Shown: piece by piece, positions 1 through 64,000 of the stretch
Layout of the letters: every line of letters starts with the position of its first letter
Numbering within the stretch: position 1 is the first letter of the stretch
Assembly (NCBI GenBank): GCA_029570205.1
Contig: JAKQSI010000050.1
Span: 3,842 to 67,841, forward strand
Length of the DNA: 64,000 bases
From: Candidatus Omnitrophota bacterium
GTDB lineage: Bacteria > Hinthialibacterota > Hinthialibacteria > Hinthialibacterales > JAKPRU01
Reading direction: 5' to 3'
Program-made: the position numbers and the translations under genes
Notes under the pieces: generated by a model
Told to the model about the DNA's origin: nothing
The model's input: the letters and a program-made list of their open reading frames with translations, nothing else
Database searches by the model: none

Positions 1-1
1 G

Positions 2-745
2 AGCAATGTAATGACCCAGGTGGCCCGATTTGACATTGGGGATATCGCCCAGACCCCTTCCATGCCGGTCGCTCCCGTGGAGGGCGAAGGTGCGGAAGAC
101 CTTTATTTCTATGAACTTAAGGGAATCACACTCAAGAAGGGCGAGCGGGGATACCAACCGGTTTTCTCGGGGGAGGTTTCATACGAGCATGTATACACCT
201 GGGATATTCCAAATTACATCATGCCCGAAACTCCAGGCTCTCAACCCGAAGGCGGAGACCGTCAGGTGGTGTGGCATTCCATCAAACTGCAAAACAGTAC
301 GGGGAAACCCTGGACCACCGCACCCGCGCTGACAATGAAAGACGGGCATATTCTCGGACAGGATACAATCTACTACACACCGGATCGTGCCTCGACCGAA
401 CTGAAAATTACCCAGGCCGTCGCGGTGGACACCGAACAAACCGAGAATGAGACCGCTCGCGAACGAAATGCCGCCAGTTTCAACCGGAATTCCTATGACC
501 TGGTGACAGTAAAAGGCGAGTTGGCTGTCACAAACTATAAAGACAAACCCATCGCCCTGAAAATCACCAAGACGCTTATCGGCGAGGTCCAGCAGGCGGA
601 CAGGGAACCGGTCATCACAAAACTGGCCAGGGGGTTGCGTTCCATCAATTCTCAGTCGCAACTCGTTTGGACTGTGGAGGTCAAGCCGGGCAAGGACAAT
701 GCGCTCAAATGGTCGTACACGTTCACTGTGTATGTCAGGAGCTGA
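2..745 (+). CDS. C-terminal part of an uncharacterised protein (DUF4139-like?)
   Basis: The reading frame is open from the first bases of the window, so the true start lies upstream and only the last ~247 residues are seen. The sequence has alternating hydrophobic strands and no membrane segment or catalytic motif that I can name. Its beta-rich C-terminal half, ending in a strand after 'WTVEVKPGKDN', resembles the C-terminal beta domain of DUF4139 / mucoidy-inhibitor-like proteins, but this is a weak resemblance only. It ends about 330 bases before the next gene. Function unknown. Confidence 0.6.
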   Translation, partial: SNVMTQVARFDIGDIAQTPSMPVAPVEGEGAEDLYFYELKGITLKKGERGYQPVFSGEVSYEHVYTWDIPNYIMPETPGSQPEGGDRQVVWHSIKLQNSTGKPWTTAPALTMKDGHILGQDTIYYTPDRASTELKITQAVAVDTEQTENETARERNAASFNRNSYDLVTVKGELAVTNYKDKPIALKITKTLIGEVQQADREPVITKLARGLRSINSQSQLVWTVEVKPGKDNALKWSYTFTVYVRS

Positions 746-812
746 TTGTCTCGTGTTGTGAAGCCGGATTGTTTCTTTTCGAACCGGTCCGGCAGATTCT
801 GCTTTTGATGAC

Positions 813-870
813 ATCCCTCCATTCGGTCGAAATGACAGATGCATTGTCATTCCGAACGAATGGGAGGAAT
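813..870. repeat. REP-like imperfect palindrome in the 746-1077 gap
   Basis: Bases 820-837 and 845-862 are inverted copies with 2 mismatches in 18, separated by a 7-base loop. The similarity extends outward to about 813 and 870. The right arm has the form TCATTCCGAACGAATGGGAG, a layout common to dispersed extragenic palindromes in environmental genomes. I see nothing else in this 330-base gap apart from the leader of the downstream gene. Confidence 0.6.
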
Positions 871-1077
871 CTTGGCGGTTGAACGACCGCTGATGGTAAC
901 AAGCAGCATTTCCCTCCGCTTCTTTTCCGAGGGAGAATGACTTGTGGTAAAGTACCGCGTTGCTTTTTTCAGTCTGTTCAGTTCCAGGTTCAGTCCAAAA
1001 TGCCGTGGAATCGACGGCCTGCGCCGCGTAGTTCCTGACGGCCCGGCCATTGTCGATCTTTGCCGAGGTGATTTTTT

Positions 1078-2619
1078 ATGACGAAGGCTTCAAAGAATAA
1101 ACCGGCCCCGCGGCCGGAATTAGAAGGTGCGGGTAAAAAAACCGTTTCCTTTGTTCTGGCCGTATTTCTGTTGATCCTGGCGATGTACTGGATCAACATT
1201 TTCTTGAAAAGATCGCGGGAACAGGTGTCGGACAGGCAGGAATCCGTCATGGACTATACAATTCCCGAAGCATGGCGGTCTCTGCCCCATCTCCTTCTTC
1301 AGGGCCGGCTTGACGAGGCGAATGCAGTTCTTGCCGGTGAAGATGTATCGGGGGACCGACCCGCCGAAGAGCTGTATGCCTTGGGGCTTCTTGCGGGCTA
1401 CTTCAACGACCAGCTTACCTGCAACAGTCTTCTGGTGCGAGCTTCGAATAAGAAACTCCCGCCTGTCACAGGGATCACCTGCCGGGTAATCGAGAATAAC
1501 CTGAGCGATTTGGCCCTTACGAAAGAAGAACTGTACCGACAGAGCTATGACTGGGAGGATGCGCAATTTGTTTCAAGAGCCTTCCTGTACCGATGTATCG
1601 CGGAGTCTGTGCTGGAAGGCGTCCCGGAGGGGGTGGAGCAAGCAGAGGCGCTTGTTTCCTGGGTGCGTCGGACAGTCGCGCCGTTCGAACCCACGGTACA
1701 CAATGCCCCACCGTTCGTGATTCTTGCGCGCGGGTACGGTGTGTATGACCGGATGTGCTGGACGCTTCTCTGTATTGCCCGACAAGCAGGGATTCGGGGC
1801 TTTATGGTTCACTTGATGAAACCGGGAACAACGGAGGTTCCACACACAGTTTGCCAGATTTTTCCGGGTGGAGTACCGGTTCTCTGCGATCCGCTCTATG
1901 GGATTGTTTTTCGAACATCGGACGGCAAACCGATGGATTTCTACCAGGCCTGCCGGGACCCCATTTCGTTGCGCCGTTATGCGCCCTATTCCGGAGAACT
2001 CGCGGACTGCCTGTCTCATGCCATCATTCGAATCTGGCCGACAGAGGCTCAGGCGACTTTTCCGCGAATGAAATACCTGCAGGATCTTGCGGATCAAATA
2101 CCGCTCGCGCCAATCCTGTATCAGGACATGGATGAGGAAATGACATTTGTCAATACCTACATACAGAATCTACCGGCCGGGTCTTATCTGGAGCGGGAAT
2201 TGCAGCCCGCGATGGCCTATTACCCGCACCGGGTTCGACGCTCCTTTATGGAGGCCGGGCACCGCAATTTTGTTGCCGGGTATATGAAACAATATGAACC
2301 CATAGCCGCGGCTCGCCGTTTTCACTTGCAGGGCCGGTTCCATCTCGCGGAACGCGGGTATGCCGCAGCGATCGGGTCCGGGCAGCCTCCGGAAACCGAA
2401 GAGTTAGCGTCGATTTTTCATGCGGAAGCTCTGTTCGAGTTGGGACAATTCGCGGACAGCCGTCGCGAATTCCTTGCCTTTGTCGACAAATACCCGGACA
2501 GTCTCTGGAAAAGCCAGGCCCAATATTACATGACTCTGCCGGAGCGGGTTCCGAGGAATTCGGTAGAGGCGCAGGGAGTCTCTGCCGCAAGTCCCGAACA
2601 AACCACCCTGCCCCGATAA
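1078..2619 (+). CDS. Membrane-anchored transglutaminase-like protein with helical-repeat C-terminus
   Basis: A 513-residue protein with one N-terminal membrane segment (about 22-43) and the rest probably periplasmic. Around 215-275 it shows the order expected of a transglutaminase-like Cys-His-Asp triad: C227 in 'YDRMCW', H256 in 'PHTVCQ' and D271 in 'LCDPLYG'. The region 330-490 looks like TPR/Sel1-type helical repeats ('ALFELGQFADSRREF'). Members of this fold act as cysteine peptidases or amidases, or are inactive scaffolds; the substrate here is unknown. It is followed after 13 bases by the flippase-like gene, so the two probably share a transcript. The family assignment rests on the triad spacing. 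Confidence 0.6.
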   Translation: MTKASKNKPAPRPELEGAGKKTVSFVLAVFLLILAMYWINIFLKRSREQVSDRQESVMDYTIPEAWRSLPHLLLQGRLDEANAVLAGEDVSGDRPAEELYALGLLAGYFNDQLTCNSLLVRASNKKLPPVTGITCRVIENNLSDLALTKEELYRQSYDWEDAQFVSRAFLYRCIAESVLEGVPEGVEQAEALVSWVRRTVAPFEPTVHNAPPFVILARGYGVYDRMCWTLLCIARQAGIRGFMVHLMKPGTTEVPHTVCQIFPGGVPVLCDPLYGIVFRTSDGKPMDFYQACRDPISLRRYAPYSGELADCLSHAIIRIWPTEAQATFPRMKYLQDLADQIPLAPILYQDMDEEMTFVNTYIQNLPAGSYLERELQPAMAYYPHRVRRSFMEAGHRNFVAGYMKQYEPIAAARRFHLQGRFHLAERGYAAAIGSGQPPETEELASIFHAEALFELGQFADSRREFLAFVDKYPDSLWKSQAQYYMTLPERVPRNSVEAQGVSAASPEQTTLPR

Positions 2620-2632
2620 CCAAGGATCCGAC

Positions 2633-3637
2633 ATGCCGTTCACCCGGAAAATCCTGACCTCCATCGCGGTAGCCGCCGCCATTTTCTTTGTCATCGCTCT
2701 CTGGGCAAACTGGAAAGATATGGTTGCCGCCCTGGCGTCATTTCGCTGGTGGGTCCTGCCCATTTGCCTGTTGCTGGCGTTTGGAAATTATGTCGTGCGT
2801 TTTTTCAAATGGCACTATTATGTGCGAATCCTGGGTATCCCTCTGGACCGAAAATTGTCTCTGAAGGTCTTTTTTTCCGGGCTCTTGATGTCCGTCAGTC
2901 CGGGAAAATTCGGCGAGGTATTCAAATCGTTCCTGGTAAAGGAATCCGTCGGCACGCCGATCAGCCGATCCGCGCCCATTGTGCTGGCCGAACGGTTTAC
3001 CGACTTCGTTGCGCTGGCCGTCATGTCCTTACTCGGATTAGCCATTCTGCCGAAAGAGTACCGGTTTCTCCTGTGGATCGCGTTCGGTATCATTGCGCTG
3101 ACATTGGTTCTGGTTGCCTGGCGCTCGGCCATGTTTCGGTTTATCAACCTCCTGGCGCATGTCCCCGGATTCTCCAGCCGGACGGATAAATTGCATAACG
3201 CATATCAAAGCGTTTCCTCTCTTATTGCGCCGAGGCCGCTGATGTGGGCAACGGCAATCAGTATCGGCTCGTGGTTCTTTGAATGCCTGGCATTTGCGCT
3301 CGTGCTGTGGGGGTTCGGAAATCCTCTGCCGCTTCTTCCGGCAACCTTTATTTATGCCTTCGCGACCATTGTCGGGGCCATTGTAATGATTGCTCCGGGT
3401 GGAACCGGACCGACAGAGGGAGTAATGGTCGCCTTCTTGTGCTACCGGGGACTTTCGAATGCCACGGCGGCCTCCGCGACGTTAGTCATTCGCCTTTGCA
3501 CTCTCTGGTTTGCCGTGGCGGTAGGCATGACTACCCTGTTTCTCAACCGAGACTCGTTCGGCAAAGCGGCGCAGCGATTGGAGCATGAAGGCAATTTGGA
3601 TACGGAAAACTCGTGTCCCGGAACCGAACAGCCTTGA
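2633..3637 (+). CDS. Flippase-like integral membrane protein (UPF0104 / AglD-YbhN family)
   Basis: A 334-residue protein with about eight hydrophobic segments. It carries the family signatures 'SPGKFGEVFKSFLV' (near 84-98) and 'APGGTGPTEGVMVAF' in the C-terminal half, which match the lysylphosphatidylglycerol synthetase/flippase TM family. Relatives (the MprF N-terminal domain, AglD, YbhN) are thought to move or handle lipid-linked molecules in the inner membrane. No catalytic synthetase domain is attached, as is usual for the stand-alone branch. It lies 13 bases after the transglutaminase-like gene, hinting at a joint role in the cell envelope. Substrate unknown. Confidence 0.75.
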   Translation: MPFTRKILTSIAVAAAIFFVIALWANWKDMVAALASFRWWVLPICLLLAFGNYVVRFFKWHYYVRILGIPLDRKLSLKVFFSGLLMSVSPGKFGEVFKSFLVKESVGTPISRSAPIVLAERFTDFVALAVMSLLGLAILPKEYRFLLWIAFGIIALTLVLVAWRSAMFRFINLLAHVPGFSSRTDKLHNAYQSVSSLIAPRPLMWATAISIGSWFFECLAFALVLWGFGNPLPLLPATFIYAFATIVGAIVMIAPGGTGPTEGVMVAFLCYRGLSNATAASATLVIRLCTLWFAVAVGMTTLFLNRDSFGKAAQRLEHEGNLDTENSCPGTEQP

Positions 3638-3663
3638 TCATTCTTTACAGGCGAGATACTCTC

Positions 3664-3924
3664 ATGCCGGTCATCTCCCAGGGCGTGATGACGAATTCCC
3701 GTTGTTCTCTCGAGGAATGCCTGCAACCCGTATTCGACACGGAGATACAACGGCGCCGGCTGCTTGAGTACCGGGCCAAGGCGAAAAAACCGCATGGGTA
3801 TCGGTTTCATCACCGAGCCTCTCCGCATCCGTCGTTCGATCTCTTGCTGTTGATTAGATCTCATGTAACCATATCGCCTGTATCGGGGACAGTCTGCCTT
3901 GTTTCCGGCAGCCGGAAATTCTGA
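3664..3924 (+). CDS. Possible small protein (86 aa), unsupported by homology
   Basis: An open frame starting at an ATG 27 bases after the flippase-like gene, with a short charged central stretch ('TEIQRRRLLEYRAKAKK'). It fills most of the 306-base gap before nusB. I see no good ribosome binding site and recognise no family. An opposing frame in the same interval is equally open. It may be noncoding leader of nusB. Confidence 0.2.
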   Translation: MPVISQGVMTNSRCSLEECLQPVFDTEIQRRRLLEYRAKAKKPHGYRFHHRASPHPSFDLLLLIRSHVTISPVSGTVCLVSGSRKF

Positions 3925-3943
3925 CAAAAAAGCGGACCGAAAA

Positions 3944-4387
3944 ATGAGTGAACGAACCAAAGGACGGGAACTGGCGCTCCGAATTCTCTATGGACAGGAT
4001 TTTGCCCGATCAAATGAGAAACCGTTCGACAGCCAGGTGAACTGGTGGAACCCGGATGATCGTTTCCATGCGGGCAAGGGAGTACGACAATTCGGACTCC
4101 GTATCGTAAAAGATGTAACGGCGAACAAGGAATCCATTGATGCCGCAATTGTGTCGATTATCGAGCATTGGGCGATGAACCGCCTTACACCCGTTGACCG
4201 CAACCTGCTCCGTATCGGCGTGTATGAGATTCTTTATCGACCGGACATTCCTCCCCGCGTGACCATCAACGAGCTGATCGAGCTGGCAAAAGTCTACGGG
4301 GATGAAAATTCGGGGACATTTATCAATGGTGTATTGGATGCGCTTCTGAAACAGCAATCCGCACCGAACGCCGAAACCATGGCGTAA
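3944..4387 (+). CDS. nusB: Transcription antitermination factor NusB
   Basis: A 147-residue helical protein of normal NusB length. The N-terminus 'RTKGRELALRILYGQDFA' and the C-terminal block 'RNLLRIGVYEILYR...VTINELIELAKVYG' with the final 'FINGVLDALLK' are the family signatures. NusB pairs with NusE (ribosomal protein S10) on boxA RNA to prevent premature termination of rRNA transcription. The ATG at 3944 was preferred over an in-frame TTG at 3899 because homologues begin about here. It is unlinked to ribH or nusA in this window; ribH lies 9 kb away. Confidence 0.93.
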   Translation: MSERTKGRELALRILYGQDFARSNEKPFDSQVNWWNPDDRFHAGKGVRQFGLRIVKDVTANKESIDAAIVSIIEHWAMNRLTPVDRNLLRIGVYEILYRPDIPPRVTINELIELAKVYGDENSGTFINGVLDALLKQQSAPNAETMA

Positions 4388-4427
4388 AACCGTTGCACGG
4401 GCGTCTCGCCCATAACCCCACACCCCT

Positions 4428-5672
4428 CTACAAATATCTCCCCCATTCCCTGCCTTTCAAATAGAACTCCCACAGGTTCTCCAGGGGACAGCGTGGGGGT
4501 AAGTTATTTCCCTCCCGCAACACAAACTTCTTCCCTTCCCGCACACCGCTGTCCAAAATACGCCTTGTCTCACTCAGTAACGGTCCGACTTCCCCCAGAA
4601 AGAACTCCACTCGCGGCCCGCCGAAAATCTCCACCTCCGGTCCCAACTCGCGACGTACCGCTCCGTGGTCAATCGGATATCCGGTGTCGAAATGGAGAAC
4701 TTTCAATTCATCCTTGATGATCTTGAACAGCCGTGAGGCGTTACCGCAAAGGTGAATGGAATTATCTCGCCCATTTGTAAACATCTCTATCAATCGTTTG
4801 TGATATGGCAGGACATGCTCGCGATACATCTCTACCGAAAGCAGTTCGACACAATCATCCGCGAATGTAAATGTAGGCTGGATAATTTCGCGGCCCATAT
4901 ACTGACGGTAAGCCCTGATCCGGGTTGAAATGGCTTCTGTCAGGAAACTCATCATGCAGTGAAAGTATTCCGGGTCCAGCGCCATATCCAGACAAGCGTT
5001 TTCCGCGCCGCGGAGTTCGCAGTACGCCGTGAACGGACCGTCGGTGCCCGTTCCGCTCAATTCGACTTCCTGGTTGACCGGTTTGCCCTGAAAAACGGTG
5101 GTTTTTGCGAGCTCCATCATTCGTTCCTGCGTTCGGATATTCCGCTCTATCCATCCGCCGTCTTTGAACGGATCGGGAATCCCGCGATCAAACAGAAGCT
5201 CTTTCTTGTCGTCGGTCAGCAGCGGCACACAATACGGTGACTCATTATGTCCCGGAAACTCGACCGGGCATCCCAGCCAGGCCCCTTCGTAGACATTCTG
5301 AAAATCAACATAAATGGTCCACCCGCTGCTTTCGTCTTCCTCCCCCTGTTGAACATCGCACCGTCCCAGCATATATCCCCATTTTGAGCGCGGCAGCCCC
5401 ATTTCCTGATCCTGAGGAATATGGTGACGCACGTAGTATTGATGTTTCAGTTGGACCTGAAACATGACATCGGGATTCAGCACATACTCTCGGAATGTGA
5501 TTCCTTCCGTGTTCAGCTTGGGGTCCTGCAAATATAAGCGCGGGTTGATCCCGAAAACGATCGGACAGCGTGACGGATCACCCTCCCGATACGCCTGCCA
5601 CAGATCCCGGACCTCCGCGTTGTGCCGATCCAGGTCCAGCGAGCGGGACCCACACGAAATCGTCGGAGACAT
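4428..5672 (-). CDS. Uroporphyrinogen decarboxylase (UroD) superfamily protein
   Basis: A 414-residue cytosolic TIM-barrel candidate. The C-terminal half has the family pattern 'HLCGNASRLF' (a His-x-Cys-Gly turn that binds metal in methyltransferase members), then 'LHFDTGYPIDHGAVRRELG' and 'IFGGPRVEF'. It is longer than haem-pathway HemE (about 350 aa) and has no HemE-type N-terminal arginine signature. It is more likely one of the many UroD-like corrinoid methyltransferase or unknown paralogues than a haem enzyme. No corrinoid protein gene lies next to it. It is convergent with nusB, with a 40-base gap. Substrate unknown. Confidence 0.75.
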   Translation of the reverse strand: MSPTISCGSRSLDLDRHNAEVRDLWQAYREGDPSRCPIVFGINPRLYLQDPKLNTEGITFREYVLNPDVMFQVQLKHQYYVRHHIPQDQEMGLPRSKWGYMLGRCDVQQGEEDESSGWTIYVDFQNVYEGAWLGCPVEFPGHNESPYCVPLLTDDKKELLFDRGIPDPFKDGGWIERNIRTQERMMELAKTTVFQGKPVNQEVELSGTGTDGPFTAYCELRGAENACLDMALDPEYFHCMMSFLTEAISTRIRAYRQYMGREIIQPTFTFADDCVELLSVEMYREHVLPYHKRLIEMFTNGRDNSIHLCGNASRLFKIIKDELKVLHFDTGYPIDHGAVRRELGPEVEIFGGPRVEFFLGEVGPLLSETRRILDSGVREGKKFVLREGNNLPPRCPLENLWEFYLKGREWGRYL

Positions 5673-5738
5673 GATTCATTCCTTTCGATTTGCCGCTTCG
5701 TATTACGGAACGGAAAGCCCTTACAAAAATCTTTGTCT

Positions 5739-6038
5739 TTATGTTATCAGGCCACGGTAGAAAGTCTGTGCTACTTTCGCTCCATCACCCCGACCCTCTC
5801 CCGGGAGAAAGCAGGAAAAGAGTTCCCCCGCAGGAATGGCGGAGAACACGCCGGCGCCGGTTCGTTCCCCGGCAGCGCAGAGAACGTGAAGCAGGGTGGA
5901 TGGCGTCTGGGGACGTTGTCTTGGGCAGTTGAAGGCTTTGCCCTCCGCCCAGTCCCGCATGATTCCCTCAACCGCTTCAATCGCATCCTCGATACAAATC
6001 AACTGTTGCGTTTCTTCCTCGTTGATGTAGATCGCCAT
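5739..6038 (-). pseudogene. Truncated ornithine cyclodeaminase / mu-crystallin family remnant
   Basis: Starting at the ATG at 6038, the first ~55 codons read like the N-terminus of the ornithine cyclodeaminase family: 'IYINEEETQQLICIEDAIEA', then 'PSTLLHVLCAA', the conserved substrate-side strand. Intact members are about 320 residues long and carry an NAD-binding Rossmann domain, which is absent here. After codon ~60 the frame runs through intergenic repeat DNA (5783-5811) to a stop at 5739. This looks like a gene cut short by deletion or repeat insertion. It sits downstream of floA on the same strand. No downstream fragment of the family was found in other frames. Confidence 0.6.
5783..5811. 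repeat. Dispersed palindrome of the CCCTCTCCC-GGGAGA type
   Basis: One of at least six copies in the window of a short element built on CCCTCTCC / GGAGAGGG, often next to 'CACCCCGACC' or 'GGGGTGAGGG'. This copy lies in the truncated tail of the cyclodeaminase remnant, and its right arm is degenerate. Confidence 0.5.
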
Positions 6039-6114
6039 GTTCTTGTTCGTCAGAAAACAGGGGCGGGAAAGTCTCGCCCCTGTTTCGCGGTTCGTCATGG
6101 GAAAAGCACACAGA

Positions 6115-7146
6115 TTACGGACTCACGGTCCCGCTATCAAGTTTGGGCTTCCCCCCCTCCACGCCCTTCGCAATGGAAGAGCGCATATCGGTATCTGCCG
6201 CAAGGTTCTTGTAACGATAATAGTCCATGATTCCCAGGTTGCCGTTTCGGAATGCTTCCGCAATGGCGAGTGGGACCTGGGCTTCCGCCCGAACGACCTC
6301 CGCCCGCATTTCCTCAACCCGCGCGCGCATTTCCTGCTCTCGCGCGACGGCTTCCGCGCGACGTTTCTCTGCGAGCGCCTGCGCGATCAACTTATCCGCG
6401 TTGGCCTGATCAATCTGCAACTTTGCGCCGATATTGTCGCCGACATCCACATCGGCAATATCGATGGAAAGAATCTCAAAACCGGTTCCCGCGTCCAGGC
6501 CTTTCTCCAGAACGGTGCGTGAAATCGTGTCAGGATTTTCCAAAACCTTCTTGTGCGATGTAGCCGAGCCGATCGTTGTGACAATGCCTTCCCCCACCCG
6601 TGCAATAATGGTTTCTTCGGTCGCTCCACCCACGAGGCGTTCCAGGTTCGCCCGCACGGTCACACGGGCTTTTGCCCGCAACTGGATTCCATCCATTGCC
6701 ACAGCGGCAACAAATTCGTTCCCCTTACGCGGGTCCGGTGCATCGATCACTTTCGGTTTGACCGACATCTGCACCGCCTCCAGCACATCGCGACCCGCCA
6801 GGTCAATCGCCGCCGCCCGCTCAAACGTTAACTTGATATTTGCCTTGTCCGCCGAAATGAGCGCGTTAACCACCTGGAACACATTCCCCCCGGCCAGATA
6901 GTGTGCTTCCAATTGATCCGATGTCAGATGAAGCCCCGCTTTCACCGCGCTGATGAGCGGATTCACTATGACGCTCGGCGGAACCCGACGCAGGCGCATC
7001 CCCACAAGGGAAAACAGCGAAACCGGCACACGAGACATGATCGCCGCAACCCAGAGACGGATCGGGATGAAATAGAAAAAGAAAAACAGAAGCAGAACAA
7101 CAACAAAAAATAGAAGAAATATCGCTACCTCGGGGAACGGACTCAT
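6115..7146 (-). CDS. floA: Flotillin-like protein FloA
   Basis: A 343-residue protein with a strongly hydrophobic N-terminus (about 6-40) that inserts in the inner membrane, followed by the SPFH core ('[20 protein letters not shown]', '[11 protein letters not shown]') and an Ala/Glu-rich coiled coil (about 250-310, '[20 protein letters not shown]'). Length and order match Bacillus FloA (YqfA), which scaffolds functional membrane microdomains. An 'AGGTGAT' ribosome binding site precedes the ATG. Two NfeD-type genes lie just upstream on the same strand. NfeD and flotillin are a known partner pair. Confidence 0.93.
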
Positions 7147-7190
7147 GGCGTATCACCTCGTCATCAGAAATTCCGAATGTCCCAGTACAC

Positions 7191-7670
7191 TTACACCCGT
7201 CGAACCACGATCCGGTTCGAGGCCACCTCGACCACCCGGACCCGTGTTCCGACCTCAATATAATCGCCGTCGGTCATCACATCCATCCGTGTTCCGTTAA
7301 TCGTCGCAACGCCCGACGGTCGCAGGTCGCTTACCGCAACTCCCTCCTGGTTCAACAGGGAATCTGCGTCATCCGCCTGTGCCGTATAACCCGTGGCTTT
7401 TGATTGCCCCTCTTTCAGAATCAATACTTTGCCCAAGGGAGAGCGCGGCATCAGCTTGAAGCCGGCAATAATCACTGTGATACTGACCACAAGCGCCAAA
7501 ATCAGGACAATCCATCCAATCTGTGGCCCCTCGGTCTTGAAACAAAGAAAAATCCCGATTGCCATCAGAAACGCGCCGGTTACTCCCAGTATTCCACCCG
7601 GAACAAAGAACTCGAAAAAAACGAACAGGAACCCGACAACCAGCAATGCAACGATCAATGCGAATGACAT
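7191..7670 (-). CDS. Short NfeD-like membrane protein
   Basis: A 159-residue protein with three to four membrane helices in its first 80 residues, including 'FFEFFVPGGILGVTGAF', which carries the typical NfeD Pro-Gly-Gly turn. A C-terminal OB-fold follows, ending 'GDYIEVGTRVRVVEVASNRIVVRR', the usual last strands. No protease domain is present. It sits between the long NfeD and floA (43- and 44-base gaps), so the three form one operon. It probably interacts with FloA in membrane microdomains. Confidence 0.85.
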   Translation of the reverse strand: MSFALIVALLVVGFLFVFFEFFVPGGILGVTGAFLMAIGIFLCFKTEGPQIGWIVLILALVVSITVIIAGFKLMPRSPLGKVLILKEGQSKATGYTAQADDADSLLNQEGVAVSDLRPSGVATINGTRMDVMTDGDYIEVGTRVRVVEVASNRIVVRRV

Positions 7671-7713
7671 TGTGTGCCCCTCGTTCTGTCGAAACTTCGA
7701 TGGTTCACCCGCA

Positions 7714-9114
7714 TCATACAGGTTTCACCACGATTCGTCGCCCTTCCACCCTCACCACCTCGACCGGATCATCCCGATTCACAAAAGCGCCTTCACTGAC
7801 TACATCTACCCGCCGCCCGTTCACAACCGCAATTCCGGCAGGCCGAAGAGCCGTATAGGCGATCCCTCGTGCCCCGACCCAATCCCGCAAATCTTCCGCC
7901 TCCTGGTGAGAGTGATATCCCTCTCCACGGGATTCCGATTCCTCCAGCACCAGGCGCCTGCCCAACCGGGTCTGGGCAACCGCAGGGAACAGAAACGGCG
8001 TCACCATAAATCCAACCGTCGCCAATCCCACCGCGATGATGGTCACCCCCATGGCGTGAACCACATCCCCGGAGTCGACCGAATGGTAAAAATAGCTCGG
8101 GTTTGTGACCGGCGACCGCCCCACCAGCGTGATAACAAAGGAAAGCAGAATGGCAACAATCCCGGAGACCCCGAGAATCCCGAATCCCGGCGTGACAAAT
8201 ATCTCCAGTCCCAACAAAAGGATCCCGATCACAAACAGCAGCGGTCCTTCCCAGCCGGAAAGATTGGCGAGGCTGTGTCCCCAGAAGAAAAGCGCGAGGC
8301 AGAGGATGCCCACAATACCGGCCAGCCCGAATCCGGGGGCGCGCGTTTCCAGGTAAATGCACAGCAATCCGACAGTCATCAACAAGCCGGAAACCGCCAT
8401 GCTGGTAACGAAACGCGCGATTCTCTCCGACCAGGCCTCCTGCAACCGGACAACCGTCGCATCGGCCAGACCCAGATGCGACAGAGCCTCTTCCAGGCTC
8501 CCGACCTCCGCTTTGGCAATACCCCACCGAACCGCCTGCGGTGCGGTTAATGTCAGCAGGGAGCCTTTTTCCGAAATCACGATCTTCTCACCGTTTTCAC
8601 CCGTTTTTTCCACCGCAACATCCGGGTTCACCATCGCCCGGACAATCTCTTCATCGTACCCGCGAATCTCGGCGATACTTCGGAACTTGGCCTCGACAAA
8701 CGACAGCGCCTTTTTGTCCATCATCTCGCTCTCGCCTGTGCCCGGCCCCATGACAACCGGAGCGGCCGTCCCGATCGTGCTCCCGCGAGTCATGAAAATC
8801 TTCTCCGCCGCAAGAGCAATCATCGCCCCGGCGGAAGTGGCATCTCCGCTCACAAACACCGCTACGGGAATGCTCGAATCCAGGATCAAATCGCAGATCT
8901 CCCACGCCGAATCCACCCGCCCCCCGGGAGTGTCCATATCGATCACGATTTGAACAGCCTTGAGGTCTTCTGCTTCTTTGAATCCCCGCTGGAACACATG
9001 AAACAGACCCTTTTCCACCTCGCCGGTCAGTGGAATGACATAGACAATAGCGCCCTCACCCATGGCGGCTGAAGCCGCAAAGAGGGCCAGGAGTATCGCA
9101 AGAAATGAACGCAT
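7714..9114 (-). CDS. NfeD-family membrane-bound serine protease (ClpP-class domain plus NfeD)
   Basis: A 466-residue protein with a signal peptide (1-19), then a ClpP/SppA-like protease domain: 'MDTPGGRVDSA' near 60-70 and the nucleophile S94 in 'DATSAGAMIALAAEKI', followed by 'STIGTAAPV'. Four to five membrane helices (about 230-360) and a C-terminal OB-fold ('VEVVRVEGRRIVVKPV') complete it. Archaeal relatives (the PH1510 family) cleave the C-terminal tail of stomatin. It is the first gene of a long-NfeD, short-NfeD, floA operon and is likely to process or organise FloA. Confidence 0.88.
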   Translation of the reverse strand: MRSFLAILLALFAASAAMGEGAIVYVIPLTGEVEKGLFHVFQRGFKEAEDLKAVQIVIDMDTPGGRVDSAWEICDLILDSSIPVAVFVSGDATSAGAMIALAAEKIFMTRGSTIGTAAPVVMGPGTGESEMMDKKALSFVEAKFRSIAEIRGYDEEIVRAMVNPDVAVEKTGENGEKIVISEKGSLLTLTAPQAVRWGIAKAEVGSLEEALSHLGLADATVVRLQEAWSERIARFVTSMAVSGLLMTVGLLCIYLETRAPGFGLAGIVGILCLALFFWGHSLANLSGWEGPLLFVIGILLLGLEIFVTPGFGILGVSGIVAILLSFVITLVGRSPVTNPSYFYHSVDSGDVVHAMGVTIIAVGLATVGFMVTPFLFPAVAQTRLGRRLVLEESESRGEGYHSHQEAEDLRDWVGARGIAYTALRPAGIAVVNGRRVDVVSEGAFVNRDDPVEVVRVEGRRIVVKPV

Positions 9115-9247
9115 TGAAATTCACCGTGATAAAGACCTGAATCATGCTACGTCCGGTAATCCAAATCGTCAAGCAGATAAGAGCCGTAGGTCAGGCCTCC
9201 CCGCCCGATGATTCACTCGATGCTCAGCCTTCTTCGGCATTCCCGGT

Positions 9248-9266
9248 CACAGGCAGGAAGCCTGTG
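9248..9266. repeat. Single hairpin repeat unit in the hisF leader gap
   Basis: CACAGGC and GCCTGTG form a 7-bp perfect stem with a 5-base loop. It is a variant of the units in the tandem arrays at 10185, 53847 and 63852, with the outer base pair exchanged but pairing kept. The rest of the 290-base gap between the divergent nfeD and hisF genes contains only further short GC-rich repeat fragments and the hisF leader. Confidence 0.5.
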
Positions 9267-9405
9267 CCACCCTCTTTGTGGAAACCGAATCCCCGGTTTC
9301 GCGGGAATGACGGCAAGGATGCCGGGGCACTCCGGCCAGCGTGCCATGTGCCCCCCATTCGCGGTTTGATACATTTGGGTATGACATCAGAAAGGATCTC
9401 AGAAA

Positions 9406-10167
9406 ATGCCGATTAAAATCATGCCTTGCCTGGATATGAAGAACGGGCGTGTCGTCAAAGGCGTTCATTTTGTGGATATTCGCGATGCGGGCGATCCGGT
9501 TGAGAACGCGGTGTTTTATCAGCAGGAGGGCGCGGATGAGCTGGCCATGCTGGATATCGCCGCCACCGTGGAGAACCGCAAAACCCGCCTCGAGTGGGTG
9601 AAAAGCGTATCCTCGGTGATCGACATTCCCCTGACAGTGGGCGGCGGTATCGGCAGCCTGCGGGATGTTGAAGAGGTTCTGGCGGCGGGAGCGGACAAGG
9701 TTTCCATGAACAGCGCGGCGGTCAGGAATCCCGACCTTGTGAGGCAGTCGGCGAAGGCTGTGGGATCGGACAAGGTAACGATAGCCATCGATGCGCGCCG
9801 GAATTCGGACATGCCATCCGGCTTCGAACTCGTTGTCTCCGGGGGAACCCAACCGGTCGGCAATGACGCGGTTGAATGGGCGAAACAATGCCGGGACCTT
9901 GGCGCAGGCGTGATTCTTCCTACCAGCATGGATGGCGATGGAACCCTGAACGGCTACGATCTCGAATTCACGCGGGCGATCTCGGATGCGGTCGATCTGC
10001 CGGTTGTTGCCTCCGGTGGTGCGGGGAGCCTGGAGCACTTCTACCAGGCGGTAGTCGAGGGCGGCGCGGAGATCCTCCTGGCCGCGTCCGTTTTCCACTT
10101 TCGCACATTCAGCATCCGCCAAGTCAAGGAATACTTGAAAAGCAAAGGCTTGCAAGTGAATTTGTGA
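9406..10167 (+). CDS. hisF: Imidazole glycerol phosphate synthase cyclase subunit HisF
   Basis: A 253-residue (beta/alpha)8 barrel of standard length. It contains the catalytic pair D10 ('PCLDMKNGRVVKGV') and D129 ('IAIDARRN'), plus the phosphate-binding loops 'TVGGGIGS' and 'VASGGAGS' and the 'TSMDGDGT' motif. HisF turns PRFAR plus ammonia from HisH into IGP and AICAR, feeding histidine and purine synthesis. No hisH or other his gene is in the window, so the pathway is dispersed. It ends 17 bases before a tandem palindrome array and is convergent with relA. Confidence 0.95.
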   Translation: MPIKIMPCLDMKNGRVVKGVHFVDIRDAGDPVENAVFYQQEGADELAMLDIAATVENRKTRLEWVKSVSSVIDIPLTVGGGIGSLRDVEEVLAAGADKVSMNSAAVRNPDLVRQSAKAVGSDKVTIAIDARRNSDMPSGFELVVSGGTQPVGNDAVEWAKQCRDLGAGVILPTSMDGDGTLNGYDLEFTRAISDAVDLPVVASGGAGSLEHFYQAVVEGGAEILLAASVFHFRTFSIRQVKEYLKSKGLQVNL

Positions 10168-10184
10168 TCGCAGGGCGCACATTG

Positions 10185-10409
10185 AGTAGGACAGGCGTCT
10201 CTGCCTGTCAGCCCACCAGTAGGACAGGCGTCTCTGCCTGTCAGCCCACCAGTAGGACAGGCGTCTCTGCCTGGCAGCCCACCAGTAGGACAGGCGTCTC
10301 TGCCTGGCAGCCCACCAGTAGGACAGGCGTCCCTGCCTGTCAGCCCCCCAGTAGGACAGGCGTCCCTGCCTGTCAGCCCCCCGGTGGGACAGGCGTCTCT
10401 GCCTGTCAG
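10185..10409. repeat. Tandem array of seven 33-bp hairpin units
   Basis: Seven units start at exact 33-base steps from 10185 to 10383, the last one partial. Each contains GACAGGC-6 bases-GCCTGTC, a 7-bp stem with loop GTCTCT; units 3 and 4 have GCCTGGC on the right arm. The linker is about 'AGCCCACCAGTAG'. The array fills the gap between the convergent hisF and relA ends. Because the period is a multiple of three, open frames across it are artefacts. There are no unique spacers, so it is not a CRISPR array. Confidence 0.9.
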
Positions 10410-10432
10410 AAAAAAACGGTCCTGCGCCACGG

Positions 10433-12619
10433 CTAATGCTTCACCGGAGCGGTCCCGTTTCCTACATCCCGCTTACGGTGAACAATAATCACGCCTTTCA
10501 CACCCAGTAACGTGTGCATTAACCGATTCAGCTGGTTCAAATCCTTCACCCCAACGGTAACATCAAAATGGGTCAATCCGCCGCGCGTCTGCGTGTTCAT
10601 CGAGGCAATGGTCGTGCTGTGCGAAGAAATGCACTGCGTAACATCGGAAATAATCCCCCGCCGGTCGTGCGCCTCCAATTCCAGATCGGCGCGGACACTC
10701 GCCCGGTCTCCACCCTCCCAAAACAAATCAATCACCCGGTCCGGCTCCCGCTCAAATTGATACCGATTGCGGCAATTCTTCCGGTGGATAGTGATTCCGC
10801 GCCCTCGGGTTACAAATCCGAGAATGTCGTCGCCCGGCACAGGCGAACAGCAGCCCGCTCTTCGATAAACCAGATTGTCGATTTCTCCAATTCGAATTCC
10901 GGCTCCGGTCTGGGTGGGAAGCGTAACCGTTTTCTCGGTCTTGGAGGCGGTCGGAATCAGACGGGCCACAACCCGTTTCAGATCCGTTCGTCCCAGCCCG
11001 ATATTCACCAGAAGGTCATCTGCGTTTTTGCGCTGAAGATCCTTAACAATCGCTTTACAACGGTCGGACTTGTAAAACTCATTCGGATTCAGTCCGAGGT
11101 GTCTCAACTCCGGGTCGAGAATATGCCGCCCCTGAGTGATCCACTCATCCCGGTCATATTTGGCCAGGTACCGCATGATCTTGCTTTTGGCCTGCTGGGT
11201 TTTGGCAATTTTGAGCCACTTGGGAGACGGACGCGCGTCCGCCTTAGTGATAATCTCAACGTAATCGCCGGTCTTCAGCTCCTGATCCAGCTTGGCCATA
11301 ACGCCGTTGACTTTTGCGCCGGCACAGCGGTTGCCGAGATCGGTGTGGATTTTATACGCAAAATCGATCGGGGTTGCCCCTTTCGGCAGACGACGAATGT
11401 TCCCTTTCGGAGTCAGAACCAGCACTTCCTTTGTAGAAAGCTGCTCCTGAAAACTCTTCAGGAATTGTTCGGGGTCCTCATCCGGGCTGACATCCCTGGA
11501 TAAATTAACAATCCATTTCGCCGCTCGTCCAAGCCGACGTTGCGGTCCTTTTTCTTTGTAATGCCAGTGAGCGGCCACCCCCCACTCCGCCACAAGGTGC
11601 ATCGATTCCGTCCGAATCTGGATCTCCACCATCCGGCCCTTCGGCCCGATTACCGTGGTGTGAAGCGACCGATAGTTGTTCTCTTTCGGTCGGGAAATAT
11701 AGTCTTTGAATCGACCTTCAACCTGCGGCCAACGGGTGTGTACAATCCCCAGGATGTGATAACAATCCTCTACGGTCCGACAAATTACCCGAAGCGCATA
11801 CAGATCGTATATTCCCTCCAAACCCGTAAGATCGCGTCTCATTTTTTCATAAATACTGAAAAAATGTTTCGCTCGCCCCTCCACTTTCGCTTCAATCTTC
11901 CGGTCCTCCAGTATCCCGGCCAGCTCGCGACGAACCGCTTCCACATAAGCCTCCCGGTCGGCCCGCTTCTGGGAAACCAATTCTTTCAACCGCGAATACT
12001 GAAGCGGTTCCAGATACTGAAACGCAAGGTCCTCTAACTGCCACTTGATCCGCCCCAGTCCCAGCCGATGGGCCAGCGGCGCAAAGATGTCCATTGTATC
12101 CTGCGCAATTCGAGTGCGATCCGAGGGGGGGAGATATTGCAAAGTCTGCATATTGTGCAAACGGTCGCACAACTTGATAATAATAACACGCAAATCTTTT
12201 GCCGTCGTTACCAGCATGTGCCGCAGGTATTCCGTTTCCTTTTCCGCACGGCAGATATTGCGCACCTCATCCACCTTGGTGACCCCTTCCACCAGCATTG
12301 TGATTGTCTCCCCAAACAAGGCTGTCAGATCCTCCGCACTGTATTTCGTGTCTTCCAGAACATCATGCAGAAGCCCGGCGGCCACGGTCTCCGGGTCCAT
12401 CCGGTTCTCTGCGAGTGTTGTGGCCACCGCCACCGGATGGAGAATGTACGGCTCGCCGCTCTTTCGAAACGACCCTTCATGCGCTTCATGGGCAAATCCC
12501 AACGCCAATTCACAAAGCTGCAAATCCCGGTTCTCCAGGTACGACCCCGCTACATCCCGAAATCGCCGGAATGTGTTCAATACAGCCAGGTTTTCCCGGC
12601 TGATGAGAGCCTTGCGCAC
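10433..12619 (-). CDS. Bifunctional (p)ppGpp synthetase/hydrolase (Rel/SpoT)
   Basis: A 728-residue enzyme. N-terminal HD hydrolase: 'YILHPVAVAT...LLHDVLEDT'. Synthetase: 'GIYDLYALRVI', 'GRFKDYISRPKENNYRSLHT' and 'EIQIRT'. TGS domain: 'PKGNIRRLPKGATPIDFAYKIHTDLG'. C-terminal ACT domain: 'HFDVTVGVKDLNQLNRLMHTL'. Intact hydrolase and synthetase motifs suggest one Rel enzyme serving both activities in the stringent response. The frame stays open to an ATG at 12886, but the extra 89 residues are Arg/Ser/Gly-rich and unlike any homologue. I therefore chose the GTG at 12619, which gives the usual length. Neither start has a strong ribosome binding site. Confidence 0.93.
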   Translation of the reverse strand: MRKALISRENLAVLNTFRRFRDVAGSYLENRDLQLCELALGFAHEAHEGSFRKSGEPYILHPVAVATTLAENRMDPETVAAGLLHDVLEDTKYSAEDLTALFGETITMLVEGVTKVDEVRNICRAEKETEYLRHMLVTTAKDLRVIIIKLCDRLHNMQTLQYLPPSDRTRIAQDTMDIFAPLAHRLGLGRIKWQLEDLAFQYLEPLQYSRLKELVSQKRADREAYVEAVRRELAGILEDRKIEAKVEGRAKHFFSIYEKMRRDLTGLEGIYDLYALRVICRTVEDCYHILGIVHTRWPQVEGRFKDYISRPKENNYRSLHTTVIGPKGRMVEIQIRTESMHLVAEWGVAAHWHYKEKGPQRRLGRAAKWIVNLSRDVSPDEDPEQFLKSFQEQLSTKEVLVLTPKGNIRRLPKGATPIDFAYKIHTDLGNRCAGAKVNGVMAKLDQELKTGDYVEIITKADARPSPKWLKIAKTQQAKSKIMRYLAKYDRDEWITQGRHILDPELRHLGLNPNEFYKSDRCKAIVKDLQRKNADDLLVNIGLGRTDLKRVVARLIPTASKTEKTVTLPTQTGAGIRIGEIDNLVYRRAGCCSPVPGDDILGFVTRGRGITIHRKNCRNRYQFEREPDRVIDLFWEGGDRASVRADLELEAHDRRGIISDVTQCISSHSTTIASMNTQTRGGLTHFDVTVGVKDLNQLNRLMHTLLGVKGVIIVHRKRDVGNGTAPVKH

Positions 12620-12892
12620 AGAAATAATTCGGCTCGTGGACCGCCCGGCCCACGTACCCGGATAGGCAATTCGATGAGGATGTTCGGAATACGACGGACG
12701 CGAGATCGAAGGAAATCGCCGCTGTAAAAGACGTCCCTGACGTTCGATTGCCCTCGCACGGTCCAGAAGGCGGTTCCGAAACCAGGAGGGACAATGATTG
12801 TCGGACCGCTGACAATGGCGGTTCGTTGCGCCGTTCGAACTCCCACCGGCAACCCGATTCGGAAGTCTGTGAATCAAACGCCCCATCGCCGA

Positions 12893-13033
12893 TTATCCTG
12901 TCTCCGTAAGTTTGCCCCCGGCATACGACCTTAAAACGGCAAAGGGCGGACACACTTGCCCGCCCTTTACCCCGGACACCGCATTGTCAATGTGACAAAT
13001 CCGCCTATGAAAGTCTTTATATCGCGCGTTCAT
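12893..13033 (-). CDS. Possible 46-codon leader ORF upstream of rel
   Basis: A short frame beginning MNARYKDFHRR and ending AGGKLTETG. It has a very good ribosome binding site (GGAGG at 13043-13047, 10 bases before the ATG) just after a sigma70-like promoter. It stops 6 bases before the first in-frame rel ATG (12886). A perfect 9-bp hairpin (12941-12968) lies inside it. It matches no family I know. It could be a true small protein, a leader peptide coupling translation to rel expression, or chance. Confidence 0.35.
   Translation of the reverse strand: MNARYKDFHRRICHIDNAVSGVKGGQVCPPFAVLRSYAGGKLTETG
12941..12968 (-). terminator. Hairpin between ribH and rel (terminator or attenuator)
   Basis: A perfect 9-bp stem (AAAGGGCGG / CCGCCCTTT) with a 10-base loop. 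Read on the minus strand it is followed by GCC and then TTTT, so it could be a weak intrinsic terminator for the ribBA-ribH transcript. Because it lies inside the short ORF downstream of the 13057-13085 promoter, it could also act as an attenuator before rel. Confidence 0.4.
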
Positions 13034-13056
13034 GTACTAATCTCCTCCCTGAAATG

Positions 13057-13085
13057 ACTATATCAAAATCCGGGTAATTCCACAA
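13057..13085 (-). promoter_or_regulatory. Candidate sigma70 promoter for the rel leader
   Basis: On the minus strand, TTGTGG (13080-13085) and TATAGT (13057-13062) are separated by exactly 17 bases. Transcription would start near 13050, immediately upstream of the GGAGG of the short leader ORF. Confidence 0.45.
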
Positions 13086-13205
13086 TATCTCCAATGAATC
13101 GGCTGATCGTAAATCCAATATATTCAGCAAGTTGCCGGATACAGGCTCGGTAAGGTCCGCACAGAGATGCTTTCCTCCACGCGCGTTTTGCCCTCCCCGC
13201 GCCCG

Positions 13206-13679
13206 TCAACTCACCCGCAACTGCCCAATCAAATTGACCAGTTCCATGGCCGCCATGGCGGCGTCCCAGCCCTTATTTCCGGCCTTTGTTCCGGCGCGTT
13301 CAACGGCCTGCTCAATGGTATCGGCCGTCACAATCCCATAAATAACGGGCAGTCCGGTCTCCAGGGATACCATCGCGATACCTTTCGCCGATTCCCCGGC
13401 AACATATTCAAAATGCGGCGTTGCCCCACGGATCACGGCCCCCACCGCAATTACTGCGTCCAGACCGCCCCGCTCTACTAACTTCTTTGAAATCAAAGGG
13501 ATTTCGAACGCACCCGGAACCCGCGCAATGGTAATCGCTTCATCACTCACACCATGCCGGTGCAAACAGTCCAGGCAGCCCTCAAGCAACCGCTCTGAAA
13601 TAAAACTGTTGAACCGCGATACAACAATGCCGAATCGTTTCCCTGTTCCGTCTACTTGCCCTTCCAATATCTTTGCCAT
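13206..13679 (-). CDS. ribH: 6,7-dimethyl-8-ribityllumazine synthase
   Basis: A 157-residue protein of normal length, which self-assembles into pentamers or icosahedra in the family. Signatures: '[18 protein letters not shown]', 'VPGAFEIP' and '[17 protein letters not shown]', with the active-site His in the last. '[22 protein letters not shown]' follows. It condenses the DHBP made by RibB with the ribityl-aminouracil intermediate. The start at 13679 has GAGGT 7 bases upstream. It follows ribBA by 15 bases, so substrate supply and use are co-transcribed. Confidence 0.95.
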
Positions 13680-13694
13680 GGCATTCACCTCGTT

Positions 13695-14945
13695 TTATTC
13701 TGCGCCGCGTGATCGCTCGACAGGTTTGATCTCCTGATTGAACAAATGGCCCATACGGTTCTTTTTCGTCTGGATATATTTGAGGTTATGTTCCGTGCAG
13801 CCCACCTCCACAGGAACCCGTTCCACGATCTCCAGACCGTACCCCTCCAGTCCGATCAGTTTCTTCGGATTGTTCGTCAGCACGCGAAGTTTCTTGATCC
13901 CCAAGTCTGCCAGAATCTGGGAGCCGATGCCGTAGTCCCGCTGATCCTCTTTAAATCCCAATTCCAGATTGGCATCCACCGTGTCAAGTCCCTGATCCTG
14001 AAGAACATAGGCACGCAGTTTATTCCGCAATCCGATCCCGCGACCCTCTTGCGGCATATAAAGCAGCACACCACGGCCCTCCTTTTCAATCAGGCGCAAC
14101 GCATAAGCAATCTGGGCGCGGCAGTCGCATCGAAGCGACCCTAAAACATCGCCCGTCAGACACCTGGAATGAACTCGAACCAACACCGGTTCACCTATCG
14201 TCACATCGCCTTTCACCAGCGCCAGATAGTCTTTGTCGTCCACCGCGCAGGAATACAGGTGTAGATCAAACTCGCCGAACTCCGTCGGCAAATGGGTAAC
14301 CAGCTCTTTCTTGACCAGTTTTTCGGTTTTGTGGCGGTATTCGATAATACTGGGAATGGTGACTATTCCGAGACCGTGCCTCTCCGCCAACCTCTCAAGA
14401 GCGGGCATCCGAGCCATCGTTCCATCATCATCCATGATCTCACACAGCAAAGCCACGGGTGGCAGGCCGGCCAGGCGCATCAGGTCAACAGCGGCTTCGG
14501 TGTGCCCCCATCGTCGCAGAACCCCGCCGGTCGCCGCACAAAGCGGTGAAATATGCCCCGGGCGTCCCAAATCTTCCGGTTTCGTCTCCGGGTCGGCCAA
14601 CGCACGGATCGTGATGGCCCGATCACTTGCGGAAATGCCGGTTGTAGTCCCTTTCAAAGCATCCACCGTAACATGAAATGCGGTCCCATGGACAGCGGTG
14701 TTCTCATAAACCATCGGGGGCAATTGAAGCCGGTCCAGGCGTTCCCGAGTCATGGAAACACACAGCAGGCCGCGCGCCTCCCGCGTGATGAAGTTCACCA
14801 TCTCCGGTGTGGTTAGAGAAGCGGCAGCTATCATGTCGCCTTCATTCTCGCGGTTTTCATCATCAACCACGATAAGAATCTTCCCGGATTGCAGATCCTT
14901 AATGGCTTCCGGGATGGACAGAAACGGACTGCGAATCATTGTCAT
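13695..14945 (-). CDS. ribBA: Bifunctional DHBP synthase / GTP cyclohydrolase II
   Basis: A 416-residue fusion. N-terminal RibB: 'VVDDENRENEGD', 'RARGLLCVSMT' style block and 'GRPGHISPL'. C-terminal RibA: zinc cysteines in 'RCLTGDVLGSLRCDC', 'LLYMPQEGRGIGL' and 'VLTNNPKKL'. It supplies both branch precursors of riboflavin from ribulose-5-phosphate and GTP. It is first in a ribBA-ribH operon; ribD and ribE are not nearby. I looked for an FMN riboswitch upstream and saw none. The start is uncertain by a few codons (14954 TTG, 14945 ATG, 14939 ATG). Confidence 0.95.
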   Translation of the reverse strand: MTMIRSPFLSIPEAIKDLQSGKILIVVDDENRENEGDMIAAASLTTPEMVNFITREARGLLCVSMTRERLDRLQLPPMVYENTAVHGTAFHVTVDALKGTTTGISASDRAITIRALADPETKPEDLGRPGHISPLCAATGGVLRRWGHTEAAVDLMRLAGLPPVALLCEIMDDDGTMARMPALERLAERHGLGIVTIPSIIEYRHKTEKLVKKELVTHLPTEFGEFDLHLYSCAVDDKDYLALVKGDVTIGEPVLVRVHSRCLTGDVLGSLRCDCRAQIAYALRLIEKEGRGVLLYMPQEGRGIGLRNKLRAYVLQDQGLDTVDANLELGFKEDQRDYGIGSQILADLGIKKLRVLTNNPKKLIGLEGYGLEIVERVPVEVGCTEHNLKYIQTKKNRMGHLFNQEIKPVERSRGAE

Positions 14946-14971
14946 TTCATTCAATCTGCGCCAGATTCAGG

Positions 14972-15006
14972 TACTCATGCTGAATATATGACATAATGCA
15001 TGAGTA
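14972..15006. other. Inverted repeat upstream of ribBA; rest of the gap is empty
   Basis: TACTCATGC (14972-14980) and GCATGAGTA (14998-15006) are perfect inverted 9-mers around a 17-base AT-rich centre, 26 bases upstream of the ribBA start. This could be an operator or a leader hairpin. The remainder of the 330-base gap (to 15277) shows no gene, terminator or known riboswitch. Confidence 0.35.
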
Positions 15007-15277
15007 TCTTGGATTCAGTATATCTTCAGTCGAGTCAGGTTCCTACGGAACTCATTTCCCTGCGCCGCTGCGGTCAATGGCCATTGGTACACACAGAAAA
15101 CTCGATGAATGCTCGCTGAGGTGAATCATGGAGAATCGCACGAACACGATTCTTGATGAAACTGCTTTCCTCACCCCACAGATCTCCGATCTTTGGTGAG
15201 GAAAATAAAACACTCTCCCCGAATTGGGCGAGATACACAGGGGTTGAAATTACGGAACTTATCAACCCCGCATGTAC

Positions 15278-16459
15278 TCAGCCTCCGGTTTTAAACTCTA
15301 TGACCGGAGGGTGTATCCAATCGTGATAGGCATCTGCCACTTTGCCGGTTTCGGAGTCGCCTTCATGCACGAAAAGTCGATATCGGAAACAGAAAGCCGC
15401 TCCTTTTCGCAACAGGTAACTTCCATCCTGCTCCGCATCGCCATAATAATGCGACAGACCGAACGGGTTGGCGGTCATGAGGCCGTAGTTACGGACATGC
15501 CAGTAAGTCGGGTGTCGGAAATTAGATGGGTGGTCAAAGATTGCCAAGCCAACCTCGGACCCGTCCACTACCCCGCTGTAATCACACCACGGAGACCGTT
15601 TGCCCCAGGTTTCGGCCTCATTGATCCCTTTCTGGGCATTCTGGATCTTGCCGCCCCGGGTGACATCCATGGAACTGGCGACTCGAACAGAGAGAATGCC
15701 GCCCTCCTTGGTGTCTCCGAATCGGACATCGCCTTCGGTGGCCTTAAAAGTGATTTCAAAATCCATCATGCGAGCCGCCTTCGGAAGACCATAGAAAGTG
15801 ATTTTGCGGGTTTCTTCGAGAACTTTTCCCCCGCCGACTTCGATCCAGTCGTTCAAAACTGTAAACGAGCCATAAATCGGCCCTTCTTGCAGTTGCAGCA
15901 GATCGACATGCTGCTGCTTTCCATGACCTTCCAACTCGGACCAGAAGTCTCCGCCACCCACGTCACCGTGTGCCACCCAGATTGACTTATGGTGCGGGTG
16001 ATCCTGCGTTTCTCCGCTGATTTCCGCCATGGGATAGCTTCGGGTAACCGACATCCCGTGTGGACCGATCAGGGGATACAGATAGGGACGGGCGTTTTTG
16101 CGGCCGTACATGTAATTGGTGACCTGATCTCCGCCGATCATCACGCCGATCTGCGACTGTTTTTGTTGGAAAATCACCGGATGAGACAGGGGTTCGTGAG
16201 GGGGTTTGGATCGGATGGTAGTTCCCACAAGTCGATAGACACGAGTGGTGTTTGCAGGGATGTGGTTGAGAATCATCGAAAGGGTAGTGGGTTTTCCACG
16301 GGTTCCAGGTTCCACTTGTGCCCCGAACACCCGTTCGGTTCCTTCTTCGATCAGCGCCACACTTCCCTGGGGAAGGAACCGGCTGGGGATTTCAACTGAT
16401 ACGGGGCAGTGACGCCGAGGATGAGGACCGGCATGGACATGTAATTCGTTTTTTTTCAT
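15278..16459 (-). CDS. DUF6807 ('PmoA-like') family protein
   Basis: A 393-residue protein, beta-rich, without a signal peptide from the chosen ATG (16459). The signature 'DHPHHKSIWVAHGDV' (His-rich) and the later 'WCDYSGVVDGSEVGLAIFDHPSNFRHP' and 'WHVRNYGLMTANPFG' blocks identify the family. It is annotated in databases as methane oxygenase PmoA-like by an old misname and is common near carbohydrate catabolism genes in planctomycetes and relatives. It is probably a sugar-related enzyme or binding protein and is not a methane monooxygenase. No sugar genes flank it here. The upstream in-frame extension to 16561 was rejected as unlike homologues. Confidence 0.75.
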   Translation of the reverse strand: MKKNELHVHAGPHPRRHCPVSVEIPSRFLPQGSVALIEEGTERVFGAQVEPGTRGKPTTLSMILNHIPANTTRVYRLVGTTIRSKPPHEPLSHPVIFQQKQSQIGVMIGGDQVTNYMYGRKNARPYLYPLIGPHGMSVTRSYPMAEISGETQDHPHHKSIWVAHGDVGGGDFWSELEGHGKQQHVDLLQLQEGPIYGSFTVLNDWIEVGGGKVLEETRKITFYGLPKAARMMDFEITFKATEGDVRFGDTKEGGILSVRVASSMDVTRGGKIQNAQKGINEAETWGKRSPWCDYSGVVDGSEVGLAIFDHPSNFRHPTYWHVRNYGLMTANPFGLSHYYGDAEQDGSYLLRKGAAFCFRYRLFVHEGDSETGKVADAYHDWIHPPVIEFKTGG

Positions 16460-16542
16460 GGGAGTTATCGACGCTCCAAACCGTTCAAGATTGCGGCTGG
16501 GTTCGACCCGCCGTGAAAACTCGTATCCTGTGACTGAATTAC

Positions 16543-16651
16543 CTTTACAGAATCGCGTCATCGCGAGGAGCGAAGCGACGTGGCGATCTCAAGTCTTTAC
16601 GTGCCAACAACGAGATTGCCACGCTTGGCTCGCAATGACGGTATTGTAAAG
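16543..16651. repeat. Palindromic REP/MITE-like element
   Basis: A ~109-bp element whose ends, CTTTACAG (16543) and TTGTAAAG (to 16651), are inverted. Inside, 'CGCGAGGAGCGAAGCGACG' faces 'GCCACGCTTGGCTCGCAATG'. This is the widespread 'GCGAGGAGCGAAGCGAC ... GTCATTGCGAGC' extragenic palindrome. It lies in the 280-base gap between the DUF6807 gene and proC. No ORF inside. Confidence 0.75.
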
Positions 16652-16740
16652 ACTATTCGGTTCAACAACACTTGTATGTTCATGCAGTCGGTTTCTTGCA
16701 TTGTATTTTCGGCTACCGACCGCTTTTGCCGACGATAGGC

Positions 16741-17550
16741 TTATTTCCGGCCCAGCTCCTTCGAGCGCTCCGTTGCGGCGCGGATGGTCTCCCGGATGAT
16801 TCCTTCCAGGTCCGCTTGCTCTAATACTTTCAGACCCGCCTCGGTGGTTCCGCCGGGGGTGGCCACCTTCTTAACCAGTTCGGCGGGGTGATCGCCGCTC
16901 TGTTCCAGGAACCGGGCTGTGCCCAGCATGGTTTGAACCACTAATTGTCGCGCGACCGGCTCCGGCAGTTGAACCGCCTTTGCCGCCTCGATCAAATAAG
17001 ATGCCAGCTGGAACAGGAATCCCGGTCCGCTGCCGGATACGGCAGTGACCGCATTTTGAAGTTCCTCCTCAACCTCCACAACCGACCCCACCGCAGAGAG
17101 GATTTCGTTCACAATCACGCGTTGGTTGCAGTCTACGTCCTCTCCGAAAGTCACTGCGCTGATCCCCGCGCCTGCCTGGGCCGGTAGATTCGGCATAACC
17201 CGCACCATCCGGGCTGCCCCTCCTAATGCCCGACTCAATTTCGCCCGGCTCTGTCCGGCGAGGATCGAGACAACCAAGTGATCTTTTGTCAGTCGATCCC
17301 GGAGGCGATTCCCGACCTCTGTCAGGTGTATTGGCTTGACAGCCAGAAGCAGAATCTTTGCGAATCCCGGAGCATCCTCCAGCGATTCGCTCACCTCAAC
17401 CCCGTAAGTCTCCCGAAGGTGTTCCCGGCGATTTGCATCGATTTCACAAACCAGAACATCGCCGGGAGGAACAATTTTGTTCTTGACAAGGCCACCGACC
17501 AGGGCCGATCCCATGTTACCGCCGCCGATGACTGCGATTCTTTCATCCAT
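16741..17550 (-). CDS. proC: Pyrroline-5-carboxylate reductase
   Basis: A 269-residue protein of normal length. The Rossmann start 'IAVIGGGNMGSALVGGL' binds NAD(P)H. The C-terminal dimerisation signature 'TPGGTTEAGLKVLE' and 'AVSGSGPGFLFQLA' are diagnostic. It catalyses the last step of proline synthesis. The ATG at 17550 lies 13 bases after the carB C-half stop, on the same strand, so it is probably the third gene of a carB-carB-proC operon. Confidence 0.95.
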   Translation of the reverse strand: MDERIAVIGGGNMGSALVGGLVKNKIVPPGDVLVCEIDANRREHLRETYGVEVSESLEDAPGFAKILLLAVKPIHLTEVGNRLRDRLTKDHLVVSILAGQSRAKLSRALGGAARMVRVMPNLPAQAGAGISAVTFGEDVDCNQRVIVNEILSAVGSVVEVEEELQNAVTAVSGSGPGFLFQLASYLIEAAKAVQLPEPVARQLVVQTMLGTARFLEQSGDHPAELVKKVATPGGTTEAGLKVLEQADLEGIIRETIRAATERSKELGRK

Positions 17551-17563
17551 TGATGCATCCTTC

Positions 17564-19417
17564 TTATCCCGCATTACCTGCTGGGGATGGTTTGTAATAG
17601 TCCTGAATTGCCTTGACGGTTAATGCGCCTTCCATGCAGGAGCGGATCCCATGGACAGCCGCCTCTGCTGCTGCGACGGTGGTGATATAGGGGATGTTGG
17701 ATTCGACGGCGCACCGGCGCAGCGCTTTCTCATCGTAAGCCGAATCGGCATCCGAAGGCGTGTTAATCACCAGTCCGACACGGCCTTCCTTCATCAGGTC
17801 GACCAGATTGGGCCGTCCCTCGTGAACCTTGAATGTATGGGAGCACGGGATTTTGTTCTTACGGAGAAACGCTGCCGTGCCTGTGGTGGCCACGATCTCA
17901 AAGCCCATCTCGTGCAGTGCGCGGGAAACCGGAGCGATGCTCTGTTTGTGACGGTCCTGGACGCTCACAATGATCTGGATTTTTCGGTCCGTATGGCTGG
18001 GGATGGGCAGGGTCATGCCTGCCCCCATTTCCGCTTTGGCGTACGCCGGGCCGAATGCGGAGTCGATCCCCATCACTTCCCCTGTGGAGCGCATTTCCGG
18101 TCCCAGGAGAGGATCGACGTTGGGGAATTTCACAAAAGGTAGAACCGCTTCTTTAACCGCGAAATGCTTGATCTGAAAGCGTTCGCCCAATTTGAATTCC
18201 GCCAACGGTCTGCCGACCATAACCAGAGCGGCGATCTTCGCCAGCGGAATCCCGGTTGCCTTGCTGACATAGGGAACCGTGCGGGAGGCCCGCGGATTCA
18301 CCTCCAGCACGAAGACCTCTTCTTTGCCGCCGTGGCGTGAAACCGCAAATTGGATGTTAATCAGACCTTTCACCTGCAATCGGAGCGTCAGCTGAACTGT
18401 CTGGCGACAGATCTCGTCCACGGTCTCTTTCTTCAACGTTCGCGGAGGAATGATGCAGGCGCTGTCGCCCGAATGGATCCCTGCAAACTCGATATGCTCC
18501 ATGACTCCGCCGATATAGACATCCTTCCCGTCGGACACCGCGTCAACGTCCAGTTCGATGGCGTTTTCAAGATACTTATCAATCAGGATCGGGCGGTCAG
18601 GGGAAGCATCCACGGCCTGAGCGATGTAGGACTCAAGCGTATCGGGACCGTACACGATCACCATGGCTCGTCCGCCGAGGACAAAAGAGGGCCGCACGAG
18701 AACGGGGTAAGTCAGTCGTTCCGCGATTTCACGGGCCTCCTCGTAAGAAGTGGCGGTTCCGTTCGGCGGCTGTTTGATCCCGAGATCGTTAATCAGGGCG
18801 GAGAATCGTCGTCGATCTTCGGCGATGTCGATACTGTCCGGGCTGGTTCCAAGGATGCGAACGCCTGCCTCCTCAAGCGAGATGGCCAGTTTCAGCGGTG
18901 TCTGACCGCCGAACTGGACGATCACACCCATGGGCTTCTCGGCGTGAATGATATGGAGGACATCCTCGAGCGTAAGCGGCTCGAAATAGAGCCGATCCGC
19001 CGTATCGTAATCCGTGGAGACCGTTTCGGGATTGGAATTGACCATGATGGTCTCATACCCTGCCTCCCGAAGCGCGAACACCGCGTGGCAGCAGCAATAG
19101 TCAAATTCGATCCCCTGGCCGATTCGGTTCGGGCCGCCGCCAAGGATCACGATCTTATCGCGCTCGCAGGGCCGAATTTCGCTTTCCTGTTCGTAAGTTG
19201 AGTAGTGATAAGGGGTATAGGCCTCGAATTCGGCGGCGCAGGTGTCCACCGTTTTGTAGACAGGCAGAATTCCCCAGGATTCACGCAGGGCACGAACGTC
19301 CGATTCGCTCACTCCCCACATCACGGCAAGTTGACGGTCGGAGAACCCCATCTCCTTCGCCTCCCGAAGCAAGAGACTCTGTTCTGTCTCCTTATGGAAG
19401 TCCGTAATGACACTCAT
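17564..19417 (-). CDS. carB: Carbamoyl-phosphate synthase large subunit, C-terminal half (split carB)
   Basis: A 617-residue polypeptide that begins inside the oligomerisation domain ('LLREAKEMGFSDRQLAVMWG', then 'PVYKTVDTCAAEFEAYTPYHYSTYE'). It continues through the second ATP-grasp domain ('LGGGPNRIGQGIEFDYCC', 'VLVRPSFVLGGRAM') and ends with the MGS allosteric domain ('ATTGTAAFLRKNKIP'). In most bacteria this is fused to the N-half. Here it has its own ATG with CGGAG just upstream, 28 bases after the N-half. Both halves are intact, so this is a natural split and not decay. carA is not in the window. Confidence 0.93.
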   Translation of the reverse strand: MSVITDFHKETEQSLLLREAKEMGFSDRQLAVMWGVSESDVRALRESWGILPVYKTVDTCAAEFEAYTPYHYSTYEQESEIRPCERDKIVILGGGPNRIGQGIEFDYCCCHAVFALREAGYETIMVNSNPETVSTDYDTADRLYFEPLTLEDVLHIIHAEKPMGVIVQFGGQTPLKLAISLEEAGVRILGTSPDSIDIAEDRRRFSALINDLGIKQPPNGTATSYEEAREIAERLTYPVLVRPSFVLGGRAMVIVYGPDTLESYIAQAVDASPDRPILIDKYLENAIELDVDAVSDGKDVYIGGVMEHIEFAGIHSGDSACIIPPRTLKKETVDEICRQTVQLTLRLQVKGLINIQFAVSRHGGKEEVFVLEVNPRASRTVPYVSKATGIPLAKIAALVMVGRPLAEFKLGERFQIKHFAVKEAVLPFVKFPNVDPLLGPEMRSTGEVMGIDSAFGPAYAKAEMGAGMTLPIPSHTDRKIQIIVSVQDRHKQSIAPVSRALHEMGFEIVATTGTAAFLRKNKIPCSHTFKVHEGRPNLVDLMKEGRVGLVINTPSDADSAYDEKALRRCAVESNIPYITTVAAAEAAVHGIRSCMEGALTVKAIQDYYKPSPAGNAG

Positions 19418-19445
19418 CTCCGTCTCTGTCTACTGACTTTGCCGC

Positions 19446-20960
19446 TCAGTGTAAAACCTTGCCCAGACCTGCAATCTCGGATCGAAAGGCATCGGCCTGC
19501 CCGATCAATGTGTTTTCCATATCCACAATCTGGCGGATGTTGTCGAGGAACCAGGGGTCGATTCTCGTCAGGTTATAGATCTCTTCCGTAGTGAATCCAA
19601 ATTGATAAGCGTAACGGATATAGAATACCCGTTTGGAATTGGGCTTGCGCAACAAGGTTGTGATCTCCCGTCGAACGCCCTCCGGGTCCGTTGATGGCGG
19701 CAGGGGGAAAGTGAAACGGTCTTTTCCGTCCCGTCCAAGGCCGTATCGGTCGATTTCCAGGGATCGAAGACCCTTCTGGAGAGCTTCCTTAAAGGTCCGC
19801 CCGATGGACATAGCCTCACCGACGGATTTCATTTGAGTGCCGAGGATGTCTTCCGATCCGGGGAATTTTTCGAAGGTCCACCGGGGGATTTTGACGACAC
19901 AATAGTCTATCGTGGGTTCAAACGAGGACGGGGTTTCCCTGGTGATGTCGTTGCGGATTTCGTCCAGGGTATATCCGACAGCGAGTTTGGCGGCAATTTT
20001 GGCGATGGGGAATCCGGTGGCCTTGGAGGCGAGGGCGGAGCTTCGGGAGACACGGGGATTCATCTCGATCACCACCATTTCGCCGTTGTCCGGGTTGATT
20101 GCGAATTGGATATTGGAGCCGCCGGTTTCGACACCGATTTCCCGGATGATCGCGATGGAGGCATCGCGCATGAGTTGATATTCTTTATCGCTGAGGGTTT
20201 GTGCCGGGGCGACGGTGATGCTGTCGCCGGTATGGACACCCATCGGGTCGAAGTTCTCGATGGAGCAGATAATCACGACGTTATCCGCCAGGTCCCGCAT
20301 CACCTCAAGTTCGAACTCCTTCCAGCCCAGAACGGACTGTTCGATCAGGACGCGGTGTACCGGGCTGGCCTGCAAACCCCATTGGACCACACTGCGAAAC
20401 TCCTCGGAGTTGTAAGCCGTGCCCGCTCCCGTGCCGCCCAAGGTGAACGACGGGCGGATGATTGCCGGGAATCCGACTTCCGGGACCAGACGCTCCGCCT
20501 CTTCCAGGCTGGCGGCATAGCCGCTGCGGGGTACGACCAGGCCGATCTTCTCCATGGCCGCCTTGAACTCGTCGCGGTCTTCCGCCTTGCGGATGGCATG
20601 CAGCTTGGCTCCGATCAGCTCCACCCCGAAATCGTCCAGAATCCCTTCCTCCGCGAGTCGCACCGCCGTGTTGAGCGCAGTTTGGCCGCCCAGCGTGGGC
20701 AGAAGGCAATCCGGATGCTCTTTCTCGATGATTTTTGCAACGCTTTCCGGCAGGATAGGTTCGATATAGGTTCGGTTACCCAGCTCCGGGTCGGTCATGA
20801 TGGTTGCGGGATTGCTGTTGACCAGGACTACCTCGAAACCTTCTTCTCGAAGGGCCTTGCATCCTTGGGTCCCTGAATAATCGAATTCGCAGGCCTGACC
20901 GATAATGATCGGGCCGGAACCGATAATCAGAATCTTGTGGATATCCGTTCGACGTGGCAT
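19446..20960 (-). CDS. carB: Carbamoyl-phosphate synthase large subunit, N-terminal half (split carB)
   Basis: A 504-residue polypeptide with the carboxyphosphate ATP-grasp half: '[21 protein letters not shown]', '[14 protein letters not shown]', '[11 protein letters not shown]' and '[18 protein letters not shown]'. It then has the start of the oligomerisation domain, ending after '[16 protein letters not shown]'. It makes carboxyphosphate and carbamate from bicarbonate and ammonia and must dock with the C-half encoded next to it. Split carB genes are known from Aquifex and some archaea at about this position. First gene of the carB-carB-proC operon. Confidence 0.93.
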
Positions 20961-21163
20961 TCTGCCTTTTTGGCGCAGATTCGTGCATTCTGCAACAGTC
21001 AGTCATGTTAAAAGCTGTATAATCTTACGTCAAAACGCTTTTCTCGCCAAGCGGCGGTAGGTATCTTGAAAATAACCGGTTGATAAATAAGGGGTTAGAA
21101 AAACAGGGCAATCGGGATATCAATAGTTTTTTACCGGATTCGAGCGCGAGCAGGCCGAGCATC

Positions 21164-21679
21164 TCAAAGAAGGATAGGAGTTGCAAGGATCGTATCGCCC
21201 AGTTCCAGCAGAAGGCAACTTTGAGTTCCATCCTGATTTGCCGCAACACTGCCCGGATTCACCAGGAATATCTTGTTCACCCATTCGGTGCGTGGTTCAT
21301 GGGAGTGCCCGTAGATCAGGATGTCCACATTCCCCAGACGGGCAAGGACACGTTGTTCCAGTCCCGCGCAAGGTCCCCAGCCATGGGTCAGCCCGATTCT
21401 CCGGCCTGCTACTTCGAATTCCGTCACGGCGGGAAGCAGGGAACAGAGATGCTCATCATCCATATTCCCGCGCACGGCTCTCATTTCCTTCAAGCCGTCC
21501 AACTGCTCAAACACCGAGTGAGAAGTAAAATCGCCGGTGTGGATAATCAAATCCACTCCCTGAATGACTTCCAGGAGACGACGGGGCAGGCGGCTTGCAC
21601 GTTCAGGAACGTGCGTATCGCCCAGAACACAGATCCGAATGGTCTTTTGGGATTTGTCGCCCTTCAGTTCATCAGCCAC
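21164..21679 (-). CDS. YfcE/MJ0936-type metallophosphoesterase
   Basis: A 171-residue cytosolic enzyme with the full set of calcineurin-like metal ligands: 'CVLGDTHV' (D, H), 'IIHTGDF' (D), 'VRGNMD' (N), 'GLTHGWG' (H) and 'YGHSHEPR' (H, H). Family members are manganese- or nickel-dependent phosphodiesterases with unclear natural substrates. The start codon is GTG at 21679 with AAGGGA upstream. It follows the next unknown gene by 15 bases, so the two form an operon. Confidence 0.88.
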   Translation of the reverse strand: MADELKGDKSQKTIRICVLGDTHVPERASRLPRRLLEVIQGVDLIIHTGDFTSHSVFEQLDGLKEMRAVRGNMDDEHLCSLLPAVTEFEVAGRRIGLTHGWGPCAGLEQRVLARLGNVDILIYGHSHEPRTEWVNKIFLVNPGSVAANQDGTQSCLLLELGDTILATPILL

Positions 21680-21694
21680 AGAGTAATTTCCCTT

Positions 21695-22186
21695 TCAAGG
21701 AACTTGAATCTCCGGAAACTTGACGATACACCGATAGCCCATCGCCTGAGCCGCCTCAGTCTGCGGAATGCCGTGGGCGGCGCAATCCCACACGAACGGG
21801 CCGTCGATTAAGACCGCCGTATTCCCGTTTCGATTCTTCACCCGGACCACGAGTCGGCCCGTGTATGTGCTGCATCCCGATTCGACATCAAGAAGCGACA
21901 CACTGTCAATGCTCCACCCGCCTTCCACTGGATTGGCTGTGTGCTTCTCCAGGGATTCCATAAGGCAGGCGAGGATGCGGTATACCTTGCTCATCGGGCC
22001 GGATGCCTCGATGACCCCAATGCCGACTTGTTTGAAGTGATTCTCCGCCTGCTCCCAATTCGAAACCCTGTCCAATCCTTCCTGCAGGATTTGCAGGTCT
22101 TTTCTCAAGGATGTGGATAGGGTTCCGGCGGCGTTCAGGCGGTCCAGCCCGGCCCGGAATGCATCGGCGGTGATTTTTTCGACCAT
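21695..22186 (-). CDS. Unknown protein (163 aa), first gene of the phosphoesterase operon
   Basis: No family recognised. The first ~75 residues are predicted helical and include 'LRKDLQILQEGLDRVSNWEQAENHFKQ', given here in two parts across residues 27-53. The second half is beta-rich with 'TGRLVVRVKNRNGNTAVLI' and a closing 'GYRCIVKFPEI'. No signal peptide or membrane segment. A strong GAGGAG ribosome binding site precedes the ATG, so it is very likely expressed. It is co-transcribed with the phosphoesterase. Confidence 0.7.
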   Translation of the reverse strand: MVEKITADAFRAGLDRLNAAGTLSTSLRKDLQILQEGLDRVSNWEQAENHFKQVGIGVIEASGPMSKVYRILACLMESLEKHTANPVEGGWSIDSVSLLDVESGCSTYTGRLVVRVKNRNGNTAVLIDGPFVWDCAAHGIPQTEAAQAMGYRCIVKFPEIQVP

Positions 22187-22299
22187 GGCAAATCTCCTCT
22201 TGATATTTTTCAGTATAAGTGAAATTTCCTACTTGCCAAGCGCGCAAGAAATCCTATCATTATACAGGGCTGTCATCCCTGGCGATCAGGAGCGATTCC

Positions 22300-22836
22300 A
22301 TGGAGACCAAAATCGGTTCCGCCACATTGGAGTTGGTGCAAGGAGATATCACCGAACAGACCACAGACGCCATTGTGAATGCGGCGAACAACGGGCTGAC
22401 AGGCGGCGGCGGTGTGGATGGGGCGATTCATCGGGCCGGTGGTCCCGTCATTCTCGAAGAGTGCAAGAAGCTGCACGGGTGTGCGACCGGGGATGCGAAA
22501 ATCACAACCGGCGGGAATCTCAAGGCGCGTCATGTCATTCACACGGTCGGGCCTGTCTTTCACGGTGGGGATCGCGGCGAGCCGGAGGCTCTGGCCCGCT
22601 GCTATCGCCGGAGTCTGGAAGTTGCGCGGGAGAACGGGATCAGGACGATAGCGTTCCCCTCAATCAGCACGGGGGTGTACGGTTATCCGGTCGGCCAGGC
22701 GGCACGGATCGCGCTGAATACGGTTAGAGGGGAACTGGCACAGCATGGCGAAATTGATCTGGTGCGCTTCGTCCTCTTCGACCGCCATACGTTCGATATC
22801 TACGCCAGTACGCTGCAGGAGTTTGACGGGGTGTGA
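22300..22836 (+). CDS. Macrodomain protein (O-acetyl-ADP-ribose deacetylase / MacroD type)
   Basis: A 178-residue single-domain protein. ADP-ribose-binding loops: 'GDITEQTTDAIVNAANNGL' with 'GGGGVDGAIHRAGG', and the phosphate loop 'FPSISTGVYGYP'. The Asn-Asn-Gly and Gly-rich catalytic loop are those of active MacroD/YmdB enzymes, which remove O-acetyl-ADP-ribose or mono-ADP-ribose. The ATG at 22300 has AGGAGC upstream; an in-frame extension to 22219 lacks homology. It is divergent from the unknown 163-residue gene. No toxin, sirtuin or DarT-type partner is adjacent. Confidence 0.93.
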   Translation: METKIGSATLELVQGDITEQTTDAIVNAANNGLTGGGGVDGAIHRAGGPVILEECKKLHGCATGDAKITTGGNLKARHVIHTVGPVFHGGDRGEPEALARCYRRSLEVARENGIRTIAFPSISTGVYGYPVGQAARIALNTVRGELAQHGEIDLVRFVLFDRHTFDIYASTLQEFDGV

Positions 22837-22950
22837 GAGGAGTCGTTCTATCAGCTCGATCGCAGTGGGTATTTTACACCCAAGTCGGCGGAATCAACTA
22901 TGTAGAGCGCATCTGTGATACCACTCCTTAGGAAGGTATAACCAGACAAC

Positions 22951-24204
22951 ATGGGTATTCGTCATGGAATGCGACATAGACTTCTGATTGTGGGTACCGG
23001 ACTTGTAGGGATTCTGGTTATTTCTCTTCTGATGTTACAAGAGGTTCCGAAATGGGGGTTATATTTCCTTTCCGGATGCCCTTGGCAACCGGGTGCGCCA
23101 TTCCCCTCTTATCTCTATATTGCTGAAGAAGGCCGGCAATCTATAAGACAGACAAGGACTGTCGTCGCGCTTGAACATGGAACGGAGTTCATTCGGACCT
23201 ACTACGATCAGCGAATCCTCCTCCTTTATGAGTGTCGCTTGGGAGACTTCGCCGAGCAGAATCCGGGAAACATGAATTTCGTCTTGATACGTATGGACGA
23301 CCCGCGAACCGAACAGAGATTCGCTATTGCCCCGCGTTCGGCACTTCCCCATTCCCTTTTGCATGTCCCCGAAAAGGGACTATACCAAACGGCCATTGAT
23401 TTGGAGGATACGGAACGTCGATGTTGTTTGGGTGTCAGTCTATCGACATTTCAGCAGGAAATGCTCAATTGGGATCTTTATAAATACTCGATTGTATCTG
23501 GAACATACGGTCCTGGTGTTCAGGATCCTGACATCCTATTCCTCCTTCTGGATAACAACGACCATGTTTATAGCGGCCTTAGTCGTCGCAAGGTGGACTG
23601 GCAGCTCCCGGCTTCACTGATCGCGCCTGCTTCCCCAGAAAAATCCGGTCCAAGGGACGTGATCACAGTCCACTTGGACAATCAAACCATGCGGGTGATC
23701 AATTCGGACAGGTTGCGCGAACGAAACAGTAGCAAGGGGAAAGTATCGACGCTTTACCTCAACATAAAGCAGTCCGGTGAATGGCGAGAAGTTACTTTTG
23801 ATGGCGACCTCACGGGAGTTCGATCCTTTGGCCCATGGATTGTCGGCTATGTTTCCTATTTCGAGCAGAAAGAGAGTCCCGGGAAAGATCAGCGGCGTCA
23901 AACGCAGGCTGAGACCGGATATCCATTTGATTGGAAAATCATGGACCTGAAGATGTACTTCCCCGGAATCCTTTTTCTCTACGATATTCGCACGGGCAAG
24001 AAATACACTATCGAGACCAACCAGGGCGACAGCGAGATCCTGCTGGTAGAGGAAGATATTGTGTATTACCGTGTGAACGACCGGATACTCAAGGCAAGAA
24101 TCGGCAAGGAGAGCATCGGAGAGCCGGAACTTGTCGTGGAAGGTGAAGTTGTGCCGGATATCCATTGGGCCTTCATGGGGCCGGAGGTGGCCGGGAAGCA
24201 GTAA
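22951..24204 (+). CDS. Unknown membrane-anchored extracytoplasmic protein (417 aa)
   Basis: One N-terminal membrane anchor (about 9-29, 'LLIVGTGLVGILVISLLML'). The remainder is beta-strand rich with many Asp/Arg turns, for example 'LFLYDIRTGKKYTIET' and 'ILLVEEDIVYYRVNDRI', which look like beta-propeller blades. No enzyme motif seen. It stands alone, 114 bases after the macrodomain gene and convergent with ligA. Base composition is slightly more AT-rich than that of its neighbours, which may mean later acquisition. Function unknown. Confidence 0.65.
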   Translation: MGIRHGMRHRLLIVGTGLVGILVISLLMLQEVPKWGLYFLSGCPWQPGAPFPSYLYIAEEGRQSIRQTRTVVALEHGTEFIRTYYDQRILLLYECRLGDFAEQNPGNMNFVLIRMDDPRTEQRFAIAPRSALPHSLLHVPEKGLYQTAIDLEDTERRCCLGVSLSTFQQEMLNWDLYKYSIVSGTYGPGVQDPDILFLLLDNNDHVYSGLSRRKVDWQLPASLIAPASPEKSGPRDVITVHLDNQTMRVINSDRLRERNSSKGKVSTLYLNIKQSGEWREVTFDGDLTGVRSFGPWIVGYVSYFEQKESPGKDQRRQTQAETGYPFDWKIMDLKMYFPGILFLYDIRTGKKYTIETNQGDSEILLVEEDIVYYRVNDRILKARIGKESIGEPELVVEGEVVPDIHWAFMGPEVAGKQ

Positions 24205-24246
24205 TCCTGGCTTCCGGCTTGCGCCGGAATGACGCGACGGTTGAAT

Positions 24247-26355
<2,109 letters not shown>

Positions 26356-26400
26356 AGAAAAGGCGGTAGCTGCGCTACCGCACTCCAAAGTGTCCGGCCT

Positions 26401-28221
26401 CTATCGTGTCGCCGGACCGGATGGGGTTGCATTCTTTTTCAATTTCTCGAGTCTCTTCTGTGCCTCGGAGAGGTATGCCGCCTGCTGCGGTTCATCCGTG
26501 GCAGATTGAATATAATGATCCCAGGCTGCGATGGCTTTGGGGGGATCGAGTTTTTCATAGATCATTGCCAGAAGATAAAGCACTCGCGACTCTTTCGGGT
26601 TCTGCTCCAAAACCGGTTCGATCTGCGCGGCGGCTTTTTGATATTCTCCTCGTTCGTACAGAAGTTGAGCGTAGTTGAAACGAATGAGGGTATCATCCGG
26701 CGCAAGTTGGATGGCCTGCTGGTAGGTGGTTTCGGCTTCGTCCAAGGCTCCGAGCGCTTTGAGGGTATTGGCCAGGTTGTTGCGGGCCTGGCGGTGTTTG
26801 GGGTCGCATTCGATCGCCCGGCGGTAGGATACGGCGGCCTCTTCCAGGTGCCCCTGTTTCTGGCGGAGCAGGCCAAGATTGAAGTGCGCCGAGGCATTCT
26901 GCGGATCGATTTCCAGCAATCGGTGGAAAGCGCTTTCGGCGAGAGCCATTTCCCCGAGATTGGCGTAGGCCACCCCCAAATTATTCAGAGCATCCTTGCG
27001 GTCCGGTTCGGCTTCCAAGGCCCGCAGGTACGACTCGACCGCTTCCGAGTATCGGCTCTGGCGGTCGAGAATCAGCCCCAGGTTGTAATGCGCGACCGCG
27101 TGATCGGGTTTGAGCGCAATCGCCTCTCGCAAGGCTTTCTCCGCTTCCTCATAGCGACCCAGCTGCCCCAAAGCCCTGCCGAGGCCGTTGAACGCCGGTG
27201 CGTAAGTCGGATTGATCTTGATCTCCTCCCGGTACTCGCGAACGGCATCTTCATACTGGTTCTTGGCGAAGTAGAGACTTGCTAAGTTGGCATGGCCCGT
27301 CGGAAAATTCGGGCGCAGGTCAAGGAGCTGCCGATAGGTTGCAATGGCGGCATCCAGGTCCTGCTCGTTGTCGAGAGAGCAACCCAGATTGTACAGGGCA
27401 TCGGAATGGCCCGGTGCGGACTGAAGAGCGGCCTGAAAGGCCACGATGGCCTCGGCATGTCGTCCCAGCCGGCGGTAGCAGTTTCCCAGGTTGTTGTAGG
27501 CATCGGCAAATGAAGGCTCCAGCTGGAGAGCGGCCTCGTATTCGGAGACCGCCTCGGCATACCGACCCTGAACCTCATAGGTAATGCCGAGATTATAGTG
27601 GGTTCCGAAATCGTTCTGATCAATCTCCAAGACCTCTCGGTATTCTTTTTCGGCCTCCTCATACCGTCCGGCCCCGTGAAGAGACAGTGCCAGATTGAAA
27701 TGTCCACGGGGGTTGTCCGGCAAAATGGCGACAGCCTCCCGGAGCTGTTCGATGGCTTCTTCATGCAAACCCTTGCGTTCCAGCACAACTCCCAGGTTAA
27801 GGCGCACGTCGAAAGACTGGGAGTCCAGTTCCAGTGAAATCGCCAATTCCCGCAGGGCCTCATCATCCTGGTCGGCATCCATAAAGGCGCGCGCAAGGTA
27901 AGTGCGGACCTCCGCGCTGTCAGGACAGATTCGGGCAGCGGTGCGATAGGATTCGATTGCCTCGACGAGATTCCCTGTGTTCTGATGTACATACCCCAAC
28001 AGGAGGTACGTCGGAAGATGGTTGGGAGAGGATACCAGGGCGCGGTTCAGGAGATCCACAACCTCTTTTGTATGTTCCTGTTTTTCGTCTTTTTCATACA
28101 AAGCGCGGGCCTGCTGATACAGGTCATCCGCTGAGGTATTATCGGAAGTCCGATCCGAATCCGCGGACGGAATCTGCACGACCAGCATGAGGGAGTAGAG
28201 CAGGCACGCGAGTTTCATCAA
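26401..28221 (-). CDS. Secreted TPR-repeat protein (606 aa)
   Basis: A signal peptide (about 1-20, 'LACLLYSLMLVVQIPSADS') is followed by about fifteen TPR units that cover nearly the whole protein. Each has the W/A/L-G-Y-A-F-A-P pattern (for example 'AHYNLGLILDRQSRYSEAVE' and 'ALNNLGVAYANLGEMALAES'). The repeats form a superhelical scaffold for protein-protein contacts, here in the periplasm or at the outer membrane. No enzymatic domain. The position downstream of the EPS export operon, same strand, allows a role in envelope or polysaccharide assembly, but the gap to the next gene is 166 bases. Confidence 0.85.
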   Translation of the reverse strand: MMKLACLLYSLMLVVQIPSADSDRTSDNTSADDLYQQARALYEKDEKQEHTKEVVDLLNRALVSSPNHLPTYLLLGYVHQNTGNLVEAIESYRTAARICPDSAEVRTYLARAFMDADQDDEALRELAISLELDSQSFDVRLNLGVVLERKGLHEEAIEQLREAVAILPDNPRGHFNLALSLHGAGRYEEAEKEYREVLEIDQNDFGTHYNLGITYEVQGRYAEAVSEYEAALQLEPSFADAYNNLGNCYRRLGRHAEAIVAFQAALQSAPGHSDALYNLGCSLDNEQDLDAAIATYRQLLDLRPNFPTGHANLASLYFAKNQYEDAVREYREEIKINPTYAPAFNGLGRALGQLGRYEEAEKALREAIALKPDHAVAHYNLGLILDRQSRYSEAVESYLRALEAEPDRKDALNNLGVAYANLGEMALAESAFHRLLEIDPQNASAHFNLGLLRQKQGHLEEAAVSYRRAIECDPKHRQARNNLANTLKALGALDEAETTYQQAIQLAPDDTLIRFNYAQLLYERGEYQKAAAQIEPVLEQNPKESRVLYLLAMIYEKLDPPKAIAAWDHYIQSATDEPQQAAYLSEAQKRLEKLKKNATPSGPATR

Positions 28222-28387
28222 GCATTAACTCCCGGCACATCCCGGCCCAGGATGGCGTCCTGGATTACCGGATTCGTCCTGGTTCACCCGGATTATCTAA
28301 TGTCCTTCGCAATTCAGACAAGCCGAACGGCCAGAAAATCGAGAATTCGTGCACGGCTGGGCCTATTCCATCTTCCATGCCGGAACA

Positions 28388-28828
28388 TCAATCATCGCCG
28401 GGCAGGCGACCGGATGTTCTAACGTTTGATCGAAGTTGCGGACCGGGGGGGCGACCTCGCAGGGCATCCTGCGGGGATCGGCTGTCTCGCGACCGGAGAC
28501 GGACAACGTACTGTGACCGGGGCGATCCCTTTCGAGACCATAGGGCCGCGATAAGGAACCCGATCACAATCCCTACCAGGTCTGCAAGAGCATCAGCCGC
28601 TTCCAGGGTTCCCAAGCCCAGGCTGTCGCCCCATTCCTTCCAGATGCCCAGCACGACCACGGCGACAATTCCGAGAACGGCTCCGGCAATGAGTTGCCTG
28701 CGCCGGACAGTCTGCGCTGCACTTATCTGCCAACGTTCCACCTTCGTGTCTGACGCGCGCGAAAAGAGCCACAGCACCATCCCGAAAGCAATCAGCGCCG
28801 ATACGATCAGATGAAATATCTTGTCCAT
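28388..28828 (-). CDS. Small membrane protein, YfiM/VanZ-like
   Basis: 146 residues with three hydrophobic stretches: 'IFHLIVSALIAFGMVLWL', 'LIAGAVLGIVAVVVLGIW' and 'LADLVGIVIGFLIAALW'. The spacing of D-K-x-x-H at the start, W-K-E-W-x-D in the middle and D-A-L-A-D-L-x-G at the end resembles YfiM (DUF2279) and VanZ-like small membrane proteins. A basic, disordered tail follows (about 95-146). Function unknown. It lies 94 bases after the Wzc-type kinase gene on the same strand. Confidence 0.55.
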   Translation of the reverse strand: MDKIFHLIVSALIAFGMVLWLFSRASDTKVERWQISAAQTVRRRQLIAGAVLGIVAVVVLGIWKEWGDSLGLGTLEAADALADLVGIVIGFLIAALWSRKGSPRSQYVVRLRSRDSRSPQDALRGRPPGPQLRSNVRTSGRLPGDD

Positions 28829-28922
28829 ACAGGCTCTCCGGCGGTTCCCCAAGGTTCCTATAACCGTATCACCACACAGCAGGTCGGAGGAAACTTCTTA
28901 CAAAGACTTGAGGGCGTGGCAA

Positions 28923-31253
28923 CTACGCGCTGCTCTCGGATGGCTCCCCGTATGCCTCCGCACCGCCGTAATTGTATCCGTAACCGTATTGCCGATAAGC
29001 CCGTCGCTCTCGTTTGGGCACGCGGTTCAATACAATACCGGACACCTCTCCCCCGGCGGCACGAATATGGTCAATCGCGCTGTTTACCGCATCGCGGGAG
29101 ACCCTTCCGCAATTGACCACGATAATGTTCCGGTCGCAATGGGCCGCGAGGATGGAGGCATCGGGAACGACCAGAATGGGGGAACCATCGAGCAGAACAA
29201 AATCACAACAGGCCCGCAGTTCCTCCAATGCCCGCACGGTCATATCCGAAGCCAGGAGATCGGCAGGTCGATCCACCTTGGCCCCGGCGCTGACCAGGAA
29301 GGCGTTGGGGACCTCGGTTTCACGCAGCACCTCCCTGGCATCGGCAGTCTGAAAGAGGATGTCGACAAAACCCGGCTCGCGGAATTCCCCGAACAGGGTA
29401 TGCAAACGGGGAGTCCGCAAATCGCAATCGACCACAGCGGTTTTCTTTCCGGAACGAGCCAGTGCGAACGCCAAATTCACTGCGACGGTGGTTTTTCCTT
29501 CATCCGGCAAACTGCTGGTGATCAGAATCACTTGGCTGGGGACCTGCATGGCGGAGAAGAGGACCGCTGTCCGCAACGCGACAAACGATTCCGGGGTCGG
29601 GGACGACAGCCTGCCTTCCTCCGGGGGACGCAAGGATTCCATCTCCGGCGGGTATTCGTAGTCGGGGATACATCCGATCATGGGAATCCCGGTATAGCGT
29701 TCCACCTCGGCGGGTGTGCGGATGGTATCGTCCTGGAATTCGAGGAACAGCACCGTGCACAATCCCGCGCCCAGGGCGGCGGCGAGCGTCATCAGCATGG
29801 AAGCGAGGAGGTTACGATTGATCGGTTTGAGGGGCATTTCCGCCTGGTCGATGATCTCAAATGTGCGCTCGCCAGCATCCTCTCGCGCCTCGATACTGGC
29901 CTGGGCATTCTGCAGGTCTTCCATGAGTTTTTCATACTTGCTGATCAGGCTTTGACGACTGCGCTCCATCTGGTTGATATCTTCGATTTCCGTTTCACGC
30001 ACGTATTTTTCGCGGATGAGTTCCTGTTCCTGTGCGGTCAGTTCGGCTTCCCGCTGCGAGGTCTCCCTGTACTTGGTTTCCAATCTCTCCACGATGGCGC
30101 GCCGTTCGGCCTCGACCTGGTCATCCAGCGCACGGAGCTGATCCTGGGCCGCCCGGTACTTGGGATGATTCTCAAGGTATTTCGTCTGGATAAGAATCCA
30201 ATTCTGTTCCGCATCGGCCCGCCTGGTGATCAGCGTCTGGAGCAGGGGAGAATCCAGGGCGTCCTCCAGGAGAGCCTCCGGCTCGCCCACTTGTCCCTTT
30301 TCATAAATGGCCTCGTATTCTGCCTGCGATTTCCGACGTTCGTCCGAGGTGGCGGCCAGGCTTTCTCGGAGACGGGTCAGACGGTCGTCGATATCCTGGA
30401 TGGTCCGATCCTGCGAGGGATCTCCAATTTCAAACAGGTCGTGATCTTTCTTATATTGCACAATGCGTTCGGATTCGGCCTGAATCTGCCGGTTGGTTTC
30501 GTCGATCTGGGTCTGAATACTGCGGACATAATCCTCGGTATAGGCCGAATTGGATCGGCTGCTCTGGAGGATATAAGCCTGCGTGTGGATGTTGGCCACA
30601 GTTGCGGCGACAAACGGGCTGTGAGATCGGAAATGGACATCAATCAATTGTGGGGTTTTCCGATTGGACTCGACCGTCAATCGTTTCTGATAGACATCCA
30701 CGAGGGCGGTCACCAGGGGGGAAATGTCCATGCCGGATAATGCTTTGTTGGGCAGATTCAGCTTTTGTCGAATGACCTCGGTTGCAGATTGAACAATCTT
30801 CGCGAGACGGTTGTCATCCTGGGAAGAAGGTCTCCTAAACAGGTGAACGAACGGCGGAGAGTCCGGTTCCAGAAACTCTCTCAGACTTCCCAATTCCAGC
30901 ATTTCGATGACGGATCGGCAGAGTTCACGACTCTTGAGCAGCTCGACCTGGGTCTTGTAGAAATCACTGGTGACGTTTTCGAAATCCATGAATTCCTGAA
31001 TGGTAAAGACCTGTTTCTTTTCCTCGACTTTGACTTGAGCATTTGCCTGGTAAACCGGAGGGTCTTTGTATATGAAGGCGACTCCGAGGAGAAACACAAC
31101 CGTTGCCACCGAGGTGAAACCCCAGATGTGGCGCATAAACATTTCGTGCAGAGATCGAACAGAAAATATCTCCTCCTCATCCATCTCCGGCGGAGGCGAA
31201 ACCGGGATGGTTGCCGGTGGTGGCGCAGAGGATTGAAGTTCGGTATCGAGCAT
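28923..31253 (-). CDS. Polysaccharide co-polymerase / bacterial tyrosine autokinase (Wzc type)
   Basis: A 776-residue inner-membrane protein. TM1 lies near 43-62, a Wzz chain-length domain follows, then a long periplasmic coiled coil (about 190-470), TM2 near 480-500, and a cytoplasmic BY-kinase domain. The kinase carries Walker A 'SLPDEGKTTVAVN' (about 577-590), Walker A' 'VVDCDLRTPR' and Walker B 'FVLLDGSPI' (about 688). The C-terminal tail has six tyrosines in 'AYRQYGYGYNYGGAEAY', the autophosphorylation cluster. Cycles of phosphorylation control chain length and export through Wza, encoded upstream. No cognate phosphatase (Wzb) is visible. Confidence 0.93.
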   Translation of the reverse strand: MLDTELQSSAPPPATIPVSPPPEMDEEEIFSVRSLHEMFMRHIWGFTSVATVVFLLGVAFIYKDPPVYQANAQVKVEEKKQVFTIQEFMDFENVTSDFYKTQVELLKSRELCRSVIEMLELGSLREFLEPDSPPFVHLFRRPSSQDDNRLAKIVQSATEVIRQKLNLPNKALSGMDISPLVTALVDVYQKRLTVESNRKTPQLIDVHFRSHSPFVAATVANIHTQAYILQSSRSNSAYTEDYVRSIQTQIDETNRQIQAESERIVQYKKDHDLFEIGDPSQDRTIQDIDDRLTRLRESLAATSDERRKSQAEYEAIYEKGQVGEPEALLEDALDSPLLQTLITRRADAEQNWILIQTKYLENHPKYRAAQDQLRALDDQVEAERRAIVERLETKYRETSQREAELTAQEQELIREKYVRETEIEDINQMERSRQSLISKYEKLMEDLQNAQASIEAREDAGERTFEIIDQAEMPLKPINRNLLASMLMTLAAALGAGLCTVLFLEFQDDTIRTPAEVERYTGIPMIGCIPDYEYPPEMESLRPPEEGRLSSPTPESFVALRTAVLFSAMQVPSQVILITSSLPDEGKTTVAVNLAFALARSGKKTAVVDCDLRTPRLHTLFGEFREPGFVDILFQTADAREVLRETEVPNAFLVSAGAKVDRPADLLASDMTVRALEELRACCDFVLLDGSPILVVPDASILAAHCDRNIIVVNCGRVSRDAVNSAIDHIRAAGGEVSGIVLNRVPKRERRAYRQYGYGYNYGGAEAYGEPSESSA

Positions 31254-31372
31254 AGCCGTTGATCAAATCCGCAGGGGCGTTTCTCAGACCCCGCTACATC
31301 CCTGTTTTTTTCCTAATGACTTTTCCTTCCAGAGCGTCTGTCGCCCCTCTTCCTCCGGGAGCCGTATCCCAT

Positions 31373-31410
31373 CCCCCTCTCCCCCGGGAGAGGGTTGGGG
31401 TGAGGGTCCT
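31373..31410. repeat. CCCTCTCC/GGAGAGGG palindrome between wza and wzc
   Basis: The palindrome CCCTCTCCCCCGGGAGAGGG is followed by 'TTGGGGTGAGGG', in the 160-base gap between the Wza and Wzc genes. It could form a strong hairpin in the operon transcript and tune the Wza to Wzc ratio, but the same element occurs elsewhere in plain intergenic DNA. Confidence 0.55.
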
Positions 31411-31413
31411 CCA

Positions 31414-32562
31414 TTATTCATTCAAGAACGTCCAGGGCATACTGATAGGGAGCAATTTTCGTACCTTGGACGAGAAGGCCAGGAATCCTCCGCCGACGGT
31501 GATGATATCACCCGGTTGGATCAGGGGGTCTTTGTCTTTACCGCTTCGGATGGTCTTGAGATCATATTTTTCGATGGTTCGCTCTCCCTTGGGATTCTCT
31601 CGGACAATGGTGATTTTGGCGCTGCTGAATTCCTGGCGGTCGCCTGCCAGGGCGATCGCGCGGCTCAGCGTCATATCTTTCTCGTAATGGAACTCGCCCG
31701 GCGCCTTCACGTATCCGCCCACAAAGAAGGTGTCTGCCATGGCGACATAGATCATATCTCCCGGCCCGACAGGTTGCAGCAATTGGGGGTCCTGTTCGGT
31801 CAGCTGGCGTTTATCGAACACAACGGTTTCCCGTTTGCCTTGGGCATTCGTGCGTTGCCAGAAAATAGCGTTGCCGGATTCCACGGCACAGCCACCGGCT
31901 GTCGCAATGGCATCGCGCACGGTGACTTCCCGGTCGATATTGAACTTGGACGGGTTTCTCACTGCGCCCGACACATAAAACACCTCGCTTTTCGGAATGA
32001 TGACCTCATCGCCGGCTTCCAGGACGGGATTGTTCTTCTCGCGGATTTCCGGATTCTCCGAGTAGAGATCGCCGTGGCGGATTCGCACCGAGGTTCCATC
32101 GGTTTTCTGGATGACAATAACCGGGCCTGCGTTTTCGTCCGCAATTCCGCCGTAATCCGCCAGAAACTCCCGCAGCCGGGTTCCAGGCATGAGCGGATAG
32201 ATTCCGGGTTTGCCGATGGAGCCGGAGAGGGCCACGACGGAGTTTCTTTGTTTGGTCAGTGTGACATTTACGGAGGGAAATCGCAGGAATCGTTTGTCTC
32301 GCAGCATCTGTTCCATCATCCGGGCGAGGCTGTGAGTGGAATGCCCGGCGGCTTCCACACGTTCCAGGAGGGGATAGCTGAAGTCCCCGGATGCGGAGAC
32401 TACCACCTCCATAGACAGTTCCGGTTCCTCATAGACCTCGATTTTCAGGATGTCCCCCGGCCCGATAGCCGGGTCGGCGGCGTGCACGAATGTGCCGGTC
32501 AGGGCAAACATTGCCGTCAGCAGAATCAACCGGTATCGGAGAAAAGGGCGTCGCAACGGCAT
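31414..32562 (-). CDS. Outer-membrane polysaccharide export protein (Wza type, multiple SLBB)
   Basis: 382 residues with a signal peptide ('LILLTAMFALTGTFVHA'). No lipobox cysteine is evident, unlike E. coli Wza. A Poly_export domain ('IGPGDILKIEVYEEPELSMEVVV') is followed by three SLBB-like repeats ('VALSGSIGKPGIYPL', 'FYVSGAVRNPSKFNID', 'FFVGGYVKAPGEFHYE'), each with the G-x-V-x-x-P-G-x-Y/F pattern. It forms the export channel working with the Wzc-type kinase. The start at 32562 has an AGGA box 9-12 bases upstream; 32589 is the alternative. Confidence 0.9.
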   Translation of the reverse strand: MPLRRPFLRYRLILLTAMFALTGTFVHAADPAIGPGDILKIEVYEEPELSMEVVVSASGDFSYPLLERVEAAGHSTHSLARMMEQMLRDKRFLRFPSVNVTLTKQRNSVVALSGSIGKPGIYPLMPGTRLREFLADYGGIADENAGPVIVIQKTDGTSVRIRHGDLYSENPEIREKNNPVLEAGDEVIIPKSEVFYVSGAVRNPSKFNIDREVTVRDAIATAGGCAVESGNAIFWQRTNAQGKRETVVFDKRQLTEQDPQLLQPVGPGDMIYVAMADTFFVGGYVKAPGEFHYEKDMTLSRAIALAGDRQEFSSAKITIVRENPKGERTIEKYDLKTIRSGKDKDPLIQPGDIITVGGGFLAFSSKVRKLLPISMPWTFLNE

Positions 32563-32599
32563 CCTGGTTTTCCTGTGAGGTCCTCTCATGGTTTGCGAA

Positions 32600-33433
32600 T
32601 CAAATCGCACGCTGGGAGTTCTGATCGACAATCTCCCACGCCCCTTCGTATTCATAGTAGTCGAAAAGCGCAAGACCGGCGCGGTAATACTCGCCCATCC
32701 GGATCTGGTTCTTAACGCGACCTCGAAACACAATCAGAACATGGCAGGAGTTATCGTCCCGTTGAGGCTGAAGTGTCGGGAATATGATATGCAGTTCCTG
32801 GTTGAGATCAAAGCGGTCGGCGGTAAAAAACCCGACGCCGGAGAAACGCTCCAGGTCGATGTCATCGGTAATTGCCGGAGACCATTTACCAGAAACGAAT
32901 TCATGCGAGGAGATGGTCCGATAGAGCATCGGGAGAGGGACCGAGTGTCGTGTTGCCCGCCTGAGCTTGACCGTCTCGCCGCATTCCATGCAGGCATGTG
33001 CGCCCGGCCGCAGAACGGCCTTGCATTTCGGACATTTTTCCTCTTTGACTTTGTGAGCAGACTTCCATTGTTTCCGGACTTGCAGGGGAATATCGCTCCG
33101 TTCAATGAACGCGGTTTCATCGCAAAAGGGATCGACCTCGATTTGCTTGTCAAGTTGGGTGGCGGAGAACAGATCCTGAAGACGTTGCGGGATTCGAATG
33201 ACGCGAAGCCTGCCGCCGACCGCCGTTCTTCGGCTTGCCTCCTGTTCCAGGCAGGCAAGGCCGATCATCCCCACCAGGCCGACATTCTGGAAGTCCAGGA
33301 TGAGAGGCCGGTTGCGATTGCCGAGCGCATCAAAAGCCCGTTTGAGCTGAACCGCACCCTGGCGATCCAGGTCGCCTTCCAGCGTCAACGCCGTGGTTCT
33401 GCCATTATGGATGCGCTTGATCCTCATTTCCAT
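32600..33433 (-). CDS. STAS - zinc ribbon - PilZ-like regulator
   Basis: A 277-residue soluble protein of three parts. (1) An N-terminal STAS domain (1-105, 'LTLEGDLDRQGAVQLKRAF', 'LILDFQNVGLVG'), lacking the Asp-Ser-Ser-Gly phosphoacceptor of anti-anti-sigma factors. (2) A zinc ribbon with C134, C137, C148 and C151. (3) A PilZ-like C-terminus with 'RRATRHSVPLP' (R158, R159, R162) and 'RFSGVG' (196-201), where the usual D/N of D/N-x-S-x-x-G is Arg. It is the first gene of the operon with Wza and Wzc, so it plausibly couples c-di-GMP or a partner protein to EPS export. The assignments are by eye. Confidence 0.65.
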   Translation of the reverse strand: MEMRIKRIHNGRTTALTLEGDLDRQGAVQLKRAFDALGNRNRPLILDFQNVGLVGMIGLACLEQEASRRTAVGGRLRVIRIPQRLQDLFSATQLDKQIEVDPFCDETAFIERSDIPLQVRKQWKSAHKVKEEKCPKCKAVLRPGAHACMECGETVKLRRATRHSVPLPMLYRTISSHEFVSGKWSPAITDDIDLERFSGVGFFTADRFDLNQELHIIFPTLQPQRDDNSCHVLIVFRGRVKNQIRMGEYYRAGLALFDYYEYEGAWEIVDQNSQRAI

Positions 33434-33604
33434 TTCCGTCCGACCCGACGTTCGCCGACAACAGGATGCCCCTGAGAGTATACCATTCTCCCTGTTTCTG
33501 AACAGCAGCGATTTGCGGTCTCCGATTTCTTTCGGACTGCATCTGCCTCACCCGCCGGAACAAATCGGATTTGCGGATCCGAAATGGACAAGTCTTTGCT
33601 TAAC

Positions 33605-33633
33605 AGTGTAACATCAAGAAGAAAACTGCGCAA
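33605..33633 (-). promoter_or_regulatory. Weak candidate promoter for the EPS export operon
   Basis: On the minus strand, TTGCGC (33628-33633) and TACACT (33605-33610) are separated by 17 bases, 170 bases before the STAS-PilZ gene. The matches to consensus are partial. The rest of the 426-base gap 33434-33859 holds leader DNA for both divergent genes and a weak 73-codon frame (33424-33645, minus) that I do not trust. Confidence 0.3.
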
Positions 33634-33859
33634 ATTATTTGCCATTTCTTTCCCGTTTTGGGCTTCTATGGGGCATTTTCTTCCCAATGTTCTGTCATTC
33701 CGAAGGACAGGCCAGACGATCGGGAATAAACGCTGCGGCAATTTCCTCTTTGTGGACGGGGTTTTATTCGTGGCTTGCCTGGGGTAGAATTACAAGGAAA
33801 GGGAATATCTCTGTCTTTCGGCCATGTTCTGAAAGGATACGGATCAGGAAAGTAATTCG

Positions 33860-35743
33860 ATGGTAGTGCCCAGGGACTCCAGATTACGGGACCAGAGAGA
33901 GGCGACCTCCCAGCCGAAAGGCACGGGGGTTCCCCAGTGTTCCTATCGGAGTCCATTGGATGGGTGGCGATGTGATGAGCCGGCAGTGGGGGGCCATGAG
34001 CATTCTCTGTGCATTCTTCACGATCCCTCGCCGGATAAGTCTCACGACCGGTTTCATGCGGCGCTCCGTCGGCGTATCGAAAGAGGGGAAACGTGGTTTG
34101 ACGGCATGGTTTGCCCATTCCCCATGTCGTTCCGTGGGCAGCGATTCACCCGAAGCACGAGTTTTCATGGCGCGCAATTCCTGGCAGGAGTCGATTTCCG
34201 TGATGTCTCTTTCGGCGGTCCGACGACTCTGTTTGCGGAGGCCGTGTTTTCAGGGGGAGAGGTGGACTTTGCCGGATGCTCGTTCAACGGCGAGCGGGCG
34301 GACTTTTCACGCGCGGAGTTTCGCGGGGATGTGGTGTCGTTTGAGCAGGTATCCTTTGCGGTAAGGGACCTTTTTATGAAGGAGACCCTGTTCGATGCGA
34401 AACGGGGGGTTGCATTTGCCGGGAGCCGGTTCACAGGTGAACGGGTGTCGTTTCGAGGAGCGGTTTTTCGGGGTCATGCGGTCTTTTTCGAGGGGGTTCA
34501 GTTCTCGGCGAATGAGGTGGACAGTTCCGAAAGCCGGTTTGAGGCGGATCTGATTTCATTTGAGGAAGTTACCCAAACCAGGGGACGGCTGACCCTGGCG
34601 AAATCGGTCATCAAGGGAAACCAGGTTTCTTTTGCCGGCGGACGGTGGGATGGCGATGCGCTTCTGTTTTCAAGAGCCGACTGGAAACTGGGTCACCTGG
34701 AGTTTCGAGGGGCGAAACTGGGGCTGAAAAGTCTGGTGTGTTTCAAGGCGGCCCGCATCGAGGGACGAAGCATTTCGTTCAGTGAGAGTGTATTTCTCAC
34801 GCCGAGTGTGGACCTGACCCGGACGCAGTTGATTGCAAAAGAGAGCATCCGTTTCGAGCGAATCGACTGGGAAGGAGAAATTGTCGGCAACGGGATGCGC
34901 ATGACAGCACGGGAGATCTCGTTCGACCAGGCCCATATCGGCGGCGAGTGTTTCGAACTGACCTCTTCGCGGTTGGAGGCTCGTCAATTGAATGCCTGGA
35001 AGGCGAGTTTCCTTTGCTCGCGTTTTTCATTTTCGAATGCGGTTCTGGATGTGGAGGCGGTGCATTTTCTGGAATCGAATTTCGGCGGAAATCATGTTTA
35101 TTTTCATCGTATTCGGTGGTCGGGGGATCGATTCCTGATTTTGGGGACCCTGTTTGCTTCCAAGCGTCTTTCCTTCAACCGGGCTCTCCTGAACGGGCAA
35201 GTATTTGAATTGAACGATTGTGATCTGGGGGATTGTCAGGTTTCATTCTGGGAGACCGATTTCGCGGATACGCGGGCGCATTTCGGGAATCTGGCAGGGA
35301 AGGAATGTCGCTTGAAATTCCGGGCGTATCTGAAGAATGTTCATTTTGATACGGGTCTGGATTTGTCGTGTGACCTGTCGGGCTGTGTCTGGCCGGGAGA
35401 GGGATTCCTGCGTCGCCCGAAACTTCTTCGGGAGCATGTCGCACAGAGTCCGAAAGAGTGGACCGAGTTGGAGAATGAATACCGCTGGATCGCGCGGCAG
35501 TTTGAGCGGTTCGGTCGTCGGCGTCGCGCGAATGACTTTTACTATTCCGCCTTTGAGTGTCGGCGTAAGAGACTGGCTGCCGAAGGACGCCACGTGGAAC
35601 GCTGGAAGATGGAGTTTTTGAAGTGGTGTATGGGATATCGACTGACACCGTCCCGTTATGCGCCCCTGGCTGTCCTCTTCGGATTTCTCTCTTCGCTCGC
35701 CTCCACCGTAACCAGCTGGTGGCCCGGCCACCGGAGCGGGTAG
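33860..35743 (+). CDS. Large pentapeptide-like beta-helix protein with N-terminal zinc site and C-terminal membrane segment
   Basis: 627 residues. A C-C-C-H cluster (C27, C38, C51, H54) near the start could bind zinc. From about 85 to 510 there are roughly 20 coils of the form 'F-x-G-A-x-F-x-G-x-x-V-x-F', as in 'VDFAGCSFNGERADFSRAEF', a right-handed quadrilateral beta-helix of the pentapeptide class. A charged helical region follows ('RRRRANDFYYSAFECRRKRL', about 555-575) and then one hydrophobic segment (about 600-615). Related proteins continue into an ion-channel domain; here the protein stops after the first membrane helix. The ATG at 33860 has AGGAA upstream. Role unknown. Confidence 0.7.
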   Translation: MVVPRDSRLRDQREATSQPKGTGVPQCSYRSPLDGWRCDEPAVGGHEHSLCILHDPSPDKSHDRFHAALRRRIERGETWFDGMVCPFPMSFRGQRFTRSTSFHGAQFLAGVDFRDVSFGGPTTLFAEAVFSGGEVDFAGCSFNGERADFSRAEFRGDVVSFEQVSFAVRDLFMKETLFDAKRGVAFAGSRFTGERVSFRGAVFRGHAVFFEGVQFSANEVDSSESRFEADLISFEEVTQTRGRLTLAKSVIKGNQVSFAGGRWDGDALLFSRADWKLGHLEFRGAKLGLKSLVCFKAARIEGRSISFSESVFLTPSVDLTRTQLIAKESIRFERIDWEGEIVGNGMRMTAREISFDQAHIGGECFELTSSRLEARQLNAWKASFLCSRFSFSNAVLDVEAVHFLESNFGGNHVYFHRIRWSGDRFLILGTLFASKRLSFNRALLNGQVFELNDCDLGDCQVSFWETDFADTRAHFGNLAGKECRLKFRAYLKNVHFDTGLDLSCDLSGCVWPGEGFLRRPKLLREHVAQSPKEWTELENEYRWIARQFERFGRRRRANDFYYSAFECRRKRLAAEGRHVERWKMEFLKWCMGYRLTPSRYAPLAVLFGFLSSLASTVTSWWPGHRSG

Positions 35744-35782
35744 AGGCAGGGGCTGCGGAGTTCAGCGGAAAGGGGCATAGCG

Positions 35783-36079
35783 TTACCGTCTTCGCCCATG
35801 GAGCCAACTGAAGCTGCCCGTGAACCGTTTTCCAGCCTCACAACTTTTTGATAAGAGCAACACCCCTGCCCCCACAAAACATAGAACAAAAAACACTATC
35901 AGGGTTGTATAAAAGCTTCTCCGCCGGGTGTTTTTTGCCCGATGCGCGAGGCGGTCTATCCGCGCCTGCATGGCATCTTCATAGCTGTTCTCTACCGGTG
36001 CATTACCGTTTGCCAGTTTTTCCGGTCCGGCATCCTTACCGGGTGCGGGTTCTTTGGATTGATGTTTTTTATCACCCAT
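35783..36079 (-). CDS. Small single-span membrane protein (98 aa)
   Basis: A charged, probably disordered first half rich in Lys/Pro/Glu, then a basic stretch ('DRLAHRAKNTRRRSF') and one membrane helix ('TTLIVFFVLCFVGAGVLLL', near 60-78) with a short basic tail. The ATG at 36079 has GAGGAA 6 bases upstream, so it is likely real. It lies 105 bases after the Wzt-like ATPase gene on the same strand. No family recognised. Confidence 0.6.
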   Translation of the reverse strand: MGDKKHQSKEPAPGKDAGPEKLANGNAPVENSYEDAMQARIDRLAHRAKNTRRRSFYTTLIVFFVLCFVGAGVLLLSKSCEAGKRFTGSFSWLHGRRR

Positions 36080-36184
36080 CAGAGTTCCTCTTTTTGCCTT
36101 CGGCCGCGATTGGTTCAAGGAGAATATACGACCAGGGAACACCGGGCAGAAGGTGAGACAGGATAGAGCGAAAAGGGGTACGGG

Positions 36185-37438
36185 TCACTCATTCGGAACG
36201 AGGTCGGTGCGGAAAGGCATGTAGGCGGTTCCCCGAATACCGCGTCCTTTCTCACCGGGTCGAACCATGAAAGGACACAAGCACTTGCGATAATCGGAAC
36301 CGAGCATGAAATTCATTGCGGACCCCGGCCCGGCATCCCGCTGGGTCAACGCCACGGAAAGGCTGTAATATCCCTCCAGCAGATTCAACTCCTCGATCAC
36401 AAAACGACAGATCCCCGTTCCCCGCAAAGCCGGCAGGTCTCCCCGGATGATATGCGTGCCGGTGGTAATCAAGGCGTTGTCATCGTCATCATGAATGGAA
36501 ATGCCGAACACCGGATCGGGATATTCCTCCGGGGAATGGTAATGCAGATCCACCCGCACCCAATCGCCGGTATCGAACACATAGCGCTCGTTGCCCTCTT
36601 TATCATACATTTTGACATCGGTGATCTGCGCGCGCATATCGCCGAACCGGTTCCGAAGGGAGACCTCCGGCGGCGGCGCGATTCCGGCTGCCCGGCTAAG
36701 TTCGAACAGGTGCTGACGGTACAGGCCGATCATCTCGTAGGGATGCCCTTGCCCGATGATCTCGCCGCGATCCATCACCACCGCCCGTGTACACAGTGCC
36801 AGGAGAACATCCAGGTCGTGCGAGACCAGGATGACGGTCTTGCCGGATGCTGCAATCTGCCGGAGATGGCTGACGCATTTCCGCTGGAACAGCTGATCTC
36901 CGACAGCCAGGATCTCATCGACCAGCAGGATGTCCGGCTCGACATACGCGCCCACGGCGAAACCCAGGCGCAAAAACATGCCGGAGGAATAATGTTTGAC
37001 CGGTGTGTCGATGAATTTCCCGATCCCGGAGAAGTCGATGATATCGTTTACCCTCGCCTTAAGCGTTGCCTCCGGGATGCCGAGGAGTGCGCCCGACAGG
37101 AAGATATTCTCGCGACCTGTCAAATCCGGGTGAAAGCCGACACCCACCTCCAGAAGGGATGCGATTGTGCCCCGGACGGTCAGCGTGCCGGAAGTGGGAT
37201 CGGTAATTCCCGCAATAACTTTCAACAGTGTACTTTTGCCGGACCCGTTATCCCCAATAATGCCGAGAATCTCGCCCGAATGGACATCGAGTGAAACCTC
37301 CCGCAGGGCCAGAAACTCCTCCGAGCGAACGCGGCGTGCCCCCCAGCGCAGGATTCTTTCTTTTAAAGTGGGATATTGCTCGTGGGAGAGATAGTAGCAT
37401 TTGGTGACGCGATCCAGGCGAACGACAGGCTGCGTCAT
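36185..37438 (-). CDS. ABC transporter ATP-binding protein, Wzt/TagH type (polysaccharide export)
   Basis: 417 residues. The ATPase domain (about 1-250) has Walker A 'GDNGSGKST', the family-specific signature 'HYSSGMFLRLGFAVG' and Walker B 'ILLVDEILAVGD'. The C-terminal ~150 residues form a Wzt_C-like beta-sandwich that in O-antigen exporters recognises the modified chain end ('YHSPEEYPDPVFGISIHDDD'). The partner permease (Wzm) is absent from the window. It overlaps argH by 4 bases (ATGA), so the two are translationally coupled. A surface glycan substrate is inferred from the family. Confidence 0.88.
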   Translation of the reverse strand: MTQPVVRLDRVTKCYYLSHEQYPTLKERILRWGARRVRSEEFLALREVSLDVHSGEILGIIGDNGSGKSTLLKVIAGITDPTSGTLTVRGTIASLLEVGVGFHPDLTGRENIFLSGALLGIPEATLKARVNDIIDFSGIGKFIDTPVKHYSSGMFLRLGFAVGAYVEPDILLVDEILAVGDQLFQRKCVSHLRQIAASGKTVILVSHDLDVLLALCTRAVVMDRGEIIGQGHPYEMIGLYRQHLFELSRAAGIAPPPEVSLRNRFGDMRAQITDVKMYDKEGNERYVFDTGDWVRVDLHYHSPEEYPDPVFGISIHDDDDNALITTGTHIIRGDLPALRGTGICRFVIEELNLLEGYYSLSVALTQRDAGPGSAMNFMLGSDYRKCLCPFMVRPGEKGRGIRGTAYMPFRTDLVPNE

Positions 37439-38922
37439 TGTGGTTCATACTCCCTCACGGTTTTGCGCAGTTGCGCCAGCCTTTGAGCCTCCTGATCGCG
37501 CCAAGCCTTGATGGTCTGGGCTTGCAGGGCGATCTGCTCCAGAGACTCTCGGACCCTGTCGGGATGCGGGCCGAATGCCTGATGCCTCCGTCGCACATTC
37601 TCCGCCGGATCGGCAACGGCCGCGAACTCCGACTCCGTGAGAATCGCCTGCCCCGCCTCTCTCAGTACGTTGTTTATGTGTTCCAGGGAGAATCGTCCCG
37701 TTTCTTCGCACGCGGCGACGGCATCGGAGACGATTCGATACGCAGTGCGAAACGGCATTTTTCGCTCGCGGGCCAGCATGTCCGCCAGATCGACCGCCTC
37801 AATAAATCCCTGTGTTGTGGCCTTCTTCATTGCCTCCGTGTGTATCTCCAGTCCTTCCAGCAACCCGGCCAGGCCATCGGCGATTCCGGACACTTCTCGG
37901 ATGACATCCATTTCCACGAACTTAGTCCATTGAGTATCCCGATTGTATCCGGAGAGGTTTCCCAGATTGGCGGCGAGCAACACCTGGGTGTGGCCGATGA
38001 CGACTCCGGCTCGCCCCTTAATGACCTCCAGGAGATCCGGGTTGCGTTTCTGCGGCATAATGGAGCTGCCCGTGGTCCAGGCTTTCGGCAAACCGACAAA
38101 CGAGAACGCGGGCATGGAGAACAGAATGAGATCCTGCGAAGTGCGTGCAGCATGACGCATGAATTGGGCACAGGCGGCGGCCAGGTCTGCCCCCATTTCC
38201 CCGCGACTTTCTACGGCGTCCAGGGAATTGATTTCCGGCCCATAGAAACCGAGCAGGTCAGCGGTGCGCTCGCACCGGATTTCCCAAGTTGTTCCGTAAC
38301 TCGCGGCTCCGCCAAGCGGGGAGCGGTTCAGGCGCGGATAGATATCCCGCAAACGCTGGAGATCGCGCAGCAGGCCCGCCGCGTATGATGCGCACCAGTG
38401 CCCCCACGTGGTGACTGTCGCCGGGCGGTGATGAGTGAATCCCGGCATGACCGTCTCGAGGTGCTTCTCGGCGTGGTTCAAAACGGCCTCCAAGAGGACC
38501 TGCCATTCCTCCAGGAACGATAAGAGCGCATCCCGCAGATACAACCGCACATCCGTCGCGGACTGGTCATTCCGACTTCGCCCGGAGTGCATCCACCCGC
38601 TGATCGATTCTCCGGCAACCTGGGCGACCTCGGCCTCGATACAGATATGAACATCTTCCAGCGCAGGGTCCAGTTTCCACACACCCCGCTCGAAGCGGGT
38701 CTCGATCTCGCTCAACACCTCAAGGAGTTTTTTCAACTCTTCTTTTTGATAAATGCCGATCTCCCCCAGCATGATACAATACGCCCGGTTGGTCCACAGG
38801 TCGTACGGAATCAGCAGTTCATCCGCCGGTGGAATGGCGGTAACATCCCGTCCGGCGCTCAATGCGATCATCCGCTCCTCGGCGGTTCCCTTTTTCCGGG
38901 TGGCCCATACTGCGCGATCCAT
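37435..38922 (-). CDS. argH: Argininosuccinate lyase
   Basis: A 495-residue fumarase-superfamily enzyme, slightly longer than usual (about 460). Signatures: 'HSGRSRNDQSATDVRLYLRD', 'THHRPATVTTWGHW' (the catalytic-base region) and the C3 loop 'GSSIMPQKRNPDLLEVIKGR'. It cleaves argininosuccinate to arginine and fumarate. The start at 38922 has GAGGAAAGAG upstream. It is grouped with a polysaccharide ABC ATPase and not with argG or other arg genes. The C-terminal extension is charged and helical. Confidence 0.93.
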   Translation of the reverse strand: MDRAVWATRKKGTAEERMIALSAGRDVTAIPPADELLIPYDLWTNRAYCIMLGEIGIYQKEELKKLLEVLSEIETRFERGVWKLDPALEDVHICIEAEVAQVAGESISGWMHSGRSRNDQSATDVRLYLRDALLSFLEEWQVLLEAVLNHAEKHLETVMPGFTHHRPATVTTWGHWCASYAAGLLRDLQRLRDIYPRLNRSPLGGAASYGTTWEIRCERTADLLGFYGPEINSLDAVESRGEMGADLAAACAQFMRHAARTSQDLILFSMPAFSFVGLPKAWTTGSSIMPQKRNPDLLEVIKGRAGVVIGHTQVLLAANLGNLSGYNRDTQWTKFVEMDVIREVSGIADGLAGLLEGLEIHTEAMKKATTQGFIEAVDLADMLARERKMPFRTAYRIVSDAVAACEETGRFSLEHINNVLREAGQAILTESEFAAVADPAENVRRRHQAFGPHPDRVRESLEQIALQAQTIKAWRDQEAQRLAQLRKTVREYEPQ

Positions 38923-39025
38923 GGTGATGTCTCTCTTTCCTCGCACGTTTTTTACAAGAATATCTATGAAAATAAAGGGATATCGGCGAGGGAGCTAAGG
39001 ATTAAAAATGGAAAGTGAGGTGGTG

Positions 39026-39445
39026 TCAGATTTTGCGGACTGAGTCGCCGATGGAGATCGGGTTGACATTGGGTCTGCCGGAGATCTGGTCTCTTCGGAT
39101 GGGAAGCGGTCCGCGTTCTGTGGGAGTCACCCCCGGAAGTGTCCCACCGGAGGGGGCGTGTGTCAGAAGGGCAGACATAACCGTGTGGGGCTGTTCCGCC
39201 TGATGGGGCAACCGGGCCATCAGGATGGACATGTGTTCCTGGACATGAACGGCTTCCATTTCGGCCTTTACGAGTTCCAATTTGCCCAGAGATTGTCCGG
39301 TCTGGGGGTCCAGAATCTCTTCGCCCTCCTCGAAAACCACCAGGAGATCTCCCTTGGCCCAGCCATCCGCCGAGCCGCGATTGGCCACAAGACGATGATC
39401 GTCCAGAATACGTATGATCTGTCCAATTACCGGAGTTTCGTTCAT
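39026..39445 (-). CDS. Small protein with FlgT-C-like beta domain (139 aa)
   Basis: From the ATG at 39445 (AAGGAAGG box upstream) the first ~80 residues follow the pattern of FlgT C-terminal domains: 'GQIIRILDDHRLVANRGSAD', a GD turn ('WAKGDLLVVFEEGEEI') and 'DPQTGQSLGKLELVKAEMEA'. This fold occurs in flagellar FlgT and in many unrelated envelope or stress proteins. The last 60 residues are Pro/Gly-rich and probably disordered. No flagellar genes are nearby, so a flagellar role is unlikely. Function unknown. Confidence 0.6.
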   Translation of the reverse strand: MNETPVIGQIIRILDDHRLVANRGSADGWAKGDLLVVFEEGEEILDPQTGQSLGKLELVKAEMEAVHVQEHMSILMARLPHQAEQPHTVMSALLTHAPSGGTLPGVTPTERGPLPIRRDQISGRPNVNPISIGDSVRKI

Positions 39446-39664
39446 GGAAAACCTTCCTTGACACCAAAAGCATGTACCGGCTTGGGATGATTTCCTGCAT
39501 TTCGTATCTTGTTCTATCATTCGCGTTCGGCATTGCAGTGTCAAGGTCCTTCTGCCGTACCGGAGTTTCCACGGCGGCATCCGCGTGGCTCTCAAAAAGG
39601 GTCAAGGATTCATGCTAAGATGATGGCTGGAAAAGTCGAAATACCCTGAAAAGGAGTGTCGGAG

Positions 39665-40180
39665 ATGAGCGCGGCCAAACGTGTGCTGATCTGTGAAGAT
39701 GATGCGGACGCCCGTCTCCTGATTCGTTCGATCCTGAACACCATCCATTTTGAAATCGCCGGAGAAGCGGAAACAGGAATACAGGCTTTAAATCTGTTCA
39801 GGGAAACAAGACCGGATATTGTCCTCCTGGACATTCAGATGCCGCAGGGGGACGGATTAACGGTGCTTCGATTCCTGCGCGAAATCGATCGGCAGGTCCG
39901 TGTGATTTTGCTTACAGCGGATGATACCTCCCATTCGGTGAACACGGCCTTGAAATTGGGAGCGAATGATTATGTCATTAAAAGTTCATTGACTACACCT
40001 CGATTCTTACAGGCATTGCAGGTAGACGGTGTGTCGCAGCCGGAAGAGTCCACAGGCGGAGAAAAATCCAAATCCGACGAGGCTGCCGATGAGGAAGCAA
40101 AGAGCAAAACGTCAGGGGATCCCCAGCGGCGTATGACCACCATGGAACGACGCGAAGAGAAAAATTCCAGCCGGCGGTGA
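39665..40180 (+). CDS. Response regulator, single REC domain with disordered tail
   Basis: 171 residues. The CheY-like domain (1-120) has the acidic pocket 'CEDDAD', phosphoacceptor D56 ('VLLDIQMP'), Thr in 'ILLTADD' and Lys in 'YVIKSSL'. It is followed by about 45 charged residues (Glu/Ser/Lys) without an output domain. The ATG at 39665 has AAGGAG 8 bases upstream. It is the first gene of the 39.7-48.7 kb cluster. Its REC domain is the closest relative in the window of the REC at the start of the 48795-50657 protein. Confidence 0.9.
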   Translation: MSAAKRVLICEDDADARLLIRSILNTIHFEIAGEAETGIQALNLFRETRPDIVLLDIQMPQGDGLTVLRFLREIDRQVRVILLTADDTSHSVNTALKLGANDYVIKSSLTTPRFLQALQVDGVSQPEESTGGEKSKSDEAADEEAKSKTSGDPQRRMTTMERREEKNSSRR

Positions 40181-40250
40181 TCTCCGCCCGCAACGATTTC
40201 GACCAGTTTTTCTATTCTCGATCGGACTGGGATAAACACAGGGAACGGAA

Positions 40251-40610
40251 ATGAATAACGAGAAGTGTATCGACCCCGCAGCGTTGGAACGGATTCGCGG
40301 CATCGGGGGGGACGATCTGCTGACCAAGATGATCGCCCTGTTTATTCAAAATGTAGAAAAGCGCCTTCAGGAAGCCTTGGAGGGGAAGGCGGCCGGGGAC
40401 TCGGAAATGATCGGTCGTGCGGCGCATTCCATCCGGTCCAGTTCGGGGAATGTGGGCGCGATGAGGCTTCAGCGGGTGGCATACGAGATCGAGCGGCTGG
40501 CGATGGAGGGAAATATCAACCGGGCCTGGGAGCGATTTGCCGAGTTGGAAAAAGTTTTCGCGGCAGTTAAAGCGCGTTTGACCGAGGAAGGAGAACAACC
40601 GGCACAATGA
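40251..40610 (+). CDS. Histidine phosphotransfer (Hpt) protein
   Basis: A 119-residue four-helix-bundle candidate with phosphoacceptor H59 in 'AAHSIRSSSGNVGAMRL', the Hpt signature. It carries phosphate between the cluster's kinase and its REC proteins. It overlaps the following response regulator by 4 bases, so they are translationally coupled and probably partners. Confidence 0.9.
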   Translation: MNNEKCIDPAALERIRGIGGDDLLTKMIALFIQNVEKRLQEALEGKAAGDSEMIGRAAHSIRSSSGNVGAMRLQRVAYEIERLAMEGNINRAWERFAELEKVFAAVKARLTEEGEQPAQ

Positions 40611-40972
40611 AGAAAATTACCGTAGTGGAAGACAATCCGGACAACCGGCTCCTGGTCCGGGCCATTCTGGAAGATCTTTACGAAATAGTGGAATACGAGA
40701 CAGGGAAGAATGCACTGGAAGGGATCAAACAAGCGAAACCGGATCTGGTCCTTCTGGATATCTCGCTTCCGGAGATGGATGGGATGGAAGTGCTGAGGCA
40801 AATCCGTGCCGATGCGGACCTGAAACAGCTTCGGGTGGTTGCCCTGACCGCTCATGCCATGGCCGGCGACCGGGAGAAGTTCCTGGAAGCGGGATTTGAC
40901 GGGTACGTCATAAAGCCGATTGTGGATGAATTCGCCTTGCTGGATATTATTCAAGCGCTTCTTGCGAAGTGA
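40607..40972 (+). CDS. CheY/DivK-like single-domain response regulator
   Basis: 121 residues. D51 in 'LVLLDISLPEMDG', the acidic pair in 'VEDNPDN', Thr in 'VVALTAHAM' and Lys in 'GYVIKPI'. The 'ALTAHAM' and 'KP' signatures place it among REC domains that receive phosphate from Hpt or hybrid kinases. No output domain, so it works by protein contact. It lies 7 bases before the histidine kinase gene. Confidence 0.92.
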   Translation: MKKITVVEDNPDNRLLVRAILEDLYEIVEYETGKNALEGIKQAKPDLVLLDISLPEMDGMEVLRQIRADADLKQLRVVALTAHAMAGDREKFLEAGFDGYVIKPIVDEFALLDIIQALLAK

Positions 40973-40979
40973 GAATGCC

Positions 40980-42926
40980 ATGACCGACAGCCCAGCGCCA
41001 CTCAATCGAGCGGCATTTTGGAAACGATTCTGGGTCGCGTTTCTGCCGTCTATGCTGCTTGTGTTCGGTATTTCTTTTCTTCTGCATCACGTGAGCGCCC
41101 ATTCGATAGAACCGTTTTCCGTCCGGAATGTGTTGCTGATCGACATCATTCTGGGGGTTGTCGTTGGAATCGTTTGTTTCCAGATTTCCCGTGAGGGATC
41201 CCGGAGAGAACAGGCAAAGGAAGATCTTGAGAAAGCGGTTACTGCATTGGAGGAACGGATTCAGGATCGGGTTGCGGTTCTCCGGGAGACTAACGAATGG
41301 CTTCAACAGGAGATTCAACAGCGGGGACAAGCCGAGAAGGCGCTGACGGAAGCGCATTTGCAAATTCGTGGTTTGCTGGATGCCGCAACGAGAGTGTCCA
41401 TGATTTCCACCGATCCGAACGGGATCATCACATTTTTCAATAAGGGCGCGGAACGACTCTTGGGATACAAGGCGGAAGAATTGGTCGGGCGGAAGACCCC
41501 CGAACTGTTTCATCTCAAATCCGAAGTCATCGCACATGGAGAGGAACTGTCACGGGAGTTTCATCGTTCCATCGAAGGATTCGAGGTCTTTGTGGCCCGT
41601 GCGCGGGAGGGAGGACATGAGGAACGCGAATGGACATACATTCGGAAGGACGGAACTTACCTCACAGTCATCTTATCGGTTACCGCCGTTCGCGATAAGG
41701 CAGGCGAGATCACCGGCTATCTGGGAATTGCGCAGGATATTACGGAGAGGAAACGGGCCGAGAAGGCCCTGCAGGAAAGCGAGGAACGACTGCAAGACTT
41801 TCTCGACAACGCCATCAGTCTGATTCAAAGTGTCTCGCCCGACGGTCGTTTTCAATATGTCAACGCGGCCTGGAAACGAACGCTGGGATACCGGGACGAG
41901 GATCTGGCCGAATTACACTATTTTGATGTGGTCTGCCCGGATGAGCGGGAGCATTGCATGGACACTTTCCGGCGGGTCCTCAAAGGAGAGGTCTTGCGGG
42001 ATATTGAAACGGCGCTTGTCGCGAAAGATGGCCGTCGGATTCCTGTCTCCGGAAGCGCGAACTGTCGTTTTGAGGACGGAAAACCGGTGGTGATCCGCAG
42101 CATGTTTCGAGATATCACAGAAAGCAAACGCGCCGCGGAAGAACTGCAACGCGCGAAAGAGGAGGCCGAGGCCGCCAATAAGGCCAAGAGTGTTTTTCTG
42201 GCCAACATGAGCCACGAGCTGCGGACCCCGCTCAACTCGGTCATCGGTTTCTCCAATATCCTCCTCAAAAACAAAACGGGAAATCTCACCGATCAGGATT
42301 TGTCATTCTTACGAAGGATTCTGGACAACGGCAAGCATCTCTTGAACTTAATCAATGATATTCTGGACCTCTCGAAGGTGGAGGCGGGCCGCATGGAAGT
42401 GGTGAAATCCACGACGGATCTCCACGCGTTGATCGTCGATATTATTGCGCAGTTCGAAGGACAACTGCGGGGGCGGGACCTGGACCTTGTGACCGACGTC
42501 CCCCAGCCCCTGGCCACGATCCAGGCAGATACCGGAAAACTCAAGCAGGTTATCATCAACCTGATCGGCAATGCGATCAAATTCACCGAGAAGGGAACGG
42601 TTACGGTTCGGGTTGTCACAGACCCGACGACCCGTCAACCGATACGAATCGAGATTTCCGATACGGGGATCGGCATTCCGAAGGAGAAATTGGGTGATGT
42701 TTTTGAAGCGTTTCTGCAAGCCGAAGCCTCGACGAACCGAAGGTACGGCGGGACGGGGCTGGGATTGAGCATCTCACGGGCGTTCTGCGAGATGATGGGA
42801 TACGCACTTGAAGTGGCCAGTGAGGTCGGCAAGGGATCAACGTTCAGCATTGTGCTTCATCCGTCCAAGGAATCAAGGAAGCTGGATGGGCACGAAAACA
42901 CGGTTGAAAGCATGGCAATACAATAA
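40980..42926 (+). CDS. Membrane sensor histidine kinase with two PAS domains
   Basis: 648 residues. Two membrane helices (about 10-35 and 50-72) with a short external loop, a coiled coil (about 75-125), PAS1 ('TRVSMISTDPNGIITFFNKG') and PAS2 ('ISLIQSVSPDGRFQYVNAAW'), each ending in a 'DITE+K' linker. HisKA carries the phosphorylated H412 in 'MSHELRTPLNSVIGFS'. The ATPase shows the N box 'NLIGNAIKFTEKG', G1 'DTGIGIPKEKLG' and G2 'GGTGLGLSISRAF'. It has no receiver of its own, so phosphate must pass to the separate REC and Hpt proteins around it. The start at 40980 avoids overlap with the upstream gene. Confidence 0.93.
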   Translation: MTDSPAPLNRAAFWKRFWVAFLPSMLLVFGISFLLHHVSAHSIEPFSVRNVLLIDIILGVVVGIVCFQISREGSRREQAKEDLEKAVTALEERIQDRVAVLRETNEWLQQEIQQRGQAEKALTEAHLQIRGLLDAATRVSMISTDPNGIITFFNKGAERLLGYKAEELVGRKTPELFHLKSEVIAHGEELSREFHRSIEGFEVFVARAREGGHEEREWTYIRKDGTYLTVILSVTAVRDKAGEITGYLGIAQDITERKRAEKALQESEERLQDFLDNAISLIQSVSPDGRFQYVNAAWKRTLGYRDEDLAELHYFDVVCPDEREHCMDTFRRVLKGEVLRDIETALVAKDGRRIPVSGSANCRFEDGKPVVIRSMFRDITESKRAAEELQRAKEEAEAANKAKSVFLANMSHELRTPLNSVIGFSNILLKNKTGNLTDQDLSFLRRILDNGKHLLNLINDILDLSKVEAGRMEVVKSTTDLHALIVDIIAQFEGQLRGRDLDLVTDVPQPLATIQADTGKLKQVIINLIGNAIKFTEKGTVTVRVVTDPTTRQPIRIEISDTGIGIPKEKLGDVFEAFLQAEASTNRRYGGTGLGLSISRAFCEMMGYALEVASEVGKGSTFSIVLHPSKESRKLDGHENTVESMAIQ

Positions 42927-42935
42927 TGGAAATGC

Positions 42936-42958
42936 TCCCTCTCCTATCGGGAGAGGGT
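42936..42958. repeat. CCCTCTCC-TATC-GGGAGAGGG hairpin between two signalling genes
   Basis: A copy of the dispersed palindrome in the 61-base gap between the histidine kinase and the Hpt-REC-GGDEF-REC gene. It could form a hairpin in the operon mRNA. Confidence 0.5.
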
Positions 42959-42987
42959 ACAGCCGGCAACAGCGGCAGGGAACCAAT

Positions 42988-44535
42988 ATGCCCGACATGG
43001 ATGAAGAACTGAAAGCGCACTACCGGCAGGGACTTCGCGCGCGGATTGAGGCCCTGGAGGCGGTCCGAGCAGCCTTGCCGGAAGTTGCGCCGGAAGCGAT
43101 TGAGCAGGTGAAGCGAACGGCCCATTCTTTGCGCGGTTCCGGAGCGACCTACGGATTCCCGCAGATCAGCCGGGTCGCGGAGGTCCTGGAATCCGCGAAC
43201 GACAAGGATTTCCCCGAAGCGCTCGGCAGACTGATCGAGGTCCTGTGGGAAACGGTCTCCGAGGAACAGAAAACAAGAAACACCGTCCTGATTGTCGAAG
43301 ACGATCCGGATATCACACACCTTTTCCAGGTCCGTCTCTCCGCCCCGGGACGAAGGATCCTGTTTGCGGAGACTTCTAAAGAGGCACAGAGAATCCTGCA
43401 ACAGGAATCCATCTCGCTTATCTTGCTGGACCTTGTTCTGCCGGATATAGACGGTCGGCGGTTCCTGGAGATTCTGCGGGAACAGCCGCATACAGCGGAA
43501 ATCCCGATTTTTGTCGTTTCCGGGGGATTGGGGAAACAGACACGGGAAGAATGTCTCGCCCTCGGAGCGGAGGCCTATTTCGAGAAACCTTTCGATCCGG
43601 CGGTGATATCGAAAGCGATCTCGATCAGGTTGCTCGAAACCGCAAGACCGGCTCAGGAACCGTATCAAGACCCCATGACCGGACTCCCCAACCGAGCGGC
43701 CCTGAAAAACTCTTTCACGGATATGTTGGAAAAGACAACCCGTGCGCAGCAATCGCTGTCTCTCGCCATTATCGACATCGACCATTTTGAATCCATCAAG
43801 AATGCCTACGGCCACACGGCTGTGGAAACGGTATTGAAAGAGACCGCCGCCGCGATTGCGCAATCGGTTCGAACCGAGGATTTCCTGGCCCGCTGGGGCG
43901 AACAGGAATTCTGCCTTTTGTCTCCAAACCTCTCGAAAGAGGAAACCGCGCAACGCCTCGATAACGCGCTCAAGATCCTTCGGTCGAAGCGCTTCCGTCT
44001 CAAGGAAGGCCGAACGTTCCAGGTTGGATTTTCGGCAGGAGTCACGGACGTGACCGATGATATCTCCCTGGAAGACATCGTCACAGAAGCGGGGAGATAT
44101 GTTTATCAGGCCAAGACATCGGGTCGAAACCGGGTCATGTTTTCAAAAGGCCCGGAGGAAACAATCGACAAGAAAATCCTCCTGGCGGAGGATGATGACC
44201 TGATTGCCTCTATTATTGTGCATCGCCTGAAGCGGGAGGGATTCGAGGTAATTCATACGTCTGATGGGGTATCCGCACTCGAGGCGGCCAGAGAATCTCC
44301 GTATTCCATGATTATCGCGGATGTGAAGATGCCGGCCATGGACGGTTTTGAACTGCTTACCGAGTTACGCAAGGACTCCTCGTTCAGTTCCGTGCCGATT
44401 GTGATGCTCACGGCGATGGGGAGCGAGAAAGACATACGACGCGGATTCGATCTGGGTGCGGACGACTATATCCCGAAACCTTTTTCGCCGATCGAACTTC
44501 TGGCACGAATTCGGCGCTTATTGAAGAGACGATGA
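42988..44535 (+). CDS. Hpt-REC-degenerate GGDEF-REC signalling protein
   Basis: 515 residues: Hpt (1-90, H46 in 'AHSLRGSGATYGF'), REC1 (97-215, D148), a GGDEF domain (225-385) and REC2 (395-515, D445). The GGDEF domain keeps 'DPMTGLPNR' and 'DIDHFESIKNAYGH', but the catalytic loop reads R-W-G-E-Q-E-F (304-308 GEQEF) and the later 'GD' is 'VE'. Diguanylate cyclase activity is therefore probably lost, and it may bind nucleotide or protein instead. Hpt and two receivers in one chain make it a hub of the phosphorelay. It overlaps the next REC gene by 4 bases. Confidence 0.88.
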   Translation: MPDMDEELKAHYRQGLRARIEALEAVRAALPEVAPEAIEQVKRTAHSLRGSGATYGFPQISRVAEVLESANDKDFPEALGRLIEVLWETVSEEQKTRNTVLIVEDDPDITHLFQVRLSAPGRRILFAETSKEAQRILQQESISLILLDLVLPDIDGRRFLEILREQPHTAEIPIFVVSGGLGKQTREECLALGAEAYFEKPFDPAVISKAISIRLLETARPAQEPYQDPMTGLPNRAALKNSFTDMLEKTTRAQQSLSLAIIDIDHFESIKNAYGHTAVETVLKETAAAIAQSVRTEDFLARWGEQEFCLLSPNLSKEETAQRLDNALKILRSKRFRLKEGRTFQVGFSAGVTDVTDDISLEDIVTEAGRYVYQAKTSGRNRVMFSKGPEETIDKKILLAEDDDLIASIIVHRLKREGFEVIHTSDGVSALEAARESPYSMIIADVKMPAMDGFELLTELRKDSSFSSVPIVMLTAMGSEKDIRRGFDLGADDYIPKPFSPIELLARIRRLLKRR

Positions 44536-44897
44536 AGATTATCCTGGTAGACGATGATTCTGATATGCTGTTCCTGACCTCAATGGCGCTGGAGAGAATC
44601 GGCGGGCATGAAGTGGTAGGCTTTCACTCGGCGAATGACGCGCTCGAATATGCGCGAGCAAATCCGCCGGATGCTATTCTGACAGATTACTTGATGGAAG
44701 ACATGGATGGGCCTGAATTTCTGAGCCGGATTCTGGCCCAGGAAGAGACCGCCCGTATTCCGGTTGTGTTTCTGACAGCGAAAACGGATGCGAATACCGC
44801 GGAGCGATTGAGGACCCTGGGGGCGAAGGGGATGATCCGCAAACCGTTCGATCTCATGAAGATTGCAGAGGAATTCGAACGGATTCTTGCGGGATGA
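44532..44897 (+). CDS. Single-domain response regulator
   Basis: 121 residues: acidic pocket 'VDDDSD', D52 in 'AILTDYLMEDMDG', Thr in 'VVFLTAKTD', Lys in 'GMIRKPFD'. It has no output domain. It is translationally coupled to the upstream Hpt-REC-GGDEF-REC gene and followed after 15 bases by the HEAT membrane protein, suggesting that it may signal directly to the EPS synthase subunits by protein contact. Confidence 0.92.
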   Translation: MKIILVDDDSDMLFLTSMALERIGGHEVVGFHSANDALEYARANPPDAILTDYLMEDMDGPEFLSRILAQEETARIPVVFLTAKTDANTAERLRTLGAKGMIRKPFDLMKIAEEFERILAG

Positions 44898-44912
44898 TCA
44901 CGGAGATCCTCA

Positions 44913-45989
44913 GTGCGTATTTTCGAGACGGAGTATTTTGCGGACCTGTCTTTTCAGCATCGGGTATTGTTTCTGCTTTCCCTGGCGATTGTTTTTTTGT
45001 TGTTCTGTTCCGTGATCTTTGCGGTCTATGCGATCCTGCTGCGGATTCGCAACAATCGGAAAGCCGCATACTGGAAGCGTCTGGAAGCTGCTTGGGAAGA
45101 GACGATCCTGGAAGTCTTGTCCGGGGAAAAGCAACCCTCGGAGCTTCAGCAGCGGGTGGGGCGGAAAGACACGTTGTATTTTGTGGATTTTGTCTTGCGG
45201 TATGCGCGTCAACTGCGGGGACAGGAACGGGAGATCCTGACCGAGGTGGTACGTCCGTTTCTCGGCCGGATTGCAGAGCGAACCGTGGGCGGTGACGCGG
45301 AACGTCGCGCCCGCGCAGTACGGACAATCAGCGCGCTGGGTTTTGAGGAATACACGGATCGTATTATTGCGGCTCTGGACGACCCGTCGCCGCTGGTGGC
45401 GATGATTGCCGCTCGCGCTCTCGCGCAGAAAGAGCATCCGCAATATGCCGTGCAGGTTCTCAAGCGTCTTCATCGATTTCAGGGCTGGAGTCGGAGTTAT
45501 ATGGCGACGATGCTTTCGGCGGTCGGGCCGCAGATTGCTCCTGCGCTGCGGGAGACACTGTTGGATGCCGGTCAGCCGCCGCAAGCCCGCGCCGTAGCCG
45601 CCGAAGCGCTTCGGGAGTTGAACGAATTCACCGCAGCGGATGATGCGGCCCGTATTCTGACAAGCGAACACGACCGGGACTTGCTGGCATCCTGCCTCCG
45701 GCTTCTGGCACAGACCGGTCGCCCGGAACATTTGCCCGTTATCCGCCCCCTTCTGAAATCGCCCGACTTTGTGGTTCGAGCGCAGGCGGTGGGAGCGCTG
45801 GGCGCTATTGGAGACGAGCAGGAAATCCCGTTTCTGCGAGACGCCTTTGAAGACCCATCCCCCTGGGTGGCAATTCAGGCCGCCCAGGGGTTGAAAGAGT
45901 CCGGCGGAGTGAAGGTCCTCGAACGGATCGCCGATTCGGACCATCCACGCGCCGATCTAGCCAGGCAAATCCTGGTGGGAGAGAACTGA
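44913..45989 (+). CDS. Membrane-anchored HEAT-repeat protein
   Basis: 358 residues. One membrane helix (about 17-43, 'VLFLLSLAIVFLLFCSVIFA'), then a cytoplasmic helical region with at least six HEAT/PBS-lyase-type repeats ('RAVRTISALGFEEYTDRII', 'LVAMIAARALAQKEHP', 'VVRAQAVGALGAIGDEQEIP', 'WVAIQAAQGLKESGGV'). The start is GTG at 44913 with GGAG upstream. It lies 2 bases before the glycosyltransferase gene. HEAT-GT2-YaiO gene trios recur in several phyla by my recollection. Its likely role is a docking scaffold between a response regulator and the synthase. Confidence 0.88.
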   Translation: MRIFETEYFADLSFQHRVLFLLSLAIVFLLFCSVIFAVYAILLRIRNNRKAAYWKRLEAAWEETILEVLSGEKQPSELQQRVGRKDTLYFVDFVLRYARQLRGQEREILTEVVRPFLGRIAERTVGGDAERRARAVRTISALGFEEYTDRIIAALDDPSPLVAMIAARALAQKEHPQYAVQVLKRLHRFQGWSRSYMATMLSAVGPQIAPALRETLLDAGQPPQARAVAAEALRELNEFTAADDAARILTSEHDRDLLASCLRLLAQTGRPEHLPVIRPLLKSPDFVVRAQAVGALGAIGDEQEIPFLRDAFEDPSPWVAIQAAQGLKESGGVKVLERIADSDHPRADLARQILVGEN

Positions 45990-45991
45990 CC

Positions 45992-47410
45992 ATGGTGAAA
46001 GCGCTTTGGGCGTTTGTCTGGTTTTGCAATGCCCTGGTAATCGGATACTTCATTACCATCAGCGCCGTGTATTTTCTGACCAGCTTGCTGGCATTTGGAG
46101 CGCTGCGTAACTATGTCCGGCGGCTCCATTCTCTGGATACAAGAGAGCTGATCACCTCTGCCGGTGCGCCGCCCATCACCTTGCTGGTCCCCGCGTACAA
46201 TGAGGAAGCCACCTGTGTGGAATCCACCCGGTCATTCCTGACCCTGGAGTATCCCGAGTATGAGGTTCTGGTTGTGAATGACGGATCTCGGGATCGAACG
46301 CTGAACCGCCTTACGGAGGCGTTCGACCTGGCTCCGACGGTGCGTGCGCCGATGGCGGAAATTCGCACCGCGCGCATCCGGGGCATTTATCGCAGCCGTC
46401 GGTATCCGAATCTCTGGGTGGTTGATAAGGAGAACGGCGGTAAGGCGGACTCGCTGAACGCCGGTCTGAGTTTCTGCCGGACCTCTTTGTTTTGCGCCTT
46501 GGACGCCGATAGTCTGATCGAGCGGGAAGCGCTGGTCCGTGTGGCGCGGCTGTTTCTGGAAGACCGAACAACGGTAGCCGCAGGCGGGATGATTCGCATT
46601 GTGAACGGCTGCACGATCCGCGCGGGAATGGTAACCGATATTCGGCTGCCGGAAAACTACCTGGCACGATTTCAAGTATTGGAATACCTGCGGGCTTTTC
46701 TCGCCGGCCGAATGGGATGGAGCGTGCTGAATGCCACGTTTGTCATCTCCGGCGCGTTTGGGGTGTTCCGACGGTCCACAGTAGTCGATGCGGGTGGATT
46801 TGCCGTCGACACCGTGGGGGAAGATATGGAACTGGTCGTTCGACTCCATCGCTACTGTCGAGAGAACAAGATCCCGTACCGGATCGCCTACATGCCTGAT
46901 CCGGTCGCCTGGACGGAGTGCCCCGAATCGACACGGGTCCTGGGCCGTCAGCGCGACCGCTGGCAGCGCGGGCTGATGGAGACAATGTGGCGGCACAAAC
47001 GGATGCTGTTGAATCCACAGTATGGAATAATCGGACTCCTGGTTTATCCGTACTTTTTCTTCCTGGAGATGCTCGGTCCCATTATTGAATTCATGGGGTA
47101 CATTTCATTCCTGATTGTTTTATTCCTGGGTTCGCCCGAGATGATATACATTGTGGCGTTTCTTCTGGTCGCGTTTGTACTGGGTGTGGCGTTGTCGCTG
47201 GCGGCCGTAGGCCTGGAAGAGATTTCGTTCCGCCGGTATCCGCGAACCGCCGACCTGGTCGGATTATTTCTCCTGGCCGTCCTGGAGAACTTCGGCTATC
47301 GACAGATGAATATCTGGTGGCGATTCCGTGCGGTGTATTCCAAGATCCGCGGCGTGAAAGGGTGGGGAAAAATGGAACGGAAAGGATTTACTACGCAGGC
47401 AAGTAAATGA
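45992..47410 (+). CDS. Processive family 2 glycosyltransferase (membrane EPS synthase)
   Basis: 472 residues. An N-terminal membrane helix (about 8-35), a GT-A domain (60-300) and three to four C-terminal helices (about 340-440). GT2 motifs: 'LVPAYNEE', 'VVNDGSRDRT', 'NGGKADSLNAG', the DxD-type 'ALDADS', 'GEDMEL' and the processivity motif 'QRDRWQRGL'. This is the layout of BcsA, NodC, HasA and PgaC synthases that polymerise and extrude beta-linked polysaccharide from UDP-sugars. No PilZ domain is present, so c-di-GMP control, if any, is indirect. It overlaps the YaiO gene by 4 bases. Confidence 0.92.
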   Translation: MVKALWAFVWFCNALVIGYFITISAVYFLTSLLAFGALRNYVRRLHSLDTRELITSAGAPPITLLVPAYNEEATCVESTRSFLTLEYPEYEVLVVNDGSRDRTLNRLTEAFDLAPTVRAPMAEIRTARIRGIYRSRRYPNLWVVDKENGGKADSLNAGLSFCRTSLFCALDADSLIEREALVRVARLFLEDRTTVAAGGMIRIVNGCTIRAGMVTDIRLPENYLARFQVLEYLRAFLAGRMGWSVLNATFVISGAFGVFRRSTVVDAGGFAVDTVGEDMELVVRLHRYCRENKIPYRIAYMPDPVAWTECPESTRVLGRQRDRWQRGLMETMWRHKRMLLNPQYGIIGLLVYPYFFFLEMLGPIIEFMGYISFLIVLFLGSPEMIYIVAFLLVAFVLGVALSLAAVGLEEISFRRYPRTADLVGLFLLAVLENFGYRQMNIWWRFRAVYSKIRGVKGWGKMERKGFTTQASK

Positions 47411-48693
47411 GTCCGATATCTTTTTGCATTTTGCTGTCCACGATATCTGTGTCGCCCTTTACCGGGGCGGACCAGGCATTAGCGCGCGGAGAGTACGACA
47501 CGGCGATTCGCGAATACCGTCGCGTTCTCGAAACGGAACCGAAATCTTACGAGGGGCGGTTCGGACTGGCACGCGCGCTCTATTACACAGGAAAACACGC
47601 CGAAGCGGTCGAAGTCTGCTCATCGATTCTGGAGGATACGCCGAGGGATCCCGATACCCATCTCTTGCGGGGACGCGCACTGGCGGTTCAGGAACGTTTT
47701 GAAGAGGCAGAGAAGGACTTGCTTTTCGTGGCAGAAAACTACCCGAAATATGGCGATGCCTGGTCGGCTCTTGGTGATGTCTATCTCTGGTCGAAACGAC
47801 CGGAACAGGCAGCCCAGGCCTACACGAAATGGATCGAGTTGGAACCCGATAATCCCGATGCATACCTGGCCCGGGCAAAAGCCTATCGGGAGAACCGGCA
47901 ATTTTCGCTTACCCGCCGAGACCTGGCTGCCGCGCGCTCGAAGGGCGGCGATACAGACGAGATCGACCGGATATCAAACGGATTGAACCGGATACCGGAT
48001 GCCCTCCCGTGGGAATTCGGTATGAATTATTCTTATCAATCCTTCAACGAAGACCGCGCAGATTGGCATGAGACCAAGGTGTACGTACAGCGGAGTTTTT
48101 CGCGAGGTTCCCTGGCGGTGGAATCCATCCGAGTCCGACGGTTCTCGTCCTGGGATGAGGCGGTGGCGCTGGACGGCTACCTGGATCTCTGGCCGGATGC
48201 ATACATCAATCTTCGGGGCCAGGTTACCCCCGAAGCCGATGTGCTCTCCGATTCGGAATATGCGGTAGAGTTGTTCCAGGGATTCGGCGACGGCTGGGAA
48301 ATTTCCGGCCGATACAACTATCGAAATTACCCCGATAACAATCTCGATATCTATGGAATCTCGTTGGGAAAATACCTGGGGGACTGGTATCTTCGCGCGC
48401 GGGCCTCTTTTTTGCCGGAGGATGACCACACACTGGACTCTTACGGAGTAACCGTTCGACGTTATTTGACTGCGGCGGATGATTTTATCGAGATCAACGC
48501 CGGGCGCGGCAAGGAGATGGTAACGATCGGCGCAGGCCCGCAGATCGAGACCCATCGCACGTATTCCTTTTCCTTCCGGTTACAGAAATTCGTTACCCCG
48601 CATTGGGGATTTACCCTGGGGGCCAATTACGACGATCAGGAAGAATTACCTGTAGGACGCGGCGTGTCAGCGGGAATTATCACACGCTGGTAG
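47407..48693 (+). CDS. TPR plus YaiO-type outer-membrane beta-barrel
   Basis: 428 residues. A signal peptide (about 1-21), four TPRs (25-180, 'ALARGEYDTAIREYRRVLE'), then a C-terminal barrel domain (about 200-428) with alternating aromatic strands such as 'GMNYSYQSFNE', 'GRYNYRNYPDNN' and a terminal 'GVSAGIITRW'. The last residue is Trp, typical of barrels handled by BamA. TPR + YaiO matches the architecture of PgaA/AlgK-AlgE-like exporters. It is coupled to the GT2 synthase gene, so it is the likely exit channel for its polymer. Confidence 0.9.
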   Translation: MSPISFCILLSTISVSPFTGADQALARGEYDTAIREYRRVLETEPKSYEGRFGLARALYYTGKHAEAVEVCSSILEDTPRDPDTHLLRGRALAVQERFEEAEKDLLFVAENYPKYGDAWSALGDVYLWSKRPEQAAQAYTKWIELEPDNPDAYLARAKAYRENRQFSLTRRDLAAARSKGGDTDEIDRISNGLNRIPDALPWEFGMNYSYQSFNEDRADWHETKVYVQRSFSRGSLAVESIRVRRFSSWDEAVALDGYLDLWPDAYINLRGQVTPEADVLSDSEYAVELFQGFGDGWEISGRYNYRNYPDNNLDIYGISLGKYLGDWYLRARASFLPEDDHTLDSYGVTVRRYLTAADDFIEINAGRGKEMVTIGAGPQIETHRTYSFSFRLQKFVTPHWGFTLGANYDDQEELPVGRGVSAGIITRW

Positions 48694-48726
48694 TTCTTGG
48701 TGGCGTGGATATCTACCCCCTCAATC

Positions 48727-48774
48727 TCCCCGTAAACGGGGGGACTTCTTCTCCCTCCCCGTTTACGGGGAGGG
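48727..48774. terminator. GC-rich palindrome between convergent genes
   Basis: 48753-48774 is a perfect palindrome with a 10-bp stem (CCCTCCCCGT and its complement), preceded by a related half-copy at about 48727-48741. It lies in the ~100-base gap between the convergent YaiO and REC-unknown genes and could terminate both, but there is no clear T-run. Confidence 0.4.
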
Positions 48775-48794
48775 CCGGGGGGAGGTCTGTTGCC

Positions 48795-50657
48795 TCACGT
48801 CTCCTCATACTTCTCCCGATACTTCTGTTTCAGCCGTTCCTTTTCCGCCGCCCGTCTTCGTTTAACAATGTCTTCCTCGCTTACTTCCTCGGTCTGCTTA
48901 CTTTTCGCCGGTAGTTTATCCACAGCGGAATATCGTTGTGTGATCCGGCGGAGCAATTCTTTAACATAGCTCGGGTTGGATTCATTGATATCGAGTGTCC
49001 TCAGTTCGTCACAGGCTTCTCGGTACAGGAACGGATACGCTTTCTCGATGGCCTGAAGTCCGTTTCCGCTCAAGAGTTCTTTGACATGATTCCCCCTTGA
49101 ATAAACATCCGAGCGAGACCCCAGGGTCGGTTCCAGCCGCAGAGAAAGATATCTGGCCAACAGCGTGTTGAGCAGCAGGGGACGCATCAAGTCGGGAAGC
49201 CGGACGGAGTCGAATCGGCGGGTGAGTTCCTCGATGGAGAAAACAGTGTATCCCTTGTCATCGAATATATCTATCGGATCCAGCGAGTTCTTTAAGCCAT
49301 ATCGATGTCTCTGGCCGTGCGTGATAAGTAAAGAAAATGTTCCGAATTCGGTCAGTTGAAGCAGGGGGATGACAGAGAGGGACCAGCGATTCTGGAAATG
49401 CTTGAGATGCGGGGCATACGACCGTCCGTCCATCCAGTAATACAGATCGGCCCGCTCCTCGCTGCTTGCTTCATTATCCGAGAGAGAAGAGGTCACGGCC
49501 AGGTATGTTTCCGGGGCTGCCGGGCAAGGCAGAAGCCGCAAGGAGCCGAAAATGACGGCCTTGGGGATTCCCTGCCAACTTGCGTAATCCCGCACATCGC
49601 GGATGTGGAGTCGCATTCGTTCTATCCGGGGCCGGGAGTTGCCGGATTGCTCCAGGATGGAAAGGATATTGAACGCGGAAAGAAACAGGCAGGTCTCGAG
49701 CGTGAGACCGTTGAAACTGCACACGTAGCCGGGCAATTCCTGACATTCCATATCGGCATTCAGGGGGTACTGATTCGGCAGGGATGGGAGGGTTCGAGCA
49801 TGTTCCGTGTCGTACACGGTATAGGGACGGCCATCGGGCGCTAATCCGGGCGGCAGGGATTCAAGTTCCGCCGGCGCGTGTTGGCGAACAGCGAAGGACA
49901 TAGACTCCATGCGGCTGATATTGGGTTTCGGTTCCAGGCTCAATTCATATATGCCGCCGGTCATTCCCTGGTCGTAGAGAATACCGGGGATTTCTTTGGA
50001 TCCCTCGATTTTCTTGAACAGCCCCATGAAGAAATTGGGATGGCGAAGGATTTCCCGGTATGTGCTTCTGACCTCGCCTTCCTCGCGGGATGCGCTGAGC
50101 GGGTGATAGAAAAAGAGGCTTCCATGGTCGTTTGCATGCAACCCCCCCGTGATATACACCTTGTCATAGCCCGGCAATCTGTCGGCCACCACTTTCACGG
50201 CCTGATTGGTTTCGGTAATGAATTCTTCTACAGAAGAAGGTGGCCTGGCGGAAGGCATGGAGAATCCGGCGGCACGGTTGACAACAGATAGCAGGTGACG
50301 GGGGTCGAGGAACCGTTTTGCGATATAGCCTTTCGCGCCCAAACTGATAGCGGTGTGGACGGATTCACTGGTGTTATCCGCAGTCAGCATGATGATGCAG
50401 AGTTTCGGGTCGATCTCGCGGAGGACCGGCAGAATGGTCAGTCCGTTTCCAAGCGGCATACGCACATCCAGAATCAGGATTTCCGGACGTTTTTCGACGA
50501 CCTGCAGGATTGTGTCTACCCCGGTTTTGGCCTCTCCGCAGACATTGTAGCCGTTACGCTCGAAGAGTGTCTTGAGTATCAACAGGGTATCGGAATCATC
50601 ATCGCTCAGGAGGATTCGCGGAGCTGGGGATGTTTGGGGAATTGACTGGTCGTTCAT
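48795..50657 (-). CDS. Response regulator with large uncharacterised output region
   Basis: 620 residues. A REC domain (about 12-130; acidic 'SDDDSD', Asp in 'LILDVRMPLGNG', Thr in 'IMLTADN', Lys in 'GYIAKRF') is followed by ~490 residues that I cannot assign. This region has mixed alpha/beta blocks such as 'DKVYITGGLHANDHGSLFFY', 'GYVCSFNGLTLETCLFLSAF' and 'AVIFGSLRLLPCPAAPETYL', and ends in a charged coiled coil rich in Lys/Arg/Glu (about 585-620). No DNA-binding, kinase, GGDEF or phosphatase motif seen. It is convergent with the EPS cluster, and its REC is related to that of the 39665 protein. Confidence 0.85.
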   Translation of the reverse strand: MNDQSIPQTSPAPRILLSDDDSDTLLILKTLFERNGYNVCGEAKTGVDTILQVVEKRPEILILDVRMPLGNGLTILPVLREIDPKLCIIMLTADNTSESVHTAISLGAKGYIAKRFLDPRHLLSVVNRAAGFSMPSARPPSSVEEFITETNQAVKVVADRLPGYDKVYITGGLHANDHGSLFFYHPLSASREEGEVRSTYREILRHPNFFMGLFKKIEGSKEIPGILYDQGMTGGIYELSLEPKPNISRMESMSFAVRQHAPAELESLPPGLAPDGRPYTVYDTEHARTLPSLPNQYPLNADMECQELPGYVCSFNGLTLETCLFLSAFNILSILEQSGNSRPRIERMRLHIRDVRDYASWQGIPKAVIFGSLRLLPCPAAPETYLAVTSSLSDNEASSEERADLYYWMDGRSYAPHLKHFQNRWSLSVIPLLQLTEFGTFSLLITHGQRHRYGLKNSLDPIDIFDDKGYTVFSIEELTRRFDSVRLPDLMRPLLLNTLLARYLSLRLEPTLGSRSDVYSRGNHVKELLSGNGLQAIEKAYPFLYREACDELRTLDINESNPSYVKELLRRITQRYSAVDKLPAKSKQTEEVSEEDIVKRRRAAEKERLKQKYREKYEET

Positions 50658-50671
50658 CGGTTTGGGCTGCC

Positions 50672-50780
50672 GGGCAACCACGGTGGGTTGCCCCTACGAG
50701 CCATGTTTCCTGTAAGGGCAGGCCCCTGTGCCTGCCCGATAGGTCCTCTCCCTCCGGGAGAGGGTCGGGGTGAGGGTCCT
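50672..50780. repeat. Three different hairpin repeats in a row
   Basis: In the 131-base gap before hflC: 50672-50693 GGGCAACC-GGTTGCCC, 50716-50737 GGGCAGGC-GCCTGCCC, and 50745-50764 CCTCTCCC-GGGAGAGG followed by 'TCGGGGTGAGGG'. Each is a perfect or near-perfect stem. This is a nest of dispersed extragenic palindromes; no gene. Confidence 0.6.
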
Positions 50781-50788
50781 TAACTTCT

Positions 50789-51853
50789 TCAATCAAACGA
50801 CTCCATCCGACTAAACAGGTGATTCCGGGTAGTCAGAACGAATGTAGTCTGCGCATCGGCGGCTTTTTTCAGCGCTTCAAGAGAACGGAGAAACTCATAG
50901 AATTCCGGATCGCTCTGGTAGCCGAGAATCTGGCGTGTTTCTTTTGTCTCCGGGTCGGTTTCGACGAACCCCTGGGCATAGACTCTCAGAGCCTCCGCTT
51001 CCCCTTCTCCCTCCATGACCCGCGCTTTGCGATAGGCATCGGCCTGCATGATTCGGACCTGCTTATCGGTTTCCGCTTTAATTTTAGTTTGTTCGGCCTT
51101 TCCCTGTTCCTCATATTTCATGGCGATTCGCTGACGCTCGGACTGCATTCGGTCATAGATTTTCTGGATATTCTCTTCCGGCAACTCCACGCGCTGTATG
51201 CGGACATCGATCACCAGGACGCCAAACTGCCGCGCAAGCGGCTGACATTGCCGAGTGACTTCTTTCATAATCTCTTCCCGACCGCCTTCAACAGGGGTCA
51301 CCGTGTCGCTGAGCGGGACTTCCAGTTCACGTTCCAAAATCCGGTTGGAGGTTCGAATGACCGCCTGGTAGTCCCGTCGGCCCAGCTCTCTGCGAATTAC
51401 GGAATAAATGATGTCATCCAGGCGAGTTTGGGCTTCCTGCTCGGTGCGGACATTTTGCATGAACCGCAAAGGGTTTGTGATACGCCACCGTGCGAAGTTA
51501 TCCACAATCAGGGTTCGCTTATCGCCGGTCGTGATGGGCCGCGGATCGGACTCATATTCAAGCAATCGATTGTCAAAACGGGTTGCTTGTTGTAAAAACG
51601 GGATTTTGAAAGCGAGTCCCGCCCCGAAACGGACATCCACGTCCAAGCCGGACTGTCGATTCATTTCCTCAATTTCTTTGCGGATCGCCTGCCTTTCTTC
51701 CTCATCACGCGCACCGGAAATTACCCGGACCGGTCGGCCCCATTGTGTGATCACAATCTGGTCTCGTTCGGTGACGATGAACAGGCAGCTGCCGATAAGG
51801 ATTGCGACAATCGCCGCACCGACAAGTAGAGTTATTTTGTGAACCTGGCTCAT
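50789..51853 (-). CDS. hflC: HflC-type SPFH membrane protein
   Basis: 354 residues. One N-terminal membrane helix (about 8-27), then the SPFH domain ('VITQWGRPVRVI', 'ARWRITNPLRFMQNV', 'VLVIDVRIQRVELPEE') and an Ala/Glu-rich coiled coil ('KAEQTKIKAETDKQVRIMQA'). It ends in the conserved 'FYEFLRSLEALKKAAD'. HflC forms a cage with HflK around the FtsH protease in the periplasm. It follows hflK by 4 bases. Confidence 0.93.
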   Translation of the reverse strand: MSQVHKITLLVGAAIVAILIGSCLFIVTERDQIVITQWGRPVRVISGARDEEERQAIRKEIEEMNRQSGLDVDVRFGAGLAFKIPFLQQATRFDNRLLEYESDPRPITTGDKRTLIVDNFARWRITNPLRFMQNVRTEQEAQTRLDDIIYSVIRRELGRRDYQAVIRTSNRILERELEVPLSDTVTPVEGGREEIMKEVTRQCQPLARQFGVLVIDVRIQRVELPEENIQKIYDRMQSERQRIAMKYEEQGKAEQTKIKAETDKQVRIMQADAYRKARVMEGEGEAEALRVYAQGFVETDPETKETRQILGYQSDPEFYEFLRSLEALKKAADAQTTFVLTTRNHLFSRMESFD

Positions 51854-51857
51854 AAGG

Positions 51858-52901
51858 TCACCTCTGTTCGGTTCCTGCAGGTTGGTTGATCGACTGCGGC
51901 TCGGAGAACGGGCTGCGCACTCCCGCTCCTTTCAGTTCCTGGAGATTCAGGAGTTTAAAGATATCCTGATCTGCGCCAAGGATGATTTTTTCTTTTCCGG
52001 GCAGGATTTCCTCCATGGTCTCGAGATACAGGCGGGTCTTGGTCACTTCTTTGGCCGCCTGGTATTCGCGCAAAATCCGGTCGAATTTCTCCACCTCTCC
52101 TTTGGCCTCAATGATCCGCTGCTCCTTTTTTGCCTCGGCGTCGTTGAGGGTTTTTGCGACGGTTCCCTCGACCTTGGCCAGTTCGCTGTTCTTGTATCCC
52201 TCGGCTTCGTTGATATACCGCTCGAAGGACTGGCGTGCGTTCTCCACCTCTCGGAACGAACCGGCAACGGCCGCCGGCGGAGACACATCCTGCAACTGAA
52301 CAGCCACAATGGCTACACCAAGACCATAGAGATCGGCCAACTCCTGGAGTTTCTGGAAGATTTCAGTCTCGATAGCCGCTTTATCGCGAGTGAGTGGCGC
52401 GTCGATTTCGTAATCCCCTACCACCTGACGTGTGGCGGCTTCCGCCAGATTCTTCAATGTCGAGTCCGGGTTGCGAACATCGAACCGGTATCGGAAAGCA
52501 TCCGAGACCCGGTATTGCACCGCCAGCCCGATCAGCACGACGTTCTGATCGCCGGTCAGCATGACCTGTTCGCCGGGCACTTGCCGGGTCTCTGTGTGAA
52601 GATCCACCTGTGTCGATCGATACCCCAATTCGATGCGCTTGATCTCTGTGACCCGCTCCAACTCGACCGTCTCGATAGGCCACGGCCACCGGAAATGAAT
52701 GCCCGGACCGGCGGATCGCACATACCGACCGAATCGAAGAACTAATCCCTGCTCCTCGGTTCCGACTGTAAACCACGGCCGACCGGAAACGATCACAATC
52801 AGAATCACGATCCCCAGGAGCGCATAGAGAAACCACTTCGCCCTTGGAGACCGGGTTCGCAGCACGATTGTGCCGTCTTTATCCGTGAACCAGTCTTTCA
52901 T
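51858..52901 (-). CDS. hflK: HflK-type SPFH membrane protein
   Basis: 347 residues. A membrane helix (about 24-44), then the SPFH domain ('GLVLRFGRYVRSAGPGIHFR WPWP' type start), 'GDQNVVLIGLAVQYRV', 'GVAIVAVQLQDVSPPAAV' and 'YINEAEGYKNSELAKVEG', the HflK signature. It lacks the Gly-rich N-terminus of the E. coli protein. It is the partner of HflC in controlling FtsH and membrane protein quality. It follows yicC by 12 bases, so yicC-hflK-hflC is one operon. Confidence 0.93.
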   Translation of the reverse strand: MKDWFTDKDGTIVLRTRSPRAKWFLYALLGIVILIVIVSGRPWFTVGTEEQGLVLRFGRYVRSAGPGIHFRWPWPIETVELERVTEIKRIELGYRSTQVDLHTETRQVPGEQVMLTGDQNVVLIGLAVQYRVSDAFRYRFDVRNPDSTLKNLAEAATRQVVGDYEIDAPLTRDKAAIETEIFQKLQELADLYGLGVAIVAVQLQDVSPPAAVAGSFREVENARQSFERYINEAEGYKNSELAKVEGTVAKTLNDAEAKKEQRIIEAKGEVEKFDRILREYQAAKEVTKTRLYLETMEEILPGKEKIILGADQDIFKLLNLQELKGAGVRSPFSEPQSINQPAGTEQR

Positions 52902-52913
52902 CTGTTACCTCAT

Positions 52914-53813
52914 CTACTCGACATTTTGAACCTGCTCACGCAAACGGTCAATCAGTCCCTTCAGATGCAGCACCCGTTCGACCACTTCAATCGATGAACT
53001 TTTTGCCCCCGCCGTATTCGCCTCGCGGAACATCTCCTGGCACAGGAAATCCATTCGTCGTCCGACCGCGGCGTAGTTCTCCGTATCGGCTGAATTCTCA
53101 TCCAGGAGGGCATGAAACTGGCCGACATGACTCAAAAGACGCACACATTCCTCCTGAATGTCGGACCGATCCGCGTAAAACGCGAGCTCCTGGATCATGC
53201 GGCTTTCATCCAGCTCGACCCGGTCCAGCCATTCCTTGATGCGGTCCGATATCTTCTGACGGTATTCATTGAGGACCTGCTCCCGACAGCCCAGGATTTC
53301 ACGGGTAAGCGTCTCGACCTGTTCAATTCCCTGCAGCAGTTCCTTTTCCAGGTTCGCGCCTTCGCGAATCTTCATCTCCATCAGCCCGGCAAGTCCCGTT
53401 TCCACTACGCCGTGCAACGTTTCCCAGGCATCATCCGCCGAGATCACCTGTTCATCAATCTCAAAAACGCCCGGAAGGTTCAGGAGAAACTCCAGGTGTA
53501 CCGTACCCAAGTCCGGCAATTGCTGTTGCAGCGAAGTGATGCAGTCCAGATATCGCAGGGCCAGGTCGGGATTCGCCTGCACGGCCATATCGCCGTTTCT
53601 CTGCGTATCCGCTTTCAGAAATATCTCGATTCGCCCACGGGAAATCCTCTTCTGCACGAGCTCCCGCACAGGAACCTCCAGCATGGAAAGGGAGCGGGAG
53701 GAGTGATAATGGATGTCGAATCCACGATGGTTCAGGGATTTGATTTCAAAATGATAATGGCTGGAGTTGATATCCTGGTGGACTCCGGCATACCCGGTCA
53801 TACTTCGAATCAT
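52914..53813 (-). CDS. YicC-family endoribonuclease
   Basis: 299 residues of normal length. N-terminal signature 'MIRSMTGYAG' and 'FEIKSLNHRGFDIHYH'; the C-terminal block 'GRRMDFLCQEMFREANTAGAKS', ending 'HLKGLIDRLREQVQNVE', is DUF1732. E. coli YicC is an endoribonuclease implicated in small-RNA turnover. The ATG at 53813 has an AGGAGA box upstream. It is usually next to gmk and rpoZ, but here it heads an operon with hflK and hflC. Confidence 0.9.
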   Translation of the reverse strand: MIRSMTGYAGVHQDINSSHYHFEIKSLNHRGFDIHYHSSRSLSMLEVPVRELVQKRISRGRIEIFLKADTQRNGDMAVQANPDLALRYLDCITSLQQQLPDLGTVHLEFLLNLPGVFEIDEQVISADDAWETLHGVVETGLAGLMEMKIREGANLEKELLQGIEQVETLTREILGCREQVLNEYRQKISDRIKEWLDRVELDESRMIQELAFYADRSDIQEECVRLLSHVGQFHALLDENSADTENYAAVGRRMDFLCQEMFREANTAGAKSSSIEVVERVLHLKGLIDRLREQVQNVE

Positions 53814-53846
53814 ATCGTTTCTGTCTCCTAATAAAACTCGCCCATC

Positions 53847-54204
53847 GACAGGCAGGGACGCCTGTCCCACCAGTAGGCCAGGCGTCTCTGCCTGGCGCCA
53901 GTAGGCCAGGCGTCTCTGCCTGGCGCCAGTAGGTCAGGCGTCTCTGCCTGGCCCCAGTAGGCCAGGCGTCTCTGCCTGGCCCCAGTAGGCCAGGCGTCTC
54001 TGCCTGACACCAGTAGGCCAGGCGTCTCTGCCTGGCCCCAGTAGGCCAGGCGTCTCTGCCTGGCCCCAGCAGGCCAGGCGTCTCTGCCTGACGCCAGTAG
54101 GTCAGGCGTCTCTGCCTGACACCAGTAGGCCAGGCGTCTCTGCCTGACACCAGCAGGCCAGGCGTCTCTGCCTGGCGCCAGCAGGCCAGGCGTCTCTGCC
54201 TGGC
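53847..54204. repeat. Tandem array of twelve 28-bp hairpin units plus one inverted unit
   Basis: Twelve units start every 28 bases from 53872 to 54180. The core is GCCAGGC-GTCTCT-GCCTGGC, a 7-bp stem with the same 6-base loop as the 33-bp array at 10185; some units read GTCAGGC or GCCTGAC. An inverted GACAGGC-type copy sits at the left edge (53848-53867). The array lies between divergent yicC and mtnP and occupies most of the 545-base gap. No unique spacers. Confidence 0.9.
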
Positions 54205-54278
54205 AAAAAAGGTGAGAAGAGGCGCTTTCTTTGTCAAATCACCGGCGCCGCCGGTCTGCCGTTACGGATGAGAATACC

Positions 54279-54307
54279 TTGACGGACAAAGTAGCGTAGC
54301 ATATTTT
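54279..54307 (+). promoter_or_regulatory. Candidate sigma70 promoter for mtnP
   Basis: TTGACG (54279-54284) and TATTTT (54302-54307) are 17 bases apart, 51 bases before the mtnP start. It lies between the palindrome array and the gene. Confidence 0.45.
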
Positions 54308-54358
54308 TGATTTTTCGCCATTGCCCGGCAGATTTTACAGAAAGGTGGATCGGATTGC

Positions 54359-55216
54359 ATGACAGCGAGAATCGGCGTAATCGGTGGTTCGGGAGTGTAT
54401 GATTTCGAGGGCGTGGAGTACCGGGAGGAAGTTTGTCCCGACACGCCTTATGGAAAGCCTTCGGATTCCATCCGGCTCGGGACCTGCGGGGGAAGAGAAC
54501 TGGCCTTTTTGCCGCGTCACGGACGAACCCATCGGCTCAATCCAAGCAATGTGCCTTACGCGGCGAATATCTACGCTCTGAAAACGCTGGGGGTGGAATG
54601 GATCATCGCGCTGAACGCCGTCGGCAGCCTGCGAATGGAGATGGCCCCGCTGCACCTGGTAATCCCGGACCAGTTAATCGACCGGACGCGGAGCCGGGTC
54701 AATACTTTGTTCGATCCAATCGCCGTGCATGTGGGATTTGCCGACCCGTTCTGCAATTCGCTTCGGCAGGTGTTGATCCGCGCGGCGAAAGAGTGCGACC
54801 TGACTGTGCATGAGAAAGGAACATACATCTGCATGGAGGGGCCGCTGTTCTCCACCAGGGCGGAATCGCATCTTTATCGCAGTTGGGGTGCGCACCTGAT
54901 CGGCATGACCGCGCTGCCGGAAGCGAAACTCGCGCGCGAGGCGGAAATCTGTTACGCAATCATCGCTTCGGTGACCGATTATGATTGCTGGCATGAAGAA
55001 GAGGAAACCGTGGATATCCAAATGGTGATTCGTAACCTGCTCAAAAATGCGGAGAATGTGAAGAAAGTGGTTCTGAAAGCGATCCCTTATATTCCTCAAT
55101 CGCGGGATGGCGACCCGTGCGCATCCGCTCTCGCTACAGCAGTAATCTCAAAACCTCAAGATTTTCCGCCCGATAAACGAGAAGCCTTTGAATTTCTCAC
55201 AAAGAAATATCTGTAA
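54359..55216 (+). CDS. mtnP: S-methyl-5'-thioadenosine phosphorylase
   Basis: 285 residues. PNP/MTAP family II signatures: 'GGSGVYDFEGV', the phosphate loop 'LPRHGRTHRLNPSNVPY', 'NAVGSLRMEM', the adenine and methylthioribose pocket 'CMEGPLFSTRAES' and the 'TDYDCWHEEE' Asp motif. It splits methylthioadenosine into adenine and methylthioribose-1-phosphate for methionine salvage and polyamine by-product clearance. No other mtn gene nearby. A weak GGTGG box lies upstream. Confidence 0.93.
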   Translation: MTARIGVIGGSGVYDFEGVEYREEVCPDTPYGKPSDSIRLGTCGGRELAFLPRHGRTHRLNPSNVPYAANIYALKTLGVEWIIALNAVGSLRMEMAPLHLVIPDQLIDRTRSRVNTLFDPIAVHVGFADPFCNSLRQVLIRAAKECDLTVHEKGTYICMEGPLFSTRAESHLYRSWGAHLIGMTALPEAKLAREAEICYAIIASVTDYDCWHEEEETVDIQMVIRNLLKNAENVKKVVLKAIPYIPQSRDGDPCASALATAVISKPQDFPPDKREAFEFLTKKYL

Positions 55217-55221
55217 ATACA

Positions 55222-55274
55222 TGGCACAGGGGTCTCACAGGGGGGTAAGCAGAAGGGTGGCACAGGGGTCTCAC
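55222..55274. repeat. Two direct copies of a 17-base repeat
   Basis: TGGCACAGGGGTCTCAC occurs at 55222-55238 and 55258-55274 in the 170-base gap between mtnP and the acyl-CoA ligase. It appears related to the same CAGGC/GTCTC vocabulary as the large arrays. Confidence 0.45.
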
Positions 55275-55388
55275 CTGTTGACCGGCGTATCTACCTTGCA
55301 GCTCTTTCATAACCTGCCTATATTTCCCTCCTTACAATTTTGAGGGGTGAGACTTAAACTCAAAATTGCCGTGAGGCTGCCGAAGAAA

Positions 55389-56888
55389 ATGAATCTGTAT
55401 AAGGCTTTTCTGGATTCCGTTGACCGCCATGCGGGGTGTTGCGCCCTGCTGTGGGAGGACCGAAGCATGACCTTTGCCGAGCTCTTCGCGCAGGTCCAGC
55501 GCGCGGTGAACTGCCTGGCGCAGCATGAGCGCAACGACCCGCCGCATATCGGCCTTCTGGCGCCGAACACCCCCCATTTTGTAGCAGGTCTGTATGCGAT
55601 TCTCGGTTCCGGGAATGTGGCGCTGCCCTGGAATCCCCTCATGAAATCGGATGACATCGCGTTTCTCTCCAAACACGCCGGTTCAAGGCTCCTGCTGTAC
55701 GATCCTGCGCTGAAAAGCATCGCGGAGGCGGTGCAGGCAAAGTCCGAAGACGGATTCGAGATCCTTTCCGTTGCCGAGGCGGTCGAGAAAGGCGCCTCGC
55801 TTCCGAATGCGCAATGCGACCTGCCGGATGAGGACACAACCTCGATGATCCTCTATACCTCCGGCACAACCGGCGATCCGAAAGGGGTCATGCTCAGCCA
55901 TAGGAACCTGTACAGCAATTATGTCTCTTATGTCGAGGTCTTCAACTTCAACAAAGAGCACCGATTCCTGACCGCTCTGCCGCTGTTTCATTCCTATGGG
56001 ATGACAACCAACCTGTTCGGGGCGCTTCTGTCCGGGGCCTCGATGCGTTTGTTTGTCCAGTTTGATCCCCATGCCCTGTTGCGCTCGATCACCACGGAAA
56101 AGAACCTGGTGCTGACCGCTGTGCCGCCGATGTTTCATTTCCTGGCGCGACGTGCCCCGGAGGGTATCGCGAACAACCATGGCTTGGCGATCAGTGTCTC
56201 CGGAGGTGGTCCCCTGCCGGTGGAGGTGAACCTCCTGTACTCGAAAAAATTCGGTGTGGAACTCCTGGAGGGTTACGGGTTGACCGAGACCTCCCCGGTC
56301 ATCGCGGTCAACCGCATGGGCCAGAATCGAATTGGCACAATTGGCCACCCCTTGCCGGGTGTTGAGGTGACTATCCGAGATCAATCCGGCAAAGATTTGC
56401 CGGCCAACGAGGTGGGCGAACTGAATGTCCGTGGCGAGCTGGTGATGCAGGGCTATTATCGCGCGCCGGAACTGACCCGAAATGTGTTCTGGAAGGATGG
56501 CTGGTTCCGCACCGGGGATCTCTCGACCATTGATGAGGACGGGTACATCCGGATCGTCGGGCGGCTCAAAGATATGATTGTCGATTCCGGTGAGAACATT
56601 TATCCGCGTGAAATCGAGGAATTGCTGACCTGTTGTCCGGGCGTGCTGGAGGTGGCGATCGTGGGCCATCCTCACCGTGTGCGCAGTGAGGTCCCCCATG
56701 CGTTTGTTGTGCTTGATCCCGATGCGCCACGGCCCCTGACCGAAATGGAAATTCGTACCTTCGCCCGCAACCACCTGGCGAAATACAAAATCCCCGAACT
56801 GTTCACGTTCCGCACCCAGCTCCCTAAAACCGCCACCAACAAGGTCCGCAAGGAAGTTCTGCGCCAAGAGCTGGAGATGCTGGGGTAG
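55389..56888 (+). CDS. AMP-forming acyl-CoA synthetase (long-chain fatty acid-CoA ligase type)
   Basis: A 499-residue cytosolic or membrane-associated ANL enzyme. P-loop 'MILYTSGTTGDPKGVMLSH', A5 'GYGLTETSP', A7-A8 'WFRTGDLSTIDEDGYIRIVG' and 'RLKDMIVDSGENIYPREIE', and the catalytic lysine region 'LPKTATNKVRKE'. It activates a carboxylic acid through an acyl-adenylate to the CoA thioester. Substrate length cannot be read from the sequence. No beta-oxidation or lipid genes nearby. Monocistronic; the start could also be the GTG at 55347. Confidence 0.9.
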   Translation: MNLYKAFLDSVDRHAGCCALLWEDRSMTFAELFAQVQRAVNCLAQHERNDPPHIGLLAPNTPHFVAGLYAILGSGNVALPWNPLMKSDDIAFLSKHAGSRLLLYDPALKSIAEAVQAKSEDGFEILSVAEAVEKGASLPNAQCDLPDEDTTSMILYTSGTTGDPKGVMLSHRNLYSNYVSYVEVFNFNKEHRFLTALPLFHSYGMTTNLFGALLSGASMRLFVQFDPHALLRSITTEKNLVLTAVPPMFHFLARRAPEGIANNHGLAISVSGGGPLPVEVNLLYSKKFGVELLEGYGLTETSPVIAVNRMGQNRIGTIGHPLPGVEVTIRDQSGKDLPANEVGELNVRGELVMQGYYRAPELTRNVFWKDGWFRTGDLSTIDEDGYIRIVGRLKDMIVDSGENIYPREIEELLTCCPGVLEVAIVGHPHRVRSEVPHAFVVLDPDAPRPLTEMEIRTFARNHLAKYKIPELFTFRTQLPKTATNKVRKEVLRQELEMLG

Positions 56889-56917
56889 CCCCGTATCGCC
56901 CAACCATCCCGCTCCCC

Positions 56918-57006
56918 TCATTCCGGCGGATGCCGGAATCCGACAGGCAGAGACACGTGTCCTGCCGAACCAAGCCAATTTGACAGGCAGGGACGCCTGT
57001 CCTACT
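56918..57006. repeat. Mixed repeat fragments in the convergent gap before recA
   Basis: The gap 56889-57140 holds 'CATTCCGGCGGATGCCGG', a degenerate hairpin unit (56942-56963) and a clean inverted unit (56981-57000, GACAGGC-AGGGAC-GCCTGTC style) of the array family. No gene seen. Confidence 0.5.
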
Positions 57007-57140
57007 CAGATTCTCCCACTCGCCGGTGTAAGAGCAATTCATGAATTGCCCTTACGGCCGTCGTCATGGCGCATACCGGAGCCCAAGGGCGCACAGCCGT
57101 GCGCCGCTGCAATCCGTAATCCCCAACCCGCAGTCCGCAA

Positions 57141-58175
57141 TCACTCCTCCTCTTCGGGCATTTCGCGGCTGGTTACGGCGGTCACGCTGAGGGATTCGCG
57201 GAGCTTGGCGGCAATTTCGTCGGCGATCTGGGGATTCTCTTTCAGAAAGGCCTTCGAGTTCTCCCGCCCCTGGCCGATCCGCATGTCGCCGTAGGTATAC
57301 CACGCCCCGCTTCTCGCCAGGATCTTGCTCTCCACACCCAGATCCACCAACTCCCCCATTCGTGAAATTCCCTCGCCGTAAACGATATCGAACTCGACCT
57401 CCTTGAACGGCGGAGAAACTTTATTTTTCACCACACGCACGCGTGTGCGGTTTCCGACGGATTCGCCCTTCTCTTTCACCGTGCCGACCCGGCGGATATC
57501 GAGCCGTACCGAGGAATAGAATTTCAGCGCGCGGCCGCCGGTAGTGGTTTCGGGATTGCCGAACATGACACCGATTTTCTCACGAATCTGGTTGATAAAA
57601 ACGGCGCAGGTCATGGATTTCGACAGAACTCCAGTCAGTTTGCGCAGCGCCTTTGACATGAGGCGAGCCTGCACGCCCACGGAGGAATCGCTCATCTCGC
57701 CCTCGATCTCCGATCGGGGAACAAGTGCCGCCACTGAGTCGATTACAATCACATCCAGCGCACCGCTTCGGACCAGCATCTCCACAATGTCCAGCGCCTG
57801 CTCGCCGGTATCCGGCTGACTCACCAGGAGCTCGTCGATGTTAATCCCCAGTTTCCCCGCGTATTCAACATCGATCGCGTGTTCCGCGTCAATGAACGCC
57901 GCCGCGCCACCGAGTTTCTGCGCCTCGGCGATAATATGCTGCGCCAGGGTGGTCTTGCCGGACGATTCCGGTCCGAAGATTTCGATAACACGCCCCCGTG
58001 GAACGCCGCCGACTCCCAAAGCGCAGTCCAGGGCAATTGATCCCGTCGGTATCACCGGGATTTTCCCGCGCGGCGCTTCTCCCATCTTCATGATGGAGCC
58101 TTTGCCGAACTGTTTCTCAATTTGCGAGATTGCACTATCGATGGCCCGTTGTTTCTCTTTACCTGTGAGTGTCAT
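57141..58175 (-). CDS. recA: Recombinase RecA
   Basis: 344 residues, normal length. Walker A '[12 protein letters not shown]', Walker B '[14 protein letters not shown]', L1 '[20 protein letters not shown]', L2 '[18 protein letters not shown]', and the acidic C-terminus 'MPEEEE'. It loads on single-stranded DNA for homologous repair and SOS cleavage of LexA. The start at 58175 has GAGGGG upstream, and a good promoter lies at 58225-58253. I see no clear LexA box. Confidence 0.97.
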
Positions 58176-58224
58176 GGGTCCCCTCGTGTTCCGGCGGGTT
58201 GCCGCCAAATTTAAATTTCACGCG

Positions 58225-58253
58225 ATCATAAACATTTGAGCAATAAACGTCAA
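58225..58253 (-). promoter_or_regulatory. recA promoter
   Basis: On the minus strand, TTGACG (58248-58253) and TATGAT (58225-58230) are separated by 17 bases, each 5/6 to consensus, about 50 bases before the recA ATG. Confidence 0.65.
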
Positions 58254-58314
58254 GCCCCCGCGAGCGCCCGATTTGACAAAAATGACAGGTTATGCTGAAT
58301 TTCGAACAGGGGGG

Positions 58315-58343
58315 TTGCAATATCTTCACAGTCATGCTATAAG
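58315..58343 (+). promoter_or_regulatory. Candidate promoter for the small gene between recA and dnaA
   Basis: TTGCAA (58315-58320) and TATAAG (58338-58343), spacing 17, on the plus strand and so diverging from recA. A second, weaker pair (TTGTGC-17-TATATG) lies about 80 bases downstream, closer to the ORF. Confidence 0.5.
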
Positions 58344-58479
58344 TCCGGGCGTATCCGGGGATTCTTGTTCTCCTTTGTTGGCCAAAGGCCTTCCTTGAGA
58401 TTGTGCAGTCAAAACAAGTGTTTTATATGGGTACAAGCGGGATGGTGGGAAATACGGACAAAGCAGGCAGGTAAGATAG

Positions 58480-58629
58480 ATGCGTAAGTTTTTCTCCTTC
58501 ATCTTTTCCTTGTTTGTTCGCCGCCGTCAGAAACACAGGTATGTCTTGCCCAAGCGGAATAAGCCTGGCGGGTGGGAATTGCCGGTCTCTTCACGCGAGC
58601 GACGCATTTACTCCCCGCTTGAGCGCTGA
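58480..58629 (+). CDS. Small basic protein (49 aa) encoded between recA and dnaA
   Basis: An ATG at 58480 opens a 49-codon frame: a hydrophobic start ('MRKFFSFIFSLFV'), then a very basic segment ('RRRQKHRYVLPKRNK'), then 'GGWELP' and 'RRIYSPLER'. A modest CAGGTAA box is 7-12 bases upstream. The stop codon is followed at once by a perfect intrinsic terminator, and a promoter lies upstream. The gene runs opposite to both neighbours. It is not ribosomal protein L34 or any small protein I recognise. The arrangement of promoter, ORF and terminator makes a real gene or a small RNA likely. Confidence 0.5.
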   Translation: MRKFFSFIFSLFVRRRQKHRYVLPKRNKPGGWELPVSSRERRIYSPLER

Positions 58630-58631
58630 AA

Positions 58632-58668
58632 CAGGCGACTCCCTTTTGGAAAGTCGCCTGCTGTTTTT
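58632..58668 (+). terminator. Intrinsic terminator after the 49-codon gene
   Basis: CAGGCGACT (58632-58640) and AGTCGCCTG (58652-58660) form a perfect 9-bp stem with an 11-base loop, followed by CTG and TTTTT (58664-58668). It starts 3 bases after the stop codon. The reverse direction has only a short T-run, so it may stop dnaA transcription weakly. Confidence 0.8.
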
Positions 58669-58728
58669 GACGATGGGTGATCGAATCCGACAGTTTCCTG
58701 TCAGGGTGTATGTTTTGTCTGTCCTTTT

Positions 58729-60108
58729 TTATTGGAACGCATCCAGAAATCCCTGAATAAACGCTTTGAATTCCGGCTCTTCCTTCATCTGCTTTTCGAC
58801 TTTCCGGCAAGCAAATAAGACGGTTGTATGATCCTTGTTGCCGAAAAACACGCCGATTTCCGGCAGGGAGTGCGTAGTCAACACCCGTGACAGGTACATA
58901 GCGATCTGACGGGGGACGACAATCGACTGGGACCGACTGCGACCTCGAATGTCGGATGCCTTTACCCGGAAGTGCTCGGCCACGTGTTTTTGGATTTTGT
59001 CGATGGAGATTTCGCGATCCTGCCGGTTATAGAGGTCTCCGAGAATCTGCCGCGCAATTTCCGGCGTAATTTTCGTGCCGCTGAACTTGGCGTGCGCGCC
59101 GAGGCGAATCAGGGCGGATTCCAGTTCACGAATCGAACTGGTGATTGCGCCGGCCACAAATTCCAGGACTTCCCCCGGCAACTGGATATTCTCTTTTTCG
59201 GCTTTCCGGCTCAGAATGGCCAGGCGGGTCTCAAAGTCCGGTGAGGATATCTCCGTAATCAGACCCCACTCGAACCGGGAGCGAAGACGCTCTTCCAGTT
59301 TCTGAATCTCTCTGGGCGGTTTGTCGCTGGAAATGACAATCTGCTTGTGATTGTTATGCAGCTCGTTGAACGTGTGGAAAAACTCTTCCTGGGTTCCCTC
59401 TTTACCCGCCAGAAAATGGATGTCGTCGATCAGTAGAACATCCAGTCCGCGAAAACGGGTCTGGAACTGGAATCGCTCGTTTCGCTTGATGGACTCGACA
59501 TACTCCGTGAGAAAACGGTTGGCTGAAATGTAAATAAAACGCAGATTCGGGTGATACTCTGCCACATAGTGCCCGATGGCCTGCATGAGGTGGGTTTTTC
59601 CAAGACCCACCCCGCCATAGATGAACAGCGGATTGTAAGAATCCGACGGTGCGCGTGCGACCGAAAGAGCGGCGGCATGAGCCATCTTGTTGTCCATCCC
59701 GACCACGAAGTTCTCAAACCGATAGTTCGAGTGCAGTACTTGGTAAGACGAGATCGGAGGAAGTTCCTCACTCTCTTCCGAGCCATTGCCCGATACCGGT
59801 GGGGCATCCACAGGTTCCGGAATCGGAGGTTTGTGATTCTCCACCGCAATCAACTCCACATGAATGTCCCGCCCCAGAACTTTCCCGAAAGCGAGATGCA
59901 ACAGGGGACCATACGACAGCTCGATCCAGCCTTTCCGAAAACTGCCCGGTACCTCTAATTGCACCGTCTCCACGTTGCACCCCACCATGCGAACTCCCTC
60001 AAACCAAGTGTCGAATTCATCCGGTAAAAGCTGCTTCGACAGAATATGACAGACTTGCTCCCAGGTATCCCCGGGCATTTCTCTTGTGACAACTGAAATT
60101 TGTCTCAT
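58729..60108 (-). CDS. dnaA: Chromosomal replication initiator DnaA
   Basis: 459 residues. Domain I ('TWEQVCHILSKQLLPDEFDTWFEG'), a short linker, AAA+ domain III with 'FIYGGVGLGKTHLMQAIGHY' (Walker A) and 'DVLLIDDIHFLAGKEGTQEEFFHTF' (Walker B, given in part), and domain IV with the DnaA-box reader 'SIVVPRQIAMYLSRVLT' and 'FFGNKDHTTVLFACRKV'. It binds 9-mer boxes and opens oriC. The start at 60108 fits homologues; the frame is open to 60267. dnaN is not next to it. Confidence 0.97.
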   Translation of the reverse strand: MRQISVVTREMPGDTWEQVCHILSKQLLPDEFDTWFEGVRMVGCNVETVQLEVPGSFRKGWIELSYGPLLHLAFGKVLGRDIHVELIAVENHKPPIPEPVDAPPVSGNGSEESEELPPISSYQVLHSNYRFENFVVGMDNKMAHAAALSVARAPSDSYNPLFIYGGVGLGKTHLMQAIGHYVAEYHPNLRFIYISANRFLTEYVESIKRNERFQFQTRFRGLDVLLIDDIHFLAGKEGTQEEFFHTFNELHNNHKQIVISSDKPPREIQKLEERLRSRFEWGLITEISSPDFETRLAILSRKAEKENIQLPGEVLEFVAGAITSSIRELESALIRLGAHAKFSGTKITPEIARQILGDLYNRQDREISIDKIQKHVAEHFRVKASDIRGRSRSQSIVVPRQIAMYLSRVLTTHSLPEIGVFFGNKDHTTVLFACRKVEKQMKEEPEFKAFIQGFLDAFQ

Positions 60109-60359
60109 TCCGGTTTCTCTCCCGCCGCGCAATAAAGCCTTCTTGCCCGATCTCACACTTCCGCTCTTTGATGCGGCTCTCACATCGCCGATCCTGCCTC
60201 GCCCCGGATGACGGTGTCCCGTTATCCGGACAGCGACCTGATTCCTTCCACGGGTGAGAAGGGACAAGAAATGGGTATTTCAATCCGAATAACAAGCATC
60301 CCTTCCCCTGTGGAGTGATAAACAGATGACGCCACGTTTTTCTCCTTCCTGACCGAAAC

Positions 60360-60960
60360 ATGAAAACGAGACCGATCTTCTCTGCGTTTCAAGATCCGGT
60401 CCTGTGATTAAAACAGTGGGTCATGAATGGCAATGTCAACAGCAAACAGTTATGCACAGGTTTCTCACAACCTTGTGGATAAAGTGGTAAGGTCAGACAA
60501 CGCCATAATGAATACCAGAGGAAAAGGAACCGCGCAACCGCTTGTCAAGCGTTTTTTTCCGATTGACCCGTCTCTTTCCCGTAACCCGCTACGATCAGAA
60601 CTTTTAGGACCATCAACTATTTATTCATACGTATATCTCACGACGGGTGAAGCGCCCTGTTTTTTGTCTGTTCCTTTCATCCTATTTTGTTGCTTCGTCG
60701 GCATTTAAGGAGGTTCAAAATCGGATTTTCCCAGAAAATGAAGATTTTGTGCGGGATATCGGAAAGTGATCCGGAATGGAGGGACGCAATGGATGAAAGG
60801 GAGTGTGTCGGCAGCACGGACACCACGCTCAGAATAGAAAATACGGGAGCATTTTTCATGCCCGATACGGTTTTCAGAGCCTGTGCAGAATGGTAACGTG
60901 TCATTCAATTATGCAACCGAAAATGTTCGAGAGTTATCCACAGGGGAAAACCAGCCGCCG
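60360..60960. other. Candidate origin of replication (oriC) next to dnaA
   Basis: Within ~500 bases upstream of dnaA there are three 9-mers matching TTATNCACA: 60450-60458 (TTATGCACA), 60474-60482 (reverse, TTATCCACA) and 60934-60942 (TTATCCACA, inside the next gene). Between them lies an AT-rich stretch (about 60600-60640, 'CTATTTATTCATACGTATAT') that could be the unwinding element. Two further perfect boxes occur by chance elsewhere (48916, 51498), so the clustering is suggestive only. The rest of the 800-base gap has no gene I trust. Confidence 0.5.
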
Positions 60961-63769
60961 CATCCTGACGGTGGTGCTGTTTATCCTCTTGGGAATGTTG
61001 TTGTTAAAGGTGGCGGGACGGTCCTGGTTTCCGGCGTGGCTTCCGCTGGAGACCTATCGTGTGCTTGTTCCCGCGACGCTTCTGGTTCTTGTGTGGAGGC
61101 TGCTCGTAACCGATCACCTTGAGATATCCCGCACATTTGTCATTCGGGCGCTGTTTGGGGTTGTTTTTGGGGTAAGTGTCTTATTTTTCGAGCCGCATAT
61201 CGGCTCCGATGGGGATTATTTTTATGGGTATCTGCGGTCGATCCTGTGGGATGGAGACCTGAATCTATCGAATGAGGCTGCATGGTATTCCACCGGTTGG
61301 ATGCATCTCAACCGGGGATATGAGCAGATCAATCCGACAACCGGATATGTATACAGCGGAGCAACCATCGGCGCCGCATTGTTCTGGCTGCCGTTCACTA
61401 TCGTGGCACATCCGACATCTCTTCTGCTTCAGGCATTCGGGTATCCCGTTGCAGCAGATGGATACGACCTTGTGTATTGCCTTGCGGTGAGCTTGGGAAC
61501 CTGGACATACATGGTTGCCGGGCTGTGGCTTTGTGTTCGGCTATTGCAAACGTGGTTTCCCTCTGCGGTCGCGCTCGCCGCCGTCTTGGGGATGTATCTT
61601 GCCAGTCCGCAGCTCTGTTATGGATTTCATTCCGGTTCCTTTTCGCATGGGATCTCGTTTTTCCTGATGACAGTCTTTTTTTACCTTTGGATACGGAGAC
61701 GAAGAAACTCCGAGGTTCGGGATGCCGCTCTCCTGGGATTGGTCCTGGGATTAGCCTGCCTGGTTCGACCGCAGAATGCGTTGTGGTCGGCAATCCCTGT
61801 CCTCGACTGCATGTTTCGGGGTGGGATTTTGCGGGACTGGAAACGCAAGGTTTTGCATTTGTTCGCCTTCGGCGCTTTTCTGGTTCTGGCGTTTCTTCCG
61901 CAGCTGGCGTTATGGAAGGTGGAGCGGGGCGCGATTTTTTCATTTCCGCAGGGATCGAAGTTTGTGGATCCGGAGCGTTGGGGGCAGCTGCGTGTTCTGT
62001 TTGATCCGTTGCACGGTTTATTTACCTGGCATCCGCTCCACCTTGTGGCGTTGATCGGTCTGATCGGATTCATGCGCAAAGAGCGGGCGTTGGGCGCGTT
62101 GTTTCTTTTGGGGATTTTTTTACAGGTCTGGATTAACGGATCGGTGGAGGCATGGCACGCGGGCGGCGCATTCGGGCAGAGGCGATTTGAGAACACGCTG
62201 CCGCTTTTCATGGTGGGGCTGGCGTTTTTAGTTCAGTGGACCTGTGTGGAGCGTCCTTTATGGGCATTGACAATAACGGCGCTCGTATGTGCGGTGGTCT
62301 GGAATTTCCTGTTGTTGGCGCAGGTTCTGGAGGGTCCCCTGTATTACAGCGGGGGAATTGATTTCGGTACGATCTGGTCTCAGCAGAGTGTGGTAGCTCC
62401 GGAGCGCCTGGAGATTTGGGTGAGTCGTGCGCCGTTGGTGCGGTGGCTGGTATTGGCTGGTGCGGAGGGGCGTTTGGATTACCTGGGTGCATGGTTGGCG
62501 CTGGTGGGTGTGATGATTGGATTGTTTCTGGCGGCTCGCCGGTTTGCGCCGTCGCTGGTGACTGCCTTTTTGAGGAAAACCAGGAAGGCGTGGGTTTTCA
62601 CCTGCGTGGTTCCGTTGATTGTGAGCGCCGTGATTCTGCTTGCGGATGCGGCGGCAAGCCGTGTTCCCATTGCCGCGCTCATTCATGAAGGTGGGCTGGT
62701 TACGCGCGGGCTGGCCTTGCGCTCGCCGGAGAAATACCAGGGGGGATGCGCGTCGTTTTGTCTGGGACCACGGCAAACCGTGCGGTTCCCGCTCAGTCCG
62801 CCGGTGAATGCGAGAACCGTGATGCTGGTGGGGGGGCAATCCGCCGGTAGTGTGCCTTGCGATGAGCCGCTCTTGCGGATCAACACTGGTTCAATGGAAA
62901 TAGACATTCCGGCGCGATTGTTCCCGCCGCAGTTGCCCGCCGCGGTTCCCGTGTCTCATCGTCCCCCATCGGCCTCCGTGGTTCGGATGTCATTCCCCGG
63001 CTGGGGAGGCATTTCACCCCGGTATTCGTACACCTGTCGGATTCCTCTTGGCGCATCCCAGACCCTGGCGGAACTCGGGTTCCAAAACCTGTCCGATCAG
63101 GTGACGGTTGCCGTTGAGGGGATCGCGTTTCTGCCCGACTTGCCCAAGGAATCAGAAAGCGTTGTCTTGCGTATCCCCGGCCCGCAGGAACAGACGTTCA
63201 TCTCCATCCAGGATCTTGCCAATACGGATTACCACCACAATCCCTTCAGCTTGCAGGACCGATCTACTCTCAATTTCTACCCGCTCTTGAGCGGCGGCAT
63301 CTACGAGAGCGGCGGTGTCTGCTTTCGGATTCTTCCCAGTGTCGATGAAACGAATCGCTGGTCTGTTCTTGCAATTGTGCACAAGACCGACACGGTTGCG
63401 TTGCCGGTGGTCTCGGACCGATATGACGGAATCTCCCTGGCGTGGGCCGCATGGGGAACCTGCAAGCCAGGTGGCTACAGAATGCCGCCCGAACAAGTGG
63501 CGACTGTGCGCCTGGAATATGCCGACGGGCAACAGGAGGAGCATGAGGTTTGGAGTCACCGCGATATTTTCGACTGGCGGGACCGGTATGTCCCATCGGA
63601 CAAACTGGTGTACGAGGAGGCTCTGTATCAAAAAATCTGCCGGACCGATTTCCCGCTGACCCGACCGGACATTCCGCTCACGTCCATTCGTATTGAGGCC
63701 TGCTGGACAACGGATGGAATCGGGTTGGCGTTGTTCGCCGTGACAGAGTGGCGCAATCCTGGCGATTGA
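60911..63769 (+). CDS. GT-C-like integral membrane glycosyltransferase (952 aa)
   Basis: About 12-14 membrane helices fill residues 15-600, followed by a ~330-residue soluble, beta-rich C-terminus. The first external loop carries 'SDGDYFYGYLRSILWDGDL' and 'NLSNEAAWYS', the Asp-containing motif of lipid-linked-sugar GT-C enzymes (PMT/ArnT-like). These transfer sugars from polyprenyl-phosphate donors outside the inner membrane. The start is uncertain (60890, 60911 or 60923). No donor-making or acceptor gene is nearby. The sequence around the start overlaps the putative oriC. Confidence 0.75.
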   Translation: MQPKMFESYPQGKTSRRILTVVLFILLGMLLLKVAGRSWFPAWLPLETYRVLVPATLLVLVWRLLVTDHLEISRTFVIRALFGVVFGVSVLFFEPHIGSDGDYFYGYLRSILWDGDLNLSNEAAWYSTGWMHLNRGYEQINPTTGYVYSGATIGAALFWLPFTIVAHPTSLLLQAFGYPVAADGYDLVYCLAVSLGTWTYMVAGLWLCVRLLQTWFPSAVALAAVLGMYLASPQLCYGFHSGSFSHGISFFLMTVFFYLWIRRRRNSEVRDAALLGLVLGLACLVRPQNALWSAIPVLDCMFRGGILRDWKRKVLHLFAFGAFLVLAFLPQLALWKVERGAIFSFPQGSKFVDPERWGQLRVLFDPLHGLFTWHPLHLVALIGLIGFMRKERALGALFLLGIFLQVWINGSVEAWHAGGAFGQRRFENTLPLFMVGLAFLVQWTCVERPLWALTITALVCAVVWNFLLLAQVLEGPLYYSGGIDFGTIWSQQSVVAPERLEIWVSRAPLVRWLVLAGAEGRLDYLGAWLALVGVMIGLFLAARRFAPSLVTAFLRKTRKAWVFTCVVPLIVSAVILLADAAASRVPIAALIHEGGLVTRGLALRSPEKYQGGCASFCLGPRQTVRFPLSPPVNARTVMLVGGQSAGSVPCDEPLLRINTGSMEIDIPARLFPPQLPAAVPVSHRPPSASVVRMSFPGWGGISPRYSYTCRIPLGASQTLAELGFQNLSDQVTVAVEGIAFLPDLPKESESVVLRIPGPQEQTFISIQDLANTDYHHNPFSLQDRSTLNFYPLLSGGIYESGGVCFRILPSVDETNRWSVLAIVHKTDTVALPVVSDRYDGISLAWAAWGTCKPGGYRMPPEQVATVRLEYADGQQEEHEVWSHRDIFDWRDRYVPSDKLVYEEALYQKICRTDFPLTRPDIPLTSIRIEACWTTDGIGLALFAVTEWRNPGD

Positions 63770-63851
63770 ATGATGCCGTGGTATTCTACTGTCCCGTGAC
63801 CGGACTGGAAGGGGTGATTTGGCGAAGAAAGTGTTCTTCCTGCCCTTCTTT

Positions 63852-64000
63852 GCCAGGCCGAGACGCCTGGCCTACTCGCGCCAGGCAGAGACGCCTGGCC
63901 TACTGGCGCCAGGCAGAGACGCCTGGCCTACTCGCGTCAGGCAGAGACGCCTGGCCTACTGGCGCCAGGCAGAGACGCCTGGCCTACTCGCGTCAGGCAG
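63852..64000. repeat. Tandem array of 28-bp hairpin units, running off the window end
   Basis: Five full units and a partial one start every 28 bases from 63852. They are the reverse complement of the units in the 53847 array, with core GCCAGGC-AGAGAC-GCCTGGC. The left flank (about 63820-63851) resembles, in reverse, the right flank of the 53847 array, so both arrays may derive from one larger element. Confidence 0.9.

Follow-up and report, generated by a model that had tools for sequence, protein, structure and literature searches.

We consider it fairly probable that nine contiguous plus-strand genes in the window (the whole 64,000-nucleotide stretch of DNA analyzed here) form a synthase-dependent polysaccharide system, in which a receiver (REC) protein fed by a phosphorelay acts through a membrane-tethered HEAT adaptor on a GT2 synthase. 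At this locus a gene ending in REC precedes a TM-HEAT gene and a GT2 gene, these genes are translationally coupled, the phospho-acceptor residues are intact, and the synthase carries no PilZ domain. The same tight gene order recurs widely among bacteria and extends to some archaea, suggesting that the product is a phosphorylation-switched surface polysaccharide. That the module represents an undescribed and widespread synthase class of bacteria and archaea, in which a phosphorelay gates activity by way of a REC docked on a membrane-anchored HEAT protein in place of c-di-GMP, is a broader proposal to which we give an even chance.

The genes were defined from reading frames and Pfam domains (Table 1). 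The plus-strand run, at 39,665 to 48,693, has the order REC, Hpt, REC, PAS kinase, Hpt-REC-GGDEF-REC hub with a degenerate GGDEF, REC, TM-HEAT, GT2 and TPR-YaiO, and each of the ten proteins of the region is borne out as a genuine reading frame with the domains described. A preliminary description had listed ten contiguous plus-strand genes; its gene contents were right, but only nine lie on that strand, with one convergent REC gene on the minus strand. Its account of most junctions as 4-base overlaps or gaps under 20 bases applies to the ATGA overlaps at 40,607, 44,532 and 47,407 and to the gaps of 7 bp before the kinase gene, 15 bp before the HEAT gene and 2 bp before the GT2 gene, but not to the 70 bp ahead of the Hpt gene P0002 or the 61 bp ahead of the hub gene P0005. 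The three overlaps and three short gaps are consistent with a single transcript. Pfam detected no DNA-binding output domain in this operon. Signalling genes are plentiful in this region of the window. The convergent gene, P0010, does encode a REC with a long output as first described, but it is genus-specific (a counterpart at the same place occurs only in the relatives L031 and L032), and we rejected it as a module part, to which it probably does not belong.

Table 1. Features of the locus, with positions in the window.
Feature	Description	Positions	Strand	Basis or remark
P0001	Single REC, charged C-terminal tail	39665-40180	+	PF00072, 90 bits
P0002	Hpt phosphotransfer protein	40251-40610	+	PF01627, 51 bits
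P0003	Single REC	40607-40972	+	PF00072, 93 bits
P0004	PAS-PAS-HisKA-HATPase sensor kinase without receiver	40980-42926	+	Pfam
P0005	Hpt-REC-GGDEF-REC hub, GGDEF degenerate	42988-44535	+	Pfam; motif alignment
P0006	Single REC adjoining HEAT	44532-44897	+	PF00072, 82 bits; ATGA overlap with hub
P0007	Putative HEAT adaptor	44913-45989	+	PF13646, 85 bits
P0008	Polysaccharide synthase of processive GT2 type, without PilZ	45992-47410	+	PF13641 and others
P0009	Signal peptide-TPR-YaiO outer-membrane barrel	47407-48693	+	TIGR04390, 132.7 bits (cut-off 32)
Hairpin	Terminator-like	48725-48744	+	3' of YaiO stop, operon end
P0010	REC with ~480 aa output of unrecognised type	48795-50657	-	Convergent; Pfam, only REC

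The synthase P0008 contains the D, DxD, ED and Q(R)xRW motifs of processive GT2 enzymes. The corresponding residues (D97, D171xD173, E277-D278 and Q320RxR323W324) are all present, and they are invariant in 69 homologues. PilZ was absent from the Pfam matches of 69 GT2 proteins, and none of the ten window proteins matched PilZ, PgaD, Alg44 or PelD, a search that could leave an unrecognised c-di-GMP binder. The HEAT protein P0007 was modeled with high confidence (AlphaFold2 with 67 homologues, pLDDT 96.6) as a single helix at residues 2-69, which includes a membrane span, followed by a HEAT solenoid. The N-terminal hydrophobic span is found in 105 of 107 HEAT relatives, and orthologues at the same place within the genus and order are 99, 84, 55, 51 and 44% identical. 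Family-specific conserved positions of the HEAT protein include G103, R132, W192 and W318, which are candidate binding residues.

To determine how often these genes occur together, we carried out two surveys, both queried with an alignment of the GT2. Scan A took the best 80 GT2 loci in 84,980 species genomes (43-67% identity) and is biased toward GT2 proteins close to the query; scan B, which is unselected and found this GT2 in 34 (9%) of 386 genomes sampled broadly, corrects for this bias and gives a lower REC adjacency. We counted only loci with at least 1.9 kb upstream and searched for two-component domains from -8 to +6.5 kb. In scan A, HEAT was present in 71 of 72 loci, a REC no more than 500 bp ahead of HEAT in 58/72 and any two-component domain in 67/72; for scan B together with the window and its close relatives, the values were 33/34, 18/34 (adjacent REC) and 27/34. 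Of the combined 106 loci, 104 have HEAT as the gene directly upstream of GT2, 76 have a REC in the 500 bp preceding HEAT, and 94 have a two-component gene nearby. As controls we used twenty other PgaC-like GT2 genes drawn from a comparable genome sample, a few of them with short upstream stretches; none had HEAT, none had a REC, and 5 had any two-component gene (Fisher p = 3e-21, 6e-10 and 2e-8, respectively, with relatedness ignored). The preliminary description would have been refuted had most trios lacked signalling genes, which is false: 94 of 106 loci have two-component genes nearby and 76 have a REC immediately ahead of HEAT. If signalling and polysaccharide genes without any relation had instead come together in this operon by chance, for which the abundance of signalling genes in the region might speak, one would not expect an order that is kept across many phyla and found in none of the 20 controls; this survey contradicts such a reading, and we regard it as having a negligible probability.

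Scan A loci were assigned to Gemmatimonadota, Neomarinimicrobiota, Acidobacteriota, Bacteroidota, Ignavibacteria, Actinomycetota, Bacillota, Deinococcota, Bdellovibrionota, proteobacteria and archaeal MAGs, with the caveat that MAG labels can be wrong. They include the isolates Solirubrobacter, Desulfosporosinus, Clostridium caldaquaticum, Halolactibacillus, Thermus and Lysobacter, and a complete Bdellovibrio chromosome. The module is also present in haloarchaea. Among plasmid records searched by protein, NCBI annotation gives HK-REC-REC-YaiO-HEAT-GT2-Hpt in Mesorhizobium ciceri, HK-REC-HEAT-GT2-HK in Haloarcula halophila, REC-HEAT-GT2 in Salinirubellus, REC-TPR-HEAT-GT2 in Erythrobacter, and REC-x-HEAT-GT2 followed by a sugar nucleotidyltransferase and GlmS in Halosolutus. 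In this set, HEAT was recognized by its model in 12 of 12 records and REC was upstream in 7 of 12.

When REC was counted one gene further up (within 2 kb, as a YaiO gene is sometimes inserted), 85 of 102 loci had one, and in the other 17 the 2 kb ahead of HEAT held no REC on the same strand. Approximately one quarter of loci, mostly the more distant ones, have HEAT-GT2 without an adjacent REC; examples with no REC nearby are Legionella adelaidensis, Deinococcus radiophilus, Bacteroides finegoldii and Planococcus. REC becomes less frequent as loci grow more distant from the query (75/87, 15/21 and 2/8 in three bands of GT2 score), and its presence requires at least 16 changes on the GT2 tree. 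These data indicate a HEAT-GT2 core to which REC coupling is usual, and from which it has been repeatedly lost or gained.

Where a REC does adjoin HEAT, several features suggest an output. The preceding gene varies (REC alone, 50; Hpt-REC-REC, 8; Hpt-REC-GGDEF-REC, 5; Hpt-REC, 5; others including REC-GGDEF-REC), and in all 78 cases it ends in a REC, followed by no more than 20 residues. The HEAT start comes after a median of 1 bp, the two genes overlapping in 38 of 78 cases, and the HEAT and GT2 genes overlap in 81 of 111. The phospho-accepting Asp is kept in 74/78 of these receivers, Lys in 77/78, Thr/Ser in 77/78 and Pro in 74-78/78; in P0006 the acidic pair, the phospho-Asp, Thr/Ser and Lys-Pro are all present, as expected of a phosphorylatable receiver. 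Its invariably terminal position, close coupling to HEAT and retained phospho-acceptor make a P0006-type REC look like the output, and P0006 is likely the output switch and control point of the module. HEAT-adjacent RECs are also nearest to each other in 62 of 75 cases, compared with 13 of 156 for other RECs; when close GT2 relatives are excluded, the values are 28/75 and 19/156. By mirror-tree analysis, the HEAT tree is closely correlated with that of GT2 (r = 0.85), and REC-HEAT gave r = 0.33, falling to ~0 once GT2 was controlled for, in a test of low power on a domain of ~110 residues, which adds no support for a REC-HEAT contact. None of 116 loci contained a natural REC-HEAT or HEAT-GT2 fusion. 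One frame joining GT2 to YaiO, at locus L102, is possibly an assembly artefact.

Upstream of P0006, the signalling genes are partly shared with relatives. A REC occupies the position of P0001 in the genus relative L031; an Hpt is found at the place of P0002 in L031, L033, L044, L047 and L050; and P0003 is 87% identical to its equivalent in L031 and 64% in L033. The kinase P0004 has hydrophobic segments at its N-terminus, and its place is taken by kinase-REC-REC hybrids in L033, L044 and L045. The hub P0005 has a degenerate GGDEF motif, as first described (RWGEQEF, with GEQEF where a diguanylate cyclase would have GG[DE]EF). In an alignment of 26 hubs, the motif is intact in 10 and degenerate in 16. 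On this count we rejected GGDEF output as the general signal of the module, although some members may make c-di-GMP. The earlier proposal that the phosphorelay replaces c-di-GMP/PilZ control is borne out as far as the missing PilZ on the synthase, but the intact motif in 10 of 26 hubs makes it too absolute.

An alternative is that HEAT is a GT2 subunit with a constitutive role in assembly or stability, and that the co-transcribed phosphorelay controls the same behaviour with its output elsewhere (transcription, motility, or c-di-GMP from hubs with an intact GGDEF). The presence of HEAT in nearly all loci and of adjacent REC in about three quarters, the REC-less HEAT-GT2 pairs of the outer relatives, the REC-HEAT partial correlation of ~0 and the intact hubs all fit this alternative. 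However, a REC-ending gene, with REC always last, is directly coupled to HEAT in both bacteria and archaea, and the window has a degenerate hub GGDEF and an operon free of DNA-binding output, so we consider the alternative unlikely while giving it some weight.

From these data, we propose that the sensor kinase P0004 would pass phosphate to the carriers P0003/P0001, P0002 and the Hpt and RECs of the hub P0005, in an order that we infer, and that these would pass it to the stand-alone REC P0006. P0006~P would then dock on the membrane-tethered P0007 and switch it, and P0007, predicted to pair with the inner-membrane P0008, would gate chain synthesis and translocation post-translationally. We also considered that the REC-HEAT pair might set the location of the synthase, such as a pole or adhesion site, and leave its catalytic rate unaffected. 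Fold searches with P0007 returned generic HEAT, alphaRep, importin and PP2A-A scaffolds, a binding solenoid indicating no specific known partner, and single-domain RECs can work via protein-protein contacts (PMC12802240), both of which suit a role in location. Yet we found no sequence pointer to polarity factors, and haloarchaea and Bacillota have the pair as well; we consider a purely positional role improbable and retain gating of P0008 by P0007 as the proposed mechanism.

In outer-membrane bacteria, the TPR-YaiO barrel would carry the chain across the outer membrane. P0009 is predicted to form a TPR region and a 14-strand barrel (AlphaFold2, pLDDT 90.7), and its top PDB fold match is BcsC. 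YaiO was found near the GT2 in 25 of 45 outer-membrane lineages and in 0 of 14 monoderm or archaeal ones (assigned from organism names), the pattern expected of an outer-membrane exit part. YaiO is an add-on of outer-membrane lineages, outside the conserved REC-HEAT-GT2 unit, which corrects the HEAT-GT2-YaiO trio of the preliminary description. No periplasmic modification enzymes were detected by Pfam at 39,665 to 48,693, and varied enzymes lie near other loci (sulfatase/LTA-synthase-like, DUF4838, amidohydrolase and unknown families, and in Halosolutus GlmS and a nucleotidyltransferase). The polymer is perhaps one of hexosamine or hexose.

E. coli YaiP-YaiO likewise combines a GT2 with a YaiO barrel (family TIGR04390), and we know of no HEAT protein or phosphorelay adjoining yaiO/yaiP. 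Five synthase-dependent systems have been listed, Bcs, Pga, Alg and Pel among them, and these typically have a c-di-GMP-binding part (PMC7112194) and are typically controlled via c-di-GMP (PMC7112194, PMC12802240). Like these four, the window operon encodes a processive inner-membrane GT2, a periplasmic TPR and an outer-membrane barrel. It differs from them in having TM-HEAT and phosphorelay RECs in place of any detected PilZ or c-di-GMP-binding subunit, a predicted barrel of 14 rather than 16-18 strands, and no modification enzyme, and from Pga in that P0008 scores far below the cut-off of the PgaC/IcaA model TIGR03937 (130.7 vs 422.3 bits).

In Myxococcus xanthus, the phosphorylated single-domain regulator EpsW activates the sugar transferase EpsZ post-translationally (PMC12802240), a control of exopolysaccharide similar to the one we propose for the window; by analogy, we would guess that REC~P activates the synthase. 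However, EpsW targets the phosphoglycosyl transferase that initiates a Wzx/Wzy pathway, with neither HEAT adaptor nor processive synthase, and the window RECs fall far below the cut-off of 200 of the EpsW model NF041866 (P0003 scored 57.8, and EpsW was not among the 25 matches listed for P0006). We found no description of the module in a search confined to an open-access library with few subscription papers or preprints, which is not proof of absence, and we rate the module as an apparently undescribed variant of the synthase-dependent polysaccharide systems. The preliminary description of a polysaccharide synthesis and export machine tied to a phosphorelay agrees with our data, with the REC beside HEAT as the likely control point and a synthase free of PilZ. 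If the proposal is correct, the module would add a further class to the five listed in PMC7112194, REC-HEAT-GT2 would be a second general wiring of signals to surface-polymer synthesis, and many proteins annotated as "HEAT repeat domain-containing" or as single-domain "response regulator" would gain a function. The module can be tested in culturable strains.

P0010, the convergent gene beyond the operon end, encodes a receiver domain (REC) followed by ~480 aa without a recognised domain, and its conservation is limited to the genus, where identity is 82-97%. Downstream of it by window coordinates, two SPFH/Band 7 proteins lie side by side. The window, which carries the polysaccharide synthase GT2 and the outer-membrane barrel YaiO, also holds a second, different route for polysaccharide export, consisting of a Wza-type protein (Poly_export/SLBB) and a nearby Wzt-type ABC ATPase.

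Table. Coordinates of features in the window and in surveyed loci holding GT2 relatives
Feature	Location	Coordinates	Strand
P0010	window	48795-50657	-
SPFH/Band 7 pair	window	50789-52901	-
Wza-type protein	window	31414-32733	-
Wzt-type ATPase	window	36185-37438	-
~400 aa protein	L039	12821-14056	
	L044	12669-13874	
	L045	12913-14100	
	L050	11338-12534	
	L051	7747-8943	
~700-740 aa protein	L070	11421-13574	
	L078	5835-7955	
	L136	4114-6336	
	L065	11462-13684	
GT2/YaiO-like frame	L102	9081-11210	

Among the surveyed loci, two neighbour proteins recur. One, of ~400 aa, lies beside GT2 or YaiO in several loci, and comparison of its L044 copy with Pfam gave no match. The other, of ~700-740 aa, adjoins HEAT-GT2 in Gram-positives and others; by eye it appears glycosidase-like, and Pfam comparison of the L070 copy gave no match.

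We also observed REC-HEAT-GT2 on haloarchaeal plasmids (L169, L170 and L176; Haloarcula, Salinirubellus and Halosolutus). As GlmS and nucleotidyltransferase genes also adjoin the unit in Halosolutus, an amino-sugar polymer is hinted at there. At L142, a HEAT protein of ~1200 aa lies upstream of a divergent member of the window GT2 family, and at L102 a single open frame, either a natural fusion or an assembly error, holds GT2 and a YaiO-like stretch.
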